DNA of 64,000 bases from Tilletia caries (lineage: Eukaryota; Basidiomycota; Exobasidiomycetes; Tilletiales; Tilletiaceae), in contig JALUTQ010000004.1 of assembly GCA_032718865.1 (NCBI GenBank), positions 992,001 through 1,056,000 on the forward strand, read 5' to 3'. A program made the translations under genes and the position numbers. Within the stretch, counting starts at the first letter, position 1; the number at the start of each line of letters is the position of its first letter. The notes beneath the pieces are model-generated. The model had not been told where the DNA came from and made no database searches. It saw nothing but the letters and a program-made list of their open reading frames with translations. Positions 1 through 64,000 of this stretch are shown here, piece after piece.

Positions 1-1
1 T

Positions 2-1893
2 GCCACCACTGGAGCTCTTGCAGAGTCTCTCGGTTTTGGAGTAGCGGCACCTGCGACAACGCAAGAAGAAGAATTCGTCGGGCCACCCCGACCAATTCCT
101 GCTCTTCCTACCACAGTTTCAAACAACAAAAAATCCTCACCTCCTGACGAACTGATTCGTACGTTGATCCAGGAACGCAACCTTACCGCATCTCAGGCGT
201 TGGCGTTCAAGGTGGCTGCTAGGCACTTCTTCACAGAATTGACAGGTCAGTGCACTTCAATATCGATGCACTCATACACGTTCTGATTTTCTGATCAAAT
301 ATGGCTTCCTTCCTTACAGGGAAAGAACAGGATTCACTTCGATTGTTCATGCACGGCGAGGCCGGCACTGGCAAAACCGTCGTTGTTCGTCTTCTACGCG
401 AACTACTGGAACGTTTTGGAAAGGGCAACGAAATCTTGTTCATGGCCCCAACCGGAAAGGCTGCCAGCGCAATCGGAGGAGCCACTCAGCATGCAACATT
501 TGCACTCCGCGTTCAAAAGAAAGGCACGACCAGCGACGATTTGGCTTCAGTCCGCGCCGAAAACACCCACGCAAATCGTATCCGGTATCTACAAGATACC
601 TTCCGACACGTACGATGGTTATTCTTTGACGAAGTTTCGATGACATCGTGCGAGATGATGGCGGAAATCGATCAAGCCCTCCGAATCGGCCGCCAGCTGC
701 CAGACGATGTTTTCGGCCGGGTCAACGTCTTATTCGCTGGAGACCTCTGTCAGTTGGCGCCCGTCGGTACAGCGGCTTTGTACAGCGACGCTTCTCTGTC
801 CTCTCGTACAGCAGAATCTCGGACGATGATGGAACTTGGCCGAGCAGCTTGGTTGGAGGTCAACGAAGTCATCAATTTCACCGAACAGATGCGCATGCAA
901 GACGTTGATATGGCCGAGTCCCTTTCCCGGCTGCGAGTACGGAAGTGTACAGAGGATGACGCTTCCCTTTTCAACACAAACGTCCTCCGGTCATCCACCA
1001 ACCTGAACGGTATCAATCTGCAAGGTCGAGGCGAGGCCATCGTATTGACGCGCACCAACGAAACGGTACGCGCATTAAACCATCAGAAGGCAGCAGCAAC
1101 AGCCAAATGGGAACACCGTGGTCTCGTCGTCTGCGCCGCCAACGATACCACCACAGCAAAAATGACGGCTGTACACCGATCTTGGCTGCTCAATTTCAAT
1201 GGCGACGCGCGCATCAAAGTCGGGTTGGGACGAATTCCGTTGTATGAAGGAATGCCAGTCGTCTACCGCGGTGGCAACCAAAGTGTATCCTTGGGTATCA
1301 CCAACGGCGCCTTTGCTACCGTACACAGTTGGCAGGTCCGGCAAGACAACTGGGGACACACCGTCGCAGACGGAATCATTCTTCACTTCCCCAACGCCTC
1401 CCCGTTCCAACTGGAATCCCTTCCAGAAAGATGCCTACCTATCATACCTGCATCAACAAGCTTCAAGATGAGCAGCACCACCAACAATAAACTCACTGAA
1501 CAAGTCAAACGAAAACAGCTCCTGATCCAACCCGGCTTTGCGATGACCGTCCATTCAGCTCAAGGGATCACTTCAAAAGGGCCCGTCATTGTCGACCTTC
1601 GCACAGGAGGGTTTGGCGCTTATGTTGCTGCCACCAGGGCAACGAAGAAAGCCGACCTGATTCTGGTTGCACCCATCAAAATGGGCCAACTCAACACACC
1701 TCCCTTACCCAAGAATCTACGCTCCGAACTTAAGAGGCTCGACAGGATTGCAGCACACACTCGCGAACGTCACGACCACGACGATTGGACCCTGGACGGC
1801 ACGGAACTTAGGAACAAGAGATCAAGAGAAGACGATCTATACGATCAACCTGGTCCATCCGTCCGAAGGAGGGTAGAAACCCTGGATACTTGA
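2..1893 (+). CDS. Pif1-family helicase, Helitron-type, 5' partial, two exons seen
   Basis: This is the C-terminal part of a superfamily 1B DNA helicase of the Pif1/Helitron type, which unwinds DNA 5' to 3'. The gene starts before the window. Exon 2-245 is joined to exon 320-1893 across a 74-nt GT..AG intron, and the frame stays open. Visible motifs in order are Walker A (GEAGTGKT), Walker B with DEVSM, GDLCQLAPV (motif III), FTEQMRM, and the C-terminal HSAQGIT and VAATRATKKAD helicase motifs. The exon-1 peptide (LTASQALAFKVAARHFF) matches the Q-motif region seen just before Walker A in fungal Helitron helicases. No Rep nuclease domain is inside the window; it may lie upstream. The last ~60 residues are basic and acidic and probably disordered. 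A cellular Pif1 is the alternative, but the transposon-rich setting favours a Helitron or another mobile element. Confidence 0.85.
246..319 (+). other. intron of the Pif1-type helicase gene
   Basis: The donor is GTCAGT and the acceptor TTACAG. Splicing turns the surrounding sequence into one continuous frame (..FFTELTGKEQDSLRLF..). Without it, the upstream exon would not join the helicase. Confidence 0.8.
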
Positions 1894-2099
1894 TCCCTGT
1901 TCCTCACATTCTCTTTACCCAACAGCACCGCTTTTCTTGTAGCTGCTGTTCCACAACTCGCCTCAGATTCCGCCTCGATGTCTCCCGCCTCTTTGGCTCT
2001 ACTTCTTTCCCTCACTTTGCTTCCTTCTTACTCCAGCATCGATTAAGCGATGACTCCACCTTCACCCTCTTTTGAATACATGATCCATACATAACACCA

Positions 2100-2350
2100 A
2101 GATGTCAGACAGATGTTCACGTAGGCGCATCTGCAATATGAATGACAGGTGATAGTGTGCATAATAAGTGAGTGACACGTGAAAAACAATGTCGTGAACT
2201 TAATACTTATGTACTGTTATATGATTGTCATGTGAATGTCACGGAGTAAAATCGGTACTTTCGTCGTTCTACACATTCAAACCACATAATAATGCAGATG
2301 ACATGCACGTGTCACATACGTTTCCACAGTCTGAACCTGTCCGAATAATC
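2100..2350. repeat. TGTCATG/CATGACA motif cluster 1
   Basis: The intergenic stretch between the helicase and the next gene has several near-copies of TGTCATGTG and GATGACATGCACGTGTCA, with related CACGTG and GTGACA words. The same vocabulary recurs at 6500-6600, 9440-9720 and 13170-13340. No coding potential is seen. Confidence 0.5.
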
Positions 2351-2400
2351 ACCTCAATGACCGGTATACATAATCTTCGAATGCTTCGAGCTACTAGATC

Positions 2401-2460
2401 ACCATGAACCCTGAACCCTGAACCCTGAAGCTTCAAGCCTCAAGGCTCAAACGTTCGAAA
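2401..2460. repeat. CCCTGAA heptamer repeat with CTTCAAGCCTCAAGG tail
   Basis: Three to four copies of CCCTGAA are followed by short CTTCAAGC/CTCAAGGC words. It resembles a degenerate telomere-like heptamer, but the unit (CCCTGAA) is not the usual CCCTAA. Related words (GAGGCTTGAGG, TTCAGGC) recur near 30760, 31990, 32830 and 35040. Confidence 0.45.
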
Positions 2461-2805
2461 CATTTCACTCTGTGAAGAATGGGCCTCTCCTCCCATATCA
2501 CAATGTTAAGATGTAGAGCTCAATAAAGGTGTATCCTTCATAAAAAAGGCTACTTCCTTGCACATACCTCTTCCCTCAATGCAGTTCAATGCCGCTGAGA
2601 CCCTTGCCTGGAGCCTCCACCCCAGGCCCTTGACCCATTCTTTTCTCATTTTCACATTCCCTTCCCCCTTCTGCTCTTTCTTCCACAGTAATGTCTCGAT
2701 CCGTCTTAAAACCCAGACCCTTGCTCCTTGGTAATGTACTTTACAAACACCCACACACCTGCCTTCGCCTTCGTTATACCTTACATCCAATCCCCTTTAA
2801 CTTCA

Positions 2806-3918
2806 ATGACGACCTCCTCCATGGATCACATTTATGCATACCAGGACCTCGTTGCGCTCGCCAAGGAGGCTGTACAGCTATGGCCGGTATACGCAGCCGA
2901 TTTTATCGAACTCATGTCCTGTTTGGATAACAACACTCCTTATTCAAAGCGTCGATTTCCTCGTCCTGTGCCACCGAACGCCAATATCGTTTATAATCAA
3001 CAGTACGTTTCGGACTTCGATAAATCTTCTGCGTGGGATCAAGAGTGCCACTGGCAGACATCGGACCCCAAGGTTCCCGTCGAAAAACATGACACAACGT
3101 CATTTCCGCAATCCTTACCTCAAGAGGAAGACATCGCTCTTCAATGCATGGAAGCAATCGAATACATCGATAGTTTGAACTCGAAACAAACGATATCGAC
3201 CAACGCGCCTGTCTTTCTCAACGGCCCGGTCGCTTCAACTTCATCCAACCCTCCCTATACAATGCATAGTATTGCCAACGTCCATAACACTGCCCCGGTC
3301 ACCTCAACTTCATCCAACCTCCTTTATATGGTTGATGGCATTGCCAACGTTTACGACGCTGCCCCGGTCTCCTCAACTTCATCCAACTCCCATTACAACA
3401 TTGCAAGCTCATCCTTCAACACCAACCAGATCTCGTCAATTTTATTTGCTCTGCCTTATACGGTCGACGACATGATCACCACACCGCCATCACCCCGAAC
3501 CATCATTCCTTATCAGGATGTACCTCGTCAAGAAACCATGGACGGCGAATTGGCCCCCTTATGCAAATTGTTCGTCAAGACGCTTAAGGCTCGACCAATA
3601 CAGCATGTCTCGGTCGGACGCATCTGCCGAATTTTGGAAGAAGCCATCAAATCGGACCTGGCATTGAAGGACGTCTTGAATCCTTACAGACCAAAAACAA
3701 GGAAGAACCAACAGGACGGCCCCCCCTTCATTCGTTCCGCCTCACACCGCATCATAATTGATATCAGCGCATACGTCTGTATCGGGTTTATCTCGACATC
3801 CTATAAGCCGCCTTCCCGAGATTTAGGTCCATCAATCATTCTCGGCGACAACACGAAGTCTTTTTTCCGCAACAAACAAGACGTTATTTGTATGGAACAA
3901 GTGATCAACAGTTTGTGA
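2806..3918 (+). CDS. hypothetical protein with three 23-residue repeats
   Basis: Single-exon frame of about 370 residues; I do not recognise the family. I prefer the ATG at 2806 (MTTSSMDHIYAYQDLVALA). In-frame codons further upstream (an ATG at 2734) would add a poorly supported leader. The middle holds three tandem repeats of 23 residues (period 69 nt from about 3225), each containing P-V-x-S-T-S-S-N and ending in I-A-N-V. The N-terminal ~70 and the C-terminal ~120 residues look globular (PLCKLFVKTLKARP; ISAYVCIGFISTSYKPPSRD). There is no signal peptide or obvious catalytic motif. It lies 0.9 kb downstream of the Pif1 helicase in the same direction and may be cargo of the same element. Only length, in-frame repeats and codon regularity support it as a gene. 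Confidence 0.55.
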   Translation: MTTSSMDHIYAYQDLVALAKEAVQLWPVYAADFIELMSCLDNNTPYSKRRFPRPVPPNANIVYNQQYVSDFDKSSAWDQECHWQTSDPKVPVEKHDTTSFPQSLPQEEDIALQCMEAIEYIDSLNSKQTISTNAPVFLNGPVASTSSNPPYTMHSIANVHNTAPVTSTSSNLLYMVDGIANVYDAAPVSSTSSNSHYNIASSSFNTNQISSILFALPYTVDDMITTPPSPRTIIPYQDVPRQETMDGELAPLCKLFVKTLKARPIQHVSVGRICRILEEAIKSDLALKDVLNPYRPKTRKNQQDGPPFIRSASHRIIIDISAYVCIGFISTSYKPPSRDLGPSIILGDNTKSFFRNKQDVICMEQVINSL

Positions 3919-4139
3919 TGATCATCGACGTTTTTCCCTCATCACATCCATTCAGCCTTCTCATTTCCTCATCCCCTGTCTTCTCCCCTTTCCAAAGACG
4001 ACATGCTGTACCTAACAACCACCATCGATAACAGCATTTGAATCTCCTTTCTTTTTCCATCTTCATCGACGTCAACAAACTGGATCCTTTAAACCGACGA
4101 CTCTCTTTCAACGCGACGAGTCAATGCGCACCTTGCTGA

Positions 4140-5790
4140 CCTGCCTTGGTGTGTGCGTTGTCTTTGTGGTGTCCAAGGCCATCGAGAGATTGGCATACGA
4201 CCGTACTCGAACTCGGCTGGACTCAACACGCACGATACTTCACATTCAGCACCTCACCACCACCACCACCCCGGTCACCGGCGTCTCCTTGCCTCGAAGC
4301 AACGTCAACCAGGAGGAACTCATCCCTCTACGGTCTCCAGTTTCGGACCTTTGCCCCGCACCCGCAGCAAGGTCAACAACACTGCCGGAGCGATCGACTC
4401 AGCACCGTCGCCTGGCACGCACACCAGCAAGACTTCCCCAGCCTCCCTCAGCCTCCCGTCATCACCTCCACCATCTGCATCAAGATCCTCACTTCGGCCT
4501 CCTTACCCCTCGACACAGTTTCGGTGGGGGCTTTGGGTGAAGCCCTGACAGCAGCGTTCGTAACACTGGTCGGGCTTGGTGGGAGAATCGGCGAGATGGG
4601 AGATGGCGCGTGGGAAGCACGCCAGTGCATGATATCGGTTGCGACATGCGGCTCGGCGTCGACACAGCGACTGGCGCTATCAGCCTGCCAGAAGAGTGAC
4701 GACGATGGAACAAGCAGCAGCAGATATCCGCATGGGACGACAGATGCACGAGCTCGGCCGCAGGCGAGTATTTGTGCATCGTCTCAGCAAGTGGATTGTG
4801 TGCTCGCCCTCCTCCTGTATTTACCCGAGCAGTGGGAGCACGACAATCAACACACACGGCCTCAGGATCGAATGTGTGGTACGGGTCATCGGGCCGCGAT
4901 CGGCATCGCCAACGTCAGCAGAAAAACCGACACGCGGTTGCGTTCGTGCCTTCCCCTCAACCACCACACCACGATCGGCCAGTTCAGCAAGTCTCGGCGC
5001 GTCAACACGACCGAGCAACGATTTTCCTGGTCAAGACTCGATGAAGATGCTCACAGCAGTCTTCGGCATACGATATATGGCCAGTGGTGCATCGCCCAAG
5101 ATTCGGAGAACCAGTACCCCCTAGCTGGCTTCAAGAGCCAGTAGGGAGCAGTTCAGCGACAGCGAGCGGCACCTGCCACACGCACGAGTGGCTCTAGCAG
5201 CCTTGGCTCTCGGTCGGCAACTCGTCGGTGGGAGCACGTTCTCTTCCCCCTCGCTCAGCCTCGCCAGCAAGTCGGCCCTGCCAGGCATCGGCAGCGGACA
5301 CGGACACGGCGTTTGGATCAGCGAAACGGTGGGAGCATCGCGCTCTGCGCAGCGGCATGCACGGTGGAGATGATACGCACATGGAGTGCTAGTGGTGCAA
5401 TTATGTTCGGCCTTGACTCTTGGTTGAGTCGAGGATACACTTCGGTCCATTCGGTGGTCGGTCACCCGTCACTCGGCGGCGCTCATCAGACTCTCGACCG
5501 CGAGTTGTTCATTCATCAGCAGTCTCACCACCACCGGCACCAGCAATCCAGCACGATAGACACCGGCGTCAACACCGGCATCAGCTTCATCACCACCGAC
5601 ATCAACATCAATTCACCTTCGTGAACACAACCACCCCCGACACCACCATCAGGTTCAGCATGACGATGACCTTCAGGTATCTTGACGGACCCTTCGGCCC
5701 ATCTGCCACGTTGTCCCTTCTCCTTCAAGTAGTTACAGTCCAGGTCTTTCCTCTTTCTGTACCTAACAACCATGTCCAACCGTAGTGGTT
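4140..5790 (+). pseudogene. possible remnant of a Ser/Pro/His-rich protein gene
   Basis: Between about 4150 and 5790 the plus strand holds overlapping open stretches of Ser/Pro/Arg/His-rich composition in changing frames, for example around 4153-4548, 4639-5124, 5188-5373 and 5420-5785. No single frame runs through, I see no convincing intron set, and no domain is recognisable. It could be a frameshifted, intrinsically disordered protein gene or simply GC-rich non-coding DNA with chance open frames. I favour a decayed gene but hold it weakly. Confidence 0.25.
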
Positions 5791-6460
5791 CATCCCCTAT
5801 ACACACACATATGCCTATGCCTTACTTCCTTTCCTCTCTTTGATCTCTCTCCTCGAGCAAGCGTGACTCGGAGACTCCGACGTCTCTTCGTCCCTCCGTC
5901 AACTCCATTACCGCCAAATATAGATCCGCGACACCGACAACGAGCACCATAATCCCTCGCCTTAAATGTCCGCTTCCGCCTTCTCTGCTTTCTCCGCTTC
6001 CATCTACCCTGCTTCCCCTCCTGCTTCTCCTTCTGCTTCTCCCTCTCTCTCACGCTCTCCTGATTCTCGTCTCTTCGACTGAGACCATCATCCAACCCGG
6101 TCCCAGTCTGATCACCACTCTGCCATCCCCGCTTCAGTTCCTTTGGCATTCTGCTTCCGCCCTATCATGGGCCTCGGCCTCTTCGCCCAGCCTCGCCATC
6201 TCTTCCACTCGTCTCCTGCCTCTCCTCTTCCCGCTTGGCTCCTGCTCCCCTCCTACGCGTACTCCTGACTTCCCACCTTCTCCGTTCACAGCCCTTCATA
6301 CACTCATAGCTCAAACGTGTATATAAGAGGCCCATTTCCCTCTGTGTTCTATGACTTCTCTTCATTGATCAATCTAAGCCTGGACTACCTCACTTGACTA
6401 CTCCTCGTCTTCCTCGTCTTCTCCTCGTTCACACTTTCTTCCTCTTTCCACAGACTTCCC
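5790..6460. other. pyrimidine-rich intergenic stretch with TATA motif, no gene seen
   Basis: CT-rich on the plus strand, with a TATATAA motif at about 6320-6326 followed by pyrimidine runs, as in fungal promoters. No convincing coding sequence follows it, so its target is unknown. Confidence 0.35.
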
Positions 6461-6499
6461 TTTGCTGTCCCTGACACTGACACTCGACTGTCATCTACA

Positions 6500-6600
6500 T
6501 TTTCAAATGGTATACATATCATCACATGCAGATGTTATCTGCATGTCAACTGGAAAGCATTCACATAAATGCATGTCAAGCATATGCAGTACTGTACCTC
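6500..6600. repeat. TGTCATG/CATGACA motif cluster 2
   Basis: Contains CATCACATGCAGATG, GCATGTCAACTGG and AATGCATGTCAAGCATATGC within about 80 nt, downstream of the 3' end of the kinase gene. It shares its word content with the other clusters. Confidence 0.45.
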
Positions 6601-6741
6601 AACCTGCACACCAGCTCACCTCTTGGGAACCATTGGTGGATAGACTGGAGTTGGACTCATACTCACTCAGTGCGCATGTGCTCGTCTCTGTTGAGCATCA
6701 GAAATCTCCACTGTGATTCTTTCACGTCACGCTTGAAGCTC

Positions 6742-6742
<1 letters not shown>

Positions 6743-6787
<45 letters not shown>
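6743..6787. repeat. (ATC)n microsatellite
   Basis: About fifteen uninterrupted ATC triplets, 25 nt past the stop of the minus-strand kinase gene. Non-coding in that gene. Confidence 0.9.
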
Positions 6788-6812
6788 GAATTCATTACGG
6801 ATGCGGAAGAGG

Positions 6813-9305
6813 TTAAAAAGCATGGACAGTGGGAAGTTCACCAGGCGTCGCCACAGGAACAGTGCCATGGACATGGTACCTAAAAGCACCTGCCACGCAT
6901 GTAGCTCCTGTCCGCGTCGCTGGGTCCAACTTGAGGCAACTGTCGCGCACTAGACACACATCCTTGCACGTGTACAGATCATACCGAAGAGGCAACTGCA
7001 CGGCCCTTCTGGGCTCGAAGCGGACGACTCCGGGCGGGGGAGGGTCACCTTCGCTCATGGAGTCGTCGCCTTCGAAGACTCCCGGCAGAGCCTCCGCTCC
7101 TGGAAACACTTCGCCCTCGCATCCCGTATGGTTGAGGATCTTCTCCATGACCACCAGGGGCTGATCGCTGTTCCAAGGCACATTGCCGGCCAAGAACTCC
7201 GTGACGATGACACCGAGAGACCAGACATCGGCTGCCACTGTTCGTCGATTGGTCCGAAACAGAATCTCCGGAGCGCGATAGTTGAGCGAACAAAACACGC
7301 GCCGGCTCGAAGGATTATTCGTCACCTCTTCGCTGAGACCGAAGTCAGCAATCTTGATGTCATTGTTCTGTCCTACGAGAACATTTTCCGGCTTGAGGTC
7401 GCCGTGGTGGATTCCCTTCCGATGTAGATACCCGAGTCCGGCAGCAATTTCCTGCACGTAGAACTTGATGGCACCAACCGTTGGCCTTCTATTGTGGTCA
7501 TAGATGATTGCCCGCAGGTTGCTGGGCATGTAGTCCATGACGAGCCATAGCTCAGCATGGTGCTGTCCAGTGGATTCCATGTAGACGACGTCGAGCAGAC
7601 TCATGACGTTTACCGACCGCTGCTTCGCCATGAAGAGAACCTCCCGCACGGCAGAGGTCGAAGGTCTGCCGGATGGTTGACATCTGGTGACCTTTACGGC
7701 GACGTTTCTTCGGTTGAGAGTATCGACAGCGTGTTCGACCACACCGTGGACGCCGCGGCCGAGATCAGTTCCCGTGAAGTTGTAACGGCCGTTCCCCTTC
7801 CGCCACAATTCCTCCATCCAGATCTCTTTGGGCGGACCCTTCTGTGACCGGAGCGTCTCGAGATCACCTTCCATTCTCCCCAGAATACCCCGCAAATTGT
7901 CCACCTGATCCTCCAGCTGCTTCTTATCGACACATGTCTTCTTGTAATCCGCCCGAAGCCGATCCCACTCGCGGTCATGTGCATAGGTTGCATTCGGGTA
8001 CGACCGCAACTTTTCCAGCTCGTCCTCCAGTCCATTGACGATCTTCCGCTGTCGAACAAGCTCGTCCTGCGCTGCCTTCAAGGAAGCCTCGAGTTGCGGA
8101 TGACTCGTCGCATAACATCCGAGCTGTCTGTCTCTATCTTCGACGACAAATTGCAAGTCGTCACGCTCTTCGATAGTGTCGTTCCGTTCCTGCTCCAGGC
8201 GCTGGTTCTCGGCCCTGGCTTCCTCCAACAGCCTCTCGAGCTCTTCAATCCGGTCGGAATCCGATTTGCGGACTTGAGATCCAGTGGGCGGCTGCGCCTG
8301 TTTCGTCTCCGTGTCGATTTCCATCGCATCGGAGCTCCTGGCAGCATGATTGAGCTGCGCCAACGACGACCGCAGCCGGGCGATTTCCTGCGTTCGTTCC
8401 CGCAGGGAGCCCTCCAGCGCCGCATTCTGGTTGAGCGCTGCGACGAGGAATGCCTCTCGCTCCGCCAAATCCTTACTCCGCGCTGCTTCCAGCTCCTTCG
8501 TGGCGGATTCCGCCACGTCCAAGCTTTTTTGGAGATCGGCCACCGCAACGTCCGATTCCATCCGTTCTTGAGCTGCTTCCGTTCGCGCTTGATGCAAATC
8601 CTCAGCAGCGCGGCGCTTCGAGTCCTGCAGCTGAACGTGAGAGTCGAGCACCTGTCGTTGCAGCCCATCCAACGTGGATCGCAGCTCTGCGACCGTGCCT
8701 TGAGATCTCTTGAGGTCCTCCTCTCTTCCAGCAGCTTCGGCCTGCAGCGTTTCCGAATGATGGACGGCGGCTGTGAGCTGCAGTTCACGTTTCCGACCTT
8801 GCTCGGTAGCATCTTGAAGACCTAGTCGGAGAACGCGGACCTCGTTCTCGAGCTTGTCGATCTTCGAAAGGACAGGGAGGACCGCTTTCGATAAGGGCAG
8901 CCGGATCCTCCCGTACACGATCGCTTCCGGATTCACCAGGACTTTATCGTCGTATTGCTCCCTCTCCTGCCGCAGATGCCGATAAAGCATAGCAGCTAGA
9001 CATGGCACCAGGAAGGGAGCGATATGTTGAATCGTGGCTTCGTCCGCGTTTTGACGAAGAAGATACTGGCGCGTAAGCTGAAGGAATCTGAATTCCATAG
9101 CCGGTCCTAAAGGACCTGTGCCTCGTTCTTCAGCGCCATCCTTAGGCGGTGGTCGCGCGAGGAAGGCTTGAGCGGCTCGACTGCCTGGACTTTGGTCGGT
9201 CCCGAACAAATACGATTCGACATCGAACTTGTCGTAAACCGCATCCGTTGGCCATCGCTCGCGGAATGAAATGGCCTGCAGATCCTTGACCTTTTCCGGG
9301 TGCAT
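6813..9305 (-). CDS. coiled-coil serine/threonine protein kinase, CDK-like, intronless
   Basis: An 830-residue single-exon protein. It phosphorylates protein Ser/Thr if active. Residues ~140-510 are a long heptad-rich coiled coil (ELEKLRS, RLEEL, LEQERNDTIEERDDL). Residues ~520-810 are a kinase domain with the glycine loop LGRGVHGVV, VAVKVTR (ATP lysine), HGDLKPENVLV (catalytic loop), IADFGLS and YRAPEILF. The domain most resembles the CMGC group (DVWSLGVIVTEFLAGNVPW). The catalytic loop is HGD, not HRD, so it is a non-RD kinase that would not need the usual activation-loop phosphorylation. The ~140-residue N-terminus may be a small globular domain. The coiled coil suggests homo-oligomerisation. 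The start ATG at 9303-9305 is the first in frame. A single 2.5-kb exon is unusual beside its intron-containing neighbours and fits a retrocopy or mobile cargo gene. Confidence 0.8.
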   Translation of the reverse strand: MHPEKVKDLQAISFRERWPTDAVYDKFDVESYLFGTDQSPGSRAAQAFLARPPPKDGAEERGTGPLGPAMEFRFLQLTRQYLLRQNADEATIQHIAPFLVPCLAAMLYRHLRQEREQYDDKVLVNPEAIVYGRIRLPLSKAVLPVLSKIDKLENEVRVLRLGLQDATEQGRKRELQLTAAVHHSETLQAEAAGREEDLKRSQGTVAELRSTLDGLQRQVLDSHVQLQDSKRRAAEDLHQARTEAAQERMESDVAVADLQKSLDVAESATKELEAARSKDLAEREAFLVAALNQNAALEGSLRERTQEIARLRSSLAQLNHAARSSDAMEIDTETKQAQPPTGSQVRKSDSDRIEELERLLEEARAENQRLEQERNDTIEERDDLQFVVEDRDRQLGCYATSHPQLEASLKAAQDELVRQRKIVNGLEDELEKLRSYPNATYAHDREWDRLRADYKKTCVDKKQLEDQVDNLRGILGRMEGDLETLRSQKGPPKEIWMEELWRKGNGRYNFTGTDLGRGVHGVVEHAVDTLNRRNVAVKVTRCQPSGRPSTSAVREVLFMAKQRSVNVMSLLDVVYMESTGQHHAELWLVMDYMPSNLRAIIYDHNRRPTVGAIKFYVQEIAAGLGYLHRKGIHHGDLKPENVLVGQNNDIKIADFGLSEEVTNNPSSRRVFCSLNYRAPEILFRTNRRTVAADVWSLGVIVTEFLAGNVPWNSDQPLVVMEKILNHTGCEGEVFPGAEALPGVFEGDDSMSEGDPPPPGVVRFEPRRAVQLPLRYDLYTCKDVCLVRDSCLKLDPATRTGATCVAGAFRYHVHGTVPVATPGELPTVHAF

Positions 9306-9439
9306 GATGGAAAAGCTGCTGTGATGTGATGATTAGGAGTAAATGGTGGTGAAAATGTGGATGGGTGTTGGTGGTGGGTCATAGAAAGGCAGAATGAGGC
9401 CTACTCTCGAGAAAACCATGAGAAGAGACAAAGAGCGCA

Positions 9440-9720
9440 ACAGACTGCATGTCATGTGACTAAAATGTACATGAATGAGCCAAGGGTCTATGCATCATGC
9501 AAGATCTACGCATATCACGTGCATGACACACAGCCTCGCACGGACTACCACAAGAGAACCACTGCTGACATTCGCATGACATGTAGAATTCATAGGTTTA
9601 AAATGCGTGTCATGCACATTACACGTGGTAACGAGCTCCAACAGATCTTAGCGTGTATACTACTTGACATTCACATGTCATGCAGCATTATGATCCCACT
9701 CCCGCCGAACAGAGAACTAT
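9440..9720. repeat. TGTCATG/CATGACA motif cluster 3
   Basis: Upstream of the kinase start. At least six near-copies are present, including GCATGTCATGTGA, CACGTGCATGACAC, TTCGCATGACATG, GCGTGTCATGCAC and TCACATGTCATGCAG. This is the densest cluster in the window and could be a promoter or a subterminal binding array. Confidence 0.55.
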
Positions 9721-9975
9721 GTGGATCATGGCAATGACGTTCAGTACATTTATATTCTATGGGGCATCACTATCCGACCGCTGTCCATATGATTGCATGT
9801 GGCTGTCATCATACCACATTACTTTCTGGCATGTCTCCCATCTTCCGGTCCATGTTTGATACCAGCACTTCCACGCAAATCAGCCGACAAAAAAAGGGAT
9901 ATCCACAGTGATATGCTCCATGATCCAAGATATCTCCCACAGATCTCGCCATTGTTGCCGAAGAAGCATTATCGA

Positions 9976-10895
9976 TCAGTCCATACCCTCATCCGAAGCT
10001 TCACCAAGACCAACGGAACGAACGCAAGGCGACACCAAAGACTCGTTATCGACCGTCGAAACGAAGGCGGCAGCTGCTTCAGCGAGGTAATTCGGAGGAT
10101 ATTCACGACCCTGACCGAACGGAACTAGAGGCAGAGCGAGAGACGGACCGATCAAACGAACAGGGGAAGGTGGCGGAGCCGACAATGGCGGAAAATCAGA
10201 TTCCGCGGCTGAATCGACCGCAGCGGCGGAACCGAAGCTGATACGACGTTCATTATCGCCGTCCGAACCAACATCACCAGAGACGATGGCGCCTACACCG
10301 ATATCGCTGACGGCCGGCTCCGTGGCCTCGTCCGATTCCGAAGCATTCGCACAGCGCCAGCATAACCGGCAAGGGAATGGAGCCAGACGGACAACATCCC
10401 CCTCTTCGTGCGGATTGAACGGATGCGGGGCATGAGCATGACCTTCACACGATTGAAGACTATACCAGAAGAAAAGCCGCACAGATGCTCAGTGTTTCGC
10501 CCAGCCAAACACGTCGGAAGGAAGGTGACTCACCCAACGTTGCCAGTACGCAACCTGTCCTGCATTTCCGCGTTGACATCCGGAAGACCGTTCAGGCCAT
10601 TTTCCAGAATGTCGTCAACGAAGCGAAGCAGGTCGACCCGGCTCCACTTGTCGTCGATGAAGGACCTGACCGAACACATGTCGTAGAAGAAGGCTTCATA
10701 CCGACGATCCAGGTTCATTTCCACCTGGGGGCATTTCCACCATGGATGCAATTCGGTGTCCATCTTCGGAAGTGGACCGAAGTACGGTGCATACGTTGCA
10801 GCCTCCGCCCTCCGTTCAGCAACCCAGGCGCGTAATCGCTCTGGGGCAGAAACAGGCAATCTTGCGTCGCCGATTCGTTCGCCGTGAGTAGACAT
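9976..10895 (-). CDS. hypothetical protein, two exons
   Basis: Predicted protein of 281 residues from exons 10895-10534 and 10459-9976, joined across a 74-nt intron (donor GTGAGT, acceptor TATAG). The total spliced length is a multiple of three. The start is the ATG at 10895. Family not recognised. The N-terminal half (RLRAWVAERRAEA.. YAPYFGPLPKMDTELHPWW) looks globular. A C-x2-C-x2-C cluster (CRLCWRC) sits just after the splice. The C-terminus is acidic then Pro/Ala-rich and probably disordered. It is divergent from the gene at 11528, with about 0.6 kb between them, and is followed downstream by motif cluster 3. It may belong to the same mobile unit as the helicase and kinase; that is inference from position. 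Confidence 0.55.
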
Positions 10896-11318
10896 CGCCA
10901 CCAGATGAACTGCCGTTTGTAAACAACAGGCATACCCTCACGAAAAGAGCTTCTACTATTTATCTCCCAAATACACATTCACCCGCTTACAACAAAGACG
11001 TCCCATTTCAGGTCGCCATCGCTCCCGCTCCCCAGGTCATCTTCATTCCCTAAGATGAGCTCAACAAGAACAAAGCTCCACGAGAAGCAGAGGATGATAT
11101 ACAAAGAGGCCCGTGAGTGGAATTGAAATGAATCACACTAACTCGATGCCATCGAGTAAAAACGCGCTATCTCGATGCCATCGAGTTTGCGGCCAGTTAT
11201 GTCGAACAAACGATGCGTTGGACACCCGGACCCCTCCTCCTGCTTTCGTCCATCAACCGAGGATTTCCTCTCTTGCAGAATCATTCTGACATTCTTCATG
11301 GGCGTTACAGACCATCTT

Positions 11319-11322
<4 letters not shown>

Positions 11323-11365
<43 letters not shown>
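11323..11365. repeat. (TC)n tract in promoter
   Basis: An uninterrupted TC dinucleotide run of about 43 nt lies 160 nt upstream of the ATG at 11528. Pyrimidine tracts are common in fungal core promoters. Confidence 0.85.
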
Positions 11366-11366
<1 letters not shown>

Positions 11367-11381
11367 GCATCCATGAAACCC

Positions 11382-11388
11382 TATAAAA
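11382..11388 (+). promoter_or_regulatory. TATA box for the gene at 11528
   Basis: TATAAAA 140 nt before the ATG, directly after the TC tract and followed by a pyrimidine-rich leader. The spacing fits a transcribed 5' UTR. Confidence 0.5.
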
Positions 11389-11527
11389 CGAGCCACTCCG
11401 AACTGACACTTTCCTCTTCTCGTTCTTTCACCGTCCTCACTCTCTTACACACACACGCACACACATCTTCATCTACCTGCCCTTTCTTCTTTCACCCAAC
11501 TCCCAAACACTTCTGAAAACATTCAAC

Positions 11528-12468
11528 ATGGCTCGTTCACCTGCTTCCACCAACGGAAAGACGGCCAAATGGCCAACCTACCTCACCTTCAACGGCGACG
11601 TGATCATCGATGAGCCCATTGCCAACGGCTTCACCTATACCTTCGACGCCACATTCTACGATCTGAACGACAATCCGCATAAAGGAACCATAGGCATATG
11701 GTCTCGAACCGTCCCGGACGAAGGTTGCTACATTTCTAACCTCACCATGGCAACCGATCCGATTCGCTTCGACGTACCGGACAACCGAAACTTTCGCCTT
11801 ATACCCGAACAGTTTGACGGTGAGTATCCTGCGATGCTTTTACCTCAGGAAACAAGTCTGAATCCATCTTTGATTCTGCAGGTTCCCACCCGAATCAGCC
11901 TGTCCTTCCGAACAACTGCCCGCTCATTCACGGCGTCGGCGTGCTTATAAACGTGGACAAAGACGGCAAGACCGGAACGGTAACCGGCTTTAGCTTTCTC
12001 AGCAAGAACGAAGGGGCTGTGCAGTTCAAGGTTATGTTATCCTTCGACGACAGCCCCAAATACGGAAACTGGTCGATGTCCCCGGACCGTAGCCCGGTCG
12101 GCTTTCAAGCCGCTATCTGCGGAATCGACGACGACGGACACATTCAGGCCCACGTTCGTCAAATGACTTACCTCATGGAGGCACCACGCAACCTCCTCCA
12201 GGCCGTCGGCGTCGGCATCACCGCTCCCGGAAAGGCCGCCAAAATGAAGATGACGCACGAAGCTGCCCGAAGGCGTAAAGCGCAAAGCGACAGCACCACC
12301 GGCACCGAAGCAGGTGAAACGGCTGCATCTGGTAGCGAATCGTCGGGGTCCGGTAGCGGAACAAAGCCTGCTGAACTGACCTTGGCCACCGCAAAGGGCA
12401 TCCCACTGAAGCGACCTGTCTCCCCGACACCTGTCTACGGAACTCGCGGTAAACTCCAGAAGGTCTAG
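11528..12468 (+). CDS. hypothetical protein, two exons, possible OB-like beta fold
   Basis: Predicted protein of 292 residues from exons 11528-11819 and 11882-12468 (62-nt intron, GTGAGT..TGCAG; the join restores the frame as EQFDGSHPNQP). The first ~190 residues have alternating hydrophobic beta-like segments (WPTYLTFNGDVIIDEP, FTYTFDATFYD, GVGVLINVDKDGKTGTVTGFSFL), as in small beta-barrel or nucleic-acid-binding folds, but no family signature is certain. The tail is Ser/Gly/Thr-rich with basic patches (KMKMTHEAARRRK, IPLKRP), possibly a nuclear localisation signal. It has its own TATA box and TC tract. A single-stranded-DNA-binding accessory protein for the nearby helicase is one possibility, held weakly. 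Confidence 0.6.
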
Positions 12469-12870
12469 TGATGTCCTCATACCACTCCTCATGTGGCCAG
12501 CCCGTTCCGAATCCGATTCCAACTTCACAAGTTTTCATTACACACCCTCTCAGCACCCGCGCTCAACCGCAGAGTCCGTTTTCTCTCTTGTTCGACTTCG
12601 ACTCCACTTCCCAGTTACAAAGCTTTCGTTCCCGCACATCGTATGTTCTATCTTCATACTCGCGTTCAACCGCATCCAGTTTCCCTCGGCCCAGCTACAC
12701 TTGTCTCCATTTCGCCTTCCTGACCCTTCTCTCAGACCGTAATCCTCCATAACCATTCTGTTTCGTATTCTGTACCCAGATTGCAAACATGAATGCATGA
12801 ATGTCCGTTTGCCTTCCGTATTCAACAAGACGGTTCATTTAAAGCGAGCTACATACTCATTCCTCATACA
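12469..12870. other. intergenic, nothing recognised
   Basis: This is the 3' flank of the 11528 gene, pyrimidine-rich to about 12740. Short open frames here share no domain and have no support. Confidence 0.4.
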
Positions 12871-12871
12871 T

Positions 12872-13100
12872 CGTTCTGTATTGGCAATCATGTCTAAGAG
12901 ATGCAATCTTCCTTACTTAGTAGACTCGGACAGGTCCGATCACTTCCTCCGCCCGACCACGACCATGTGGTCCGATTATAGGGGGAACCTATGTCATTTT
13001 TTATTTACAATCATTGGAAATGATAGCTACAGTCTTCCTGATCACGGGTGTGAAGGTTTGGGAGAGATTGAGGAAGAGTTGAGCGAGATCGATAAGAACA
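12872..13100 (+). repeat. dispersed repeat, copy A
   Basis: First of five related copies. Landmarks in order are ATGCAATCTTCCTTACTTAG, TCCGATCACTTCCTCCG, CGACCACGACCATG, CTATGTCATTTTTTATTTA, GGAAATGATAGCTACAG, and GAAGGTTTG with GAGTTGAGCGAGAT at the end. Copy A lies about 500 nt before copy B, with motif cluster 4 between them. Confidence 0.8.
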
Positions 13101-13169
13101 AGTTTGTTCGCCCCGACTGTGGAGCGAGTTCTGTCAGTTTCTAGTTGGCGGAAGGGGTTGCGAGTGACA

Positions 13170-13340
13170 CCCGAACGATTGTCATGCACATAAAACCCTG
13201 CATGACACTCGATCGCTATTTACAGGATCGCATGTCATGCATTTGCAAATGGTCTACACCAGTCATCAACACGTACATGACACTCTACTGTCATCCACAC
13301 CGTCACACTTCATGCATGTGCACATACGACGCTTCTCACG
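13170..13340. repeat. TGTCATG/CATGACA motif cluster 4
   Basis: At least five near-copies are present: TTGTCATGCACA, GCATGACACT, CGCATGTCATGCA, ACATGACACT and TTCATGCATGTGC. It sits between repeat copies A and B. Confidence 0.55.
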
Positions 13341-13380
13341 AGCTTCTCACTTCACAAACAGCTCAGTCATACCATCACGC

Positions 13381-13640
13381 ATCTTTCTGTAATAGTAATC
13401 ATGTCTGAGAAATGCAATCTTCCCTACTTAGTAGACTCGGACAGCTCTGATCACTTCCTCCGGACGACCACGACCATGATGTCCGGTACAAGGGGAGCCT
13501 ATGTCATTTTTTATTTAGGATCAACGGAAATGATAGCTACATTCTTCCTGATCACGCGTGTGAAGGTTTGAAAGAGATTGAGCACGAATTGAGCGAGATT
13601 GATCAGAGCAAACTCGGCGCGTACTTAGTACCCCTGTGTG
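13381..13640 (+). repeat. dispersed repeat, copy B
   Basis: Same landmark order as copy A (ATCTTTCTGTAATAG, AATGCAATCTTCCCTACTTA, CTATGTCATTTTTTATTTA, GAATTGAGCGAGAT). It ends with TACTTAGTACCCCTG, which is also seen at the end of copy D. Confidence 0.8.
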
Positions 13641-15050
13641 CGCGCCTCATATAGTGACCCGGCTGTGGGCCGGAGGATTCCCCAGTCTCTGCCTCCGGAG
13701 TCCGGGGCTTCAGTATAACTAATTCTTATAGTGCAACTTCGAGAATTCCCACCGCGATCCTTCACACCACTCCCACTCCTCTTTTCACACCTCAACACCT
13801 CAAAAAAATTCGCTCATGTAACGCCATCGTTTCAGACCTTTCCAGCGCATGTTCTTTGACTCGATTCGAACACCTGTAGCGGAAGTTATCGTGTTTGAAC
13901 AGGTTTTGGTGTGTCAAAATGGTCACGCTCGAGGCACTAGAGCTGTCAAAAACGTCAAAATCGTGTCACAAACTTTGAGAGCATGCTGCTCCTCAGCATC
14001 GCAACGTATCGGCGCGCTCAAAGTCGCTGCCGGTGCGCATGTCCATTGCCATCAGTACATGTTAGGGCCACAACGGTACTGACCATCGGTAATCAAGCGG
14101 TTCCACTCGCACGTCAACAATTTCACGTCAACGTCAACTCCAGCGCCTCATCACAACGTCAATGTCCTTTTCGTTCTCAAGTGGTCGTTGTCCGAAAAGG
14201 CTGTGAGGTTTGAAAGTAAAAAATAGAGGGAGAGCTGCCACGCTGCCAGTCCGCCAAGGTATCTACACCCAGGGAGAAGATTCTCATGCGCCGACACGCT
14301 GCCAACGCGACGTCCACAGGCTGCTCCGCCTTAACTTACGCCCCACGCACTCTTTGTCCGGACGCTGCTGATACGATGCTTCAAGAGGACTTTACATGGA
14401 CATGGTACACACATACGCTCAAAAAGAACTGGCTGACCCGCTAGAAAGTCTGAGACGCTGCTGAGACGCTGAGACCACGACATCCGCATGCTGCTTCAAA
14501 GCAACTGACCTTTTCTCAGCGGTACATGCTGAGGTACTTCAGCGAGGGTACACTTGCGCGTCTGGGAAAAGAACGTAGCTGTGCAAGCAATGGCTTCATT
14601 GTGCGGTTGGTGTGCTGCGCTGACTGCAGTTGAATGACATGTGTTCAGACGCTACTTTGAGCGAGGTGGCCACAGCGTCACAAAAGGTCTCATAGGATAC
14701 ATCAACATGAGCAGTCCCGCGCGGCCGCAGGCAATAACATAATCACTTGTATTCATCCAAAGTTCAAAGTCCAAACACCTCGACACGCATATAATTCACA
14801 ACATCCTGCGTCGGTGCTGAAGCGTTGAAGGTTGATACTGGATTCCACACGCTCACGCCTGATGAATATGATGCTGACATTTCTCACAGCCTCTGTCCTG
14901 ACCCTATATACTTATCACTCTCTTCCTTAACCCTTCCAGTTCCTTCTTCCTCCAAGGCCGCGAAGGACAATCTTTCACTTTTTCTCCCTTTCTATGTCCC
15001 TCCTTTTCAGCCAGAACCAGCGTCAACAACAGCAAGGATGAAGGAATCAG
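13641..15050. other. gene-poor stretch
   Basis: No convincing gene. Short open frames at 13849-14213 have no recognisable features. There is scattered GACGCTG-rich low complexity near 14330-14500. A TATATA motif near 14903 and a pyrimidine-rich leader precede the next gene. Confidence 0.4.
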
Positions 15051-15980
15051 GTGCGTCCTATCTTGCCATCAGTTCCCATTTTTGTATCACCATCCAAGTC
15101 CGAACAGCTATCACAAGCCATGGGCCGCCGCTTCTACCTCTCTTTCCAGCGCCCGCCGAGGAAAGCCAATGCGGTCTGCGATCATGTGCTTGGCATCAAG
15201 CATTATTCCGAGTTTTTAGAATCATCCTTCGAGTGCATGTCGGCAGCTGACAGGAAAGATTCTGCTTCAGGTGCATCTCTTCCAGAGACGGAACGTCAAC
15301 CGGCGGATGAGCTGGGAATGTTGACAGCTCAGAGGTTACTGGGCGAGTCGCCTAGTGGTGGTGAGCATCCCCAATCCTGATCCCGCTTGATGATAAAATT
15401 ATCCTGGCGTTCTGACCCGTATTGTGCCGTTACTCAGACTTGGCCACTGTCATCGAGTCCGCCGCATTCTTGTTATATACGTGTCAGCGCAGCAAGAAGG
15501 GATATCGGCTACGCGCGTTCCTCGTCAAGCTCCTTCTCCAGCTCGGTACGTGCTGCTGCTCGCTACATGTGCATACACTTGATATGCAGATTCCCACCGA
15601 CCTGCTTTTCGATAATATCACAGGCCTCTTCACCAAGGCTACTGATCATTGGGACCATCTAAAGGCTGCTTTCATCCAACACGACACTCTTGGCCATTTG
15701 ATACTCAAGAGCTTCGGTATTTGGCCATATCGGAGGTGTGGATGCCGCCGAGGTAACAGAACGACTTTGACTAGCTGCATCTTACTCGGCGTACATGTTC
15801 AGACGATCTTCTCTTGGAGGTCATGCACCCCAAGATAGCCCCGACGACGCGTAAGGCCGGAGATGTTCGACTTGCTGAAACCGCTGACCCTCTTTTTCGC
15901 TGCCTCTCTCTCTTATCTCAAAGTCTGGCCTCCTGCTCACCTTTGATCACTTTCCTCTGGCGTATAAAAGGCAGCGTTTG
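15051..15980 (+). CDS. hypothetical small multi-exon gene
   Basis: Exon-like segments read as MGRRFYLSFQRPPRKANAVC..SSFECMSAADRKDSASG (from about 15120), then SDLATVIESAAFLLYTCQRS..LLLQL (to about 15544), IPTDLLFDNITGLFTKATDH..KSF (about 15590-15718) and a last segment beginning DDLLLEVMHPK (about 15805-15980). Introns with GTACGT..TGCAG and GTATTT..TTCAG join the last three in frame. The first join and the true start are unresolved. The predicted product is alpha-helical, with no signal peptide and no recognised domain. The last codons overlap the TATA box of the next gene, which is tight but possible. Confidence 0.4.
15963..15969 (+). promoter_or_regulatory. TATA box for the chitin deacetylase gene
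   Basis: TATAAAA about 130 nt before the ATG at 16094, followed by a long pyrimidine-rich leader. Confidence 0.5.
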
Positions 15981-16093
15981 ACGAAGCTTACCGCCTTTCT
16001 TCATTATCTCTTCCTTCCCTTCCCCTCCTTACCCCTCTACTCTCGCCCCACTCCCTCTCCCCTAACTCCACTCTGTTCACATCCTCCGGTACC

Positions 16094-17501
16094 ATGTTTG
16101 CTTCCAAGCCCAGCACTCTCGCCCTCTCCCTCGTACTCATCATCTTTGGTGGATCAGTGTTGCCCTCGATCGCCAGCGCACCCAAGCCCAGGTTTCCGCC
16201 CCTTTCTTCCCTCGTCCGCGCCGATCTGGAACGTCGGGACCCGAACGAATACCAGCTCTTCCACAAGCAGGAGCACAGCGGCAATGTCTCGGCACGCAGT
16301 GTTGTCTCGGGAGGAATCTCTCAGTGCAGGACTCAAGGGTGCTTTGCTTTCACCTTTGACGACGGTCCGGTGAGCTCGCCCTTTCTCGCAAAACGCCTGC
16401 TGCTTCTGCCATGTTCGAGGTTCTGATACTGAAGCTCGATATGTGTGTTTGTACCTGATCGGGATCATTGTCCAGTCCATCGTGAGTAGAGTGCAATCGC
16501 TGTACTGACAAACACCTTTTCCAGAGTTCACCTTGTCTCTTTTTCTTGCCCCCACCACAATCACAACCATCGAAAGGTCGCTGACGATATTGCGTCTATT
16601 GGCGCCCGCGCTACGTTTTTCGTGGTTGGCAATATGGGCAAATGTATCTACGATGAGGACAGCGTCCAGGCCCTGAGGTACTCCTACAACGCTGGCCATC
16701 AGATCTGCTCGCACACCTGGTCTCACCCAAACATCGAGACCCTCAGCCGCCCCGCGATCGACCAGCAGGTCCAACTCGTCGAGGAGGCCCTGTTCAAGAT
16801 TCTGGGTGAGAATATACATCGTCACCTTCCACATTCATCCCGCCGTGCATGGCTCTTGGAGTTGACCAGCAATCCTCTCTTCCATTTCTCACTCCCAAGG
16901 TGTGGTTCCTGCTTGCATCCGGCCTCCTTACGGAAGCGCTAGCCCATCTACAATCCAGTACCTGAACCAGAAGTAGGTCTTTGGCACGAAAGTTTGTTCA
17001 CTTCCGTTTCTCTTCAGCACTGACAAATGGTCTTCCCTTCGACAGGCACAACCTTAACGTTATTACTTGGAACGCCTACATCCGCGACGCTGATGGTGCT
17101 CCTGCCGACTTCTCGATCAACCAGTGCGTACATACATCTCCATGTTTATCACATCTGCAAACCCTTTCCTTGCACGACAGCAAAGCTCGCCACTCTCGCC
17201 ATCTAGCATTAGCATGAAACGTCGGCCGGTCGGCTGCCACGATTTGACATTCCCTAAAGATACCGCTCCCTCCACACGCCCCAGAACGTCATCATCTTCA
17301 ACCACGAGACCGTCCCTACCACGAGTAACCAGGTCATTCCCCAGGCCCTCCAGATCGTCCGGCAGAACGGCTAGCATCCTAGAAACATGGGCACCGTCGC
17401 TCAGACTGTCGGCTTCGCGCCGTACAAGGTCATCGGCAGGCCGGGCGTTCGCGATTCTTCGTGGACGTGCGCCGGTAAGCCGGGTGGTGGTGGCTGGTAG
17501 T
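16094..17501 (+). CDS. polysaccharide (chitin) deacetylase, CE4, with an internal stop
   Basis: Secreted NodB-fold enzyme that removes acetyl groups from chitin to give chitosan in the cell wall. Exon 1 (16094-16369) encodes a signal peptide (MFASKPSTLALSLVLIIF..) and the metal-site motif FTFDDGP. Later exons give the second metal motif SHTWSHPN (H-x3-H), the motif RPPYG, VITWN and an FNHET segment near the end. The second exon holds VADDIASIGARATFFVVGN, but its acceptor is not clear. Near the 3' end the frame reads ..QIVRQNG, then TAG at 17372-17374, then continues as MGTVAQTVGFAPYKVIGR..SSWTC, which is the usual tail of basidiomycete CE4 proteins. So the stop probably truncates the protein by about 40 residues after the catalytic motifs. 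The truncated enzyme may still work. Confidence 0.75.
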
Positions 17502-18305
17502 TGGGGCACCCCATAGTATCTTTGGCAACACGAATTTGTCTTCCCTCCTTCGGCCCACCACTCATGACCGACGTATCTCCCGCCCGTCAGCCTCTCTCCC
17601 TTCCTTCCACTTCTCTAATCCTAGATCCCCGCGGCAGACTCTCAAACCCGCGTATATCCGCATGACAGAACACTTTGTCTGACTACATACTGTTCAAGCC
17701 ACTCAGACCTATGGGTCATAGATTGAACAATCCAAAGACGTTCTGGCATACATCCTAACGGGACGATCGACACGTCTTCGTCCACTTCCGTGCGACTCTT
17801 TTGATGCCTTTCTCACCGTGCGCCGCCTACACTGACTACAATGCTCCTTCCTTGATCCTTACCTCGACTTCATGCGTAGGGACGATGATGAAGAACAGTA
17901 GAAGGTACATGAGGATGCAGTGTTCCTTGCTTGGAAAGTGGCGAGGCTGCGATGGTGGAAACTAACATACATGATATACAGGTACTGTTGAGGGAAGCCG
18001 GAAGGGTCAGAACTCAGATAGTAGCTGACTCCAGACTCACCTTGCTCGAGGTTGGTGGTTAAGGCGGAAGGAGGGTGGGAAGCCCGTGATCCATGAGCCC
18101 GCGAGGCATCGGCGTGATGACGAGGAAGTCGAATCGATGGTGGCGTGGTGATGATGATGGCGTTGGATGAGGTTAGAAGGCGGTGGGGAGAAAGGCAAAG
18201 AGGAAGATCTCGGTTAATATAAGCCGCAGGAGATGGAAGAAGAAAGCAGGTATGACAGTAACGATAAAGATGTGAGTCCATACCGCTTGCTGAACGGGTC
18301 CTAAT
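17502..18305. other. intergenic, nothing recognised
   Basis: This is the 3' flank of the deacetylase and the 5' flank of the next gene. A minus-strand open frame at 17859-18332 shows no coding signature. Confidence 0.35.
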
Positions 18306-19733
18306 ATGCAGAGTGCTGAAATTGTGATTCAATCAACAGACGAACGAAATGATTCGGGTCGCATTCCAAAATGGAACGTTTTCGAAGGTGAGACCGAGGG
18401 ATCGCAACCAGCTTCGCACGCAAATAAGCCTTGCAGCTTGCTAACATTCATCGATTTCGGACAGTGCATCGACCGTTCTCTCTCCCGACAGATCTACAGA
18501 CTTGAGCAAGCCAAACTCGCCCTGACTGGGCACGACGGTTCTTTCCAACCAAGCGCGAGCGGTGCGCTTGCCTCGGTGAGGGGCAACGTAGCAGCGGTTC
18601 TGGACACTTTACGCGGCGAGCAAACCTTCTGACCTTTGAAAATCCCGCTGCGATGCGAGCAGGAATACTGAATCTTCGGTGCCTTTCTTTTCGCCGGCCG
18701 CAGAGGGTCCGCTATGTGATCAGCGCGACTTCACAGTCTCAGCCTCATTTCCGACCAGATGAGCATACCTTGCTGGGCCCCATGACTTCCGTAAGTGTCA
18801 CCCACGCGTGCGATGGCAAACCCTTCACATGCATAGTCTCTTCCTTTTTTGCTGAATCTCTTTCGGGCGTATGAAGAACAGGAAGCGGACATCCTCGCTG
18901 ATGCTAATGTACTGGTCATTGCCAGTGGTATCGCACTGCATGAGCGAGAACTCGACGCCGCTGCGGATCTACGAAGGGGCGAGTCTCAAGAAGGTACTGC
19001 GTTTCGGAAGAAGAGATAGACAATGGGCTGATGAGTATTGCGAGTAAACTTAGGAAAGCAAAGAGTTCGTCGTCTTTGCGTTGGCGCTCCATGACTTCGA
19101 ATCTGGGAAGGCGACTGCAGAACAATTGAAGGAGGCCCTGGACAATTTCCTTGCAGGTACGTAGAGGACCACTCTCTCTGGCCCACCTGACTGAGATCTT
19201 TGCTGTCGGAATGACTGAATGTGATGCAGAGCGAACATGAGCGATCGGACGTGCCGAACTACCTTGGCGCGCTCTGCAACAATCTGGACTGGTGCTTGAG
19301 GTGAGCGAACTGCGTAGCACAATTCCTCATCCCACAGTTGAGATCTGACTTGTCTGCTCCTGTCTCTTCACAGGCTGTTTCCCTCGTCAAATTGGTTCAG
19401 CACCGCGCCAACGAGAGTAAAGATGCCGACGTTGTCTCTGCGCTGCAGAATCTCCTCGACGCGGCAGGGCCTCAGCTCAAGCAGAGCGTCGAGGCGTTGC
19501 AGGCGGCCACAAAGCGGATCGGTGATGTCGCGCAGACCAGCCGGGACCGGATCAGGCAGAATGATTCGGTGTTGTCCGTCATCAGTGGGACAGCAGGAAC
19601 GAGATCACAGGGCCAGAAGGACGAAGGCACGGCACTCCTGCTCGGCGAGTTCGTTGAGAACTTGCTGGAGAAGATGGAGAGCTCGCTGGTGGATGCGGGG
19701 AGGGAACTCAAGACTAAACTGGGAGTCAAGTAG
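18306..19733 (+). CDS. hypothetical multi-exon gene with coiled-coil C-terminus
   Basis: Exon-like segments with GT..AG borders read SRQIYRLEQAKLALTG.. (about 18490-18570), VRYVISATSQSQPHFRPDEH.. (about 18706-18790), EADILADANVLVIASGIALHERELDAAADLR.. (about 18882-18990), ESKEFVVFALALHDFESGKATAEQ.. (about 19055-19155), a short NYLGALCNNLDWCLR segment and a last exon at 19374-19733 (AVSLVKLVQHRANESK..). The last exon has strong heptads (LKQSVEALQAATKRIGDVAQ; FVENLLEKMESSLVDAG). The protein is probably cytosolic and helical; I do not recognise the family. The start ATG at 18306 is tentative because the first join is ambiguous. At least five introns fit an authentic host gene. Confidence 0.5.
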
Positions 19734-20039
19734 GGGCCCGAATTCTCGAATGAATACCTGAGGAATCTCACTTCTCGTACCCACCCGGCCAGTTTGGCCC
19801 AGCCTGATGCAGGATGACCTGCCGATCTCGAAGCGCGGTTCGACAATCACAAAAAGATGAAGAAGCGCTCCATAATATTGATTGCAATGCAGCCAGAGTT
19901 TGTACATACATGTCCTTTGTTAGTGGTGTGAATGTCCCTTGTTAGTGAGTATAGAAAGATCTGAATGAGAGTACATGCCCGTGGCGTTGGTGGACGTGTC
20001 GAAGCTGCGCGGTGTCGCCTGAACCAGATTAGAAGAAGC

Positions 20040-21316
20040 GTGCCATATATAACAAATCTAGGCGAAGGAAGAAGACGAAGAGGAGAAGGTAGACGAAGGG
20101 AAGCGTCTGATCAAATCCAGTAGGTGAAGGGATTCGCCAGGAACGCATCTGTTTGGAGCTTGCCGAACGTGTCGGGAATGACAGTCGTATTGGAGCCCAT
20201 GAACTGCATCTACTCTTCGCATCGTACGCCGGCCAGTTGGGCACGCCGTCGGCCGTCCGTATTTGGGTCGTGACGATTGGCGAACAGCAGCGAGGCAGCG
20301 ACCATCATCTTCGACGTCGAGGTGATGTCGTCCGCCGACGCAAATTGGGTGGCCGCGTTTTTCTGGCGACGAAAGAACAACCGCATTCGACGGCGACGAA
20401 TCAACGAACGCATCTGATGTTTCCGGTACAGTGCTGTCCAAAGGAGGATAGTACCGATGTTAGTACCGATGTTGCCGTGACCCGTCGGTCTTCTTCTGTT
20501 TTAATTCCGCTGGACATGCTTGACGTGTGAGACAGACGGGCCGGCAGGAAGATCTTCCAATGCTGTTGAAAGGAAAAGACCACGAGCCAGCAGCGCCAGG
20601 TCGCCATCGGCTGTGTGAGCCGAACCGTGCTCCTCTGTAGTGCGAACACCTGATCCCCAAATTGGGCGGGCGAGGAAGATCCGGGGATCTGACTGTTGCC
20701 GGTGAAACGTGTCTGAAACTGTCGGCCGCTACTAGTTGGAGCACGGTCAGTCGCTGTTGGAAGGGTGGCGAGCTGATACGCGACCGAGAGAACATGGCGC
20801 GAGGCGGAGGGATCACTCAACCTCAACGCTCGGTGTCGATCCAAAGGGCAACGTGGCTGGGACAGCGCAGACAAGCTCTCATCGGTGGCGCTCGAGAAGT
20901 GGATAGTGTGGACGGTGAAGAAGGGGGGGTGCATCGAGATTAGGATCGAGCAACGAGTTGGTGGGCCACGAACGGTAAAAAGCGGCTTGAAGTCGAAAGG
21001 AGGTGTAACCGTGTAAGCATAAGAGCCGGAGGCTGTTCGAAGCCGAAAGGACCTGCTGAGAGCCAAGGCGGGTCGGACTGGCCGAGCCGTGCTTGGTTTT
21101 TCCCTTGGGGGCGGTCATGGCGCAGCTGGAGGTGGGATTGCTGTTGGGGCCTGGGACTCTGAGAGTGAAAACCTCAGACGTAGGCATTGGGGCCGTCGGT
21201 GGTGGCTTTGGGATCGAGGGGCTACTGGGACCCGAGGGCGATGCTGGGACCGCTGGGCGCTGTCGTGGGCCTCTCGCCTGCGTCTGTCGCTCGGCGAGAC
21301 AGAAGAGCTCTCATCA
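20040..21316 (-). repeat. degenerate relative of the 38.1-40.7 kb LTR-element interior
   Basis: Minus-strand region without a readable gene. It shares three landmarks with the LTR element further on, in the same order: CTCTCATCACCATGTA at its right end (21308-21323; also 40690-40705), GGAGGGAT followed by CTCAACCTC (about 20807; also about 39685 and 40066), and paired AGTACCGA words (about 20450; also about 38455, 38823 and 39035). I find no matching LTR pair here, so it may be an old, partly deleted relative. Reading the minus strand from the right landmark gives MVMRALLSRRATDAGERP, versus MVMRVVLLARRPTDARDP in the LTR element. Confidence 0.45.
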
Positions 21317-23040
21317 CCATGTACAAGCATTTATGGCACCCATATCAGCACAGCCATACAGTAACACAGCCAGCACGCCGAAGACGAGACCCACAATCAG
21401 AATGTCGACCGAAGATCTGCTATTCACCGGCCGCATGCCCTTCACGGCTTCGCCCGGACCGAATGCTGTGCTTGTAGCCGGGTCTGATTTCGGAGTGAAG
21501 AATGTAAAAAGACTGCTTCTGTGGTCCGAAAGGAGGCATACGAATCCCGTGGTAAGCGTAAGAATCAGTACAAGACACCATCACACGAGCTTGCAACGCT
21601 CATACGCACCTCCTCACCATCCACCACTCCCCAGCCGACAGCTCAACCTCAATCGACCGACCCTCGTAGTGATACCTCGGCCAGAACACCTGGTCCGGAC
21701 GATTTGAAGCCCTGGAGCTGATTGGAAGGGCCAGCTGAACGATTTGGTCCAGACGAGGTTGAAGGAGAGCAACTCGAGCTGACAGCATAAGGGTGCTGGT
21801 GTCGGTATGTGACGATATGGAGCAGGTAGTGTCAGTTCACTTTGGGTCCTGGAAGACGAACGGCGATGGATCCAGTGCAGGCTCAATTGCTGGCGAAGGA
21901 GGACCTACGATGACAGCGAGCGCGGAAAGTCGAAACCCATTCGGGATATGGAGAACGATAAGGGAAAATTTCAGATGGAGACGAAAAAAAAGGAGCACGG
22001 GAAAGGAGCAGGAGAGCGGGTAAAAGAAAATTAAAAGCTTAAGCAAAGTGAGTTGAGGAACGGTCAGCGGTGCTTAAATGAAGGACCGAGTATGAGATAT
22101 GAGACTTAAGAAGGCAGAAAAGGGAAAGGAAGGAGCAGACGAGTCGAGGGAGAGGAGCGAATGTTGATGCCGTGAGAGAAAAAAGGATGAAGTGAATATC
22201 TGATGAATGATCTGCTCACCAAAGCAAAGAAGGTTGTGACTTGAAACATGGGAGAGGCGAAGGGTGAAGAAGGAGAAATACGAGGGGAAAGAGGTGGAAG
22301 AGGCGGAATGAACAAGGACGAGAGCGAGGTCAATCACATGGTGGAGAAATATTGTAAGGGGAAAGAAGGTTGCGTCGAGGGCTGGTTGAGTGGGTTCAGT
22401 GATCACTGAGCGAACGATCCCGGTTCCATGTTTTACTTGCCGTCATTTACGTGCGTGGAATGACCTGGACTGCAAGAGGCAAGACAAAGTCAGTTAGTCA
22501 GTTCAGTAGCTGCTTTCGATCCTGTATGCGAGAAGGGTTTGCGCAAAATGGCCGCCATGGCGAAAAGCGACCCAGAGTGGCGGTGCCCCCGGCTTCGTCT
22601 AGCGCTGAAAGCAAAGTGGAGGATCGTCCTTCGAGTGATCTCCACGGACCTGCCAATCGAGAAGTCCCAATTGGCCACTCTGGACGAGCAAGGCCAGGTT
22701 GACGGTCTGGAAACAAGGCATCGCCGGTACCCCAAGCCTTGCCCGTGGTGTAGGCTGTGACTATGTGACTTATGATGATAGGGAAAGTAAAGGGTCCGTG
22801 TGAGAAGCCTGGAAGGAAAAGGTCTTCAGCTAGTCACGCAGTCGTCACGAAGGGCCGAGGGGTCAGTAATCGTATCGACGCCGAGATCTGAGTGTGTACG
22901 TGTAGGAGCCAGGACACAGAAACTCATCCTATTTTTCAGCTGCCATAGTGTAAGTGTCAGAGGCTTATATCCTGATTCCCTGGTAGGAGAGCGTGGAGAG
23001 GGAAGCGTAATGCGTCAGATCCGGGCGTAACTCCTCACAA
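21317..23040. other. unresolved stretch
   Basis: Open frames occur on both strands (for example the minus strand at 22490-22735 and 21837-22046), but no intron set or domain joins them. Purine-rich on the plus strand from 21950 to 22360. I cannot assign a gene. Confidence 0.3.
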
Positions 23041-23700
23041 CTCACCGGCGATCATGCGGCATAGCAGCATGCCGTTGGCGATGTAGGAGGTGAGCAATCC
23101 AAGAGCGGCGCCTTTTTGGCTACGGACTTGATACTAGACCTGACTGCATACTGTAGCAGACTGTAGATCAGACTTCGGGAAGGATCGAGTAATACCAATT
23201 GTCTATTCACTATTGAGGTCTGAGGCAGTGGAAAGGGTGGTAACTCACAATCAGGCAACAGCACCGGCAACAGCTTCCGGTACAAGGACAAGTGCTGAGT
23301 TACGGTACTTTGAGAAAGGCTCAGTCCAGAAGTGCAGGTCAAAGACGCGGTAAAAACGTACCGGCTTAGTAAAGCCCTGAAATGCTGGAGAGGATGGGGC
23401 CGGGATGGGGCCGGGATGGGCGGGAGCCATTTGACCGTTGGCGAGTCTGTTCTGAGCGAGTCTTTCCGAAGAGGATGTCAGAGCTGACAGCGTCGTAGAG
23501 GGCAACCAATCGCTATGAGTCGGAATATGCGGAAGGAAATGAACGAACAAAAGTTAGTCATCACAGGAACCGAGCCTACCAGGGTAGCAAGCGTACCGGT
23601 TTATGTATTTGGTCAGGAAGTCGTCATTGGGTGGCCTGTAGAGACAAGTAACGAAGGCGGAAGCGCGGAAGACGGCGATCAGAATATCACTCCAGCCGGA
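23040..23700 (-). CDS. unidentified spliced minus-strand gene segment
   Basis: Consecutive minus-strand segments can be joined by GT..AG introns in one frame: PPNDDFLTKYINR (about 23640-23600), DWLPSTTLSALTSSSERLAQ..FQGFTKP (about 23525-23360) and HLSLYRKLLPVLLPD (about 23290-23240). A further segment reads GLLTSYIANGMLLCRMIAG (about 23110-23050), which looks like a membrane helix. This is too orderly for chance, but the family is not recognised and both ends are unresolved. It follows the ATP-synthase-delta-like piece on the same strand, and whether both belong to one transcript is unclear. Confidence 0.35.
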
Positions 23701-24062
23701 TTCAAGACAATGGAGAAGGCACTCACTGAGCCACTTCTGTGTCGAGTTGCCACCAAATCCGGCTTGAGCTCCTCTACCGAGGGCACGTGCGCTGCGAGGA
23801 TATCCATGTCGCCAGATGCAGCCGGAATTTTCACCTGGGTGACGTCCAAGGAAATGTAGAAGGCTTGGTGGGATGGAGTGAAGTCGAGCTTGGAATGTCC
23901 GAGACCGCGGCGGCGCTGTACGACCGGCGCGCTGCGGATGCGGTGCGGGCGAGGGAGCGCAGAGGTTGTGCAGGACGCAGCTGACGCACTAGCGCGACGG
24001 GGCTCGGTGAGTGTATAGGAGTGGGATCGATGAGCTGAAAATTGCATAGGTATAGGTAAGGG
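23700..24062 (-). pseudogene. ATP synthase subunit delta-like fragment, mitochondrial
   Basis: The minus strand encodes an Arg/Ser/Ala-rich, presequence-like N-terminus, then GHSKLDFTPSHQAFYISLDV, TQVKIPAASGDMDILAAHVP and SVEELKPD. These match the N-terminal beta domain of F1 delta/epsilon subunits (fungal Atp16), whose usual core is TQVNIPAATGDMGILANHVP followed by LKPG. Two invariant glycines are aspartate here, each explained by one G-to-A change. The C-terminal half of the protein is not found downstream. I read it as a decayed or captured 5' fragment, not a working ATP synthase gene. Confidence 0.5.
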
Positions 24063-24329
24063 AAAGGAATGCAAAGAAGGAAGATGGGGAGAGAAGATCA
24101 AGGCATCAGCGGTCAGCAGGCAGAACTCTCAATCATCAGAGGAAGCTGTGTCAGGCAGCATCGTGCTTCGTGCGACCTGATACCTTTTGTGACTGCTTTG
24201 CTGGGAATGGTTAGTTCTGCGCAGGCAAACGGAACGCAGAGCCTTGAGAAAAAGTGGAGGAAGCAAGGGATTATTGTCGGTGAGAATATGGCGACTAGTG
24301 AGTAGAAAGGCTTCTTCCTTACATGCACA

Positions 24330-24545
24330 TGGCTACGCACGACTCAGGGTGGCGCCACCACCCTTCGCCCGCTTCCCCATGCCGGTGGCCTCTAGCCCTC
24401 TGCTGGATTGGGGGGTATACGATGCTGATGAGTTGAGGGAAAAGCCATACTCGCAAAATAAAAAGCCTACTGAGGTTAGGAAGGTACGCGCGGTCGCAGA
24501 CGCAGGGTGGCGCAGCCACCCTTCGCCCTGCCCGCCGTGCTGATA
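24330..24545. repeat. two copies of a GGGTGGCG..CCACCCTTCGCCC hairpin motif
   Basis: CAGGGTGGCG, 2-3 nt, then CCACCCTTCGCCC occurs at about 24345 and again at about 24505 in direct orientation. Each copy can fold on itself (GGGTGG with CCACCC). Function unknown. Confidence 0.45.
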
Positions 24546-24960
24546 TTTGACATTACCTGTATCCTTTGCGGTTGTGCAAGGAAGATGTAGGAAAGAAAGA
24601 GTATCAATGATGGTGGGGTGGTTATTTCGGTTCGCGTTTGGTGAGCGGAGTTAAGTTCGTGTGATTACATAAGCAGAAAAGTCAGAAACTGCTTCCACAG
24701 CATCAACCACACAACCTGACTAGCTGTAAGTCTGCAGCCTCAAAGAGTTCAGGATTTGATCCCTAGTCGTTCCGGCCTCCAGGACGTCTTTACTTGGGAG
24801 GGAAAATATTTTTTCTATTGATGTTGGTTCAGGCGCTTACGGCCGTAAGAAAACTGGTTCCAGTAACCCCAATCTCTAAAGAGACTGGGGAATCCGGCCA
24901 TTTCTCAACAACGACGCTTCTCATGCGTCTCACGATTCACACACAGCTCAATCACACGCT

Positions 24961-25185
24961 CATCTATCCTTCAGTATTAGTAGTCATGTCTAAGAAATGT
25001 AATCTTCCTTACTTAGTACGATCAGACAGCTCGGATCACTTCCTCCGGACGACTACGACCATGTGGTCCGATTATTGGGGAACCCATGTCATTTTTTTAT
25101 TACAATCGAGGGAAATGATAGATACAGTCTTCGTGAACATGGACGTGAAGGTTTGAGCGAGTTTGAGCGAGAATTGAGCGAGTGC
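24961..25185 (+). repeat. dispersed repeat, copy C
   Basis: Same landmark order as copies A and B (AATCTTCCTTACTTAGTA, TCACTTCCTCCGGACGAC, ATGTCATTTTTTTATTAC, GAATTGAGCGAG). First unit of a three-unit array with a period of about 340-350 nt. Confidence 0.8.
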
Positions 25186-25300
25186 TGTCAGTTTTCAGAC
25201 CGCGGGAACATCGGCTCAGCGCGAGTCCCATATCTTGCCACAACTCGACAACGACGCTGTTTCCGAGCTTCAAACTGCACACCCTAGTCTATCACACGCT

Positions 25301-25560
25301 CATCTCTCTTTCTGTAATAGCATTCATTTGTGAGAAATGCAATCTTCCTTACTTAGTAGACTCGGACAGGTCCGACCACTTCCTCTGCCCGACCACGACC
25401 ATGATGTCCGATCATAGGGGGAGACTATGTCATTTTTTATTTACAATCAATGGAAATGATAGCTACAGTGTTCCTGGTCATGGATGTCAAGGTTTGGGAG
25501 AGATTGAGCCAGAATTGAGCGAGATTGCTTAGTACAAACTCGGCGGCTACTTAGTACCCC
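25301..25560 (+). repeat. dispersed repeat, copy D
   Basis: Second unit of the array. It has a fuller upstream part (CTCGACAACGACGCTGTTTC, then CCTAGTCTATCACACGCTC) shared with copy E, and ends in TACTTAGTACCCCTG like copy B. Confidence 0.85.
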
Positions 25561-25649
25561 TGCGCGCGACGCACATATTCAGTCAGCACTCGACAACGAC
25601 GCTGTTTCCGAGCTTCAAACGTCACGCCCTAGTCTATCACACCCTCACG

Positions 25650-25870
25650 CATCTTTCTGTATTAGTAATCATCTGTGAGAAATGCAATCTTCCTTACTTA
25701 GTAGACTCGGACAGCTCCGATCACTTCCTCCGCCCGACCACGACCATGATGTCCGATTATAGGGGAACCTATGTCATTTTTTTTCCACGATCGATTGAAA
25801 CGATAGATAAAGCCTAGCTGATCATACTTATCAAGGTTGGAGAGAGAACGAGCCAGAATTGAGCGAGATC
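25650..25870 (+). repeat. dispersed repeat, copy E
   Basis: Third unit. It matches copy D closely to ATGTCATTTTTT, then diverges, ending GAATTGAGCGAGAT. Confidence 0.8.
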
Positions 25871-26057
25871 CGTCAGTGGCAGGTTGACGGAAACTGAAGT
25901 CGAGCGCGAACACATGTCCTCAAAGACAAACGTCAGTAAGATCAGCAGCGAGAGCTCCGGGATTTTTCACATACGCCAGATCACCTGTCAGTCAATATCA
26001 TATCACGTCTCTACTTTCTCTCGACCTCAGAGGAACATAAAAGTATACAAGAATCAG

Positions 26058-26075
26058 GGGGGGGGGGGGGGGACG
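26058..26075. repeat. poly-G run
   Basis: An unbroken run of about 17 G, followed 100 nt later by a run of 12-13 A (about 26174). These homopolymers sit just before the truncated MULE gene and could mark a junction or an assembly weak point. Confidence 0.7.
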
Positions 26076-26312
26076 CTCCCCTGAACGCTGGAGCGCTGGA
26101 GGCCCGAATTCCCCTAACGAACAGGCAAAACGGGATGAAAACGGTTGACGGTAAGCAGCTGAAATGGCGATGAAAAAAAAAAAACTTACTGTAGAGTCTA
26201 AAAAAGTCTCAGGAAGACCTCATGGCCCTAAACCATGGCTACCAAAAATATAACGTAAACTTCTAACCTCTAGCGGTAATAGAGTTCGGGGAATACTCCG
26301 ACCCCACAGGGT

Positions 26313-28762
26313 AAGGGACGGGTCACAATTTGGAGTTGGCCAGCAAGGGCGGAGATGCGGCATCGTTGATCGTCTGGCTTTCCGAACAAAAGTCCCAGGA
26401 CTCTCGTTTCGTTTACGAACACTTCGTCAACAAAGAGACTGGCGCTCTGCGTCGCCTGTTTGTCTCGTCTCCAGAAATGATCGAGACTCTGCAGCGGTTC
26501 GGGGACGTCGTGATTGCTGATGTGGCTCAAGGGCGCAATATGTATCAGATGCCTCTGAACGTATTCTGCGTTGTCGACGGTGCCGGTCGGACTCGAAACG
26601 TCGCCTACGTTGTCCAAGATCGACAGGACCACGATGCGCATCAGTGGGCGCTTCAACAGCTCGTTTCCGCATCTGGATCCAAGCCTTCTGTTATCATGTC
26701 CGATCAAGACGCTGCATTCATGAGCGCGGTGCGCAAAGTCTGCCCGGATGCTAATTATTTACTCTGTCTGTGGCATCTCTGGAAAAATGTTCGTCGGAAC
26801 CTGGTATCGAAACTACGGGACCAATGGTCACAATTTTGTCAACGTTTCTGGCTGGTTTATCGAGCTCCCAGTCCCAAGGCATTCGAGACCCGCTGGAACG
26901 AAATGCTTCGAATCTTTCCGAGGACACGGCCATACCTCGAAACCTTTCAGTATCCCAACAGGCGCAGCTGGGCGGCCGCCTGGACCCGCACTCAGTTCAC
27001 AGCAAATACGCGGACAACCGGGCGGGTCGAATCAGAGAATGGAGTCAACAAGATGCTTTCGAGTCGAAAGACGACGCTTATGGAGCTGTTCCCTCGGCTT
27101 CTACAGCGAGCGGCTCAGCAAGGAGACTCGGGCGATGGCAATTCGTCCGTGAGTGCAACGAGTGTGGTGTGGACCGTGGAGCGTGTGCATAGTCTGACAC
27201 TCTGAGGGTTCTGCCTCCACAGTTCCTCAGCCGCAATGCCGATGCCGTCGAAGACTATTTTCAAGAGGTTGTCGACGCAGTGCGAGCTCAGTGTACGATT
27301 TGGCCGAGAAAACAGATTCACGAGCAAATGTCCCAGGCCATGTTCTACCGCGTTAATCCTACCAATGCGAGTAACCATTTCTCATTCCCTGTGTTGTTCA
27401 TGCTCTTTCCTTCTGACGTTCTACACCTGCTCGTCTCTACTCTCTAGCTTCCTCAATCGATGGCGAGCGACACCCTCGAGCAACGGAGTGATCAAGAAGA
27501 CACTGCGGCCCGGGATAAGGAAGAGAATGGCCAGACTAAGGTCAGCGGCGTGAAAGAACCGATGCCCGTCGGATCATCAAGTCACCCAGAGATTCCGACA
27601 CGGATAGGGAAGAGGGATCGCCCTTCGACGAGGCAGGCGTGGATGACGATGTTGATATGAATATCCAAGAAGATGAGGACATTGCTCGAGAGCTACCGGT
27701 GAGTCTAGCCAATCGTCAGCAGCCAGCTTACCACCCAAATCACTAACAGTAACCGTTTTGCTTATACTTCTCATTAGAACGACGAGCAGAACACCGGACT
27801 AGATGCGGAGTACCTGGCCGATATGATCGGATCGTCTGGTTTGAAGCTCGTAAGAGCATACAATGTGCAGCGCCGCGGCACAACGAGGTCGCGTGCCTTG
27901 CTTGTGGCGGATGATGGCCAACTCTTTTGCACCTGCGCTGAGGCAGTGGCAGCAGGAGTGCCGTGCCGCCATATGTGGGCGGTGATAGGGGAAGGTGAAT
28001 ACTTCATTCCTCAGCAAATCAATCAAAGGTCAGGGCACAGGCGGTCGGATTTGTCTACATCAATTATAGGCTGAGTGACTGACTGTCATTGTTTCCAACC
28101 CTTTTAAAGCACAGATGGTACATCGATCCGACGTCTGCAGCGAAGTCGACCCCAATTCAACTCCGAGCTCCTGCTCTCGCGGTGGATCCTCCGGAGAAAG
28201 CCGTGCCGGTGCAGCTCCCTGGCAACACAGACATTGAAAATGCACCCACTCCAGGTCCGGGCGTCAAGATGCCCAAGGTACATGCATACCATCGAGCGAC
28301 CGCTGCCACGAACAACATCATGAAAGCTCTGAGCACAGAAACCCGAGTTAAGAAGTTTGAGACGATGCTGGAGAACTTTTTGTGAGTCCAGTCTCACAGC
28401 CCATTCCCGAATCCCAATCTCGTGCGGCGTGACACAGCCCAATTCAGTACTTACTTAGCCACGCGCTCTCTACTGTTACGACCAGAACCGAAACAGAGCG
28501 TGAGGACGCAGGGTTCCCCGTGCGTGATCCACCTCTCATCCGCACAAAAGGTCGACCACCATCGGCCCGCAAGAAGGATCCCGCGGAAACGCGACGAACC
28601 TCAGTGAAGCCACCAGGGCCAAAAGTCAACAAAGCGCGAGCCCGACCCAAACCCTCGTCCAGTCAGGGGATCGGCGCCTCGACAGATTCCGGGGATCTAT
28701 CAAACGCTAGGAGCTCCAAGCGAGCACGACCCAACCCGCCGCCAGGCCCTCCTCAGTCATGA
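26313..28762 (+). CDS. MULE (Mutator-like) transposase, FAR1-like, 5' truncated
   Basis: DDE transposase of Mutator-like elements. The catalytic region (26330-27148) shows VVIADVAQGRNMYQMPLNVF (first D), SVIMSDQDAAFMSA (second D), CLWHLWKNVRRNL and AFETRWNEML (E). An exon from 27223 continues FLSRNADAVEDYFQEV. The C-terminal exons 27778-28028, 28115-28381 and 28486-28762 join in phase. They carry a SWIM zinc finger (FCTCAEAVAAGVPCRHMW, C-x-C-x8-C-x-H), the typical following RWYIDPTS, and an AT-hook-like RTKGRPPSARKKD. Exons between 27371 and 27690 cannot be joined without a stop, so frameshifts are possible there. An in-frame TAA at 26312 and the absence of the N-terminal DNA-binding domain show 5' truncation. 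No flanking inverted repeats are seen. Probably dead, or partly functional. Confidence 0.8.
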
Positions 28763-29230
28763 GACTTCATTTTAACAATTCGTCGTTTGAAATCATGATC
28801 CTTTGATTTTGTTTACTTAAATATCTATTATCTGGTGCTGACGGACATAGATGCTGTTGTGAGGTCAAGCGCGAGTGTCTCACCAGGTAGGAGCAGCCGC
28901 CCGACAGGTTGAAAAGCAGCCTTGCCACTCTTGAGCGCGCTCTAAAAGGCATCTGCCTGACTGTCGGGCGTGGTGCAGAGGCAATGCTGAGGGCGAGAAG
29001 GCCAACGGTGATTGAGCGAGTGGAAACCAACGATGGAGGTAGCCTAGTCCTGATCCTGAGCTGTAAACTGTAGTGGTAAGGAGAGATTGATATCAGTTAG
29101 TTGCTACGATCGGAAGAAGAGATAAAGATGGATGCATTCTCACATTGAAGTCGATAGTTGAGAAGGAGAATGAATATCTTGCGGTGGCAGAGGCTGCGCT
29201 CGTCCGCGTAGGAGGTCGCAGGCACCAGGT
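28763..29230. other. intergenic, nothing recognised
   Basis: This is the 3' flank of the MULE gene. No gene, repeat unit or terminal inverted repeat is evident. Confidence 0.35.
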
Positions 29231-29289
29231 CCAGCACCGACACCGTTCGCGCTGGCCGACTCGATCGGAACGGCCGCACTGACGCATCG

Positions 29290-29690
29290 CGGCGGAGGAT
29301 TGATCACCTCATCGTCCCCAACAAGCGCAGCACTGCCCTCCGCTCGCCGGTCCTCGCGCCCACGCCACAGCCGCCAAGACACGCAGCATCGGCATCGACA
29401 GCGACAGCATCCAACTCCGTCCTCGCACCGCCTCCCGCTGCGGAGACGCTCGCATCCTTCGAGGGGCCGTTGCTTGCGGAGGATGTGGCAGCGGGTGTTT
29501 ATGGCGGGTACACCATCCAGCGCACACTTGGCATCGGCGCATTCAGCCGCGTCGTCTTCGCCGTCCGGCCGGACTCCACACTATCGCCGGATCTCCACGC
29601 GCAGCTGCTCACAACACCACCACCATCACCAGCGCCGGCAGCCCCTACGTAGGCGTCGTTGGCATCGTTTCTCGGCTGAAGTAGGTCGCG
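29290..29690 (+). pseudogene. protein kinase N-terminal fragment
   Basis: One frame reads through a Pro/Ala-rich leader into GVYGGYTIQRTLGIGAFSRVVFAVRP, the glycine-loop strand of a fungal Ser/Thr kinase (G-x-G-x-F-S-x-V). A one-base shift then gives SPYVGVVGIVSRLK, placed where the VAVK strand should be. No catalytic loop, DFG or APE motif follows. Further on there is an acidic repeat (ESVSESVSESEDD, about 29786-29826). I read it as a truncated, frameshifted kinase gene. Confidence 0.45.
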
Positions 29691-29699
29691 TGGATGGAA

Positions 29700-32600
29700 A
29701 GACTGGAGGGAGGAGCACGAAGAGGGGGGGCGGTTGTCCTGCATGCGCTGTTGACACGACTGCGCGCCCTTGCCCGCCGTCCGTAGCAGAGTCCGTATCA
29801 GAGTCCGTATCAGAGTCCGAGGACGACGCGGTCCCGCACTGCCGCCCCCGCTCCCCGCTGGCTGCGGTGTATGTGCTCGCCACCCCGCCCTATCTTCCGC
29901 ACCAGCACCGCCAGTCGACGGGGGGGTGCGTACATCCAGACGCTCGGTATTGGTACGAACCCCGTTTGGGCCGATGAGAGGCGATGCGGATGAGATGATG
30001 GAGGCGTTTGTGGTTTGCCTTGGGCGGGGTGGGGAGGCCGAAGAATTCGGTTATGAGGAGGGAGGACTGAGGAGAATGCTTGGTTTGCTTCTTCTGCGGA
30101 CGGGAGATTATGAGAGTCAGCAGGACGTACGCAAGGTGGACATAGAGAGAGGAAGATGAAAGAACGAACCCTTCTGTGCATCCATGTCTGCGGACTGCGG
30201 TGAGCTTGCGCTTGGAGGTCGTCGGTTATGAGCTGGTATGCGGCCTGCATGTCGGATCCATCTCTGCTGGGGAATGGGGATGAACCTGTCTCCGTATGTG
30301 ATTGAGCGAGCCTTTGCCTTGAGCGGAGCGCGTCGGTGGTCGCTGTGGTGAGGAGGATGCGGATATTGTTGTTGTTGGGGGCGTTGGACTGCTTGCTGTG
30401 AGTGCAGCGGTCAGCGGAGATCGAGACAGCACCAGTCCCTTCAAGAACACTCCAAGTTGAGACGGCGCCAGATGAGGGCCGTTGGGTAGGAATCGACAAT
30501 CGTGAAGGTGACCTTGCAGCTCGGGGAAGGAGTTACTGGCTGTTGTTGTCGGGGCAACCAGTCCCTGTCTCCTGCGCACGAATCAAACACATGGGACAGC
30601 CGTTGTCAGCCGAGTCTGCTCATTTGAATTGGAAAATAGATTTTTCGCGACACCATACATCGCAAAATCCCCTCCTTCTTCTTCACTCCATGTATGCAAT
30701 CAATGAATAGCGCACGACGCGAAGCGCTCATTTTACTATTATGACAGTAATAACCACTCAGGCACTCAGGCGATTCAGGTGTTGTATGGAGCACGGGTAT
30801 GTATCGGTTGAGACTTGAAGCTTGAAGTTCGATGATCAAACTCACTGGAATCTTATTTGAGGCTTTGAGGACTTGTCGAGAATTAGCACTAAATATAAAG
30901 GAAAATGGTGCGGGGAGACAGACTCGCTTATTTTGGAATCAAGGTGTTTTTATACCTTGTACACACAATTACACATACAGGAACTGCTTCATGCTTCATG
31001 CCTCATGGACGCTGCTTTGTGACTTGGGAGACTATACGGAACCCAAAGTCACAATCACAAATGAGGATCTTGATTCATTGCTGTAATTAAACCCTCTCTT
31101 TTTGACTTTACTCTGGATTTTATTCTGGTTTTATTCATTATCATCTAGCACTGCCACTCGCGCAGGTCTTGCCTCTTTTCTGACTTTGGCTTTTCACCAA
31201 GTCTGTTAGTTGTTTATCTTTGGTCTGAGCCTTTAAGGTACTCACCTGGTTATAGTTGAAGATGTCTCTTGCCGGGCGTCTGTCTCGGGTAAGTTGTGGG
31301 GTCTATGTACTCTCGGCACTGGGACTAGTAGGCTTGGGTTGTACTAAGCTTGTCAAAGACAGAGCTGAAGTAACGAACCACGCTGCAGAGCCCCCGTAAG
31401 ACCATAGGGGGCTGGCGCTGCAGAAAACACTGTTGATCCCAGTTCCCCCCGTTCCACTGATGTCCCGTGCCAGCACCTGAGCTATTGCTATGTTCGGTCT
31501 GATGTCCCAGGGACGGGAACGGGGGTCAAACCGCAACTAACCCACAACTTACCCGACGAGGTGTACACTAGCTTGGCCTAAGCTGCACAACAGACAGAGA
31601 CAACCTTCCTGAGGGAGAAGAAGAAAGATGGTTTGGTGGCAGTCCCCCTTCCTTTTATAGCTTCGCCCCCATCCAACCCTCCTCAGCGCGCTCTCTGTGC
31701 AGCACCAGCGCACAGACCACAGGGCACGGACCGTTTGTGTTGCTTTTTGGGAGAATGTGTACATAAGAACGACAATCGCCCGCCGATCCGCGGCCCCGCG
31801 GGCCAGCAAGCAGTGGGTGAGATCGAGACGGATAAACACAATCTGTAAGTCAGGGACCAGCGAAACTTCCAGCTGGTCAGTAGTAAACATATTTAAACAA
31901 CGGTGACACGTACAGTGGTCGGTGATAAAGCGATAAAGAGACAAAAGTGGGGGATGTTTATCCGAGCTTGATTTGAATCAATTGAGAGAGCGGTCAGGCT
32001 TTCAGGCTTCAGGTGCTAGGTCCGAGCGTGCGGGACTCGGGAGTCCCGCGCAATGATGCGTCGTCAGATGATGCTGGCTTGATTGATTGATCATGCGATC
32101 ATGATGTAGTTGTGGTCTGGGGAAAAGAACAAGCGTCAAGAGTCAGATACCACTCAAGAGAGGTGAGGCGACCATACGGCGGAAATGGCAATAATAAGCA
32201 AGATTGATCGTTGATCGTTCTTCGTTGTTCATAGTTATTATTGCATGATTATCATTTTGGTCATCACGCATGAAAACTAACTGGCTAATTAATATGAGTA
32301 AAGTAACTCGCGCAGCTGGCAGCACCACTATACTGACAGCGACAGGCGCCGGGTACATATATAATGTACTTTCAAAAATGCTCAGATTTTTGGTTGTGGC
32401 GCGAAGCTTAGAAACTAGCTAAAATGGCCACGCGTCCAAGGCCCAAGCGCCTTACGGAAAAAGTACAAGGAATATCTGCACGATGCGGCTGCGAGCGCTG
32501 CGAGAGTCTGTTGGGAACTCATTATGTATTGCGGATCAGTCATTCTTGGACATGAGGCATGAGACGAGAGCAGGGTGCCCCAACTATCCGGCGGTAAATT

Positions 32601-33000
32601 GTATTTGTTAAGACCGTATAAATAATTTACAACTATGTACACTGTCTGACTAAGCCCGGACTCAGGAACGCTAAGGCGCGGAGGCCTGAGTAGGCTCTTC
32701 AGTTTTCAAGCATTACATAATGTTTAATGCCTAAAGACGGGTTGGAGAGTACATAGTAGTGGAGGAAATAGTGAAACAGCAGTCATCCCCTTCTGGTCAG
32801 TAGTAATAATCGTGCGGTCAGTAGTCAGTAGCGGTCAGGCGGTGAGGCGTGAGGCTTTGAGGCTACTTCGCTTGAGGCTTATTGAGGCTTGAGACGCTGG
32901 GTCCGAGCGTGGCAGCGTGGTGGTCCGTATGGTTTCGGACAAGAGAAGTTTCTCACGATGAGAGAATGAAGTAACCTTAAAATAGACAAGGGAAAACTTC
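29700..33000. other. gene-poor stretch
   Basis: No supported gene. Low-complexity words (TTCAGGC, GAGGCTTGAGG) occur near 30760, 31990 and 32830. GGTCCGAGCGTG occurs at about 32020 and 32900, and CTGGTCAGTAGTAA at about 31874 and 32794, so two loosely similar blocks about 0.9 kb apart are likely repeat remnants. Confidence 0.35.
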
Positions 33001-33003
33001 GGC

Positions 33004-33112
33004 ATGGCGCGGTCTGCAGACCTCTACCGCGCTTTAGAGGGGGGGCGCGGGTTTCATATGGGCACCGCGCCCCGGGCGCGGGTACCGCGCGGGCGCGGCG
33101 GTTAGAATTGTC
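33004..33112. repeat. GC-rich palindromic stretch
   Basis: Dense overlapping palindromes (GGTCTGCAGACC; CGCGCCCCGGGCGCG; GCGCGGGTACCGCGC) in otherwise AT-rich DNA, 80 nt left of a MITE. Confidence 0.5.
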
Positions 33113-33194
33113 CGCATATAAAAAGTTGGCACTTAAGTGGCCGACAGCTCAATGGATAAGCTTTTCCACTACCCTTATTCCAGCGAGTTTCCAC

Positions 33195-33712
33195 TAGTCT
33201 GGTCACACCAGACCTTGTAACTCTCAAATGAGCTAAAGCACTATACCGCGTACGCGGTCTGGGGACATTCGACCCGATTCAATTGGAAGGTGCCTGCAAC
33301 TTTTTGACCCAACACCGTCTGAAGGCCCACTTCTCCTCCTCTCAGCTTCCATTTTTCGCCAAACGAAATCAGCACAAAGACAGCGCTGCCGCGAGCTCAG
33401 CAGGCAAGGAGCAGCGCCATGGTGTTTTCCTTGCCATTGGCTTCTTTGTTGTGTCACGGCTGGCCATTGTGTTCGTCGCTGTAGAGCAGCTAATCTTCGT
33501 GTTGACTGCGTCGTGCGGAGCGGCCACCAGACAGCTCGCACGGGTCTTTTTGATGGATCGTCGAAAATTGGGCACTGGAGCAGTGTCTGCGACAACTTTC
33601 AGTTCTGTATGGGCCACCTACTAAGTAAATCGTGTCGAATGTCCCCAGACCGTCTCCACGGGATCCTGTCCTTGTCATCACGTGCGTGCGACGGTCTGGT
33701 GTGATCAGACTA
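33195..33712. mobile_element. MULE-like MITE, TAGTCTGG family, copy 1
   Basis: A 518-bp non-autonomous element. The left end TAGTCTGGTCACACCAGACC matches the inverted right end TAGTCTGATCACACCAGACC at 19 of 20 bases. It is flanked by a perfect 10-bp target duplication GAGTTTCCAC at 33185-33194 and 33713-33722. The terminal repeat is itself palindromic (CTGGT..ACCAG). A second inner inverted motif (GGTCTGGGGACATTCGA on the left, TCGAATGTCCCCAGACC on the right) is also present. The 10-bp duplication fits the Mutator superfamily. No transposase is encoded. Confidence 0.9.
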
Positions 33713-33722
33713 GAGTTTCCAC

Positions 33723-35438
33723 CGCCGCCTGGACAACTTCGTTCCTGTCCCGCCCTTCGTTGTCTCACGGACGCACGAGTCACGGTCGAGTATCGGCGGT
33801 ATGGACGTGGACTGTGTATGTGACCATAAGTCTGACCACTATGGTCGGTCTTGGTCGAGCGAGCAGGCAGTCATCTAGTCATCGGTCATCTTGCTGTCTC
33901 ACAGTATTACATAGACGAGGGCAAGATACTGATACACAAATGACGATAATTGCTCTGCGAATGATCGCTGCGATGAAGAATTTCAGATTTCAGATTCATA
34001 GCGCTCGAAAAGTCCAAGCTCGAGGGCACTGGGCAGCCCGCAGCCGTACATACATACGGGACGCAGGTTGTGTGTGAGTTTGCGATCTCCTCGCCTCCCC
34101 ACGCCGGACCCGTGCCTGTGCCAGATATTTATTTGCCTTTCAGCTTTGCAGTAAGGAAAGGCCGGATGCGAAGGACGCTGCGGGGCGTGCCAGCAACGCC
34201 TTTATGTCTATCGTCTTTAGCAGCAGTTGACCTCTTGTTATTTGTGTACCCAGCTGCATACGGAACTTTGTGTTAAGAGCGCCGGCGATAGCCAACAACG
34301 ACTGACGGGCAATCCAGGTTCCACAGCTCGCGACCTCGTCGCCTTTCTCAGTGTATATATATGTGCAACACATAGCAATGAGCATAGGGCGGAGTCTGGA
34401 TATGATCGGCCCGTGCACATCACCTTCAACGCCCTCATCCTTTGTTTACGGGATATGTAACATGTTGACAGAAACAACACGGTGAGAGAACCAAACATTT
34501 CGGTCAGAATCCAGCCTCGAGAGTATGGAGATGTCCAGACTTTTGACCGCCGGGAATAGGGTGCCGGCTTCTGAACGTGAGATCGTTGAGTGGGAAGCGC
34601 CTCAAGCATCAACCTTTGACCGCCTGACTACTGTCGACTGATGATAAGGCAAGGGTGAACAATTACATTCAATAGACGGCAGCGAAGGCTTTCTAAGGCC
34701 GCACTGCGCAGGGGACAGCCCCGTCGATCCTTTATAGTCCCAAGTCTGCGGCACGACATGTATGTGCATTGTTCGGGCGGCAGCTGCAGGAGGTATAGGG
34801 ACCCGCGGGTGTGAGAAGAAGAATAACAGGAAGCATTATATAAGGAAGCAAGGGTTGGAAGCTTCGAACCGGTGACGGGTGAAGCGGTGAAGCGTGAAGC
34901 TCTAATAAGTTTTCTCCAGCTCGACTTGCGCCCCATCTTTGTAGAAGCCCATCTGTGTAGAAGAAACGGCCAGTAACGGGAAGCAGCGACGCAGCAAGTT
35001 CCCTGCGGCGAGCTGGAAGACTGGACACCCAGGATTCAGGCTTCAGGAAGGAGGCAGTTCAGGTCTCAGGAGGTGGAGGAGGGTATGTATGGATACCGCT
35101 GGAATACCGTGTCGGGGTATAGCCGAAAAATGAGATGAAAAGTGAAAAATGAGAAGGTCTGAGCTTTCATAGCTAATGGATAATGTGAAAGTGCGCGGAT
35201 ATGGTGACTCCGGCGGGACGCCGGATTCTGCGGGGTGGGACGAACTGGATGGTTCCCACTTCCACTGTCCCCCAGCAGTACCCGATTCGAGTGCTGGACT
35301 TAAAACGCGTCGGCCAGCATTACAAAGTGAAGTGGGGCATTACAATGCAATACAAAACAGTCAAGTTAGCTTCTCAGTCGCGTCTGTCACGCTCTCCGCG
35401 TCCCACGACCACCGCGCAGGTCACGACGGGCAAGCAAA
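33723..35438. other. gene-poor stretch before the Crypton
   Basis: No supported gene. A TATATATAT motif occurs near 34350. Short GTGAAGC and TTCAGG repeats occur near 34880 and 35040. Confidence 0.35.
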
Positions 35439-38400
35439 ATGATCTCTTCCACGTTTTCTACGCCTTCTTCGCCGTCGTCTTCGCAGCATCCCGGTATGCG
35501 CGGAGAGCCTCCCTGGTCTGGTTCGGCTCCCATCGCGAATGCAGAAGCGCAGGAAGAAGCCATTGCGCTGCGAAAACGACTTTGTTCTCTCCATCTCGAT
35601 CAAACCAAAAGCGACTATGACAGCTACCTCAAAGAGTACGAAGAGTACTGCCAGGAACGAGAGCCTCCGGTGGTCCCTTACCCGATCACGGCGGCCAAAG
35701 CTTCGCTTTTCATTGACTTCGAAATGTCGCGGGAGCATGTGAGTCGCTCTTGTCTCTTCCTGCCATCCGCTTTTCCTGGCCATCCACATTCCATGATACA
35801 CCCCAATCCCCAATCCACTTCCAGTTCCCATGGTCTCGAGTCTCCATCATCATCCTGCCCCCTGCCGGCCTCGGCGAGCTGTGGATCATCGTCGCTCCAT
35901 TCCCAAGAGTGACCATGCAGCCAGCAGTTAGTCTGCAGTATGCCAGCTCAATCATTCCTGCTTCGATGGTTCCCCTTCTCTGGTTCTTTTGCGTTGAGAT
36001 GGCTGATGTTTGTTGTGTTGGCAATATATTGTTGTGCGCTGAAGACTGACAGTGCACCTTCCTTCTTGCGTCTCCTCCCCGGGCTATAGTACGCGAGTGG
36101 ACCAAGATCGGCCGATGGCAAGAAGCGCACGATTGCCGGAACGCAGTTGGGTCATTCTGCGATCAAGCAGCGGATCAATGCTCTGGAGTGGTTCCGCAAA
36201 GCCAATGAGGATGATTGGCGCGACCACGAGGACTATCAGGCAACGCGGGTAAAGCTGAGAGACCACGCTACGATCAGTCAGCAGGAGGGAACTTCTCGGA
36301 GGGACAAGCGTAACAGGGCGAGCTCTGGGCAAGAGCAGAAAGCTATGGGTTCTTCCTCAGGTATGCACATTCCCTTTCCCACAAGCTCATTCTCTCAACA
36401 AGACCCGCATGATGCTCTCAGAAGCGGGCCAACATCTGACAGCGTCTACACATGGATTTTCTTTCTCTGATGGTCCGCCACTTTGCAGCTACCTTGAAGA
36501 AAGAAGAGCTCGTCAAGATGAGCATATGGGCGCTGAAGATGGGGAGGACGCCAGCGAAGATTGGAACCTTGATCAGGGACAGAGCTATGCTGCTCGCATC
36601 TGTCGCGAGTGCCTTTCGAGGAGACTCATTGCGTCAATTGGAGTGGTCGGATTTGTTCTTGCACAACGCTACGGTCCCTGGTCGTGGTGAGGACGACACT
36701 GTCAAGGTGCGTGCACAATGTACATGGCTCCTCGATTGTACGCTGCATGCTGATTGCTGGTGCACGTTCTGGATCTGGACATCTGGGTACTTGTAGATGC
36801 AGACAACGGAACGCAGCTTTACTGACACCACCATATGTCCATTCTTTTCTCATTGAACCAAACTTCCAGCTGCTCGCGTTTCGTGCAGACAACAGCAAAA
36901 CGAACCAAAACGGTCGCTTGGACGAGTTTGCCGTCGCTCGGCACAGCGACCCTCTCCGTTGCGCTGTCGCCGCCATCGCCATGCAGGCGCTATGGTCCAT
37001 GCAGCTTGGGAACGTTTCCCGACCATCATTCGAGCCCAACTTCAAGAGCAATAAGCACGGCAAGTACGGTCACAAAGAGTGGTGGGAATGGGTGATCTTT
37101 CGTGGCCGGCACTCAGCTCCGATACAAGAGATGGTATACAAAAGTGAGTTGTCTCTGGTGCTCTTCCCCTTCCCCCTTCCCCCTTCCCCCTTCCCCTGTC
37201 CTGCCCTCTGGTCTGGCCCACGTCTATGGTCTGCGGAGTTGCAATGCGTTGCCAAGCTTTCCTCTCCTCCATGAGTACGGCGCGCAGCGAGCGAGGTGGA
37301 GATGGGTTCTACCATCAGTGCGGGCAGTGCGCCAATGCGGCGCTCGGCTCGGCGATGTGGAGCGGCGCGGTGGAGGAGAAGTGGAGAGATGGAGATTGGA
37401 GTTGCGGTCAGAGCTATGCGCATGGCGAACAACGCTAGCTGGGATGCATTTGAGCCTTGCATTGTGTATTTGGGTCGATACTGATGTTGAAATTGTAATT
37501 TGTACCTATTCCATCTCCCACTAGCACACGACAGCGCAGTCAACAAGATGTTCAAAGCCAACGACGTCTCAGTGGGAAAGACAACACACGCTGGACGAGC
37601 TGCAAGCGCCATGACTGCACGAGAGAATGGTGCAAGCGTAGCTGGAGCAAAGGCGTTAGGGGGCTGGTCGGACGGTGGTGCTTTCCGCTCTTGCTACGAT
37701 CGTTCTTTCCCTCTCGACGCCATTTGGGCGGTTGCCGGCTTCAACGGTCAAGACTTGGATTCTTACCACGTCCCACGATCTCATACCAGTGAGTCTGCTG
37801 TCTGTCACATTCGAAGCCTTCTCTACGTCCTCTCTTCCGCTACTCTGTCCCTGTATTGGTCAGCGACCAATAGGGCCAGCGGCCACGATGCGGGCAACGC
37901 CCAAGATCACCAACGGTAGATCAGTGAAGGTGCAAAATGCAAGAAGAAGAATGAATGGCCAGAGAACTAGGTACAAGTGAGGAGCGAGGAAAAGTATGTG
38001 ACTGAGAGAGGAGCGTGGGAAATGTGGAGGTGAAGTGTGGAGGAAGTGTGAGAAGAAAGGAAAGTGAGAGAATAAAGGGAGATTAGATAAGATAATAATA
38101 CCACGTGGACCTCGTCCAGCACATCCCCACCGACAAAAGGAACGACTGTCCCGAGTCGTAGTTGTGCAAGGAACTGTAAAGGGTGTGAGCCAGGAGAGGT
38201 AGCGGTGAGGGAGCGCAGGGGCACAAGGAAGGGGCGGGGTGCAAGCAATGTGAGCGTGGTGTGAGGTGTCAGATTGTAGATGGCAGAGGGGCAATTAATG
38301 ATTGTGGAATGCAGGCCTGACAGTGACCTATACCCTATGGGCGAAGGTCGGCGGGGAACGCTGCAAGGCGAGCGCAAGCACGGGAAAAGTGACCAAGAAG

Positions 38401-41400
38401 CGGAGGACGTGTGTGCGACGGCGTGTGTGCGACGGCGGTAGTGGACACTGAGTACCGAAGTCGATACCGAGGCGGCATCGGTTGGTGCCCTGTAGACGTG
38501 CGAGCGAATCGGCATGATTGAACTCTGCAACAGAGACCGAGGTGATGCTGAAGTCAGCAGCAGCAGCTGTGATCCTGTTGTCGCCGCTGTATCGTTGAGC
38601 AGTGTTTGGCTGCGCATTTGCGGCTCTGCGCTACCGGTCCTACTCTACCACCGCCTCGTCTGCTGAGAGTCTGAACTGAGAGAGTCATCGTTCTCTGGCA
38701 TCATTGCTGTGACAACCAGACGCAATCGGCGTGTTCGCGGAAGATGCGCTCTTGACAGTTGACCCGTCGTACGAGGGGAGGGCGAAGAGAGGAGCGGTGC
38801 TGCTGCTTGTGATGCTTTTTGTAGTACCGAAGCTGATACCGAGGTCGCCTTGGGGCCCGACGCGTCGCGCAACGAGGTATGTACGCGTGTGGTTCAGACG
38901 AGGCTGCAAGAGTGGTGACGGTGAGCGCCTCGACGCGCCGAGTTGAGATGCTGGCGACGTCCATCTTCACCGTACCCTGCGCGCGACTGCCGAACCGTCT
39001 CCGAACTCCATCTTTCCCGCCTCTTCAGCAGCGAGTACCGAGGTCAGTACCGAAGTTCTGTCGAGCTCGACGCGTTGCGCAAAAGAGGAATTCAAGGCTG
39101 TGTCGATGGCGTTTCTGGTTCATCACGCGCAGGAGGATCTGTAGAGAATGGCCGGAACGCGTCGGCTGCTGACGCCAGTCTTGACGGGAAAAAGCAGTAG
39201 GGTCGACGCTCTGCGTGCTGCGATCGGCGTTGGTCCCGCGCCGCCGTTGCTACCGAGAAGGATCCGCCGAGCGGACTGTGAACGGGCCGAGAGTCCGAGA
39301 CCCCGAACAGAGAGGAATTCCGATCGACGGAGCTGGTGCTCGCTGCGCGCGACTTCTCGGCCGGTCGATACCCGATGATGAGGGCGAGGATGGTCATCGG
39401 CTGTGCACTGGCGCCCTTGGGGTCGACGAACTGGACGATGGAGCGGTAGAAGAGGGTGGCAGTGATAGGTCCCCAGAAGGCACAGCGACGACGTACCAGG
39501 GCGTCCGAGTGAACATCTCCAGGTACCACTGTCCGAACAGACGCGCGGGGTCCTTGAAATGGCGGGGCGAGTGTACCTGCGCGAGGTAGAAGTCCTTGCT
39601 GAAGGTGGCGAAGAGCATCTGCGGGATGGGCGGTTCAGACAGGTCGAGGAGGCGAAGATGGACCAGGAGTCGATGCGCGCGCAGCGGAGGGATTTCTCAA
39701 CCTCTACGCTCACGCCGGCTTGAATGTATGCGACGCGTGAAGAAGTCGGGTCTGAGGAAGAACACCAGAAGGCGAATGGCGGATGTCTCTGATGCTGGTG
39801 GTAAGAGGAGTGTTTGACGTCTTCGCCGAGAAGAAGGGTGAAGTTGACGAACGCGGAAAGCTGCATCGCGGCGGAAGGCCTCGAACCGGCTGGGTCCCTC
39901 AACAGGTGGCGTACCTGAAGAGAAGGAAGCCAGTTGCAGATGTACGGTGGTCCCTGCTAGGTCTTGAGAGCGCGGCGATGCGCCTCGATCCTGGCGTCCG
40001 CATGTGAAGCCTGATCCCACCCGAGTCCGGAGTCCTGACGCAGAAGAAGTTCCACGTTCCACCAGCTGGAGGGATTGCTCAACCTCAACTCCCGCGCTGT
40101 CGACCTTCATGAATTGATCGCCGACGTGACATTTTGACGTGTGTCGTGTGAGAGATCGAGAGGGGGTGCTGCCGAGGAAGAACATGGAAATGCCGGAAAG
40201 AGAGGCTTCGGTCGCCGGAATCGCCGTCGAGCTGCTGTTCTGCGCTTCGCTGGTGAGGAGGGTGAAGAAATGGGCGGAGGATGAAAGTCGGCTCCGATCT
40301 TGAAGTACTGGCCTTGAGGCGGAAGCTGGTAAGGAGGGAGGAGTGGAAGGAAAAGAAGAAGAAAATAGGAGATGGACCAGTCTGGGGGCGGAGACCGGCG
40401 AGAAGAACGTCGAGCTGCTAAGCTGCATCGATGGCGTGTCGAGAGCGAAGAAGACGAGTCGAAATATGAGGAACCCACGTCGAGGGCGTGTCGAACGAGG
40501 AAGGATGAAGACCGATCCAAGCTGCGTACTGGATCAGCGAGGCGCGTCGTTGGCGTGTCGGACGCGAAGGGAAAAGGTTGCTGGCATCGATGGCGTATCG
40601 TGCGCAGCTGAGAGTAAGACGGCGTCCAGCAAGGAGTTCGTCGGCGAAGGGTCCCTAGCATCCGTCGGTCGGCGAGCTAGGAGAACCACTCTCATCACCA
40701 TGTATTGGTCAGCGACCAATAGGGCCAGCGGCCACGATGCGGGCAACGCCCAAGATCACCAGCGGTAGATCAGTGAAGGTGCAAAATGCAAGAAGAAGAA
40801 TGAATGGCCAGAGAACTAGGTACAAGTGAGGAGCGAGGAAAAGTATGTGACTGAGAGAGGAGTGTGGGAAATGTGGAGGTGAAGTGTGGAGGAAGTGTGA
40901 GAAGAAAGGAAAGTGAGAGAATAAAGGGAGATTAGATAAGATAATAATACCACGTGGACCTCGTCCAGCACAGTCCTCTTGCTTCATCTCTCACGAACTG
41001 ACCACACTCATGGTCCTTTCATTCTGTTGTGCGTCCCTAGAGCCCCCTCAGAGCCTGCTTCGCCAGCTCTTTCCTTGGGTAGAGGAAGAGCGAGAGAAGC
41101 TCAAGGAGCGGCAGGCGGCAAACCAACACGCGAGCGACTTCGCTCTATCTGCTTTCCTTTCGTGCCTCGAGTGGTTCCGCGAGGTCATCCTCCAAGATGC
41201 TGCTGTGCTCAGTCTGCGTGCAGACTGGTCCGAGTTCCAGTTCTTTCCGACATGCGCGACGTTTGCGAGCGCCGAGTTCCACCAGTTTGCCGCCGAGCTC
41301 GCGAAGAGCATGAAGACGGCCGATTCGGAGTCGGAGCGGCAGCTTGCCCAGCTGCCCAAGCAGCTAGGAGCGGGCGTGAAGAATGCGCTTGTGGATTTCA

Positions 41401-42488
41401 AGTCCGATGCTGAGCGGCGCGACGAAGAAATGCACAAGAAGCTTGACCTCTGTATCGAGCTCATATTGCGTCAGGCAAACACCATACCGACACTCAACAC
41501 CTCTACCACTCCAGCCGCACACTTCATCGATACTCTTCCTTCTATTGCCTCCGCTTCTTCCTTCTCCATTACAGCCGATCCTCAAAACCCCACTCCCCTT
41601 CGAGCATCTGCTCTCGTAGGGACACCGGCGCTGCTTCCCCTCCAAATTCAAGCTGCCACACCATCATCCCCGTCCCTTTCTCTCCTCCCTCCACCCAACA
41701 GCACGTTCCTTCCCGCCAACACGCCTTCTCTCCTTTCTCTTCCCCTCGCTACCGTGCCATCGCCAAGGGCGCCCTCGGCCGCCCCACCATCCTTCGACAT
41801 CTCCGGCTCCTCCGATCGTGCCCTCGCCTACCTCAACAGGATCATGGCACCAGCATCACAACAGACCGCCCTTGCCCCTGCCTTCATCGCGCATCTCCCT
41901 GAAACCACAGCTTTGACTTCTGCTACTGCAGGAAGCGCCCAGACACAGCAGCAGATTTCGGAGCTGATGGTGAAGGAAGAAGCCCGATGGGGAAAGGAGA
42001 AGGTAGCCGCCAACGAGCCCTGGGCATATGTCGCAGAGAAGAACATCATTTTGCCAAGATACCAGTTCCGGCCAGGCCCGTCTGTACGGGACACGTGGGC
42101 GGAATACAGTGTGGGGGCAAATGGGCGATTCGGAACCAGGATGATGGAAGAGACGTGGGGAACGGGTTGGCGGTCCGGACCGGGAATGAAGCAGGAGTGG
42201 AGTCGACGAAAGAAGGTGATCGATCTCCTGGAGGACATCACCCGATCACGACCGAGCTGGACGCAAGAGCACGCGATAAGATTCATGGAGGCCTGCTTTG
42301 GGGGCTATACGGCACGGGGACTCTCTGACTGGTTGGCCAAAACGGCTGGCTCTAAGGGTAGAGCCAACGCTGCGACTCCATCATCTACATTCTCAGCCAT
42401 CACTCCTTCTCCCTCGTCCAGCACGGTCCCTGCCTTTGTTTCTGCCCGAGAAGTTATCTTCAAGCGCCTCTCGACATGGTCGCCTTGA
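35439..42488 (+). CDS. CryptonF tyrosine recombinase with GCR1_C domain, six exons
   Basis: DNA transposase of Crypton elements, which excise and insert as circles using a tyrosine recombinase. Exons 35439-35738, 36090-36360, 36489-36706, 36870-37143, 37525-37788 and 41041-42488 join in phase to a protein of about 924 residues. Recombinase residues are seen as SAFRGDSLRQLEWSDLF (Arg), KTTHAGRAASA (His-x-x-Arg), GGWSDGGAF (Trp) and RSCYDRSF (Tyr). The last exon has a coiled coil, a Ser/Pro-rich linker and a GCR1_C DNA-binding domain (PGPSVRDTWAEYSVGANGRF, GTGWR, WSRRKKVIDLLED), an arrangement known from fungal CryptonF. The last intron, 37789-41040, contains a complete LTR element. Its phase is unaffected, so the gene may still be expressible if 3.2 kb can be spliced. 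Element ends are not defined. Confidence 0.85.
37852..38123 (-). repeat. LTR (3' LTR in element orientation)
   Basis: A 272-bp terminal repeat of the nested element. It starts TGTATTGG and ends CAGCACA on the plus strand. It differs from its partner at AACGG/AGCGG and GAGCG/GAGTG, implying a recent insertion. Confidence 0.9.
38440..39060. repeat. AGTACCGA..GATACCGAGG repeats inside the LTR element
   Basis: Three copies of a GTACCGAAG-GATACCGAGG-like pair at about 38453, 38823 and 39033, the last two each followed by a GACGCGT(C/T)GCGCAA word. These are non-coding internal repeats. A related pair occurs at about 20450. Confidence 0.55.
39350..39657 (-). pseudogene. fatty-acid 2-hydroxylase (Scs7/FA2H-like) fragment, frameshifted
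   Basis: The minus strand reads LLDLSEPPIPQMLFATFSKD, FYLAQVHSPRHFKDPARLFG, then QWYLEMFTRTPWYVV. This is the conserved region between the cytochrome b5 and desaturase domains of sphingolipid alpha-hydroxylases (the family has FSKEFYLEQVH-PRH..TRTPWYVVP). A one-base shift near 39485 moves the continuation (FWGPITATLFYRSIVQF.. QPMTILALIIGY) to another frame. The histidine boxes and the cytochrome b5 domain are not found. It is therefore a captured gene fragment inside the LTR element, not an enzyme. Confidence 0.65.
40701..40972 (-). repeat. LTR (5' LTR in element orientation)
   Basis: Second 272-bp copy. The primer-binding-site-like TGG abuts its interior side at 40700 on the minus strand. 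Confidence 0.9.
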
Positions 42489-42593
42489 GGCCAATTGGCG
42501 ACATCCCGACTCCTCCTACCTCTAGTTCTCTACAGCGACACGCCCTTTCTCAACCTGCACCGCAACCACCGCTCTCATCCGCTCTCCCCGCAC

Positions 42594-43290
42594 TAAGGAT
42601 CTTCCCGGAGTAGATCCCCGGAGCCCGGACTCCGGGGCGACGCTCCGCTCAGCTCCGTCTGAGATCTGGCCAGCTCCGCGCTCCGCGAAATTTCTGGTGA
42701 CCCGCTGGCGAGCACTCCGTGCTCCGTCGAAGTTGCGGTTGCGCGCAAGTATCTACTCCGTGCTCCGTATATTTTTCACAGGCGGACTCCGTGCTCCGCA
42801 AAATAGCTCCGCGGACTCCGGGGTACTCCGGGGTGTCATGAAATGAGTCCAACATGGGCTCAGGAGAAGGTCAAATCTCATCGAAGCTGTTCAATCGCAG
42901 CTTTAGAAGTCTCTATCATTTCTTTCCGAGGGTTTACTGCCCCAAAAAAGTTGAATAACACAGCATTTCGACCTAATTCGGGCGAAAAATCCCTCAAAAA
43001 TCGGTCACGTGACTCAGTTTTGGCCATCACGTGACCCACTTTGCCATCCCCGGAGCTCCGTCGGAGTTCCGGGTCTGCTCCGTACTCCGGGGCTTTTTTG
43101 ACAATGCAAGCAAACTCACTCCGTGCTCCGGGGCGTGGCAGCCATATCTTCGCGGAGTAGCTCCGCAAATCTAAAGCTAGTAAAAAACGCTCAAATATCG
43201 CTCCGTGCTCCGTACCCGTGCAGAGCGTCCCCCGGAGTCCGCGGAGCTCCGGGGAATGCTACTCCGGGGCCTACTCCGGGAAGATCCTTA
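42594..43290. mobile_element. hAT-like MITE with CTCCG repeats
   Basis: A 697-bp element with perfect 20-bp inverted ends, TAAGGATCTTCCCGGAGTAG at the left and its complement at the right. It is flanked by a perfect 8-bp target duplication CCCCGCAC (42586-42593 and 43291-43298). An 8-bp duplication fits hAT. The interior is filled with CTCCG/CGGAG words (CTCCGTGCTCCG repeated), which could be transposase-binding arrays or drive a folded structure. No coding sequence. It sits 0.1 kb after the Crypton stop. Confidence 0.9.
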
Positions 43291-43298
43291 CCCCGCAC

Positions 43299-44301
43299 CG
43301 CTATCACCTCAGCAGCAGCATCGTCTCGTAGTGTACCAGGTCCAGTGTCCCGCATTGCAGCATCATCAGAATCGTGACGTGATGTGTCCCTCCCTCGTTC
43401 TTGCAATGTAATGTAAAATCAGCCCTTTCTGACCTCTCTTTTGAGCAATCGTCGCGTCGGTCGGAACCTGCAGAGAGTAAAGACTAGAGATTGTGCGAGG
43501 CTCCACAGACTTCATTAATGCTGGAAGAAAAAGGATTAAGGAAAGGGGGATGTGGAATGGCGGCAGGCGGAGGATGGGCAGCTAGTGACTGTGGACGAAA
43601 TAAAAGAACAGATCAAACCTCAGATCAAACCTTCACATCTCGACGATGGATCATGGATGCCGATCGGCTGCCTCCCATGTTTACGTAGAGACACGCGCGC
43701 CGTAGGCTATTTACGTCGTAAGCGTCCTGGTTGAGTTCGGCAGCGCCTGAGGGATAAGAGGTCAACAGTGGAATTCAGAGACATCAGACATCCATCAGCT
43801 CAGAAAGAAAGTCAGTCAAAGCCAGCACAACAGATGCCGATGGGACGCAGAAGAATCATGTACTTGACAGTACTTTGATGCTGTGATTTGGAGGAAAGAT
43901 GAACTGTCATTAGTGCCATGCGTGATGCGTCCCTATCGCCTACGACGTATGGTTTGAGATCTGCTCGATGGCCTCAAGAAAGTAAGACACATCAGTCAGT
44001 CATGACCCATGGCATCCATAGTTTTCCTCAACGTTAAAGCTTTGGTATTGTTCTGTGTGTACTGTGTAGGCGGGAGAAAGCGGTGTGGATAGTGGAATTG
44101 ATCAGCGCCAACATACAAACTACATGCTGCAAAATGCCACAACATCTGCTCACGTATAGACGAGAACGACTCCGAGGGCATTGAACGCCTGAGAACCGAC
44201 TACCGAGCATGCAGATTGCAGGCCTGTTTGACGCGAAGAAATAGGGAAAGCAGACTCAGTGACATTGAAGGATTGCCGAGCCATGGTAAAAATGCTTACT
44301 C
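43299..44301. other. intergenic, nothing recognised
   Basis: Lies between the MITE and the hAT element; the first part is probably Crypton 3' sequence interrupted by the MITE. No gene is seen. Confidence 0.35.
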
Positions 44302-44320
44302 ACCATGCACAGTGCTCACC

Positions 44321-44545
44321 ATGACTCATATATGATCATAAATGGACCCAAACTCATATATGATTTATCACATGAGTGCCTGCCCAAATCGAAAACTCAT
44401 ATATGAATAACATGAGATGATCATATATGATCATTTAGTCTCATATATGACCTAAATTTTTCAAAAAAATTCCAACCACGTTTTTGACGAATCATATAAG
44501 ATCATTTCAGATCATAAATGATCATATCACCCATTTATTTATGAC
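44321..44545. repeat. left subterminal repeats of the hAT element
   Basis: AT-rich array of ACTCATATATGATCAT, CTCATATATGA, GATCATAAATGATCAT and similar words on both strands, probably transposase-binding sites. It lies directly before the transposase gene and so overlaps its promoter. Confidence 0.7.
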
Positions 44546-44773
44546 CCCTGCCACGTGGAAATAAAGTTTTTCCGCGTTGCGCGACGCGCTTGTGCACGGG
44601 CGCGCTTCGCGGCAGTCTGTGTTTACTGTTTTCACCTCATCTCGAGTCTTCGACGGACAGCAGCGCGGACCCCCTTTCAGCAACACGTCTTCTCAGCCCT
44701 TGGTCCTCGTGAATCCTCCTTTCATCAAGCATCAACCATCGCTACCGGCTACCTACATCGAGCATCAGCCGTC

Positions 44774-47700
44774 ATGGCGGTCAGCAGCGGCGCGCAAGCC
44801 GAGCTGCATGCTATCGACGCCATCGCCGTCTTCGAGTTTACCGATCAACAGATTCAAGACTATTGCAGCACCATCGACAGCCTCTCTCCAGAACTATCCA
44901 GCGAATTCATCAAAGCACTGCGCGATGTCGGTGACCGGCTCAACGAACCTGAACTTCAGCCCACAGCATTCGATGAACCCGTATGTCCATTCATCCCTTG
45001 AGCCTCTTGTTCCAGCCGTACTGACTCGCCATCGTTCTGTTCGCCTTTGTTCTAGCCTCCATGGTCTCATCCCGAGTCCCAGGAGCGATTCAGCAAGCTG
45101 CGCAGCAGCCAGGACCTCCAGCACTACCTCGACGGGACCGGAAGGCTTCCTGACACTCAAGAGCGCATCCAACAGCTTCGAGACAAGAAGGTCCTGAACG
45201 AGTACTTCAACCTTTCTCAGTCCGACAATTCTACCCAGTCCCAGGCCCCCTCTTCGTTTCTACAGCCTCCACCTGGTAACCAGGCGCAGCAGCAACAGAG
45301 TCCTCTCACCACGCGTCGGTCACGGTCTCCGCAGCTGCCGGCTCGCATGCGAGGATACGACCTTGATGAAGCCGAGAGTTCCGCCAAACGCAAAGCCCCA
45401 GGTCCATCCACACGATCCCCGTCCCGACGCGGAGCTTCTCAGGGTGCGGATCAGACCGATCGGGTGGCCTCCAGCGTTCACAGCTCCGAGGAAGAAGACC
45501 TGCCTTCCGCTCAAGGGCTCCGCAAGCGGCTGCGATCAACGCAGTCGTCATCAACGGCACAACCGACGCCGAGCACATCCACAACCGCAGCGCAAGCAAA
45601 AGGAAAGGGTCGGGCAAAACCAGGTCCGCCGTCGTCGGGACCACGATCAACCCTCGAGGAGCGCACTCTCCTCGGACTAGCCAAGCAGATCCCGTCGGCC
45701 GAGTCTCGAACACGGGCTTCGACTCGCGGTCCTTCGAACCGTTCGACCTTTGCGGGCATGTCGTCTTCCACTGCTCTCAGCATCCCCGCCCAGCGTTCTT
45801 CCACAAGTCGGAGCATGACGCTGAACATCAGCAGCGATGACAGTAGTGACAACGCGGACGGCGACGAGGACGGTACCACTGCTCGGCAGAAGGAGGGTCG
45901 CTCCGGTGGGGAAGGACCGGCAGCCGCGGCGCAAAAGGGGTCTGCCGCAACAGAGTCCGGACGAGAAGCGACAGCGGCGCCTGCTGCACTCAAGGAACCT
46001 TCCGCATCGGCCCAGGAGGCTAAGCTCGCCGCTCCTCTGTACGAGGATGACATCCCTCTCTCCCGGGCCGCCAAGGCAAGCAAGTTCGGATGGACGGTCG
46101 CTGAAGGTTACGAGGGCTTCAAGTATCTCTCCAGCTTTTGGAAAGCCGGCAAGATCAAGGAGAGCTGGTTGTGCTTGAGGTGCAACAAACCCAAGACGGC
46201 ATCCGAGCAAGGCAAGCCGACCAACCTGAAGACACACTTACAATTCTGCAAGGGGTCGCAGAATACCACGGTGGCAGCAGGATCGGCGAACGTAGCCGGA
46301 GACGAGGGCCAGGACGCCGTTCTGGGGTCTTCCACACTCGCCGGTGGCTCATACCGTGGAACCAGCGTCAGCGGTTGGCTGAATGCGCACCAGGCGCTCG
46401 ACATCGATCTTACCCGGAGGCTGGCCCTGGTCTGCGTGGTTCGGAACGCTCTTCCCTTCACGCTGATGAGCTCGACCTCCATGAAGGCGGTCATCCGTTC
46501 GCTCGATCATCGGGCGACAATATCCTTCAAGAGCGCCTCAACTATCCGCCGGGACCTTGAGACGTTCCACACGCAGCTGCGCAACAATCTGAAGCGCGAA
46601 CTCCACGGCATCGACACTTTGATGTCGGTTCAGCACGACGGCTGGACGAACAAGGGGTTTCAACATTCTTTCCTCGCCATCATCGGCTCGTACGTCAACA
46701 AGGAATGGCAGTACCAGGAACGACTCCTCTCCTTCGACGTGGTGAAGGACAAGCACTGCGGAGCAACATTTGCTGGACATCTCGTGCGCACGATCAACGC
46801 GCTGAAGGTGGACGATAGTTGGTACGGCGCGGTCACAAGCGACTCAGCGGGTACGAACACGCGAATGCTGACTTTGCTGGAGGAAGACCTCCAGGATGAA
46901 CGCATGCAAGAGCGAACGCCGGCTATACACGAGGACGATCCGGTAGTGCAGAAATTGCTCCGGGCGTCGTGCTCGTCCTTCCCAAGAGCGAGTCTCCGTA
47001 ATTCTGGGTCGTGGAATGCGACCGACTACAAGATCCTCTGCCTCAATCACCATATCAACCTCGCCGTTCGGGACGGCTTCGCAAAGTTCGGCGTCAAGCT
47101 GAAGACCAAGATTCAGCAAAAGGTCCTTCCAATCCAGCCGAAGCCTGCCATCGTGGTCAACGACGAGAACGGCGAAGTCGTCGTAGTTTCAGATGACGAC
47201 GAATCAAACTCGGAGGGCGACGACCAGCTGGCAAACCAGGGAGGGGCAGATGGGGCGGAGATTGAAGACGTTGAGGGAGAGGAGGTTCCAGAAGACGATG
47301 CACCTGGAATGGGCCCTGAGGATGAAGACATCGGGTCGGACGATGAGGGAGGGCCGGAAGCGGGCGTCAACATATCGGCAGAGGCAATCGCAGCGCAAGC
47401 CTCGTCTGCATCCATGGATACGACTGAAAACACGACCAATGCGGTGGGCAAGCTGGAAGCTTTCACGACTTACATCCATCGCAGCGTCCAGAGGAAGGCC
47501 GACTTCAGAAGGCGCATGGCGAAGGAGTATCACCTCGACGAGACCGGGCTAGCTAACGCCCCGTTCCCATCGAAACCCAACAAGACACGCTGGAACTCCC
47601 ATTATGCGATGATGAGAGGCGCGCTCAAGATCCGCGTGGCCATCGACGCTCACTGTCGGGCGCACATAGGCGTGCGCAACGAGGTTCTTGGCGACTACCT

Positions 47701-48607
47701 CCTCACCGACTCTCAATGGCGACAGCTCACGCTTATGGAGCCTATCCTCAAGCTGGCTATGGCTGTAACGAAGAAGATGGAGCGATCAGAGGGGACGCTC
47801 TGTAACGTCCTCGACTACCACGCCAGCCTGCGGGACGCGATCGACCGGAACCTCCGACTGATTGCGGGCGACGCCGACCTCGACGCCGAAACTAAGGCGG
47901 AAATGAAGAAGTTTCTCGGGGCCATGGAGAAAAAGCTCCGCAAGTATCGTGACATTGCTCTCAGGAACCGGCTCACGCTCGCAGCGTCCCTTCTACACCC
48001 CAACAATCGACGGCTCTTCCACATCTCGTACCCGGCCTATCGGGCAACGGCCGAGACTGCTCTGCGTGAGCTCCTCGACGAGCTCGTCAACACTCAAGAC
48101 AAGGGTCCGTCGCCGCCCTCCAAGGACCCCGCTGCGCCGGAAATTGGAACCAGCCTCCCTTCTCCTTGCTCCGCGGCGAGACAACTTCGAGAACAGGACG
48201 CCAACACAGAGGAGCACGAGAATCGTTCCGACAACGAAGAAGACGAGGTCGCCCAATACCTCAACCCGAAGATCTGCCCGTGGCGAGCGTCGGATGGAAC
48301 ACCGTACAAGTGGTGGCGGGACAATGAAAAGGTGTTCCCGACATTGTCCAAGTTGGCCCGAATCATCCTCGCCATCTCTGGCTCGTCTTCAGCCGTGGAA
48401 CGCGTGTTTTCTCAGGTTGCTCTCGTCAGCACAAACAGGCGCGGCAGTCTCTCAGCCGCGACGATCTCGCAACTGGTCACAACCAGGCACTGGCTCACCC
48501 ACGGCGCTGATGAGCTAGCGGGACTCTCTGAGCAGGCTCGCAAGGTTTCCCACAGTCACAAGATGCTTCCATCTCCCGATATCACCAAGGCCCGCAAGAA
48601 GAAATAG
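44774..48607 (+). CDS. hAT transposase, two exons
   Basis: DDE-type transposase of the hAT superfamily that cuts and pastes the surrounding element. Exon 44774-44980 and exon 45056-48607 join across a 75-nt intron (GTATGT..TTCTAG) in phase to about 1252 residues. After a disordered Ser-rich N-terminal ~390 residues comes a BED-type zinc finger (WLCLRCNKPK..NLKTHLQFC). Next is the RNase H-like domain with the first Asp in SVQHDGWTNKGFQHSFLAII, a second Asp in AVTSDSAGTNTRM, and the LNHHINLAVRDGF helix. There is then an acidic insertion (DDDESNSEGDD.. and following, about 100 residues) and the C-terminal dimerisation/catalytic region (LARIILAISGSSSAVERVFS), which holds the catalytic Glu. It is longer than most hAT transposases because of the two disordered parts. 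No stop or shift is visible. Confidence 0.92.
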
Positions 48608-48798
48608 CGTGTTACCACACAGAGCCACAGAGCCACAGTCCCCAGAGGCCAGAATGCAATTCAAATTCATCCAACATCGAGAACTTTACCGTTTCTTTTC
48701 TTGTGGTCCAATCACGCGAGCGACGAGAAGATGTCAATAGGAGATGTAGAGATCGATTTGAGTTGAAGATCATACTGGAGACTGGAGAAAGAGCGCGT

Positions 48799-50271
48799 CT
48801 ATGAGGTAACTTCAGAAGGGCGATTGAAGAGGGGATCTTGGATGAATGTGGCCAAGTGGCGACGCCTGTTTGGGTTGAGCAGAAGCATTCCGACGATCAG
48901 GTCGGCAGCAAGGTTGTCGATGTCTTGCAGTCTGTTGGATGCGTCCGACTTGTATGGGCCCCAGCTGGTCGAAACATCACAGTCGACCGGTGAAGGGTAC
49001 TTGCCGGGAGGGTATACCGGGCCTCCAGGGTGGCCTGTGAACTTGAGAATGTCGCGCATAGCGCCCTCCTCGTCATGGAACGCGAACAAAGGCCTTCCCA
49101 TATACATCTCGGCGATGATGCACCCGACCGACCAGACATCGTTCTGGAAAGTCGGTCGCATCGATCCCATGATGCTCTCCGGCGCAGCGTATCCGATTGT
49201 CCCTACAGTCGGAGATGTTGTGGTCGCGCCGACTGCCTGGGCCAATCCAAAGTCGACGATCTTGAGCCGGAAGTCGCGCGTGATCATAAGGTTGCCTGGC
49301 TTGAGATCGAGGTGGACCAGGCCGTGGCGGTGAATGTGAGATACGGCAGAGATGAGCTGCTTCGAGAGCTGCTTGGATCGTCGCGGTCGGAGCTCACGAC
49401 CTTCTTGGTCGTCGATCAAGTCTTGTAGAGTACCCTCGTAGAGAGGCATGATGATGTCGATGCTTGATTTCGTGTAGGTGATGTCGAGAATCTCCGCTAT
49501 GCCTTCGTTCCGTTGCACACGGGACAGAGCTTCGATTTCGAACAGAAGTCGAGGCGAGGGGTAGCCCGTCGTAAGCTTGACGCTTTCTGGCGCGCGTGTG
49601 GCCACTGAGGAGGTCCACGACCTTGACAACGACGCCGTACGCCCCGCGACCGATGAGCGAGGAGTTCTTGACGCGTACGTAGCGACCGCTCGGGGTCCAG
49701 GTCGCGGGTGCGATCCATGAGGTCGCGGGTGCGATCCATGAGTTGCCATCTAAGAGTCCGCACCGATACAAGAACGTGATCATCAGCGGCTGTCGACTCT
49801 GTGTTCCCGAGACTCGGTCTACTTACCTGGAACAAAGCCGCTCACTACTCTGTGGGCTCGGGTGGTCTCCGCCTTGACTTTGAACCATGGGTCTGTTCGC
49901 GAAGGTGAATGATAGAATATAGTAAGATCAGGTTCAGCGAGCGCAAAGCAGAGAGAGCGTGGAAGGGCGGGGTACTCACCCGAAGCAGTATCTTTGACAT
50001 CCAGCTCGTCGATTCGCTGAGGCTGCTGGAGAAGAGTCGCGTCGATTCGCTGAGGCTGTGGGAGAAGAGTTTGTGGCTGTATCGGCGACGGTGCTGGCTG
50101 AAGGGGCTTGTGTCGCTTCGCAAAACGGAGAAGAGCGATGGGTGTGTCGTCCTGGTCATCCTGGTGACCCTGGTGTGTGCTGCTGTCGGCTCGGGCACGC
50201 TTGCCGTCGAGGATAGCGACGGGCGCTGATGAGCTGGAATCGGACGATGGTCGGCGATGAGCAGATGTCAT
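48799..50271 (-). CDS. CMGC-like protein kinase inside the hAT element, with one apparent frameshift
   Basis: Ser/Thr kinase. Exons 50271-49980, 49892-49826 and 49749-48799 are separated by 87- and 76-nt introns (GTGAGT..ACAG; GTAAGT..TTAG). The N-terminus is a disordered Ser/Gln/Asp-rich region with two QPQRID repeats. Exon 3 starts in the frame giving SSLIGRGAYGVVVKVVDLL (glycine loop). The rest of the domain lies one base out of frame: APESVKLTTG (ATP lysine), VHLDLKPGNLMI (catalytic loop, HLD so non-RD), IVDFGLA, GYAAPESIM, NDVWSVGCIIAEMYMGRPLF. The shift falls at about 49590-49612. It may be a one-base indel or a sequencing error. A 21-bp in-frame duplication lies just upstream (SWIAPAT twice). 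It reads inward from the right end of the transposon. Confidence 0.85.
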
Positions 50272-50404
50272 GAAGAGGATCGGGCAGTGGGCAAGTCAAG
50301 AGGGGGGGGGGGGGCGTCGGTCATACTACAGATGGTCCGAGGTTTCCCGGGGTTTTAAACCCGAGACTTCCCTCTGAATTTCGCGCTAAGAATGCCCGAT
50401 TCAC

Positions 50405-50663
50405 GGAATTCATTGAAGTAGGTCATAAATTAAATGCATATATGATCATATATTCTCCTAAAAGATCTTAAATATATGAGTTGAGATCCATCGCCGAAAT
50501 CGTGGTCATAAATGGTCATATTTGGTCATATTTGGCAATCTCAACTCATAACTCATATATTTATGAGTGCCAAATTTCGCCCCCAAAACCTGGTCATATA
50601 TCCATGAGTAATATGATCATAAATGGTCATGTCATAAATATGAGTTCATATTTATGACATTTT
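50405..50663. repeat. right subterminal repeats of the hAT element
   Basis: AT-rich array of GGTCATAAATGGTCATATTTGG, ACTCATATATTTATGAG, ATATGATCATAAATGGTCAT and similar words, matching the left array in word content. It lies upstream of the kinase gene and probably overlaps its promoter. Confidence 0.7.
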
Positions 50664-50683
50664 GTGGTGAGCACTGACCATGC

Positions 50684-51444
50684 ATGGTCGTGGTCCAAAC
50701 ACACGCACCGTAGGCCGTCAGACGCTGATTCGCGACACGCGCACAGCACAGGAAGGGCAGAAAAGAGGTGTTGATTGCGAAGCTGTTAAAAGAAAGGTGT
50801 TTGATCAGTAGTCGTGGAGAGGAAGCACAGCTGGAGGGAGTGAGGGAGGGTACTCACTTATAACGGTGTCCTATTGGCCGTCAGCTACAGCAGAAAGCCT
50901 GCCCAACTATCCTCCTTAACTTCTGCGGCGGCGGATAGGAAAGGAACCATCAGCTTGTCAGCTGGTCCCAGCTTGGTAACCACTTCCTTTGCTATCCGAT
51001 CACGGTGATGTGCTGCTTTCTTGACCAAGCTGTGGTGACCGGCGTATAGGGCGTCTTTACTTTGATCATGATCATCTCGGTCCCAGCCGTCACCATACGA
51101 ATTCTACCTTCGGGCCGGAAGCATTTCATGTGGTTCCTGTTGTTCTCTACGCCTTTCCTCAGGCTCAGCGCTCCGTGTTGGTTCATCAGCGCATCGCCTC
51201 AGCTTCTGTGTTGATCTTCCTCAGCGCGTCCTCTGGCACACTGACTGCGGGCGGCTCTTCGTTGGAGACAGAGGAGGGAAGCAGCGTTCTGTGCGGAAAG
51301 GTGTGTGAGCTCACTCCCATTCGCATTGATTTCGATTCCAGGCTCAACCTCTCCCCCTTTCTCCAGAGCACTGCATTAGAATTCGAATTCCAACACAGCA
51401 ACGTCCAGCATCCCACCGAGGAACAAGAGGTGACGAAGGCAGCG
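50684..51444. other. intergenic / 5' region of the serine-rich gene, with a hairpin
   Basis: From about 50932 to 51000 the arms GCGGATAGGAAAGGAACC and GGTAACCACTTCCTTTGCTATCCG can pair around a central loop, giving a possible RNA or DNA hairpin. The frame of the next gene is open upstream to 51130, but that part is low in coding character. Confidence 0.4.
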
Positions 51445-54400
51445 ATGGCCAGGCCTCATATCGTACCCGCATCAGGACGCACAGGCTCGGCACGCTCAGG
51501 CTCCGGCTCCGGTCCTGCACCGGGCAGCAACAGCAGCGGCTCCAATCCTGCTCACTTCCATTCCCATTCCCAGTCCCAGTCCATCTCCCACTTGCCCCAC
51601 CACCAGTATCAGCCTGGCACGGCTCCTCTCCTACCCGGGCAGATGGCCGACAGGCAATTTCGATCCCACGCAGGCACCGCCCCGATGTCCATGCACCAAC
51701 AGCGGCCGTCGCTGCCTCACTTCAACACCACAGCAGCCGCGCCCTCCTCCTCCCTCGGACGTGGCGTGCCCCGCGGCTCTCCCAGTAACTCTCCCAGAGA
51801 CGCCAACAGGCCCATCAGGATGACTGGCAGACCTTTGATGCATTCCCCGTCCACCCCTTCCCTCAGTGCTGCCGCTGCCGCTGCTGCTGCTGCTGGGCCT
51901 GGAGCTGGAGTTGGAGCTAGCAGGCGGTACCCGACCCGCCCCACTCCGCCTGCGGCCATGCACACGCCTACTTCCTCTTTCTCCGCTGCTCCTGGTTCGG
52001 CGCCGGGATCGGCACCGCCCCTGTCAGCCCCTTCGCCTCACTTCATCTCCCGGCCGGGCACGTCGCCGGGCATGGGCATTTACTGGCCCAGTCAAGAACC
52101 TCGACCCAAAGCACCAGCTACAACAACAACAACCGCCACAGCAATGCCGGGCTCAAATGCGACATCAGCCGGTACTCCAGCTCGAACGCTCATCTCCTCC
52201 GTTGCACGGGGGCAGCCTAAGAACCCTACCTCGCCCGAAGGCGCCACGCCCATCGTTGCTTTACCCTTGCTGGACATATCTCCCCATGTGCCTGCCCGCA
52301 TGGGACTAGTCGCCGAAGGGACGAATCGGACCCCTCCTCTGCCTCGCCGCGTGTTGGCGGACAACTTTAATTCACCACGCAGGCTGGCTCAGAAGGAGCT
52401 TCATCAACACGCCCCTGCGGTCACCCAATCGAGAATAGAACAGCGACAGCCCCCTCTTGCTCTCAAACAACCGGAAGTATTCCCAGGATCACCCGATTCC
52501 GGCTTAGAGACAGTCGATAGCTGGAGTCACCCCGCCGACACCGAGTCCGGTATGGCTCTCGGTCTGCATACAGGCAACGATTTCCAGGCAGGTTCTTCCT
52601 CCAATTCCACCCTGAATGTACCGCAACTCCCTCAGACCACCCTATACGATGAGGACGACGACGGGAGCGACACCAATTCGGGCGTCAATAACCGCCCGCC
52701 TCGTGCCAGCTTTGCGCCCTCCTTGCTCCACCCGAGTCTGAGTCTCGCAGCAGCAAAGGCTCTTCTACCCGCCGGGCCTACAGAAGATGATCTTGACGAC
52801 CCTACCGCAGGCAGGCTTTCGGCTACGTCGCCACCACCAAAGCCGTCCAAAGCCGCTCCTTCCCGCACCACTGCTTCCGACAAGACTCGGCAGCAGCAGC
52901 AGATCCCGACGCCGCCGCCCCGAGGAAAGTCGAGGCTAATCCAGCGCAAGCCGGCGCCCACCTTGACGGTGAACGAGACGGCAGGGGTGAAAGGTCGAAC
53001 GGCCGTGGGCGCTCAAAATGCACCTTTGCTGGGTGCAGATTGGCACCTGCCGGTATCTTCGCCGTCTTCGTCTTCCCGCTCGGGCTCGGGCTCGGGGCCG
53101 TCGTCACAACCAGCAGGTTCTGTGGCACAGACGACGGAGGTCCGTATCGTGCAGCCCCAACGATCGGGAAATAGCGATGGTGATGCGAGGATCGAGTATG
53201 GGTATGCCACCAGCACCGAGGCGGCGACCTATCATGCGCAGGAGCAAAAGACGCCCACGGGCCGAAAGAGCATTCTCGCACCACCGGCCTTGCCTGCCAA
53301 AGACAGCCGCCGGCACTCCCCCATGAAAGTCCAGACCGAGCTCCAGGCGGGGACCCCATCCCCGCCCCAGCCGCTCGCGCCGAGCCCGGCCATGAACTGG
53401 TTGGACGTGATGACGATGCCCTTGGCCCAGTCGCCCGCTTCGCCATCGGCCTCGGGCGAGTCCACCTCGTACCCGCTCTCGGTGCTGAGCATGAAGGACG
53501 ACGATGGCCGACATGCGCCACTGACGCCTGAACATCAGCAGGGAAACTTCGTTCTCCCTTCGGCTGCTCGGAAGCGGAGCTCGAGTGTGGGGAGCGGGGT
53601 GAAGCTGGGCACCGCTGAGCGTGAGGACCTGTTCGACCTGGACACGATTGAGATGCTTCGGGCGCTCTCGATGGACATGCATAAGGGCGACCGGGACACG
53701 TATGCCAGAGTGCACACGTACGTGCAGGAGGAGGACGAGGGTCAACCGGAGAACTCGAGATGCTCGTCCGGGATTGCGAGTCGTATAGCGAGTCGTATGG
53801 CCAGTCCGGCGGTCAAGCTTATTGCGTTGCAGATGAGTACGGGTGATGGGCCGGCCTCGGGTGGGAGATCGGGCATCGTTCTTCCGTCAGCTCCTTCTTC
53901 GGGGATGGCCAAGACAAACGGAGCTGCTCAGGCCCAGGTTCAGAACCAGACCCTAGCTCAGAGGGCCGTTGTTCCGGCGGTCCCCTCTACTCCTGCTCGT
54001 CATGCTCCTGCAGAAACGACAGCCGAAGCGGAGACGACGGAGTCTCCCTCGAGGCTGATGCCGATGTCGGTTGCGGAGGCGCGAGCCAAAGCCGTGGTGG
54101 CAGCCACCCGTCTTCGTCAGCAAAGCGACGAAGGAAAGAAACATGTCAAGAAGGCTCACTCCAGCGGCGACTTGCTCAACTTTGCGTCTCGTCAGCAAAA
54201 GCAGGAGAACAAGACCGAGCCGCAGAACGCCCCGCCGTTGGTCCGACAGCATACACCTGCGGCTAGCGAGGGCAAGCTCCTTGAACAAGCATCCCTTGCG
54301 GCACGTCAAGAAGTCGTCCGGGCAGCCGAACGCTCGGAACTCCATCATCTCCGCTTCCTCGTCTCGGCCCTCGCCGCCCGGCTTGCGGCTGCTGAGTCGC

Positions 54401-56046
54401 ACATGGGTCTTGACCTTCGCCATTCGCTGGGCGATCCGAGGGTGGACGAGCTCATTCGGAGGAGTGCGACGCAGCTTCATTTGGCGGCGGCTGGTCAGAC
54501 GGCCGGCGGACCTGGGCTGGCTCCCATGGGCGGTGTCACGAGTGATGGCTTCTTTGATCATCTGGCGAGAGTGACTGCTGAACCTGCGCCTGTCATTGTG
54601 CCGTCTCCGTCGACGAATCGGGGGGATGGCACGAGTGCTGGTGCGAAGGTATCAGGCCACGTCCGCGGCGCTTCGTCGCAGAGTCAAGTTCTTACCCACC
54701 GAAGCTCCGCCTCGAGTGACATGCGCAGTCCCTCGCAGCAGCAGCAGCAGCAGCGGCAGGCAGGCCAAAGTCACGACTCGTCCGGCCACATGATAGGCGA
54801 AGCGTGGATCGCACTCCGACGGGCCAAGAAGGCTCGCGAGCTCGCGTCGGACGCGACCCGATCGGTGGATACTCTCACCGGTACGCACAGTGTTTCCTCT
54901 GTGCAGCGCTCGAGCTCGATCGCGAGCTCAAACTCGGCCTCGCCGCATCGTCGAACGATGTCGACGTCCTCCGCTCGCGCGCCGTCGTCGATTGAGGATG
55001 CGTTTTACTACTCGAGCTCGCGCGTTGGCTCTGCTATGGGTGTCCATAATCGAGTCGGGGCGTTGCTGGGGCGGAGCGATAGTACGAGCACGTCCGGATC
55101 TGCTAGGGATAACAGTGGGAGCAGTGGTTGGCATTCACGCACCAGCAGCGCTGCGGAGAATCGGGTCATGAGCCCTGGTTCTGTCCGACCGTCTGGGCCG
55201 GGAATGAGTCCGGTTCCGAGTACGGCGACGAACTCGACTCCTGTTGGTCATCTTCACTCTGCTACGCACTCTCCCGTTGCCAGCATTGCTCAGAGTACTG
55301 CGCCGGCGGGCTCGGTGACGAGCGGTAGCATTGGCACGCGTTCCGCCTGGAACTCCTTCTCGACGCAGGCGACCAGCTTGGAGGAGGCGGGAAGCGTGAA
55401 TGGGTCGTCCCTGGGTTACAGCAGTAGTAAAGCAGGAAGTGTGGGTCGCAGCGGGAGCTTGGGTCGTAGTGGGAGTGGGAGCGGACGTTCGCGCGCGGGA
55501 GGCCCGGGAGCTCCGCAGGTTCCCGCGCCGCCATCGACGGCCAAGACCCATCACACAGCTCGTCCGGTTGGCCCTACCTTCCATGCTCAGCACGGTCTCG
55601 CACAGCCCCATGCGCAGACGGCTTCTATGCCAGGTCAGCATGGGCTCGGACTCGACACGACCGGCTTTCGCGAGCGAATTTCTTCCGCCTGGTCTGGACC
55701 GGAGAACCGGACGCCTTCGCCTTCGTATGCGGGCTATGATGGGAAGTTCCGCTTTCCGTCGGGTTCGATGGCGAAGGATCCTGCTGCTGCTGCGACCGAG
55801 ACGTTCGCCGATACGTGCGACACGGAGATGTTTGCCGCGATGTCCTTCTCCGATCCTCCTGTCCGTACCCAGGATGGTGACGCGTGGGGTTCCCATTTGC
55901 CCTCGCTATCAGACTCGCAAGTGTCTGCTGGGCGTGGCATGCTGTCATCGGGCTATTTGAGGCAGAACCAATCCTTGATGGACCCGGATCGCTCCATGGT
56001 GAGTTCGACACTGGATAGCATTTCCGACCATGCATTTCGTGACTGA
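51445..56046 (+). CDS. large Ser/Pro/Gly-rich, mostly disordered protein, single exon
   Basis: About 1533 residues from the ATG at 51445 (MARPHIVPASGRTGSARSGS). The frame is open upstream to 51130, but this ATG begins the typical composition. Most of the protein is low-complexity: Ser/Gly runs, poly-Ala, poly-Gln, and H/S-rich tracts. More ordered islands are DLFDLDTIEMLRALSMDMHK (residues ~728-747), a helix near 870-910, a strong coiled coil (LEQASLAARQEVVRAAERSE, residues ~945-990), a helix ALRRAKKARELASDATRSVD (~1120) and an acidic aromatic C-terminus (TFADTCDTEMFAAMSFSD). There is no signal peptide or transmembrane segment. I do not recognise the family. It is probably a host scaffold or regulatory protein, and the long uninterrupted frame argues that it is real. 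Confidence 0.75.
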   Translation: MARPHIVPASGRTGSARSGSGSGPAPGSNSSGSNPAHFHSHSQSQSISHLPHHQYQPGTAPLLPGQMADRQFRSHAGTAPMSMHQQRPSLPHFNTTAAAPSSSLGRGVPRGSPSNSPRDANRPIRMTGRPLMHSPSTPSLSAAAAAAAAAGPGAGVGASRRYPTRPTPPAAMHTPTSSFSAAPGSAPGSAPPLSAPSPHFISRPGTSPGMGIYWPSQEPRPKAPATTTTTATAMPGSNATSAGTPARTLISSVARGQPKNPTSPEGATPIVALPLLDISPHVPARMGLVAEGTNRTPPLPRRVLADNFNSPRRLAQKELHQHAPAVTQSRIEQRQPPLALKQPEVFPGSPDSGLETVDSWSHPADTESGMALGLHTGNDFQAGSSSNSTLNVPQLPQTTLYDEDDDGSDTNSGVNNRPPRASFAPSLLHPSLSLAAAKALLPAGPTEDDLDDPTAGRLSATSPPPKPSKAAPSRTTASDKTRQQQQIPTPPPRGKSRLIQRKPAPTLTVNETAGVKGRTAVGAQNAPLLGADWHLPVSSPSSSSRSGSGSGPSSQPAGSVAQTTEVRIVQPQRSGNSDGDARIEYGYATSTEAATYHAQEQKTPTGRKSILAPPALPAKDSRRHSPMKVQTELQAGTPSPPQPLAPSPAMNWLDVMTMPLAQSPASPSASGESTSYPLSVLSMKDDDGRHAPLTPEHQQGNFVLPSAARKRSSSVGSGVKLGTAEREDLFDLDTIEMLRALSMDMHKGDRDTYARVHTYVQEEDEGQPENSRCSSGIASRIASRMASPAVKLIALQMSTGDGPASGGRSGIVLPSAPSSGMAKTNGAAQAQVQNQTLAQRAVVPAVPSTPARHAPAETTAEAETTESPSRLMPMSVAEARAKAVVAATRLRQQSDEGKKHVKKAHSSGDLLNFASRQQKQENKTEPQNAPPLVRQHTPAASEGKLLEQASLAARQEVVRAAERSELHHLRFLVSALAARLAAAESHMGLDLRHSLGDPRVDELIRRSATQLHLAAAGQTAGGPGLAPMGGVTSDGFFDHLARVTAEPAPVIVPSPSTNRGDGTSAGAKVSGHVRGASSQSQVLTHRSSASSDMRSPSQQQQQQRQAGQSHDSSGHMIGEAWIALRRAKKARELASDATRSVDTLTGTHSVSSVQRSSSIASSNSASPHRRTMSTSSARAPSSIEDAFYYSSSRVGSAMGVHNRVGALLGRSDSTSTSGSARDNSGSSGWHSRTSSAAENRVMSPGSVRPSGPGMSPVPSTATNSTPVGHLHSATHSPVASIAQSTAPAGSVTSGSIGTRSAWNSFSTQATSLEEAGSVNGSSLGYSSSKAGSVGRSGSLGRSGSGSGRSRAGGPGAPQVPAPPSTAKTHHTARPVGPTFHAQHGLAQPHAQTASMPGQHGLGLDTTGFRERISSAWSGPENRTPSPSYAGYDGKFRFPSGSMAKDPAAAATETFADTCDTEMFAAMSFSDPPVRTQDGDAWGSHLPSLSDSQVSAGRGMLSSGYLRQNQSLMDPDRSMVSSTLDSISDHAFRD

Positions 56047-56774
56047 TGACTGATATTTCGAAATCCCATAACAGCCGGCCATCAGCGAGCAGAGCGAAGG
56101 GATCTCTTCGACTCGGACTTCCGTGTTCGTTCCCAGCGCTGGACGCTGAATGGAGGATCCACGCTATCATACGGAGATACGTTATTACACATTCCTTACA
56201 TATGTCAATACAAACACATCCCGACGGCACACGCAAGCAAAATCTCTCAACGCACAGGTGACCCGACGCTCGACACACACGCACCTACAGAACAATACCT
56301 CTACCGGACGGCCATCGTCGCAAATCATTATTTGCCCTCGACTTCGGTCCCATTACCATTCGCTTTGATCACCTTCCTTCTTCCGCCGCTCCGGACCCCA
56401 AACTCTATGTTGGAACTTTACACATCCGCTCGGGAGGATGTCGCCCGTTTTCTTCTCTTCGACTTCTGTATTTTCTGATTCGTATCGTTTCCGACTCATC
56501 ACTAAACAACTCCTTTTCTTTGGCACCACTGAAGGTCAACTTGGAACGCAGCCTCAGGCCCTCAGCCGTCCCGCCTCCCGCCTTGCGTTCCAACTCCAAG
56601 CGCGATCCTCCTCATGGGCCTGTCCATGCGGCAGGAGAGGGAGCCAGGGTATGATGTTTCACAGCAACTTATCTGACCTTCTGCAGGGAGAACTGAACAA
56701 GAGCGACAATAATGTGCAGGTTATGCAGGATGCTTCATCTCGTTTCTCACATTCTCATGCTCGCCTGGACTCGA
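56047..56774. other. intergenic, nothing recognised
   Basis: 3' flank of the serine-rich gene; no supported gene. Confidence 0.35.
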
Positions 56775-56780
56775 TATAAA
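56775..56780 (+). promoter_or_regulatory. TATA box for the H-type lectin gene
   Basis: TATAAA 134 nt before the ATG at 56914, followed by a pyrimidine-rich leader (TTCCTTCTCTTCCCC..), as in other promoters of this window. Confidence 0.5.
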
Positions 56781-56913
56781 GGCGTCGAGGCCTTCGCTGA
56801 TCTCGTCACCCTTCTCTTCCCCCAGTTCCTTCTCTTCCCCCATTCCTTCCCCTTCCTCCGTTCCTCCATTCTCCATCCACCATCCCCATTCGCCCATCCT
56901 TCCGATTTTCCGA

Positions 56914-59366
56914 ATGACAGGCGAAGATCAATTCGTTCTGCTGCCCACTGCGCCCAGCACTCTCTCCATCGCCAATGCCTCGAGCATGAATGGACTTCAG
57001 GACGACGAGTCTGCTTCGGAGGTGTTTGCGCAAGTTTCTGTCCCCAAGATGCACCATTCGCTCGTTATTGCGATGAGTCTTGAAAGGGCTCTCGCAGTCG
57101 CCCAGGCCGAACAACAACTCACGCGTGCAAGGACCATTCGGGCTCAGCAAGTGATCTTCGAGAACATCGTAGGATCGTCCGACCCTCTTTGCACGGATCA
57201 GAAAGCATCCGTGGAGGGTAAGTCCCATGCTTGCCTGATTGTGGCCATTGCTCGCCGCTGACTCGTGTCACCGCCTTTGCAAGCAGATGATCTCAAGAAT
57301 GCCTTCGCAGAGATAATCATCAAAACGAAGACGATCGAGGCAAGGCATGAAGAGCTAAAGGCTGCGAGAGACGTCTCGATGCAAGCCGTCCACAGGCTTA
57401 TCTCTAGAAGCCTTCAGCGCGGCTCCGCTCAGATGAAGGCTTTGCTCCAAGCTGTCGTCTCTCGGCCAGACGAGAAAATTAACTCCGTGCGATTCGACGA
57501 CGAAGTCGACCCTCCCGAGCGAGTCGAAACGGCTTTCGCCGAGCGCCAAGGCATCTTGGGCGACGTCTCGATGGCGCGAGTCATCTTTCTGGATGTGTAC
57601 GACCGCTTGTGCTCCCTTTGCGATGTCGTCGCCATCTTCGCCCGGCGCGACAAGGCCATCATGAAGGAGCTTGCAAAAATGCGGGATAAAATCACCTCTT
57701 TCCTAGCTGAGGTCGACAAGCAACTCGGCTTGGACGCATCATCACGCAAGAAACTGCTTCTCAAGCTCGCTCGGACTGAGCTGGCCGCGACTCAAAAGGA
57801 TGCGGTAAGCTACAAACCATGACATTATGCATCACGACCAAAGAGACTGATTGAACCGTAAATCGCTTTCAGTGTACGACTCAAAACGGGGAGATCTGGT
57901 GAGCATTTATGTGGTGCACAGATACACTGATGACCAGTACTCACAAGTAGCCGCATTCTTTCATTTCTCGGGTTTGGCTCACCTGCGGACGACTTGGCCC
58001 TCGTCAATGATGGCAAGATGCACGAACTACTTACAATCTCCAAGAGCATCGCTGCCCGCAATTCCCAGATCGACGACCTCGTTTCTGCCCTCAAAATCAC
58101 GGATGAAGCCCTGTTCCTGCGGATGACGGCAAGCGCAGTCCTCAACGCAGAGGAAAGGAATGCCATAATTGAGGGCAAGAAGAGAGCGTTGCTGTTGTTT
58201 CAAAGCATGGACGACCTGGAAAAGAGCATGACGAACCGTAACGTGAAGATCGGCACCGAGGACATGCTACGCCATATTCTAAAGGTCGCCGAATGCGCTG
58301 CGCGATTGGTCAACTCGAACGAAATCGTCCGGGAAATTCTTCATTCCCTCTGGGACACGGTTCTGCTCAACTACGGTGCGGAGACCGCCAGGTCTATGAT
58401 GGAGACCAAAAAGCTCTTCAAGCTCAAAGATTGCATCCCAAACCGCCAAGATGTTGCCTTTGCGACCCACGTCCTTCCATTCAATGGGGGACCACGCAAT
58501 GAGCAGTATTTCTCCTTCAAGTTCTCTGCTCCAGCTGGCGATGCCCAGGTGTTAACCCTCTTCAAAAAATTGGACACTGTGAGTGGCGTATCCTTGGACC
58601 CATGAGGAAGAAGACACAGAGAAACTGAATTTTGGTATGGAATGATATCCACACAACACAGGAGGCATCAGAGCCCGTCCGCATCACTTCCGGATGCACG
58701 AACGACCGTGAAGTTTTCGTCAAGACATGGGGCTTGAACCACATCTTGTCTTTCGATGTCAGCATCGTTGCGATTTCGGCCAACGACGGGCGCTTTCAAA
58801 CAGGAAGTTGCTGGTTCCATACGGGCTCAGAGTGGGCACCAAACCCGTTGAAGCCAGAAGAGCACATCAGTTCCACGGCCGTCACCTTCGATCGACCGTT
58901 CGGAAACAACCCCAGTGTGCGGTTGTTTGTGTCCTACTTGGATGCCGGACGCGAACCGATCGGCGACCTGAGCACCACGTCATGGGTGGACAACATCACA
59001 CCGTTCGGCTTCAGGCTCTGTACAAAGGTTTGGAATGGTCGTACCGACCTGCTCGGATTGACCTTGCGATGGATCGCCCATGATCCAGACGAGACCACGA
59101 TTCGCAGTGGGGTCATTCAGCACGACTCCGAGACATGGGCCCAGAGCAAGAAAGGCACTATTCGCTTCGATGAGGCGTTCGCCGATTGCGCTCCCTCCGT
59201 GCTCGTGACCGGAATCGCTGGCATGGAGTGCAACTTCGGAGAGCAGAACCTGCGCTTTCAGATTCAGGAAAGTGACGTTGGACCGGAGGGCTTCAACTAC
59301 GTCGCCGGACCTTGGCATACATCGCGCATGAAGCACGGTCGCTGGAGCTGGATTGCGATCGAGTAA
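56914..59366 (+). CDS. coiled-coil protein with C-terminal H-type lectin-like domain, five exons
   Basis: Exons 56914-57217, 57287-57804, 57873-57898 (26-nt micro-exon), 57951-58578 and 58662-59366 join in phase to about 726 residues. Residues ~55-520 are helical, with heptad-like stretches (MSLERALAVAQAEQQLTRAR; AEIIIKTKTIEARHEELKAA; MRDKITSFLAEVDKQLGL). Residues ~540-726 hold H-type-lectin-like beta repeats: ISSTAVTFDRPFGNNPSVRL, TPFGFRLCTKVW, LGLTLRWIAHD, then GTIRFDEAFADCAPSVLVTG and RWSWIAIE. H-type lectins bind N-acetylgalactosamine-like sugars. There is no signal peptide, so a cytosolic role such as sensing or aggregation is likely. The lectin call is from pattern only. The neighbours do not define its function. 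Confidence 0.7.
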
Positions 59367-60423
59367 CCTTCACGCTTCTCCAGAGGAGCTTCGATCGCCC
59401 TCAGCGCTGCGACTACCTCACGCTCCTAAAGCCCTGCCCTTTCTCCCATCTTTCACTTTCCAAAATCCAAAACTTTCAGGTGACGTTTGCCTCCTGCTCC
59501 TCATCACCGACATAGGCTTACTTGGCTTCGTTGCTTGCTGTGACGGCTGACCTTCGTCAACTGACCATCTCTTCTCCTCCCCTTCATCTTCTTCTTTTCT
59601 TTCCTCCTTTTGTTCTCCTTCAAGACGCTGATATCTTTCTCCTCTCTGTCTCTGCTCCTCTCTCTCCCCCCTCTGTTTGCGAAGGCTTACTCACTCACTG
59701 CTCCTCCAGCAGCAGCAGCTCTTCATCGACTGCGATCAAGATCCTCGCTGCCAGGTATGCCGGCTACTCTTCAACCTCAGCCGCAGCAGCGCCAGCTGGA
59801 GCAGGCGGAGGCATACAAGGATCGCCCTCTGCTAGCGCTGGCGCTGAGGCTGTCATTCCGTCGATGATACCGGCTCCTGTCGCATCCTTATCCTCATCGT
59901 CAACAGCAACAGTAGTAGCGCACACCCGAAGGATGAGCACGCCTGCGGTGTCCCTCCTTTCCCCCGCCGCGTCATGCGTCAATATCGTCATCATCGCCAT
60001 CCACATCTCCACATCCTCACATAATCCAGGTCATCCACAGCATTACCCGCTCTCGACTTCCCTCACCCGGCCCGTGCGAAGGAGGAGAGAGGCAGGCTCA
60101 CTCGACATAGCATGCATCTGCGCCAACTCGCTCACCGCTTCCAACAGAATCTGCCGTGGAGATGGTCCCTTCCCTTTGTTTGTTGCGCTATTCCCAGCTT
60201 AACGTACTGCTGCTGACAGAACGTTCCGATTTCAACAGCTACAGCACATTGTCGGCAGATGGGTCAGTTCAAGTCGATCATCTAACTGTATGCTCAACGC
60301 ATCAGCGCATCAGACACGGACATGCGGTTGCGATGGAACTATCCAAGGCATGACGCATAACATGAAGCATCCTGCCATATCAGAGAATATGTACACAAAA
60401 ACCTGCGAAGACCCAAGCTATGT
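59367..60423. other. intergenic, no supported gene
   Basis: Pyrimidine-rich to about 59720, with a Ser-codon microsatellite (AGCAGCAGCAGC). A long open frame at 59522-60202 is low-complexity Ser/Ala and not convincing. Confidence 0.35.
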
Positions 60424-60475
60424 AACGCCGTTTGGGTCACCTTTGAAAATGAACTTTTTGAAATCGCAATCGCAA
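60424..60475 (+). repeat. 52-bp inverted repeat, left arm
   Basis: Perfect reverse complement of 63666-63717; begins AACGCCGTTTGGGTCACC and ends AATCGCAATCGCAA. The match extends four more bases outward after one mismatch (TATG-T/G-AACG). Confidence 0.9.
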
Positions 60476-61233
60476 AACACAAAGGTAACCAAGGTGCCAG
60501 AATCAGACTCTCAACTACCATCATCCTTCACACACCCCAGTCGACTCTACACAACCCAGTGCCAGACAGCTCCGAACGCTGCTCAATGGTCCACTGCATT
60601 CATGCCGAGCCAAAGATAGCTCATTTTCCTCTTCTCTGAGCCACTCGGCGGATCGAAAGGAGCTCGCAGCTGACCTCTTTTGCCCAGTGCTGCTGACCAC
60701 TTTCTCCCCCGTTGTTGCCTCCAAGAGTCTTTCTGCTCGCTTGCTGCTGCTGCTGCTATGCCTGGCTGACACTTTCGTCTTTACGTGTTGATTTCTGATG
60801 ATCCTTTCCAGTCTGGCTAACGTATCTGCTTCCCATCTGCCTTAAGTAGCTATTTTCACCTTTCTGCTCTCTCCGATACCTCAATCTTTACCGTTCAATG
60901 ATCAATCTTCCAGAGCTTCTCTCTCTATGTACACAGCTATCATCGACCCTCATACCAGCCTGCCTGCGCATCTCCGAGCGCCGTTATTCCCCGTGTCTGC
61001 GCGTCGAGCACTCGGGCACCCCTTTGTTCAGCCCGTCCAGGCAGCTTCGACGTCCTCAGCCTCCTCCGCTGCGCGTCACCACCGGGTACGGTTGCAGGCG
61101 CCCATCGCTGTCCACTATAAGGATGCCCCGACGGCCATCCGGCTCCCAAGGGCTGCCTCCTATACACCGCCCCTGCCACATCCCATATGCTGGGGTACAC
61201 CTGACGCCACGTGGTAAACTGATCTTATCTTAT
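60476..61233. other. stretch between inverted repeat and MITE, no supported gene
   Basis: Short Ser/Pro-rich frames around 60927-61254 lack domains. No gene assigned. Confidence 0.3.
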
Positions 61234-61243
61234 CTGCCCCTAT

Positions 61244-61911
61244 TAGTCTGGTAGAAGACCAGACCGTGTCACGTGATGCCAGAGCATCTTGCCGTGTACA
61301 CGGTCTGGCAAGATTCGAGGCGATTTACTTAACACCACCCCTCACTCAGAGGCCTCCGGCGTTGGCCTCCACATTTTTTCCCGGACGCATGTCACGTATC
61401 TGAGCCAATACAACACCTTTTTACAGAACGGAAAGCGGCAGTACCTGCTCCAACAAGTCGCCACCACCTTTGCTTAATGCTTCAGGTCATGTTGTCCTGT
61501 GGCCTGTGGTCTGGTGGTGTTTCCCAGTATTTGACCTTTCAAGAAATGATCAGAAAAGCCATGATCATATCGCCGACCATCTATAAGGAAAGCTTAATCT
61601 CGTTGGCAGCGAAGTGCCTCTTACTGCCAGTCGATTTTGACCCCCATTCCTCCAAGTGATCAGGCCAAAGATGACACGAGCATGGTCTGTAAGGAGTCGA
61701 GCAACTGCTCATGTGGTTTTCTAAGTGTTTGAGTGACATTTTATAAGTGGTCGAAGGTCCACCAGTTCTGGTGCTTCGCTCAAAATCCGACCCTCAGCGT
61801 CGGTGGTTCCTTTAAAATGGTGTTGAGTTCTACCAGACCGTCCTTCGGACGGGTACGCTGCGCCTCCGCTGCTACAAGTCTGAAGTCACGGTCTGGTCTC
61901 ATACCAGACTA
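61244..61911. mobile_element. MULE-like MITE, TAGTCTGG family, copy 2
   Basis: A 668-bp element. The left end TAGTCTGGTAGAAGACCAGA and the inverted right end TAGTCTGGTATGAGACCAGA match at 18 of 20 bases. It is flanked by a perfect 10-bp target duplication CTGCCCCTAT (61234-61243 and 61912-61921). It shares with copy 1 the palindromic terminal design and an inner ACGGTCTGG..ATTCGA motif. Non-coding apart from chance frames. Confidence 0.9.
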
Positions 61912-62428
61912 CTGCCCCTATAAAGTCAGTGGCGATTTAAAGCTCGGTTTAGATTTCCACGTGGCCCTTCAACAATGGGGACCAGCTACCCATGGCCGTG
62001 CCATCATATGCTCGACTCTGACCAGGCGGGCTCGGAGCGCTGTTGTGCCCCTGTACTTTCCCCAACAAGAAGCCAGATGCGAGCCGACAAGTCTTCTTAC
62101 CGGCTCCGGCGCCATGCGCATCCCCTCTTTGACCGTCGAAGACATGAGCCTGCATTTCTGCTTCCTCCCGAACATTCTTATATCCCAATACTACGACTCT
62201 CTTCCTCGCGCAGCTGCGCGCAATACTATCTGTATGCATTGGGCGTTCTACGAGCTGAAAGCAGGTGTCTTTTCTTACGAGTGAAAGGGTAGGCGGGAGT
62301 TGAGGAGTGAGGGTGACCTTAAGAATCAGGATCAATCAGCATGTTCAGCTTCAAGGTGCTGCCTCGGACTCTCGAATCTGTCCCTGCGCCCACAGCAACC
62401 AGCACAGCGCTCAGCCGGAGACATACAG

Positions 62429-62653
62429 ATGCGTATGAACGAGGATCTGTGCCATGTTTGTTGGGTGGAGAATGACCTGGGCTGCTGTGAAGCTCGAGAG
62501 GCAGGAAAGGAACACGGGCGCGCGGCAACGGCTCTGGAAGCTCGAGAAGACAACTTGAGCAGCTCTGGCGCGGCGGAACAGGAAGCTGGGACCTCTGGCT
62601 CTACTCTCAGCCGGGTCGGGTCTTTACCTGAACGTTGTGTGCAGTGTGATTGA
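62429..62653 (+). CDS. small Cys-rich open frame, doubtful
   Basis: A frame of about 74 residues beginning MRMNEDLCHVCWVENDLGCC and ending LPERCVQCD, with two C-x2-C pairs that could bind zinc. No promoter or homolog is recognised. It could be a chance frame. Confidence 0.2.
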   Translation: MRMNEDLCHVCWVENDLGCCEAREAGKEHGRAATALEAREDNLSSSGAAEQEAGTSGSTLSRVGSLPERCVQCD

Positions 62654-62717
62654 AGAACAAGCGGAAGATGGTGAGGAATTCCATAGCTCATGCTCTGCCA
62701 ACATTTCCTGCTGGGCG

Positions 62718-63652
62718 TTTCTAATGGCCGCCCCGGGGCGGCCCTCCAATTGAGCCCGCCCCCCCTAGCACCGCTGCTTTCCGAACCAAAAACCGCCCCC
62801 GGTCTTCATAGCGTGATCACCAATCACCAACTACACTCTAACGTGTTTCGGCCGTGTCGGTGGACAGGGCATCGCCTTCGCCGTGAGTGTGGAGGGCGCG
62901 TCGGATCGCGCGTGTCGCGTGTTGCGGAAGCCCAGACCACCTCATCTCCTCACCGCCTCGAATACGTGGCAGCTGCTGATACTTCATCTTCTTTCCCACC
63001 ACCATCAGCAGCTCCTTCCTCTCGAGTCTCGACTCTCACAACACGCGAACACGCCTCAGGTCCTTCGACAACGTTTCTTTCTTCCCACCCTCCACTCCCA
63101 AAACGATCTGCGATCGACACCCGCGAGCGAACGACACTCTTCCCCCTCCTTTCCGTCGTCTCTACCTCAGCGCGACACCCGAGCCCCTTTGTGGTCCCAC
63201 CCTCACCGCTCTTCTCGGTTCTTTCCCCCCTCTCTGGCTGCTCTCCCTTTCTCAGTTACCAGTTTCCCGTCACGTTTTCCCACCGTCTTGTTCCATGCTC
63301 TCTTTCTGTACCTAATCTCGAGAAGGGATCGTGCCGTCTCTCGCGGGTTTTCCCACCCGCCCGAGCGCGCACGCGTCGGCCGGGACCCAAAGCGGTTTCC
63401 GACGGCAGCAATGACAGCGCCGTCTTGCCCCCAAGAAACTGGATTGATTTACAGTGAGTTCAAGTGATCACTAGCGATCCCATAGCGCCCACAGCCGAAC
63501 AGGTGCGGAGGTGTCGATATGCGAGCCGTGAGATAATTGAGACTTACGTAATGATCATGGGGGGGGGCGGAAATTTTGAGGGGCATTGAAAGGTGGGGGG
63601 CGGGCTTAAGAACATTCTCCATACGTACCCGCCCCGGGGCGGCCTTTAGAAA
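62718..63652. mobile_element. inverted-repeat element with GGCCGCCCCGGGGCGG ends
   Basis: About 935 bp. The left end TTTCTAATGGCCGCCCCGGG and the inverted right end TTTCTAAAGGCCGCCCCGGG match at 19 of 20 bases, and the match goes on for GCGG. The left copy includes an 18-bp perfect palindrome (62726-62743). C-rich then G-rich runs lie just inside each end. No target duplication is evident, so the exact boundary and class are uncertain. The interior is pyrimidine-rich, with open frames that show no domain. Confidence 0.6.
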
Positions 63653-63665
63653 AGTCCTTTCCTGC

Positions 63666-63717
63666 TTGCGATTGCGATTTCAAAAAGTTCATTTTCAAAG
63701 GTGACCCAAACGGCGTT
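63666..63717 (-). repeat. 52-bp inverted repeat, right arm
   Basis: Perfect reverse complement of 60424-60475. It starts 14 nt outside the right end of the GC-palindrome element. Confidence 0.9.
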
Positions 63718-63899
63718 CCATACTAAGCAAACAAAGGAAACCGCCTTCCTTTGTTCTTGCCTCTTCGCCATGACTCTGACGATTGGCTGTAGGAGCGCTA
63801 GGCAATCAGACGGCCACCCAACATCCACTTGCAGCAGGGTGAGTCATACTGCGGCTCACTGATCACTGGCATTGACACTTGACAGTCTTCAAATGCAGA

Positions 63900-63907
63900 T
63901 ATAAAAG
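63900..63907 (+). promoter_or_regulatory. TATA box of a gene starting beyond the window
   Basis: TATAAAAG, followed about 30 nt later by a likely start-site region and a pyrimidine-rich leader (CTTCTCTATACCTACACATT) running to the window end. No ATG-initiated frame is seen before base 64000. Confidence 0.4.
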
Positions 63908-64000
63908 ATCTGTGTCCCAACTGAACGCTGGGTCACCGCCCACCAGCTTCTCTATACCTACACATTTCTCCATCAATCAGTTCCAAATCAGCAGGATACG

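What the first reader, a model, noticed from the sequence alone, without database searches (positions are those of the whole stretch)
44310..50675. hAT transposon that carries its own protein kinase gene
The element is defined base by base: 12-bp inverted ends CAGTGCTCACCA and a perfect 8-bp duplication ACCATGCA. Between the ends lie only two genes, a hAT transposase reading in from the left and a CMGC-like kinase reading in from the right. The kinase sits snugly between the transposase 3' end and the right subterminal repeats, so it looks like a built-in second gene, not a nearby host gene. hAT elements are normally single-gene. A kinase could phosphorylate the transposase (its long acidic/Ser-rich parts offer sites) or host factors to time transposition. 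The function is inference; the structure is seen.
Basis: partly seen in the sequence, partly recalled or inferred. Interest (0 to 1): 0.92.

Follow-up and report, generated by a model that had tools for sequence, protein, structure and literature searches.

The report
Jumping genes carrying a shared kinase
In a bunt-type fungus, a lineage of hAT jumping genes carries a protein kinase as a standing second gene that appears to be kept by natural selection and swapped between members of the lineage, which suggests that the kinase helps the element inside its host cell.

Summary
Window 44310-50676 (one base longer than given) is a hAT element with 12-bp inverted ends, an exact 8-bp target duplication, a transposase and a convergent protein kinase. 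The kinase is no one-off capture. Six complete elements at six target sites hold both genes. Genome-wide, 35 of 77 hAT dimerisation-domain places have a convergent kinase within 4 kb downstream; about 0.46 expected. Helitron control: 1 of 60. All 27 transposon-type kinases checked have a non-RD catalytic loop. Between families kinase dN/dS is 0.10-0.26 in six pairs, at saturated dS. So the kinase behaves as a trade-able cassette, which favours a host target over one private to each transposase (inference). The window copy's own kinase is broken, and so is its twin's. Nearest precedents: rust IS3EU elements with an alpha-kinase, and hAT7 with TET/JBP (PMC12730594).

The parts
44302..44309 (.). 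left copy of the 8-bp target-site duplication ACCATGCA
44310..44321 (+). left terminal inverted repeat CAGTGCTCACCA
44322..44560 (.). left AT-rich subterminal region with repeated TCATATATGA-type motifs (31.8% G+C)
44774..48607 (+). hAT transposase gene: likely exon 1 44774-44980 (my reading of the sequence), main exon 45056-48607, 1183-aa ORF, Dimer_Tnp_hAT at residues 1065-1147 of the ORF
48799..50270 (-). non-RD CMGC-like protein kinase gene (HLDLKPGN, DFG, APE); probably three exons (splice sites are my reading); reading frame broken in the N-lobe in this copy
50420..50664 (.). right AT-rich subterminal region (31.4% G+C)
50665..50676 (-). right terminal inverted repeat
50677..50684 (.). 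right copy of the 8-bp target-site duplication ACCATGCA

Best explanation
This is a member of a hAT transposon lineage of bunt fungi (Tilletia) whose elements carry two genes: a transposase, and a divergent, non-RD, CMGC-like protein kinase read toward it from the right end. Shown: the kinase lies inside the mobile unit, recurs in copies at different target sites, and sits on transposase backgrounds that do not match its own tree; in one copy the joint falls in the gap between the two genes. Indicated by rough dN/dS: it is conserved by selection between families. Inferred (about 0.45): the kinase is a nuclear helper that phosphorylates a host factor common to all these elements (silencing, chromatin, repair or cell-cycle machinery), so that it works with any transposase of the lineage; it acts in trans, so decayed copies like the one in the window can ride along.
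For: Six complete elements with an exact 8-bp duplication hold both genes. 35 of 77 PF05699 places have a convergent kinase within 4 kb downstream, 2 have one in another orientation, 40 have none; about 0.46 expected. Helitron control 1 of 60 within 4 kb, 3 of 60 within 8 kb. T. indica kinase CF319_g7414 and transposase CF319_g7415, both with longest contig 12068. Kinase dN/dS between families 0.10, 0.10, 0.10, 0.12, 0.23, 0.26; transposase 0.13, 0.14, 0.16. Tree conflict: AU p 1.05e-4 to 4e-61. Mosaic L014: transposase half 98% like L013/L015, kinase half 98% like L010/L012. A KR-rich stretch near the N-terminus in 7 of 11 rows of alignment A3 looks like a nuclear signal (my reading).
Against: No expression, activity or substrate data. 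The kinase is broken in both copies of the window's own family, while the window's transposase ORF is open, so it may be dispensable in cis or lost. Of 15 window-clade kinases read, 6 are broken (W, L009, L012, L015, L017, L019). dS is about 2 or more in the between-family pairs; closer kinase pairs give 0.33, 0.50 and 1.0 and one distant pair gave no value. L014 lacks its kinase-side terminus, so the mosaic may postdate insertion. A single origin of all the kinases is not shown: L024, L032 and L033 fall outside the window's group in the tree, on long branches. A swapped kinase could still act on a site conserved in all the transposases.
Confidence: 0.6

Rival explanations
1. The kinase is a regulator of its own transposase: it phosphorylates the long acidic and Ser-rich linkers and so times or limits transposition.
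For: Convergent layout beside the transposase in 35 of 77 places; acidic and Ser-rich stretches in the 1183-aa transposase (my reading).
Against: Kinases sit on differing transposase backgrounds, and the same kinase clade accompanies a transposase only 27% identical to the window's (C22:1174093). Neither fact excludes a shared phosphosite.
Confidence: 0.25
2. Passenger cargo: a kinase was captured, confers no benefit on the element, and is carried and recombined passively.
For: Broken in 6 of 15 window-clade copies read; PMC12730594 section 4.1 calls the transfer of TET/JBP genes between transposons passive.
Against: Between-family dN/dS well under 1 and like the transposase's, though rough; the 35 convergent places fall into about 14 transposon groups by my grouping of the lists.
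Confidence: 0.17
3. One-off capture or accidental adjacency of a host kinase gene.
For: None found.
Against: Six complete elements and the 35 of 77 tally, neighbouring gene numbers in T. indica; the four host kinases with a readable motif are HRD kinases and fall outside the window's kinase group.
Confidence: 0.01

Closest known systems
TET+ IS3EU DNA transposons of rust fungi (Kojima 2025, PMC12730594)
   Same: Fungal cut-and-paste element with a kinase gene and a transposase gene in opposite orientations.
   Different: IS3EU superfamily with 6-bp duplications and an ALPHA-kinase (a different kinase superfamily) plus a TET/JBP gene. Here hAT, 8-bp duplications, PF00069 kinase, no TET/JBP match in the four ORFs scanned.
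hAT7 transposons of Puccinia with TET/JBP (PMC12730594)
   Same: A hAT element with a standing second enzyme gene that is shared between transposon lineages.
   Different: 7-bp duplications; in the three families named in section 25 the TET/JBP gene is upstream of the transposase in the same orientation; no hAT7 kinase is mentioned in the passages I read.
Canonical single-gene hAT elements (Ac, hobo, Hermes, Restless; recalled)
   Same: CAGTG-type ends, 8-bp duplication, dimerisation domain, subterminal repeats, short internally deleted copies.
   Different: No second gene (recalled).
CMGC kinases (CDK, MAPK)
   Same: Best matches in the PDB by sequence (best 60 of 2113 shown).
   Different: HRD arginine replaced in 27 of 27 transposon-type or Tilletia kinases checked; no PSTAIRE-like helix (recalled motif, my reading); a W.PP..WR..GRY stretch before the domain in most.

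Membership tests
hAT superfamily | 8-bp target-site duplication | tested here: met
   Window and 5 further elements, six different 8-mers, all exact
hAT superfamily | short terminal inverted repeats of CAGTG type | tested here: met
   Perfect in the window; 0-2 mismatches over 11 bases in the other five
hAT superfamily | C-terminal dimerisation domain | tested here: met
   PF05699 E 3.9e-14, 52.6 bits against a cut-off of 21.4
hAT superfamily | DDE catalytic residues | tested here: inconclusive
   Candidate motifs HDGW 527, SDSAG 595, AVERVFS 1113 found; assignment is recalled, no structure used
Eukaryotic-type protein kinase (PF00069) | domain score over curated cut-off and catalytic residues | tested here: met
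   134 bits against 31.7 in the window ORF; P-loop, ARKR lysine, HxD, DFG, APE in intact relatives; the window copy has them in two frames
CMGC kinases | CMGC subfamily by phylogeny | tested here: inconclusive
   Nearest PDB chains are CDK and MAPK, but only four host kinases were in the tree and branches are long
IS3EU with alpha-kinase | alpha-kinase gene and 6-bp duplication | tested here: not met
   Kinase matches PF00069, no alpha-kinase match; duplications are 8 bp
TET+ hAT7 | TET/JBP gene and 7-bp duplication | tested here: not met
   8-bp duplications; no such domain in the four ORFs scanned

The most novel reading that the evidence does not exclude
Bunt fungi harbour a mobile family of non-RD kinases that lives on DNA transposons, is traded as a cassette between hAT lineages (and perhaps other element types), and serves as a counter-defence: a transposon-encoded eukaryotic kinase that disarms host silencing or repair, as viral kinases do for viruses.
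Probability: 0.3. Interest if true: 0.9.

Novelty: new variant of a known kind. Interest (0 to 1): 0.74.

Why it matters
Cut-and-paste transposons are usually thought to need one protein. A hAT lineage that keeps a kinase and exchanges it between transposase backgrounds would show a second, separately inherited function, parallel to TET/JBP genes in rust transposons. It makes a testable question out of how eukaryotic DNA transposons manage their hosts. It also warns annotators that part of the kinases predicted in Tilletia genomes are transposon-borne.

Tried and rejected
One-off capture of a host kinase: rejected. Congruent co-descent of kinase and transposase: rejected. Chance adjacency in TE-rich regions: rejected by the Helitron control, 1 of 60 within 4 kb, that one lying beside a hAT-kinase locus; 3 of 60 within 8 kb. 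Kinase at window 6813-9332 as part of the Helitron that begins before the window: left open. It lies more than 8 kb from the Helitron N-domain, so the distance test cannot settle it. Structure prediction of the T. laevis kinase P0014 gave a poor model (mean pLDDT 48.1, 11-row alignment), so no fold search was made. Whether the L029/L031 family carries two kinases in one element stayed open: homology runs to the limits of the stretches read. Nine searches of the paper library for a kinase-bearing hAT (listings only, 20 of 865 papers listed) showed no such element; that covers open-licence PMC papers only, and Repbase was not searched.

Rows left out: the kinase tree left out the broken or split kinases of L009, L012, L015, L017, L019, L023 and L037, the 225-aa P0024, the second kinase of L029/L031, and four of eight host stretches fetched (L040, L041, L042, L045), in which the script found no ORF with its motif. 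It used only residues 62-316 of the window's kinase ORF. The transposase tree used one ORF per locus and left out P0003, L011, L016, L017, L019-L023, L031 and L034. The tally used 150 listed Pkinase matches (table of 154, cut) plus 9 (one typed twice). The list used was a little shorter, mostly second pieces of kinases already listed. L024's kinase is counted as convergent although a stretch that looks like a retroelement to me lies between it and the transposase. All three protein searches scored only the candidates sharing most words.
Full report
OBSERVATION. The stretch 44310-50676 has perfect 12-bp inverted ends and a perfect 8-bp duplication ACCATGCA. The right end is 50676, not 50675. 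The left gene is a transposase: 1183-aa ORF at 45056-48607, Dimer_Tnp_hAT E 3.9e-14, candidate catalytic motifs at residues 527, 595 and 1113 (assignment recalled). The right gene reads toward it: ORF 48799-49749 (-) with Pkinase E 8.1e-39 over profile positions 44-263. The P-loop segment is in another frame of the same exon. Relatives read through this place, so the window's kinase is broken; its twin on contig C5 (98% identical element) is broken at other places. N-terminal exons and two introns are my reading of splice signals. AT-rich repeats lie just inside both ends.

HOST. The transposase search gave 13 proteins (only the 7992 candidates sharing most words were scored): 10 T. indica, 1 T. 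horrida, 1 T. controversa, 1 weak unnamed JGI protein. The L010 kinase is 99% identical to T. laevis P0014 over 96%, and the L036 kinase is 100% identical to a T. caries partial protein over 58% of the query. So I infer a bunt fungus near T. caries/laevis/controversa; this rests on transposon proteins only. The assembly has 38.1 Mb in 40 contigs.

IS THE KINASE PART OF THE ELEMENT? Six elements have both ends and an exact 8-bp duplication, each a different 8-mer: window ACCATGCA, L009 TATGTGAC, L011 CTTCCTTA, L012 TCCTGAAT, L013 GTCGAGGG, L018 GATTCAAT. All six contain transposase and kinase sequence between the ends. L010 is like them except for small differences at one end and one base of the duplication. 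Short copies share both ends (276 and 241 bp) but no genes; 2 of 4 read (L025, L026) have an exact duplication, L027 and L028 do not. They are internal-deletion derivatives, not full-length kinase-free copies.

GENOME-WIDE TALLY. The hAT dimerisation domain occurs at 77 places. A protein kinase lies within 4 kb downstream and convergent at 35 of 77, in another orientation only at 2, and none at 40; about 0.46 convergent cases are expected by a simple estimate. The 35 fall into about 14 groups by my grouping, so they are not 35 independent cases. The 20 best-scoring places (77-92 bits) look like another hAT group: 19 have no kinase and 1 lies beside a kinase-bearing element, an internal control. 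Helitron N-domains have a kinase within 4 kb at 1 of 60 places, beside a hAT-kinase locus, and within 8 kb at 3 of 60. By my grouping, the window's transposase finds 32 loci, 25 of them with a convergent kinase. Of the other 7, 3 are fragments or truncated (L016, L020, L022) and 4 (C30:717332, C5:2159572, C5:1625827, C1:244981) were not read. So some related transposases may really lack it.

OTHER SPECIES. T. indica kinase P0019 (CF319_g7414) and transposase P0005 (CF319_g7415) have consecutive gene numbers and the same longest contig, 12068 bases. This is adjacency by record names; I did not read the contig. At E <= 1e-20, 12 of 13 proteins found by the kinase profile are from Tilletia and 1 is from Cafeteria (29% identity). 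A broader profile of divergent types gave 6 Tilletia proteins first and then weaker kinases, many bacterial or unnamed, among the 120 of 217 listed.

WHAT KINASE. The nearest solved structures by sequence are CDKs and MAP kinases (best 60 of 2113 shown). Of 32 proteins, all 27 transposon-type or Tilletia kinases have a non-arginine residue in the H-x-D motif (HLD, HCD, HGD, HFD, HTD); the 4 host kinases and the Cafeteria protein have HRD. The hosts are 4 of 8 fetched, those in which the script found its motif. The aspartate is kept in all 27, and DFG in 26 (none was found in P0023); the L010 type and P0016/P0025 have T for the catalytic-loop lysine. A motif of the form W.PP..WR..GRY precedes the domain in most (my reading). 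An RTC4-like domain is seen in the L030 type (E 2.2e-4, below cut-off) and is precomputed for T. caries P0029. In the tree the window-type and L030/L036-type kinases form one group (96/93); L024, L032 and L033 fall outside it on long branches, so one origin for all is not shown. The AlphaFold model was poor.

SELECTION. Between-family kinase dN/dS: L010/L018 0.10, L010/L034 0.10, window C-lobe/L013 0.10, L013/L010 0.12, L021/L010 0.23, L029/L021 0.26; L030/L036 gave no value. Closer kinase pairs: L018/L034 0.50 (dS 0.16), L010/L014 0.33, L010/L011 1.0 (four changes). Transposases: 0.13, 0.14 and 0.16 between families; 0.41 and 0.47 for L013/L015 and L010/L012; 0.96 for the window and C5. dS is about 2 or more in the between-family pairs except L010/L013 transposase (1.7) and L021/L010 kinase (1.9), so the values are rough. 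Among kinases of the window's clade that I read, 9 of 15 are open through the domain and 6 are broken.

SWAPPING. In the transposase tree L010/L012 and L013/L015/L014 are sisters and the window group is next. In the kinase tree the window joins L013 (100/100), while L010, L011 and L014 join L018 and L034 (97/94). Forcing the transposase grouping on the kinase data is rejected (p 1.05e-4, 4e-61, 5e-10), and the reverse too (6e-8, 4e-49). The groups were named after seeing the trees, which weakens the p-values, but the likelihood gaps are 54-217 units. L014 shows a joint itself: bases 1037-5352 are about 98% like L013/L015 and 5350-7370 are 98% like L010/L012; the joint falls between the transposase ORF's end and the kinase ORF's end. 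Its kinase-side terminus is missing, so it is not shown to have moved as a mosaic.

MECHANISM. A kinase that is conserved but re-paired with diverged transposases is more easily explained by a substrate that all elements meet in the same nucleus than by a private transposase substrate. I give the host-factor reading 0.45, regulation of the transposase 0.25, passive cargo 0.17, and leave the rest open. Trans-action would explain why copies with a broken kinase persist. All of this paragraph is inference.

KNOWN. Kojima 2025 (PMC12730594; passages from the abstract and text; sections 13 and 25) reports TET/JBP genes in many fungal DNA transposons including hAT7, and says that all TET+ IS3EU families hold a TET/JBP gene between transposase and alpha-kinase genes, the latter two in opposite orientations. 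PMC4469406 (passages) notes that the alpha-kinase family is highly expanded in rusts. Nine library searches (listings only) showed no hAT element with a PF00069 kinase. I therefore rate this as a new variant of a known kind.

Noticed in passing
window 6813-9332 (-): A second kinase of the transposon type: 839-aa ORF with a long stretch that looks like coiled coil, a W..LWR.GNGRY motif and non-RD loop HGDLKPEN. No PF05699 place lies nearby; relatives occur on C17 (two, opposite strands), C13 and C34 among others.
   Followed up: partly
window 295-1893 (+), with C4:989464-990138 just before the window: PIF1-like helicase that probably belongs to a Helitron whose N-domain (1341-aa ORF) starts upstream of the window.
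   Followed up: partly
window 40917-42488 (+): ORF with NDC10_II and GCR1_C domains, possibly a Crypton-type recombinase or relative (recalled association).
   Followed up: no
L029 (C22), L031 (C40), C4:1628198-1630371: Two different kinases lie in tandem after a distant hAT transposase at three places; C22 and C40 share at least 6.2 kb at 94-99%, and the ends of the unit were not reached.
   Followed up: partly
L014 (C35:420000-429500) 5350: Mosaic element: transposase half of one subfamily, kinase half of another, joint between the genes.
   Followed up: yes
L030, P0029: Kinase ORF preceded by an RTC4-like domain (PF14474) in another kinase-bearing hAT family.
   Followed up: no
L023 (C4:977000-986500) and L024 (C36): Rearranged copies in which kinase and hAT transposase pieces and an ORF that looks like a retroelement to me lie together; the two loci share pieces at 98-99% in different order.
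   Followed up: no
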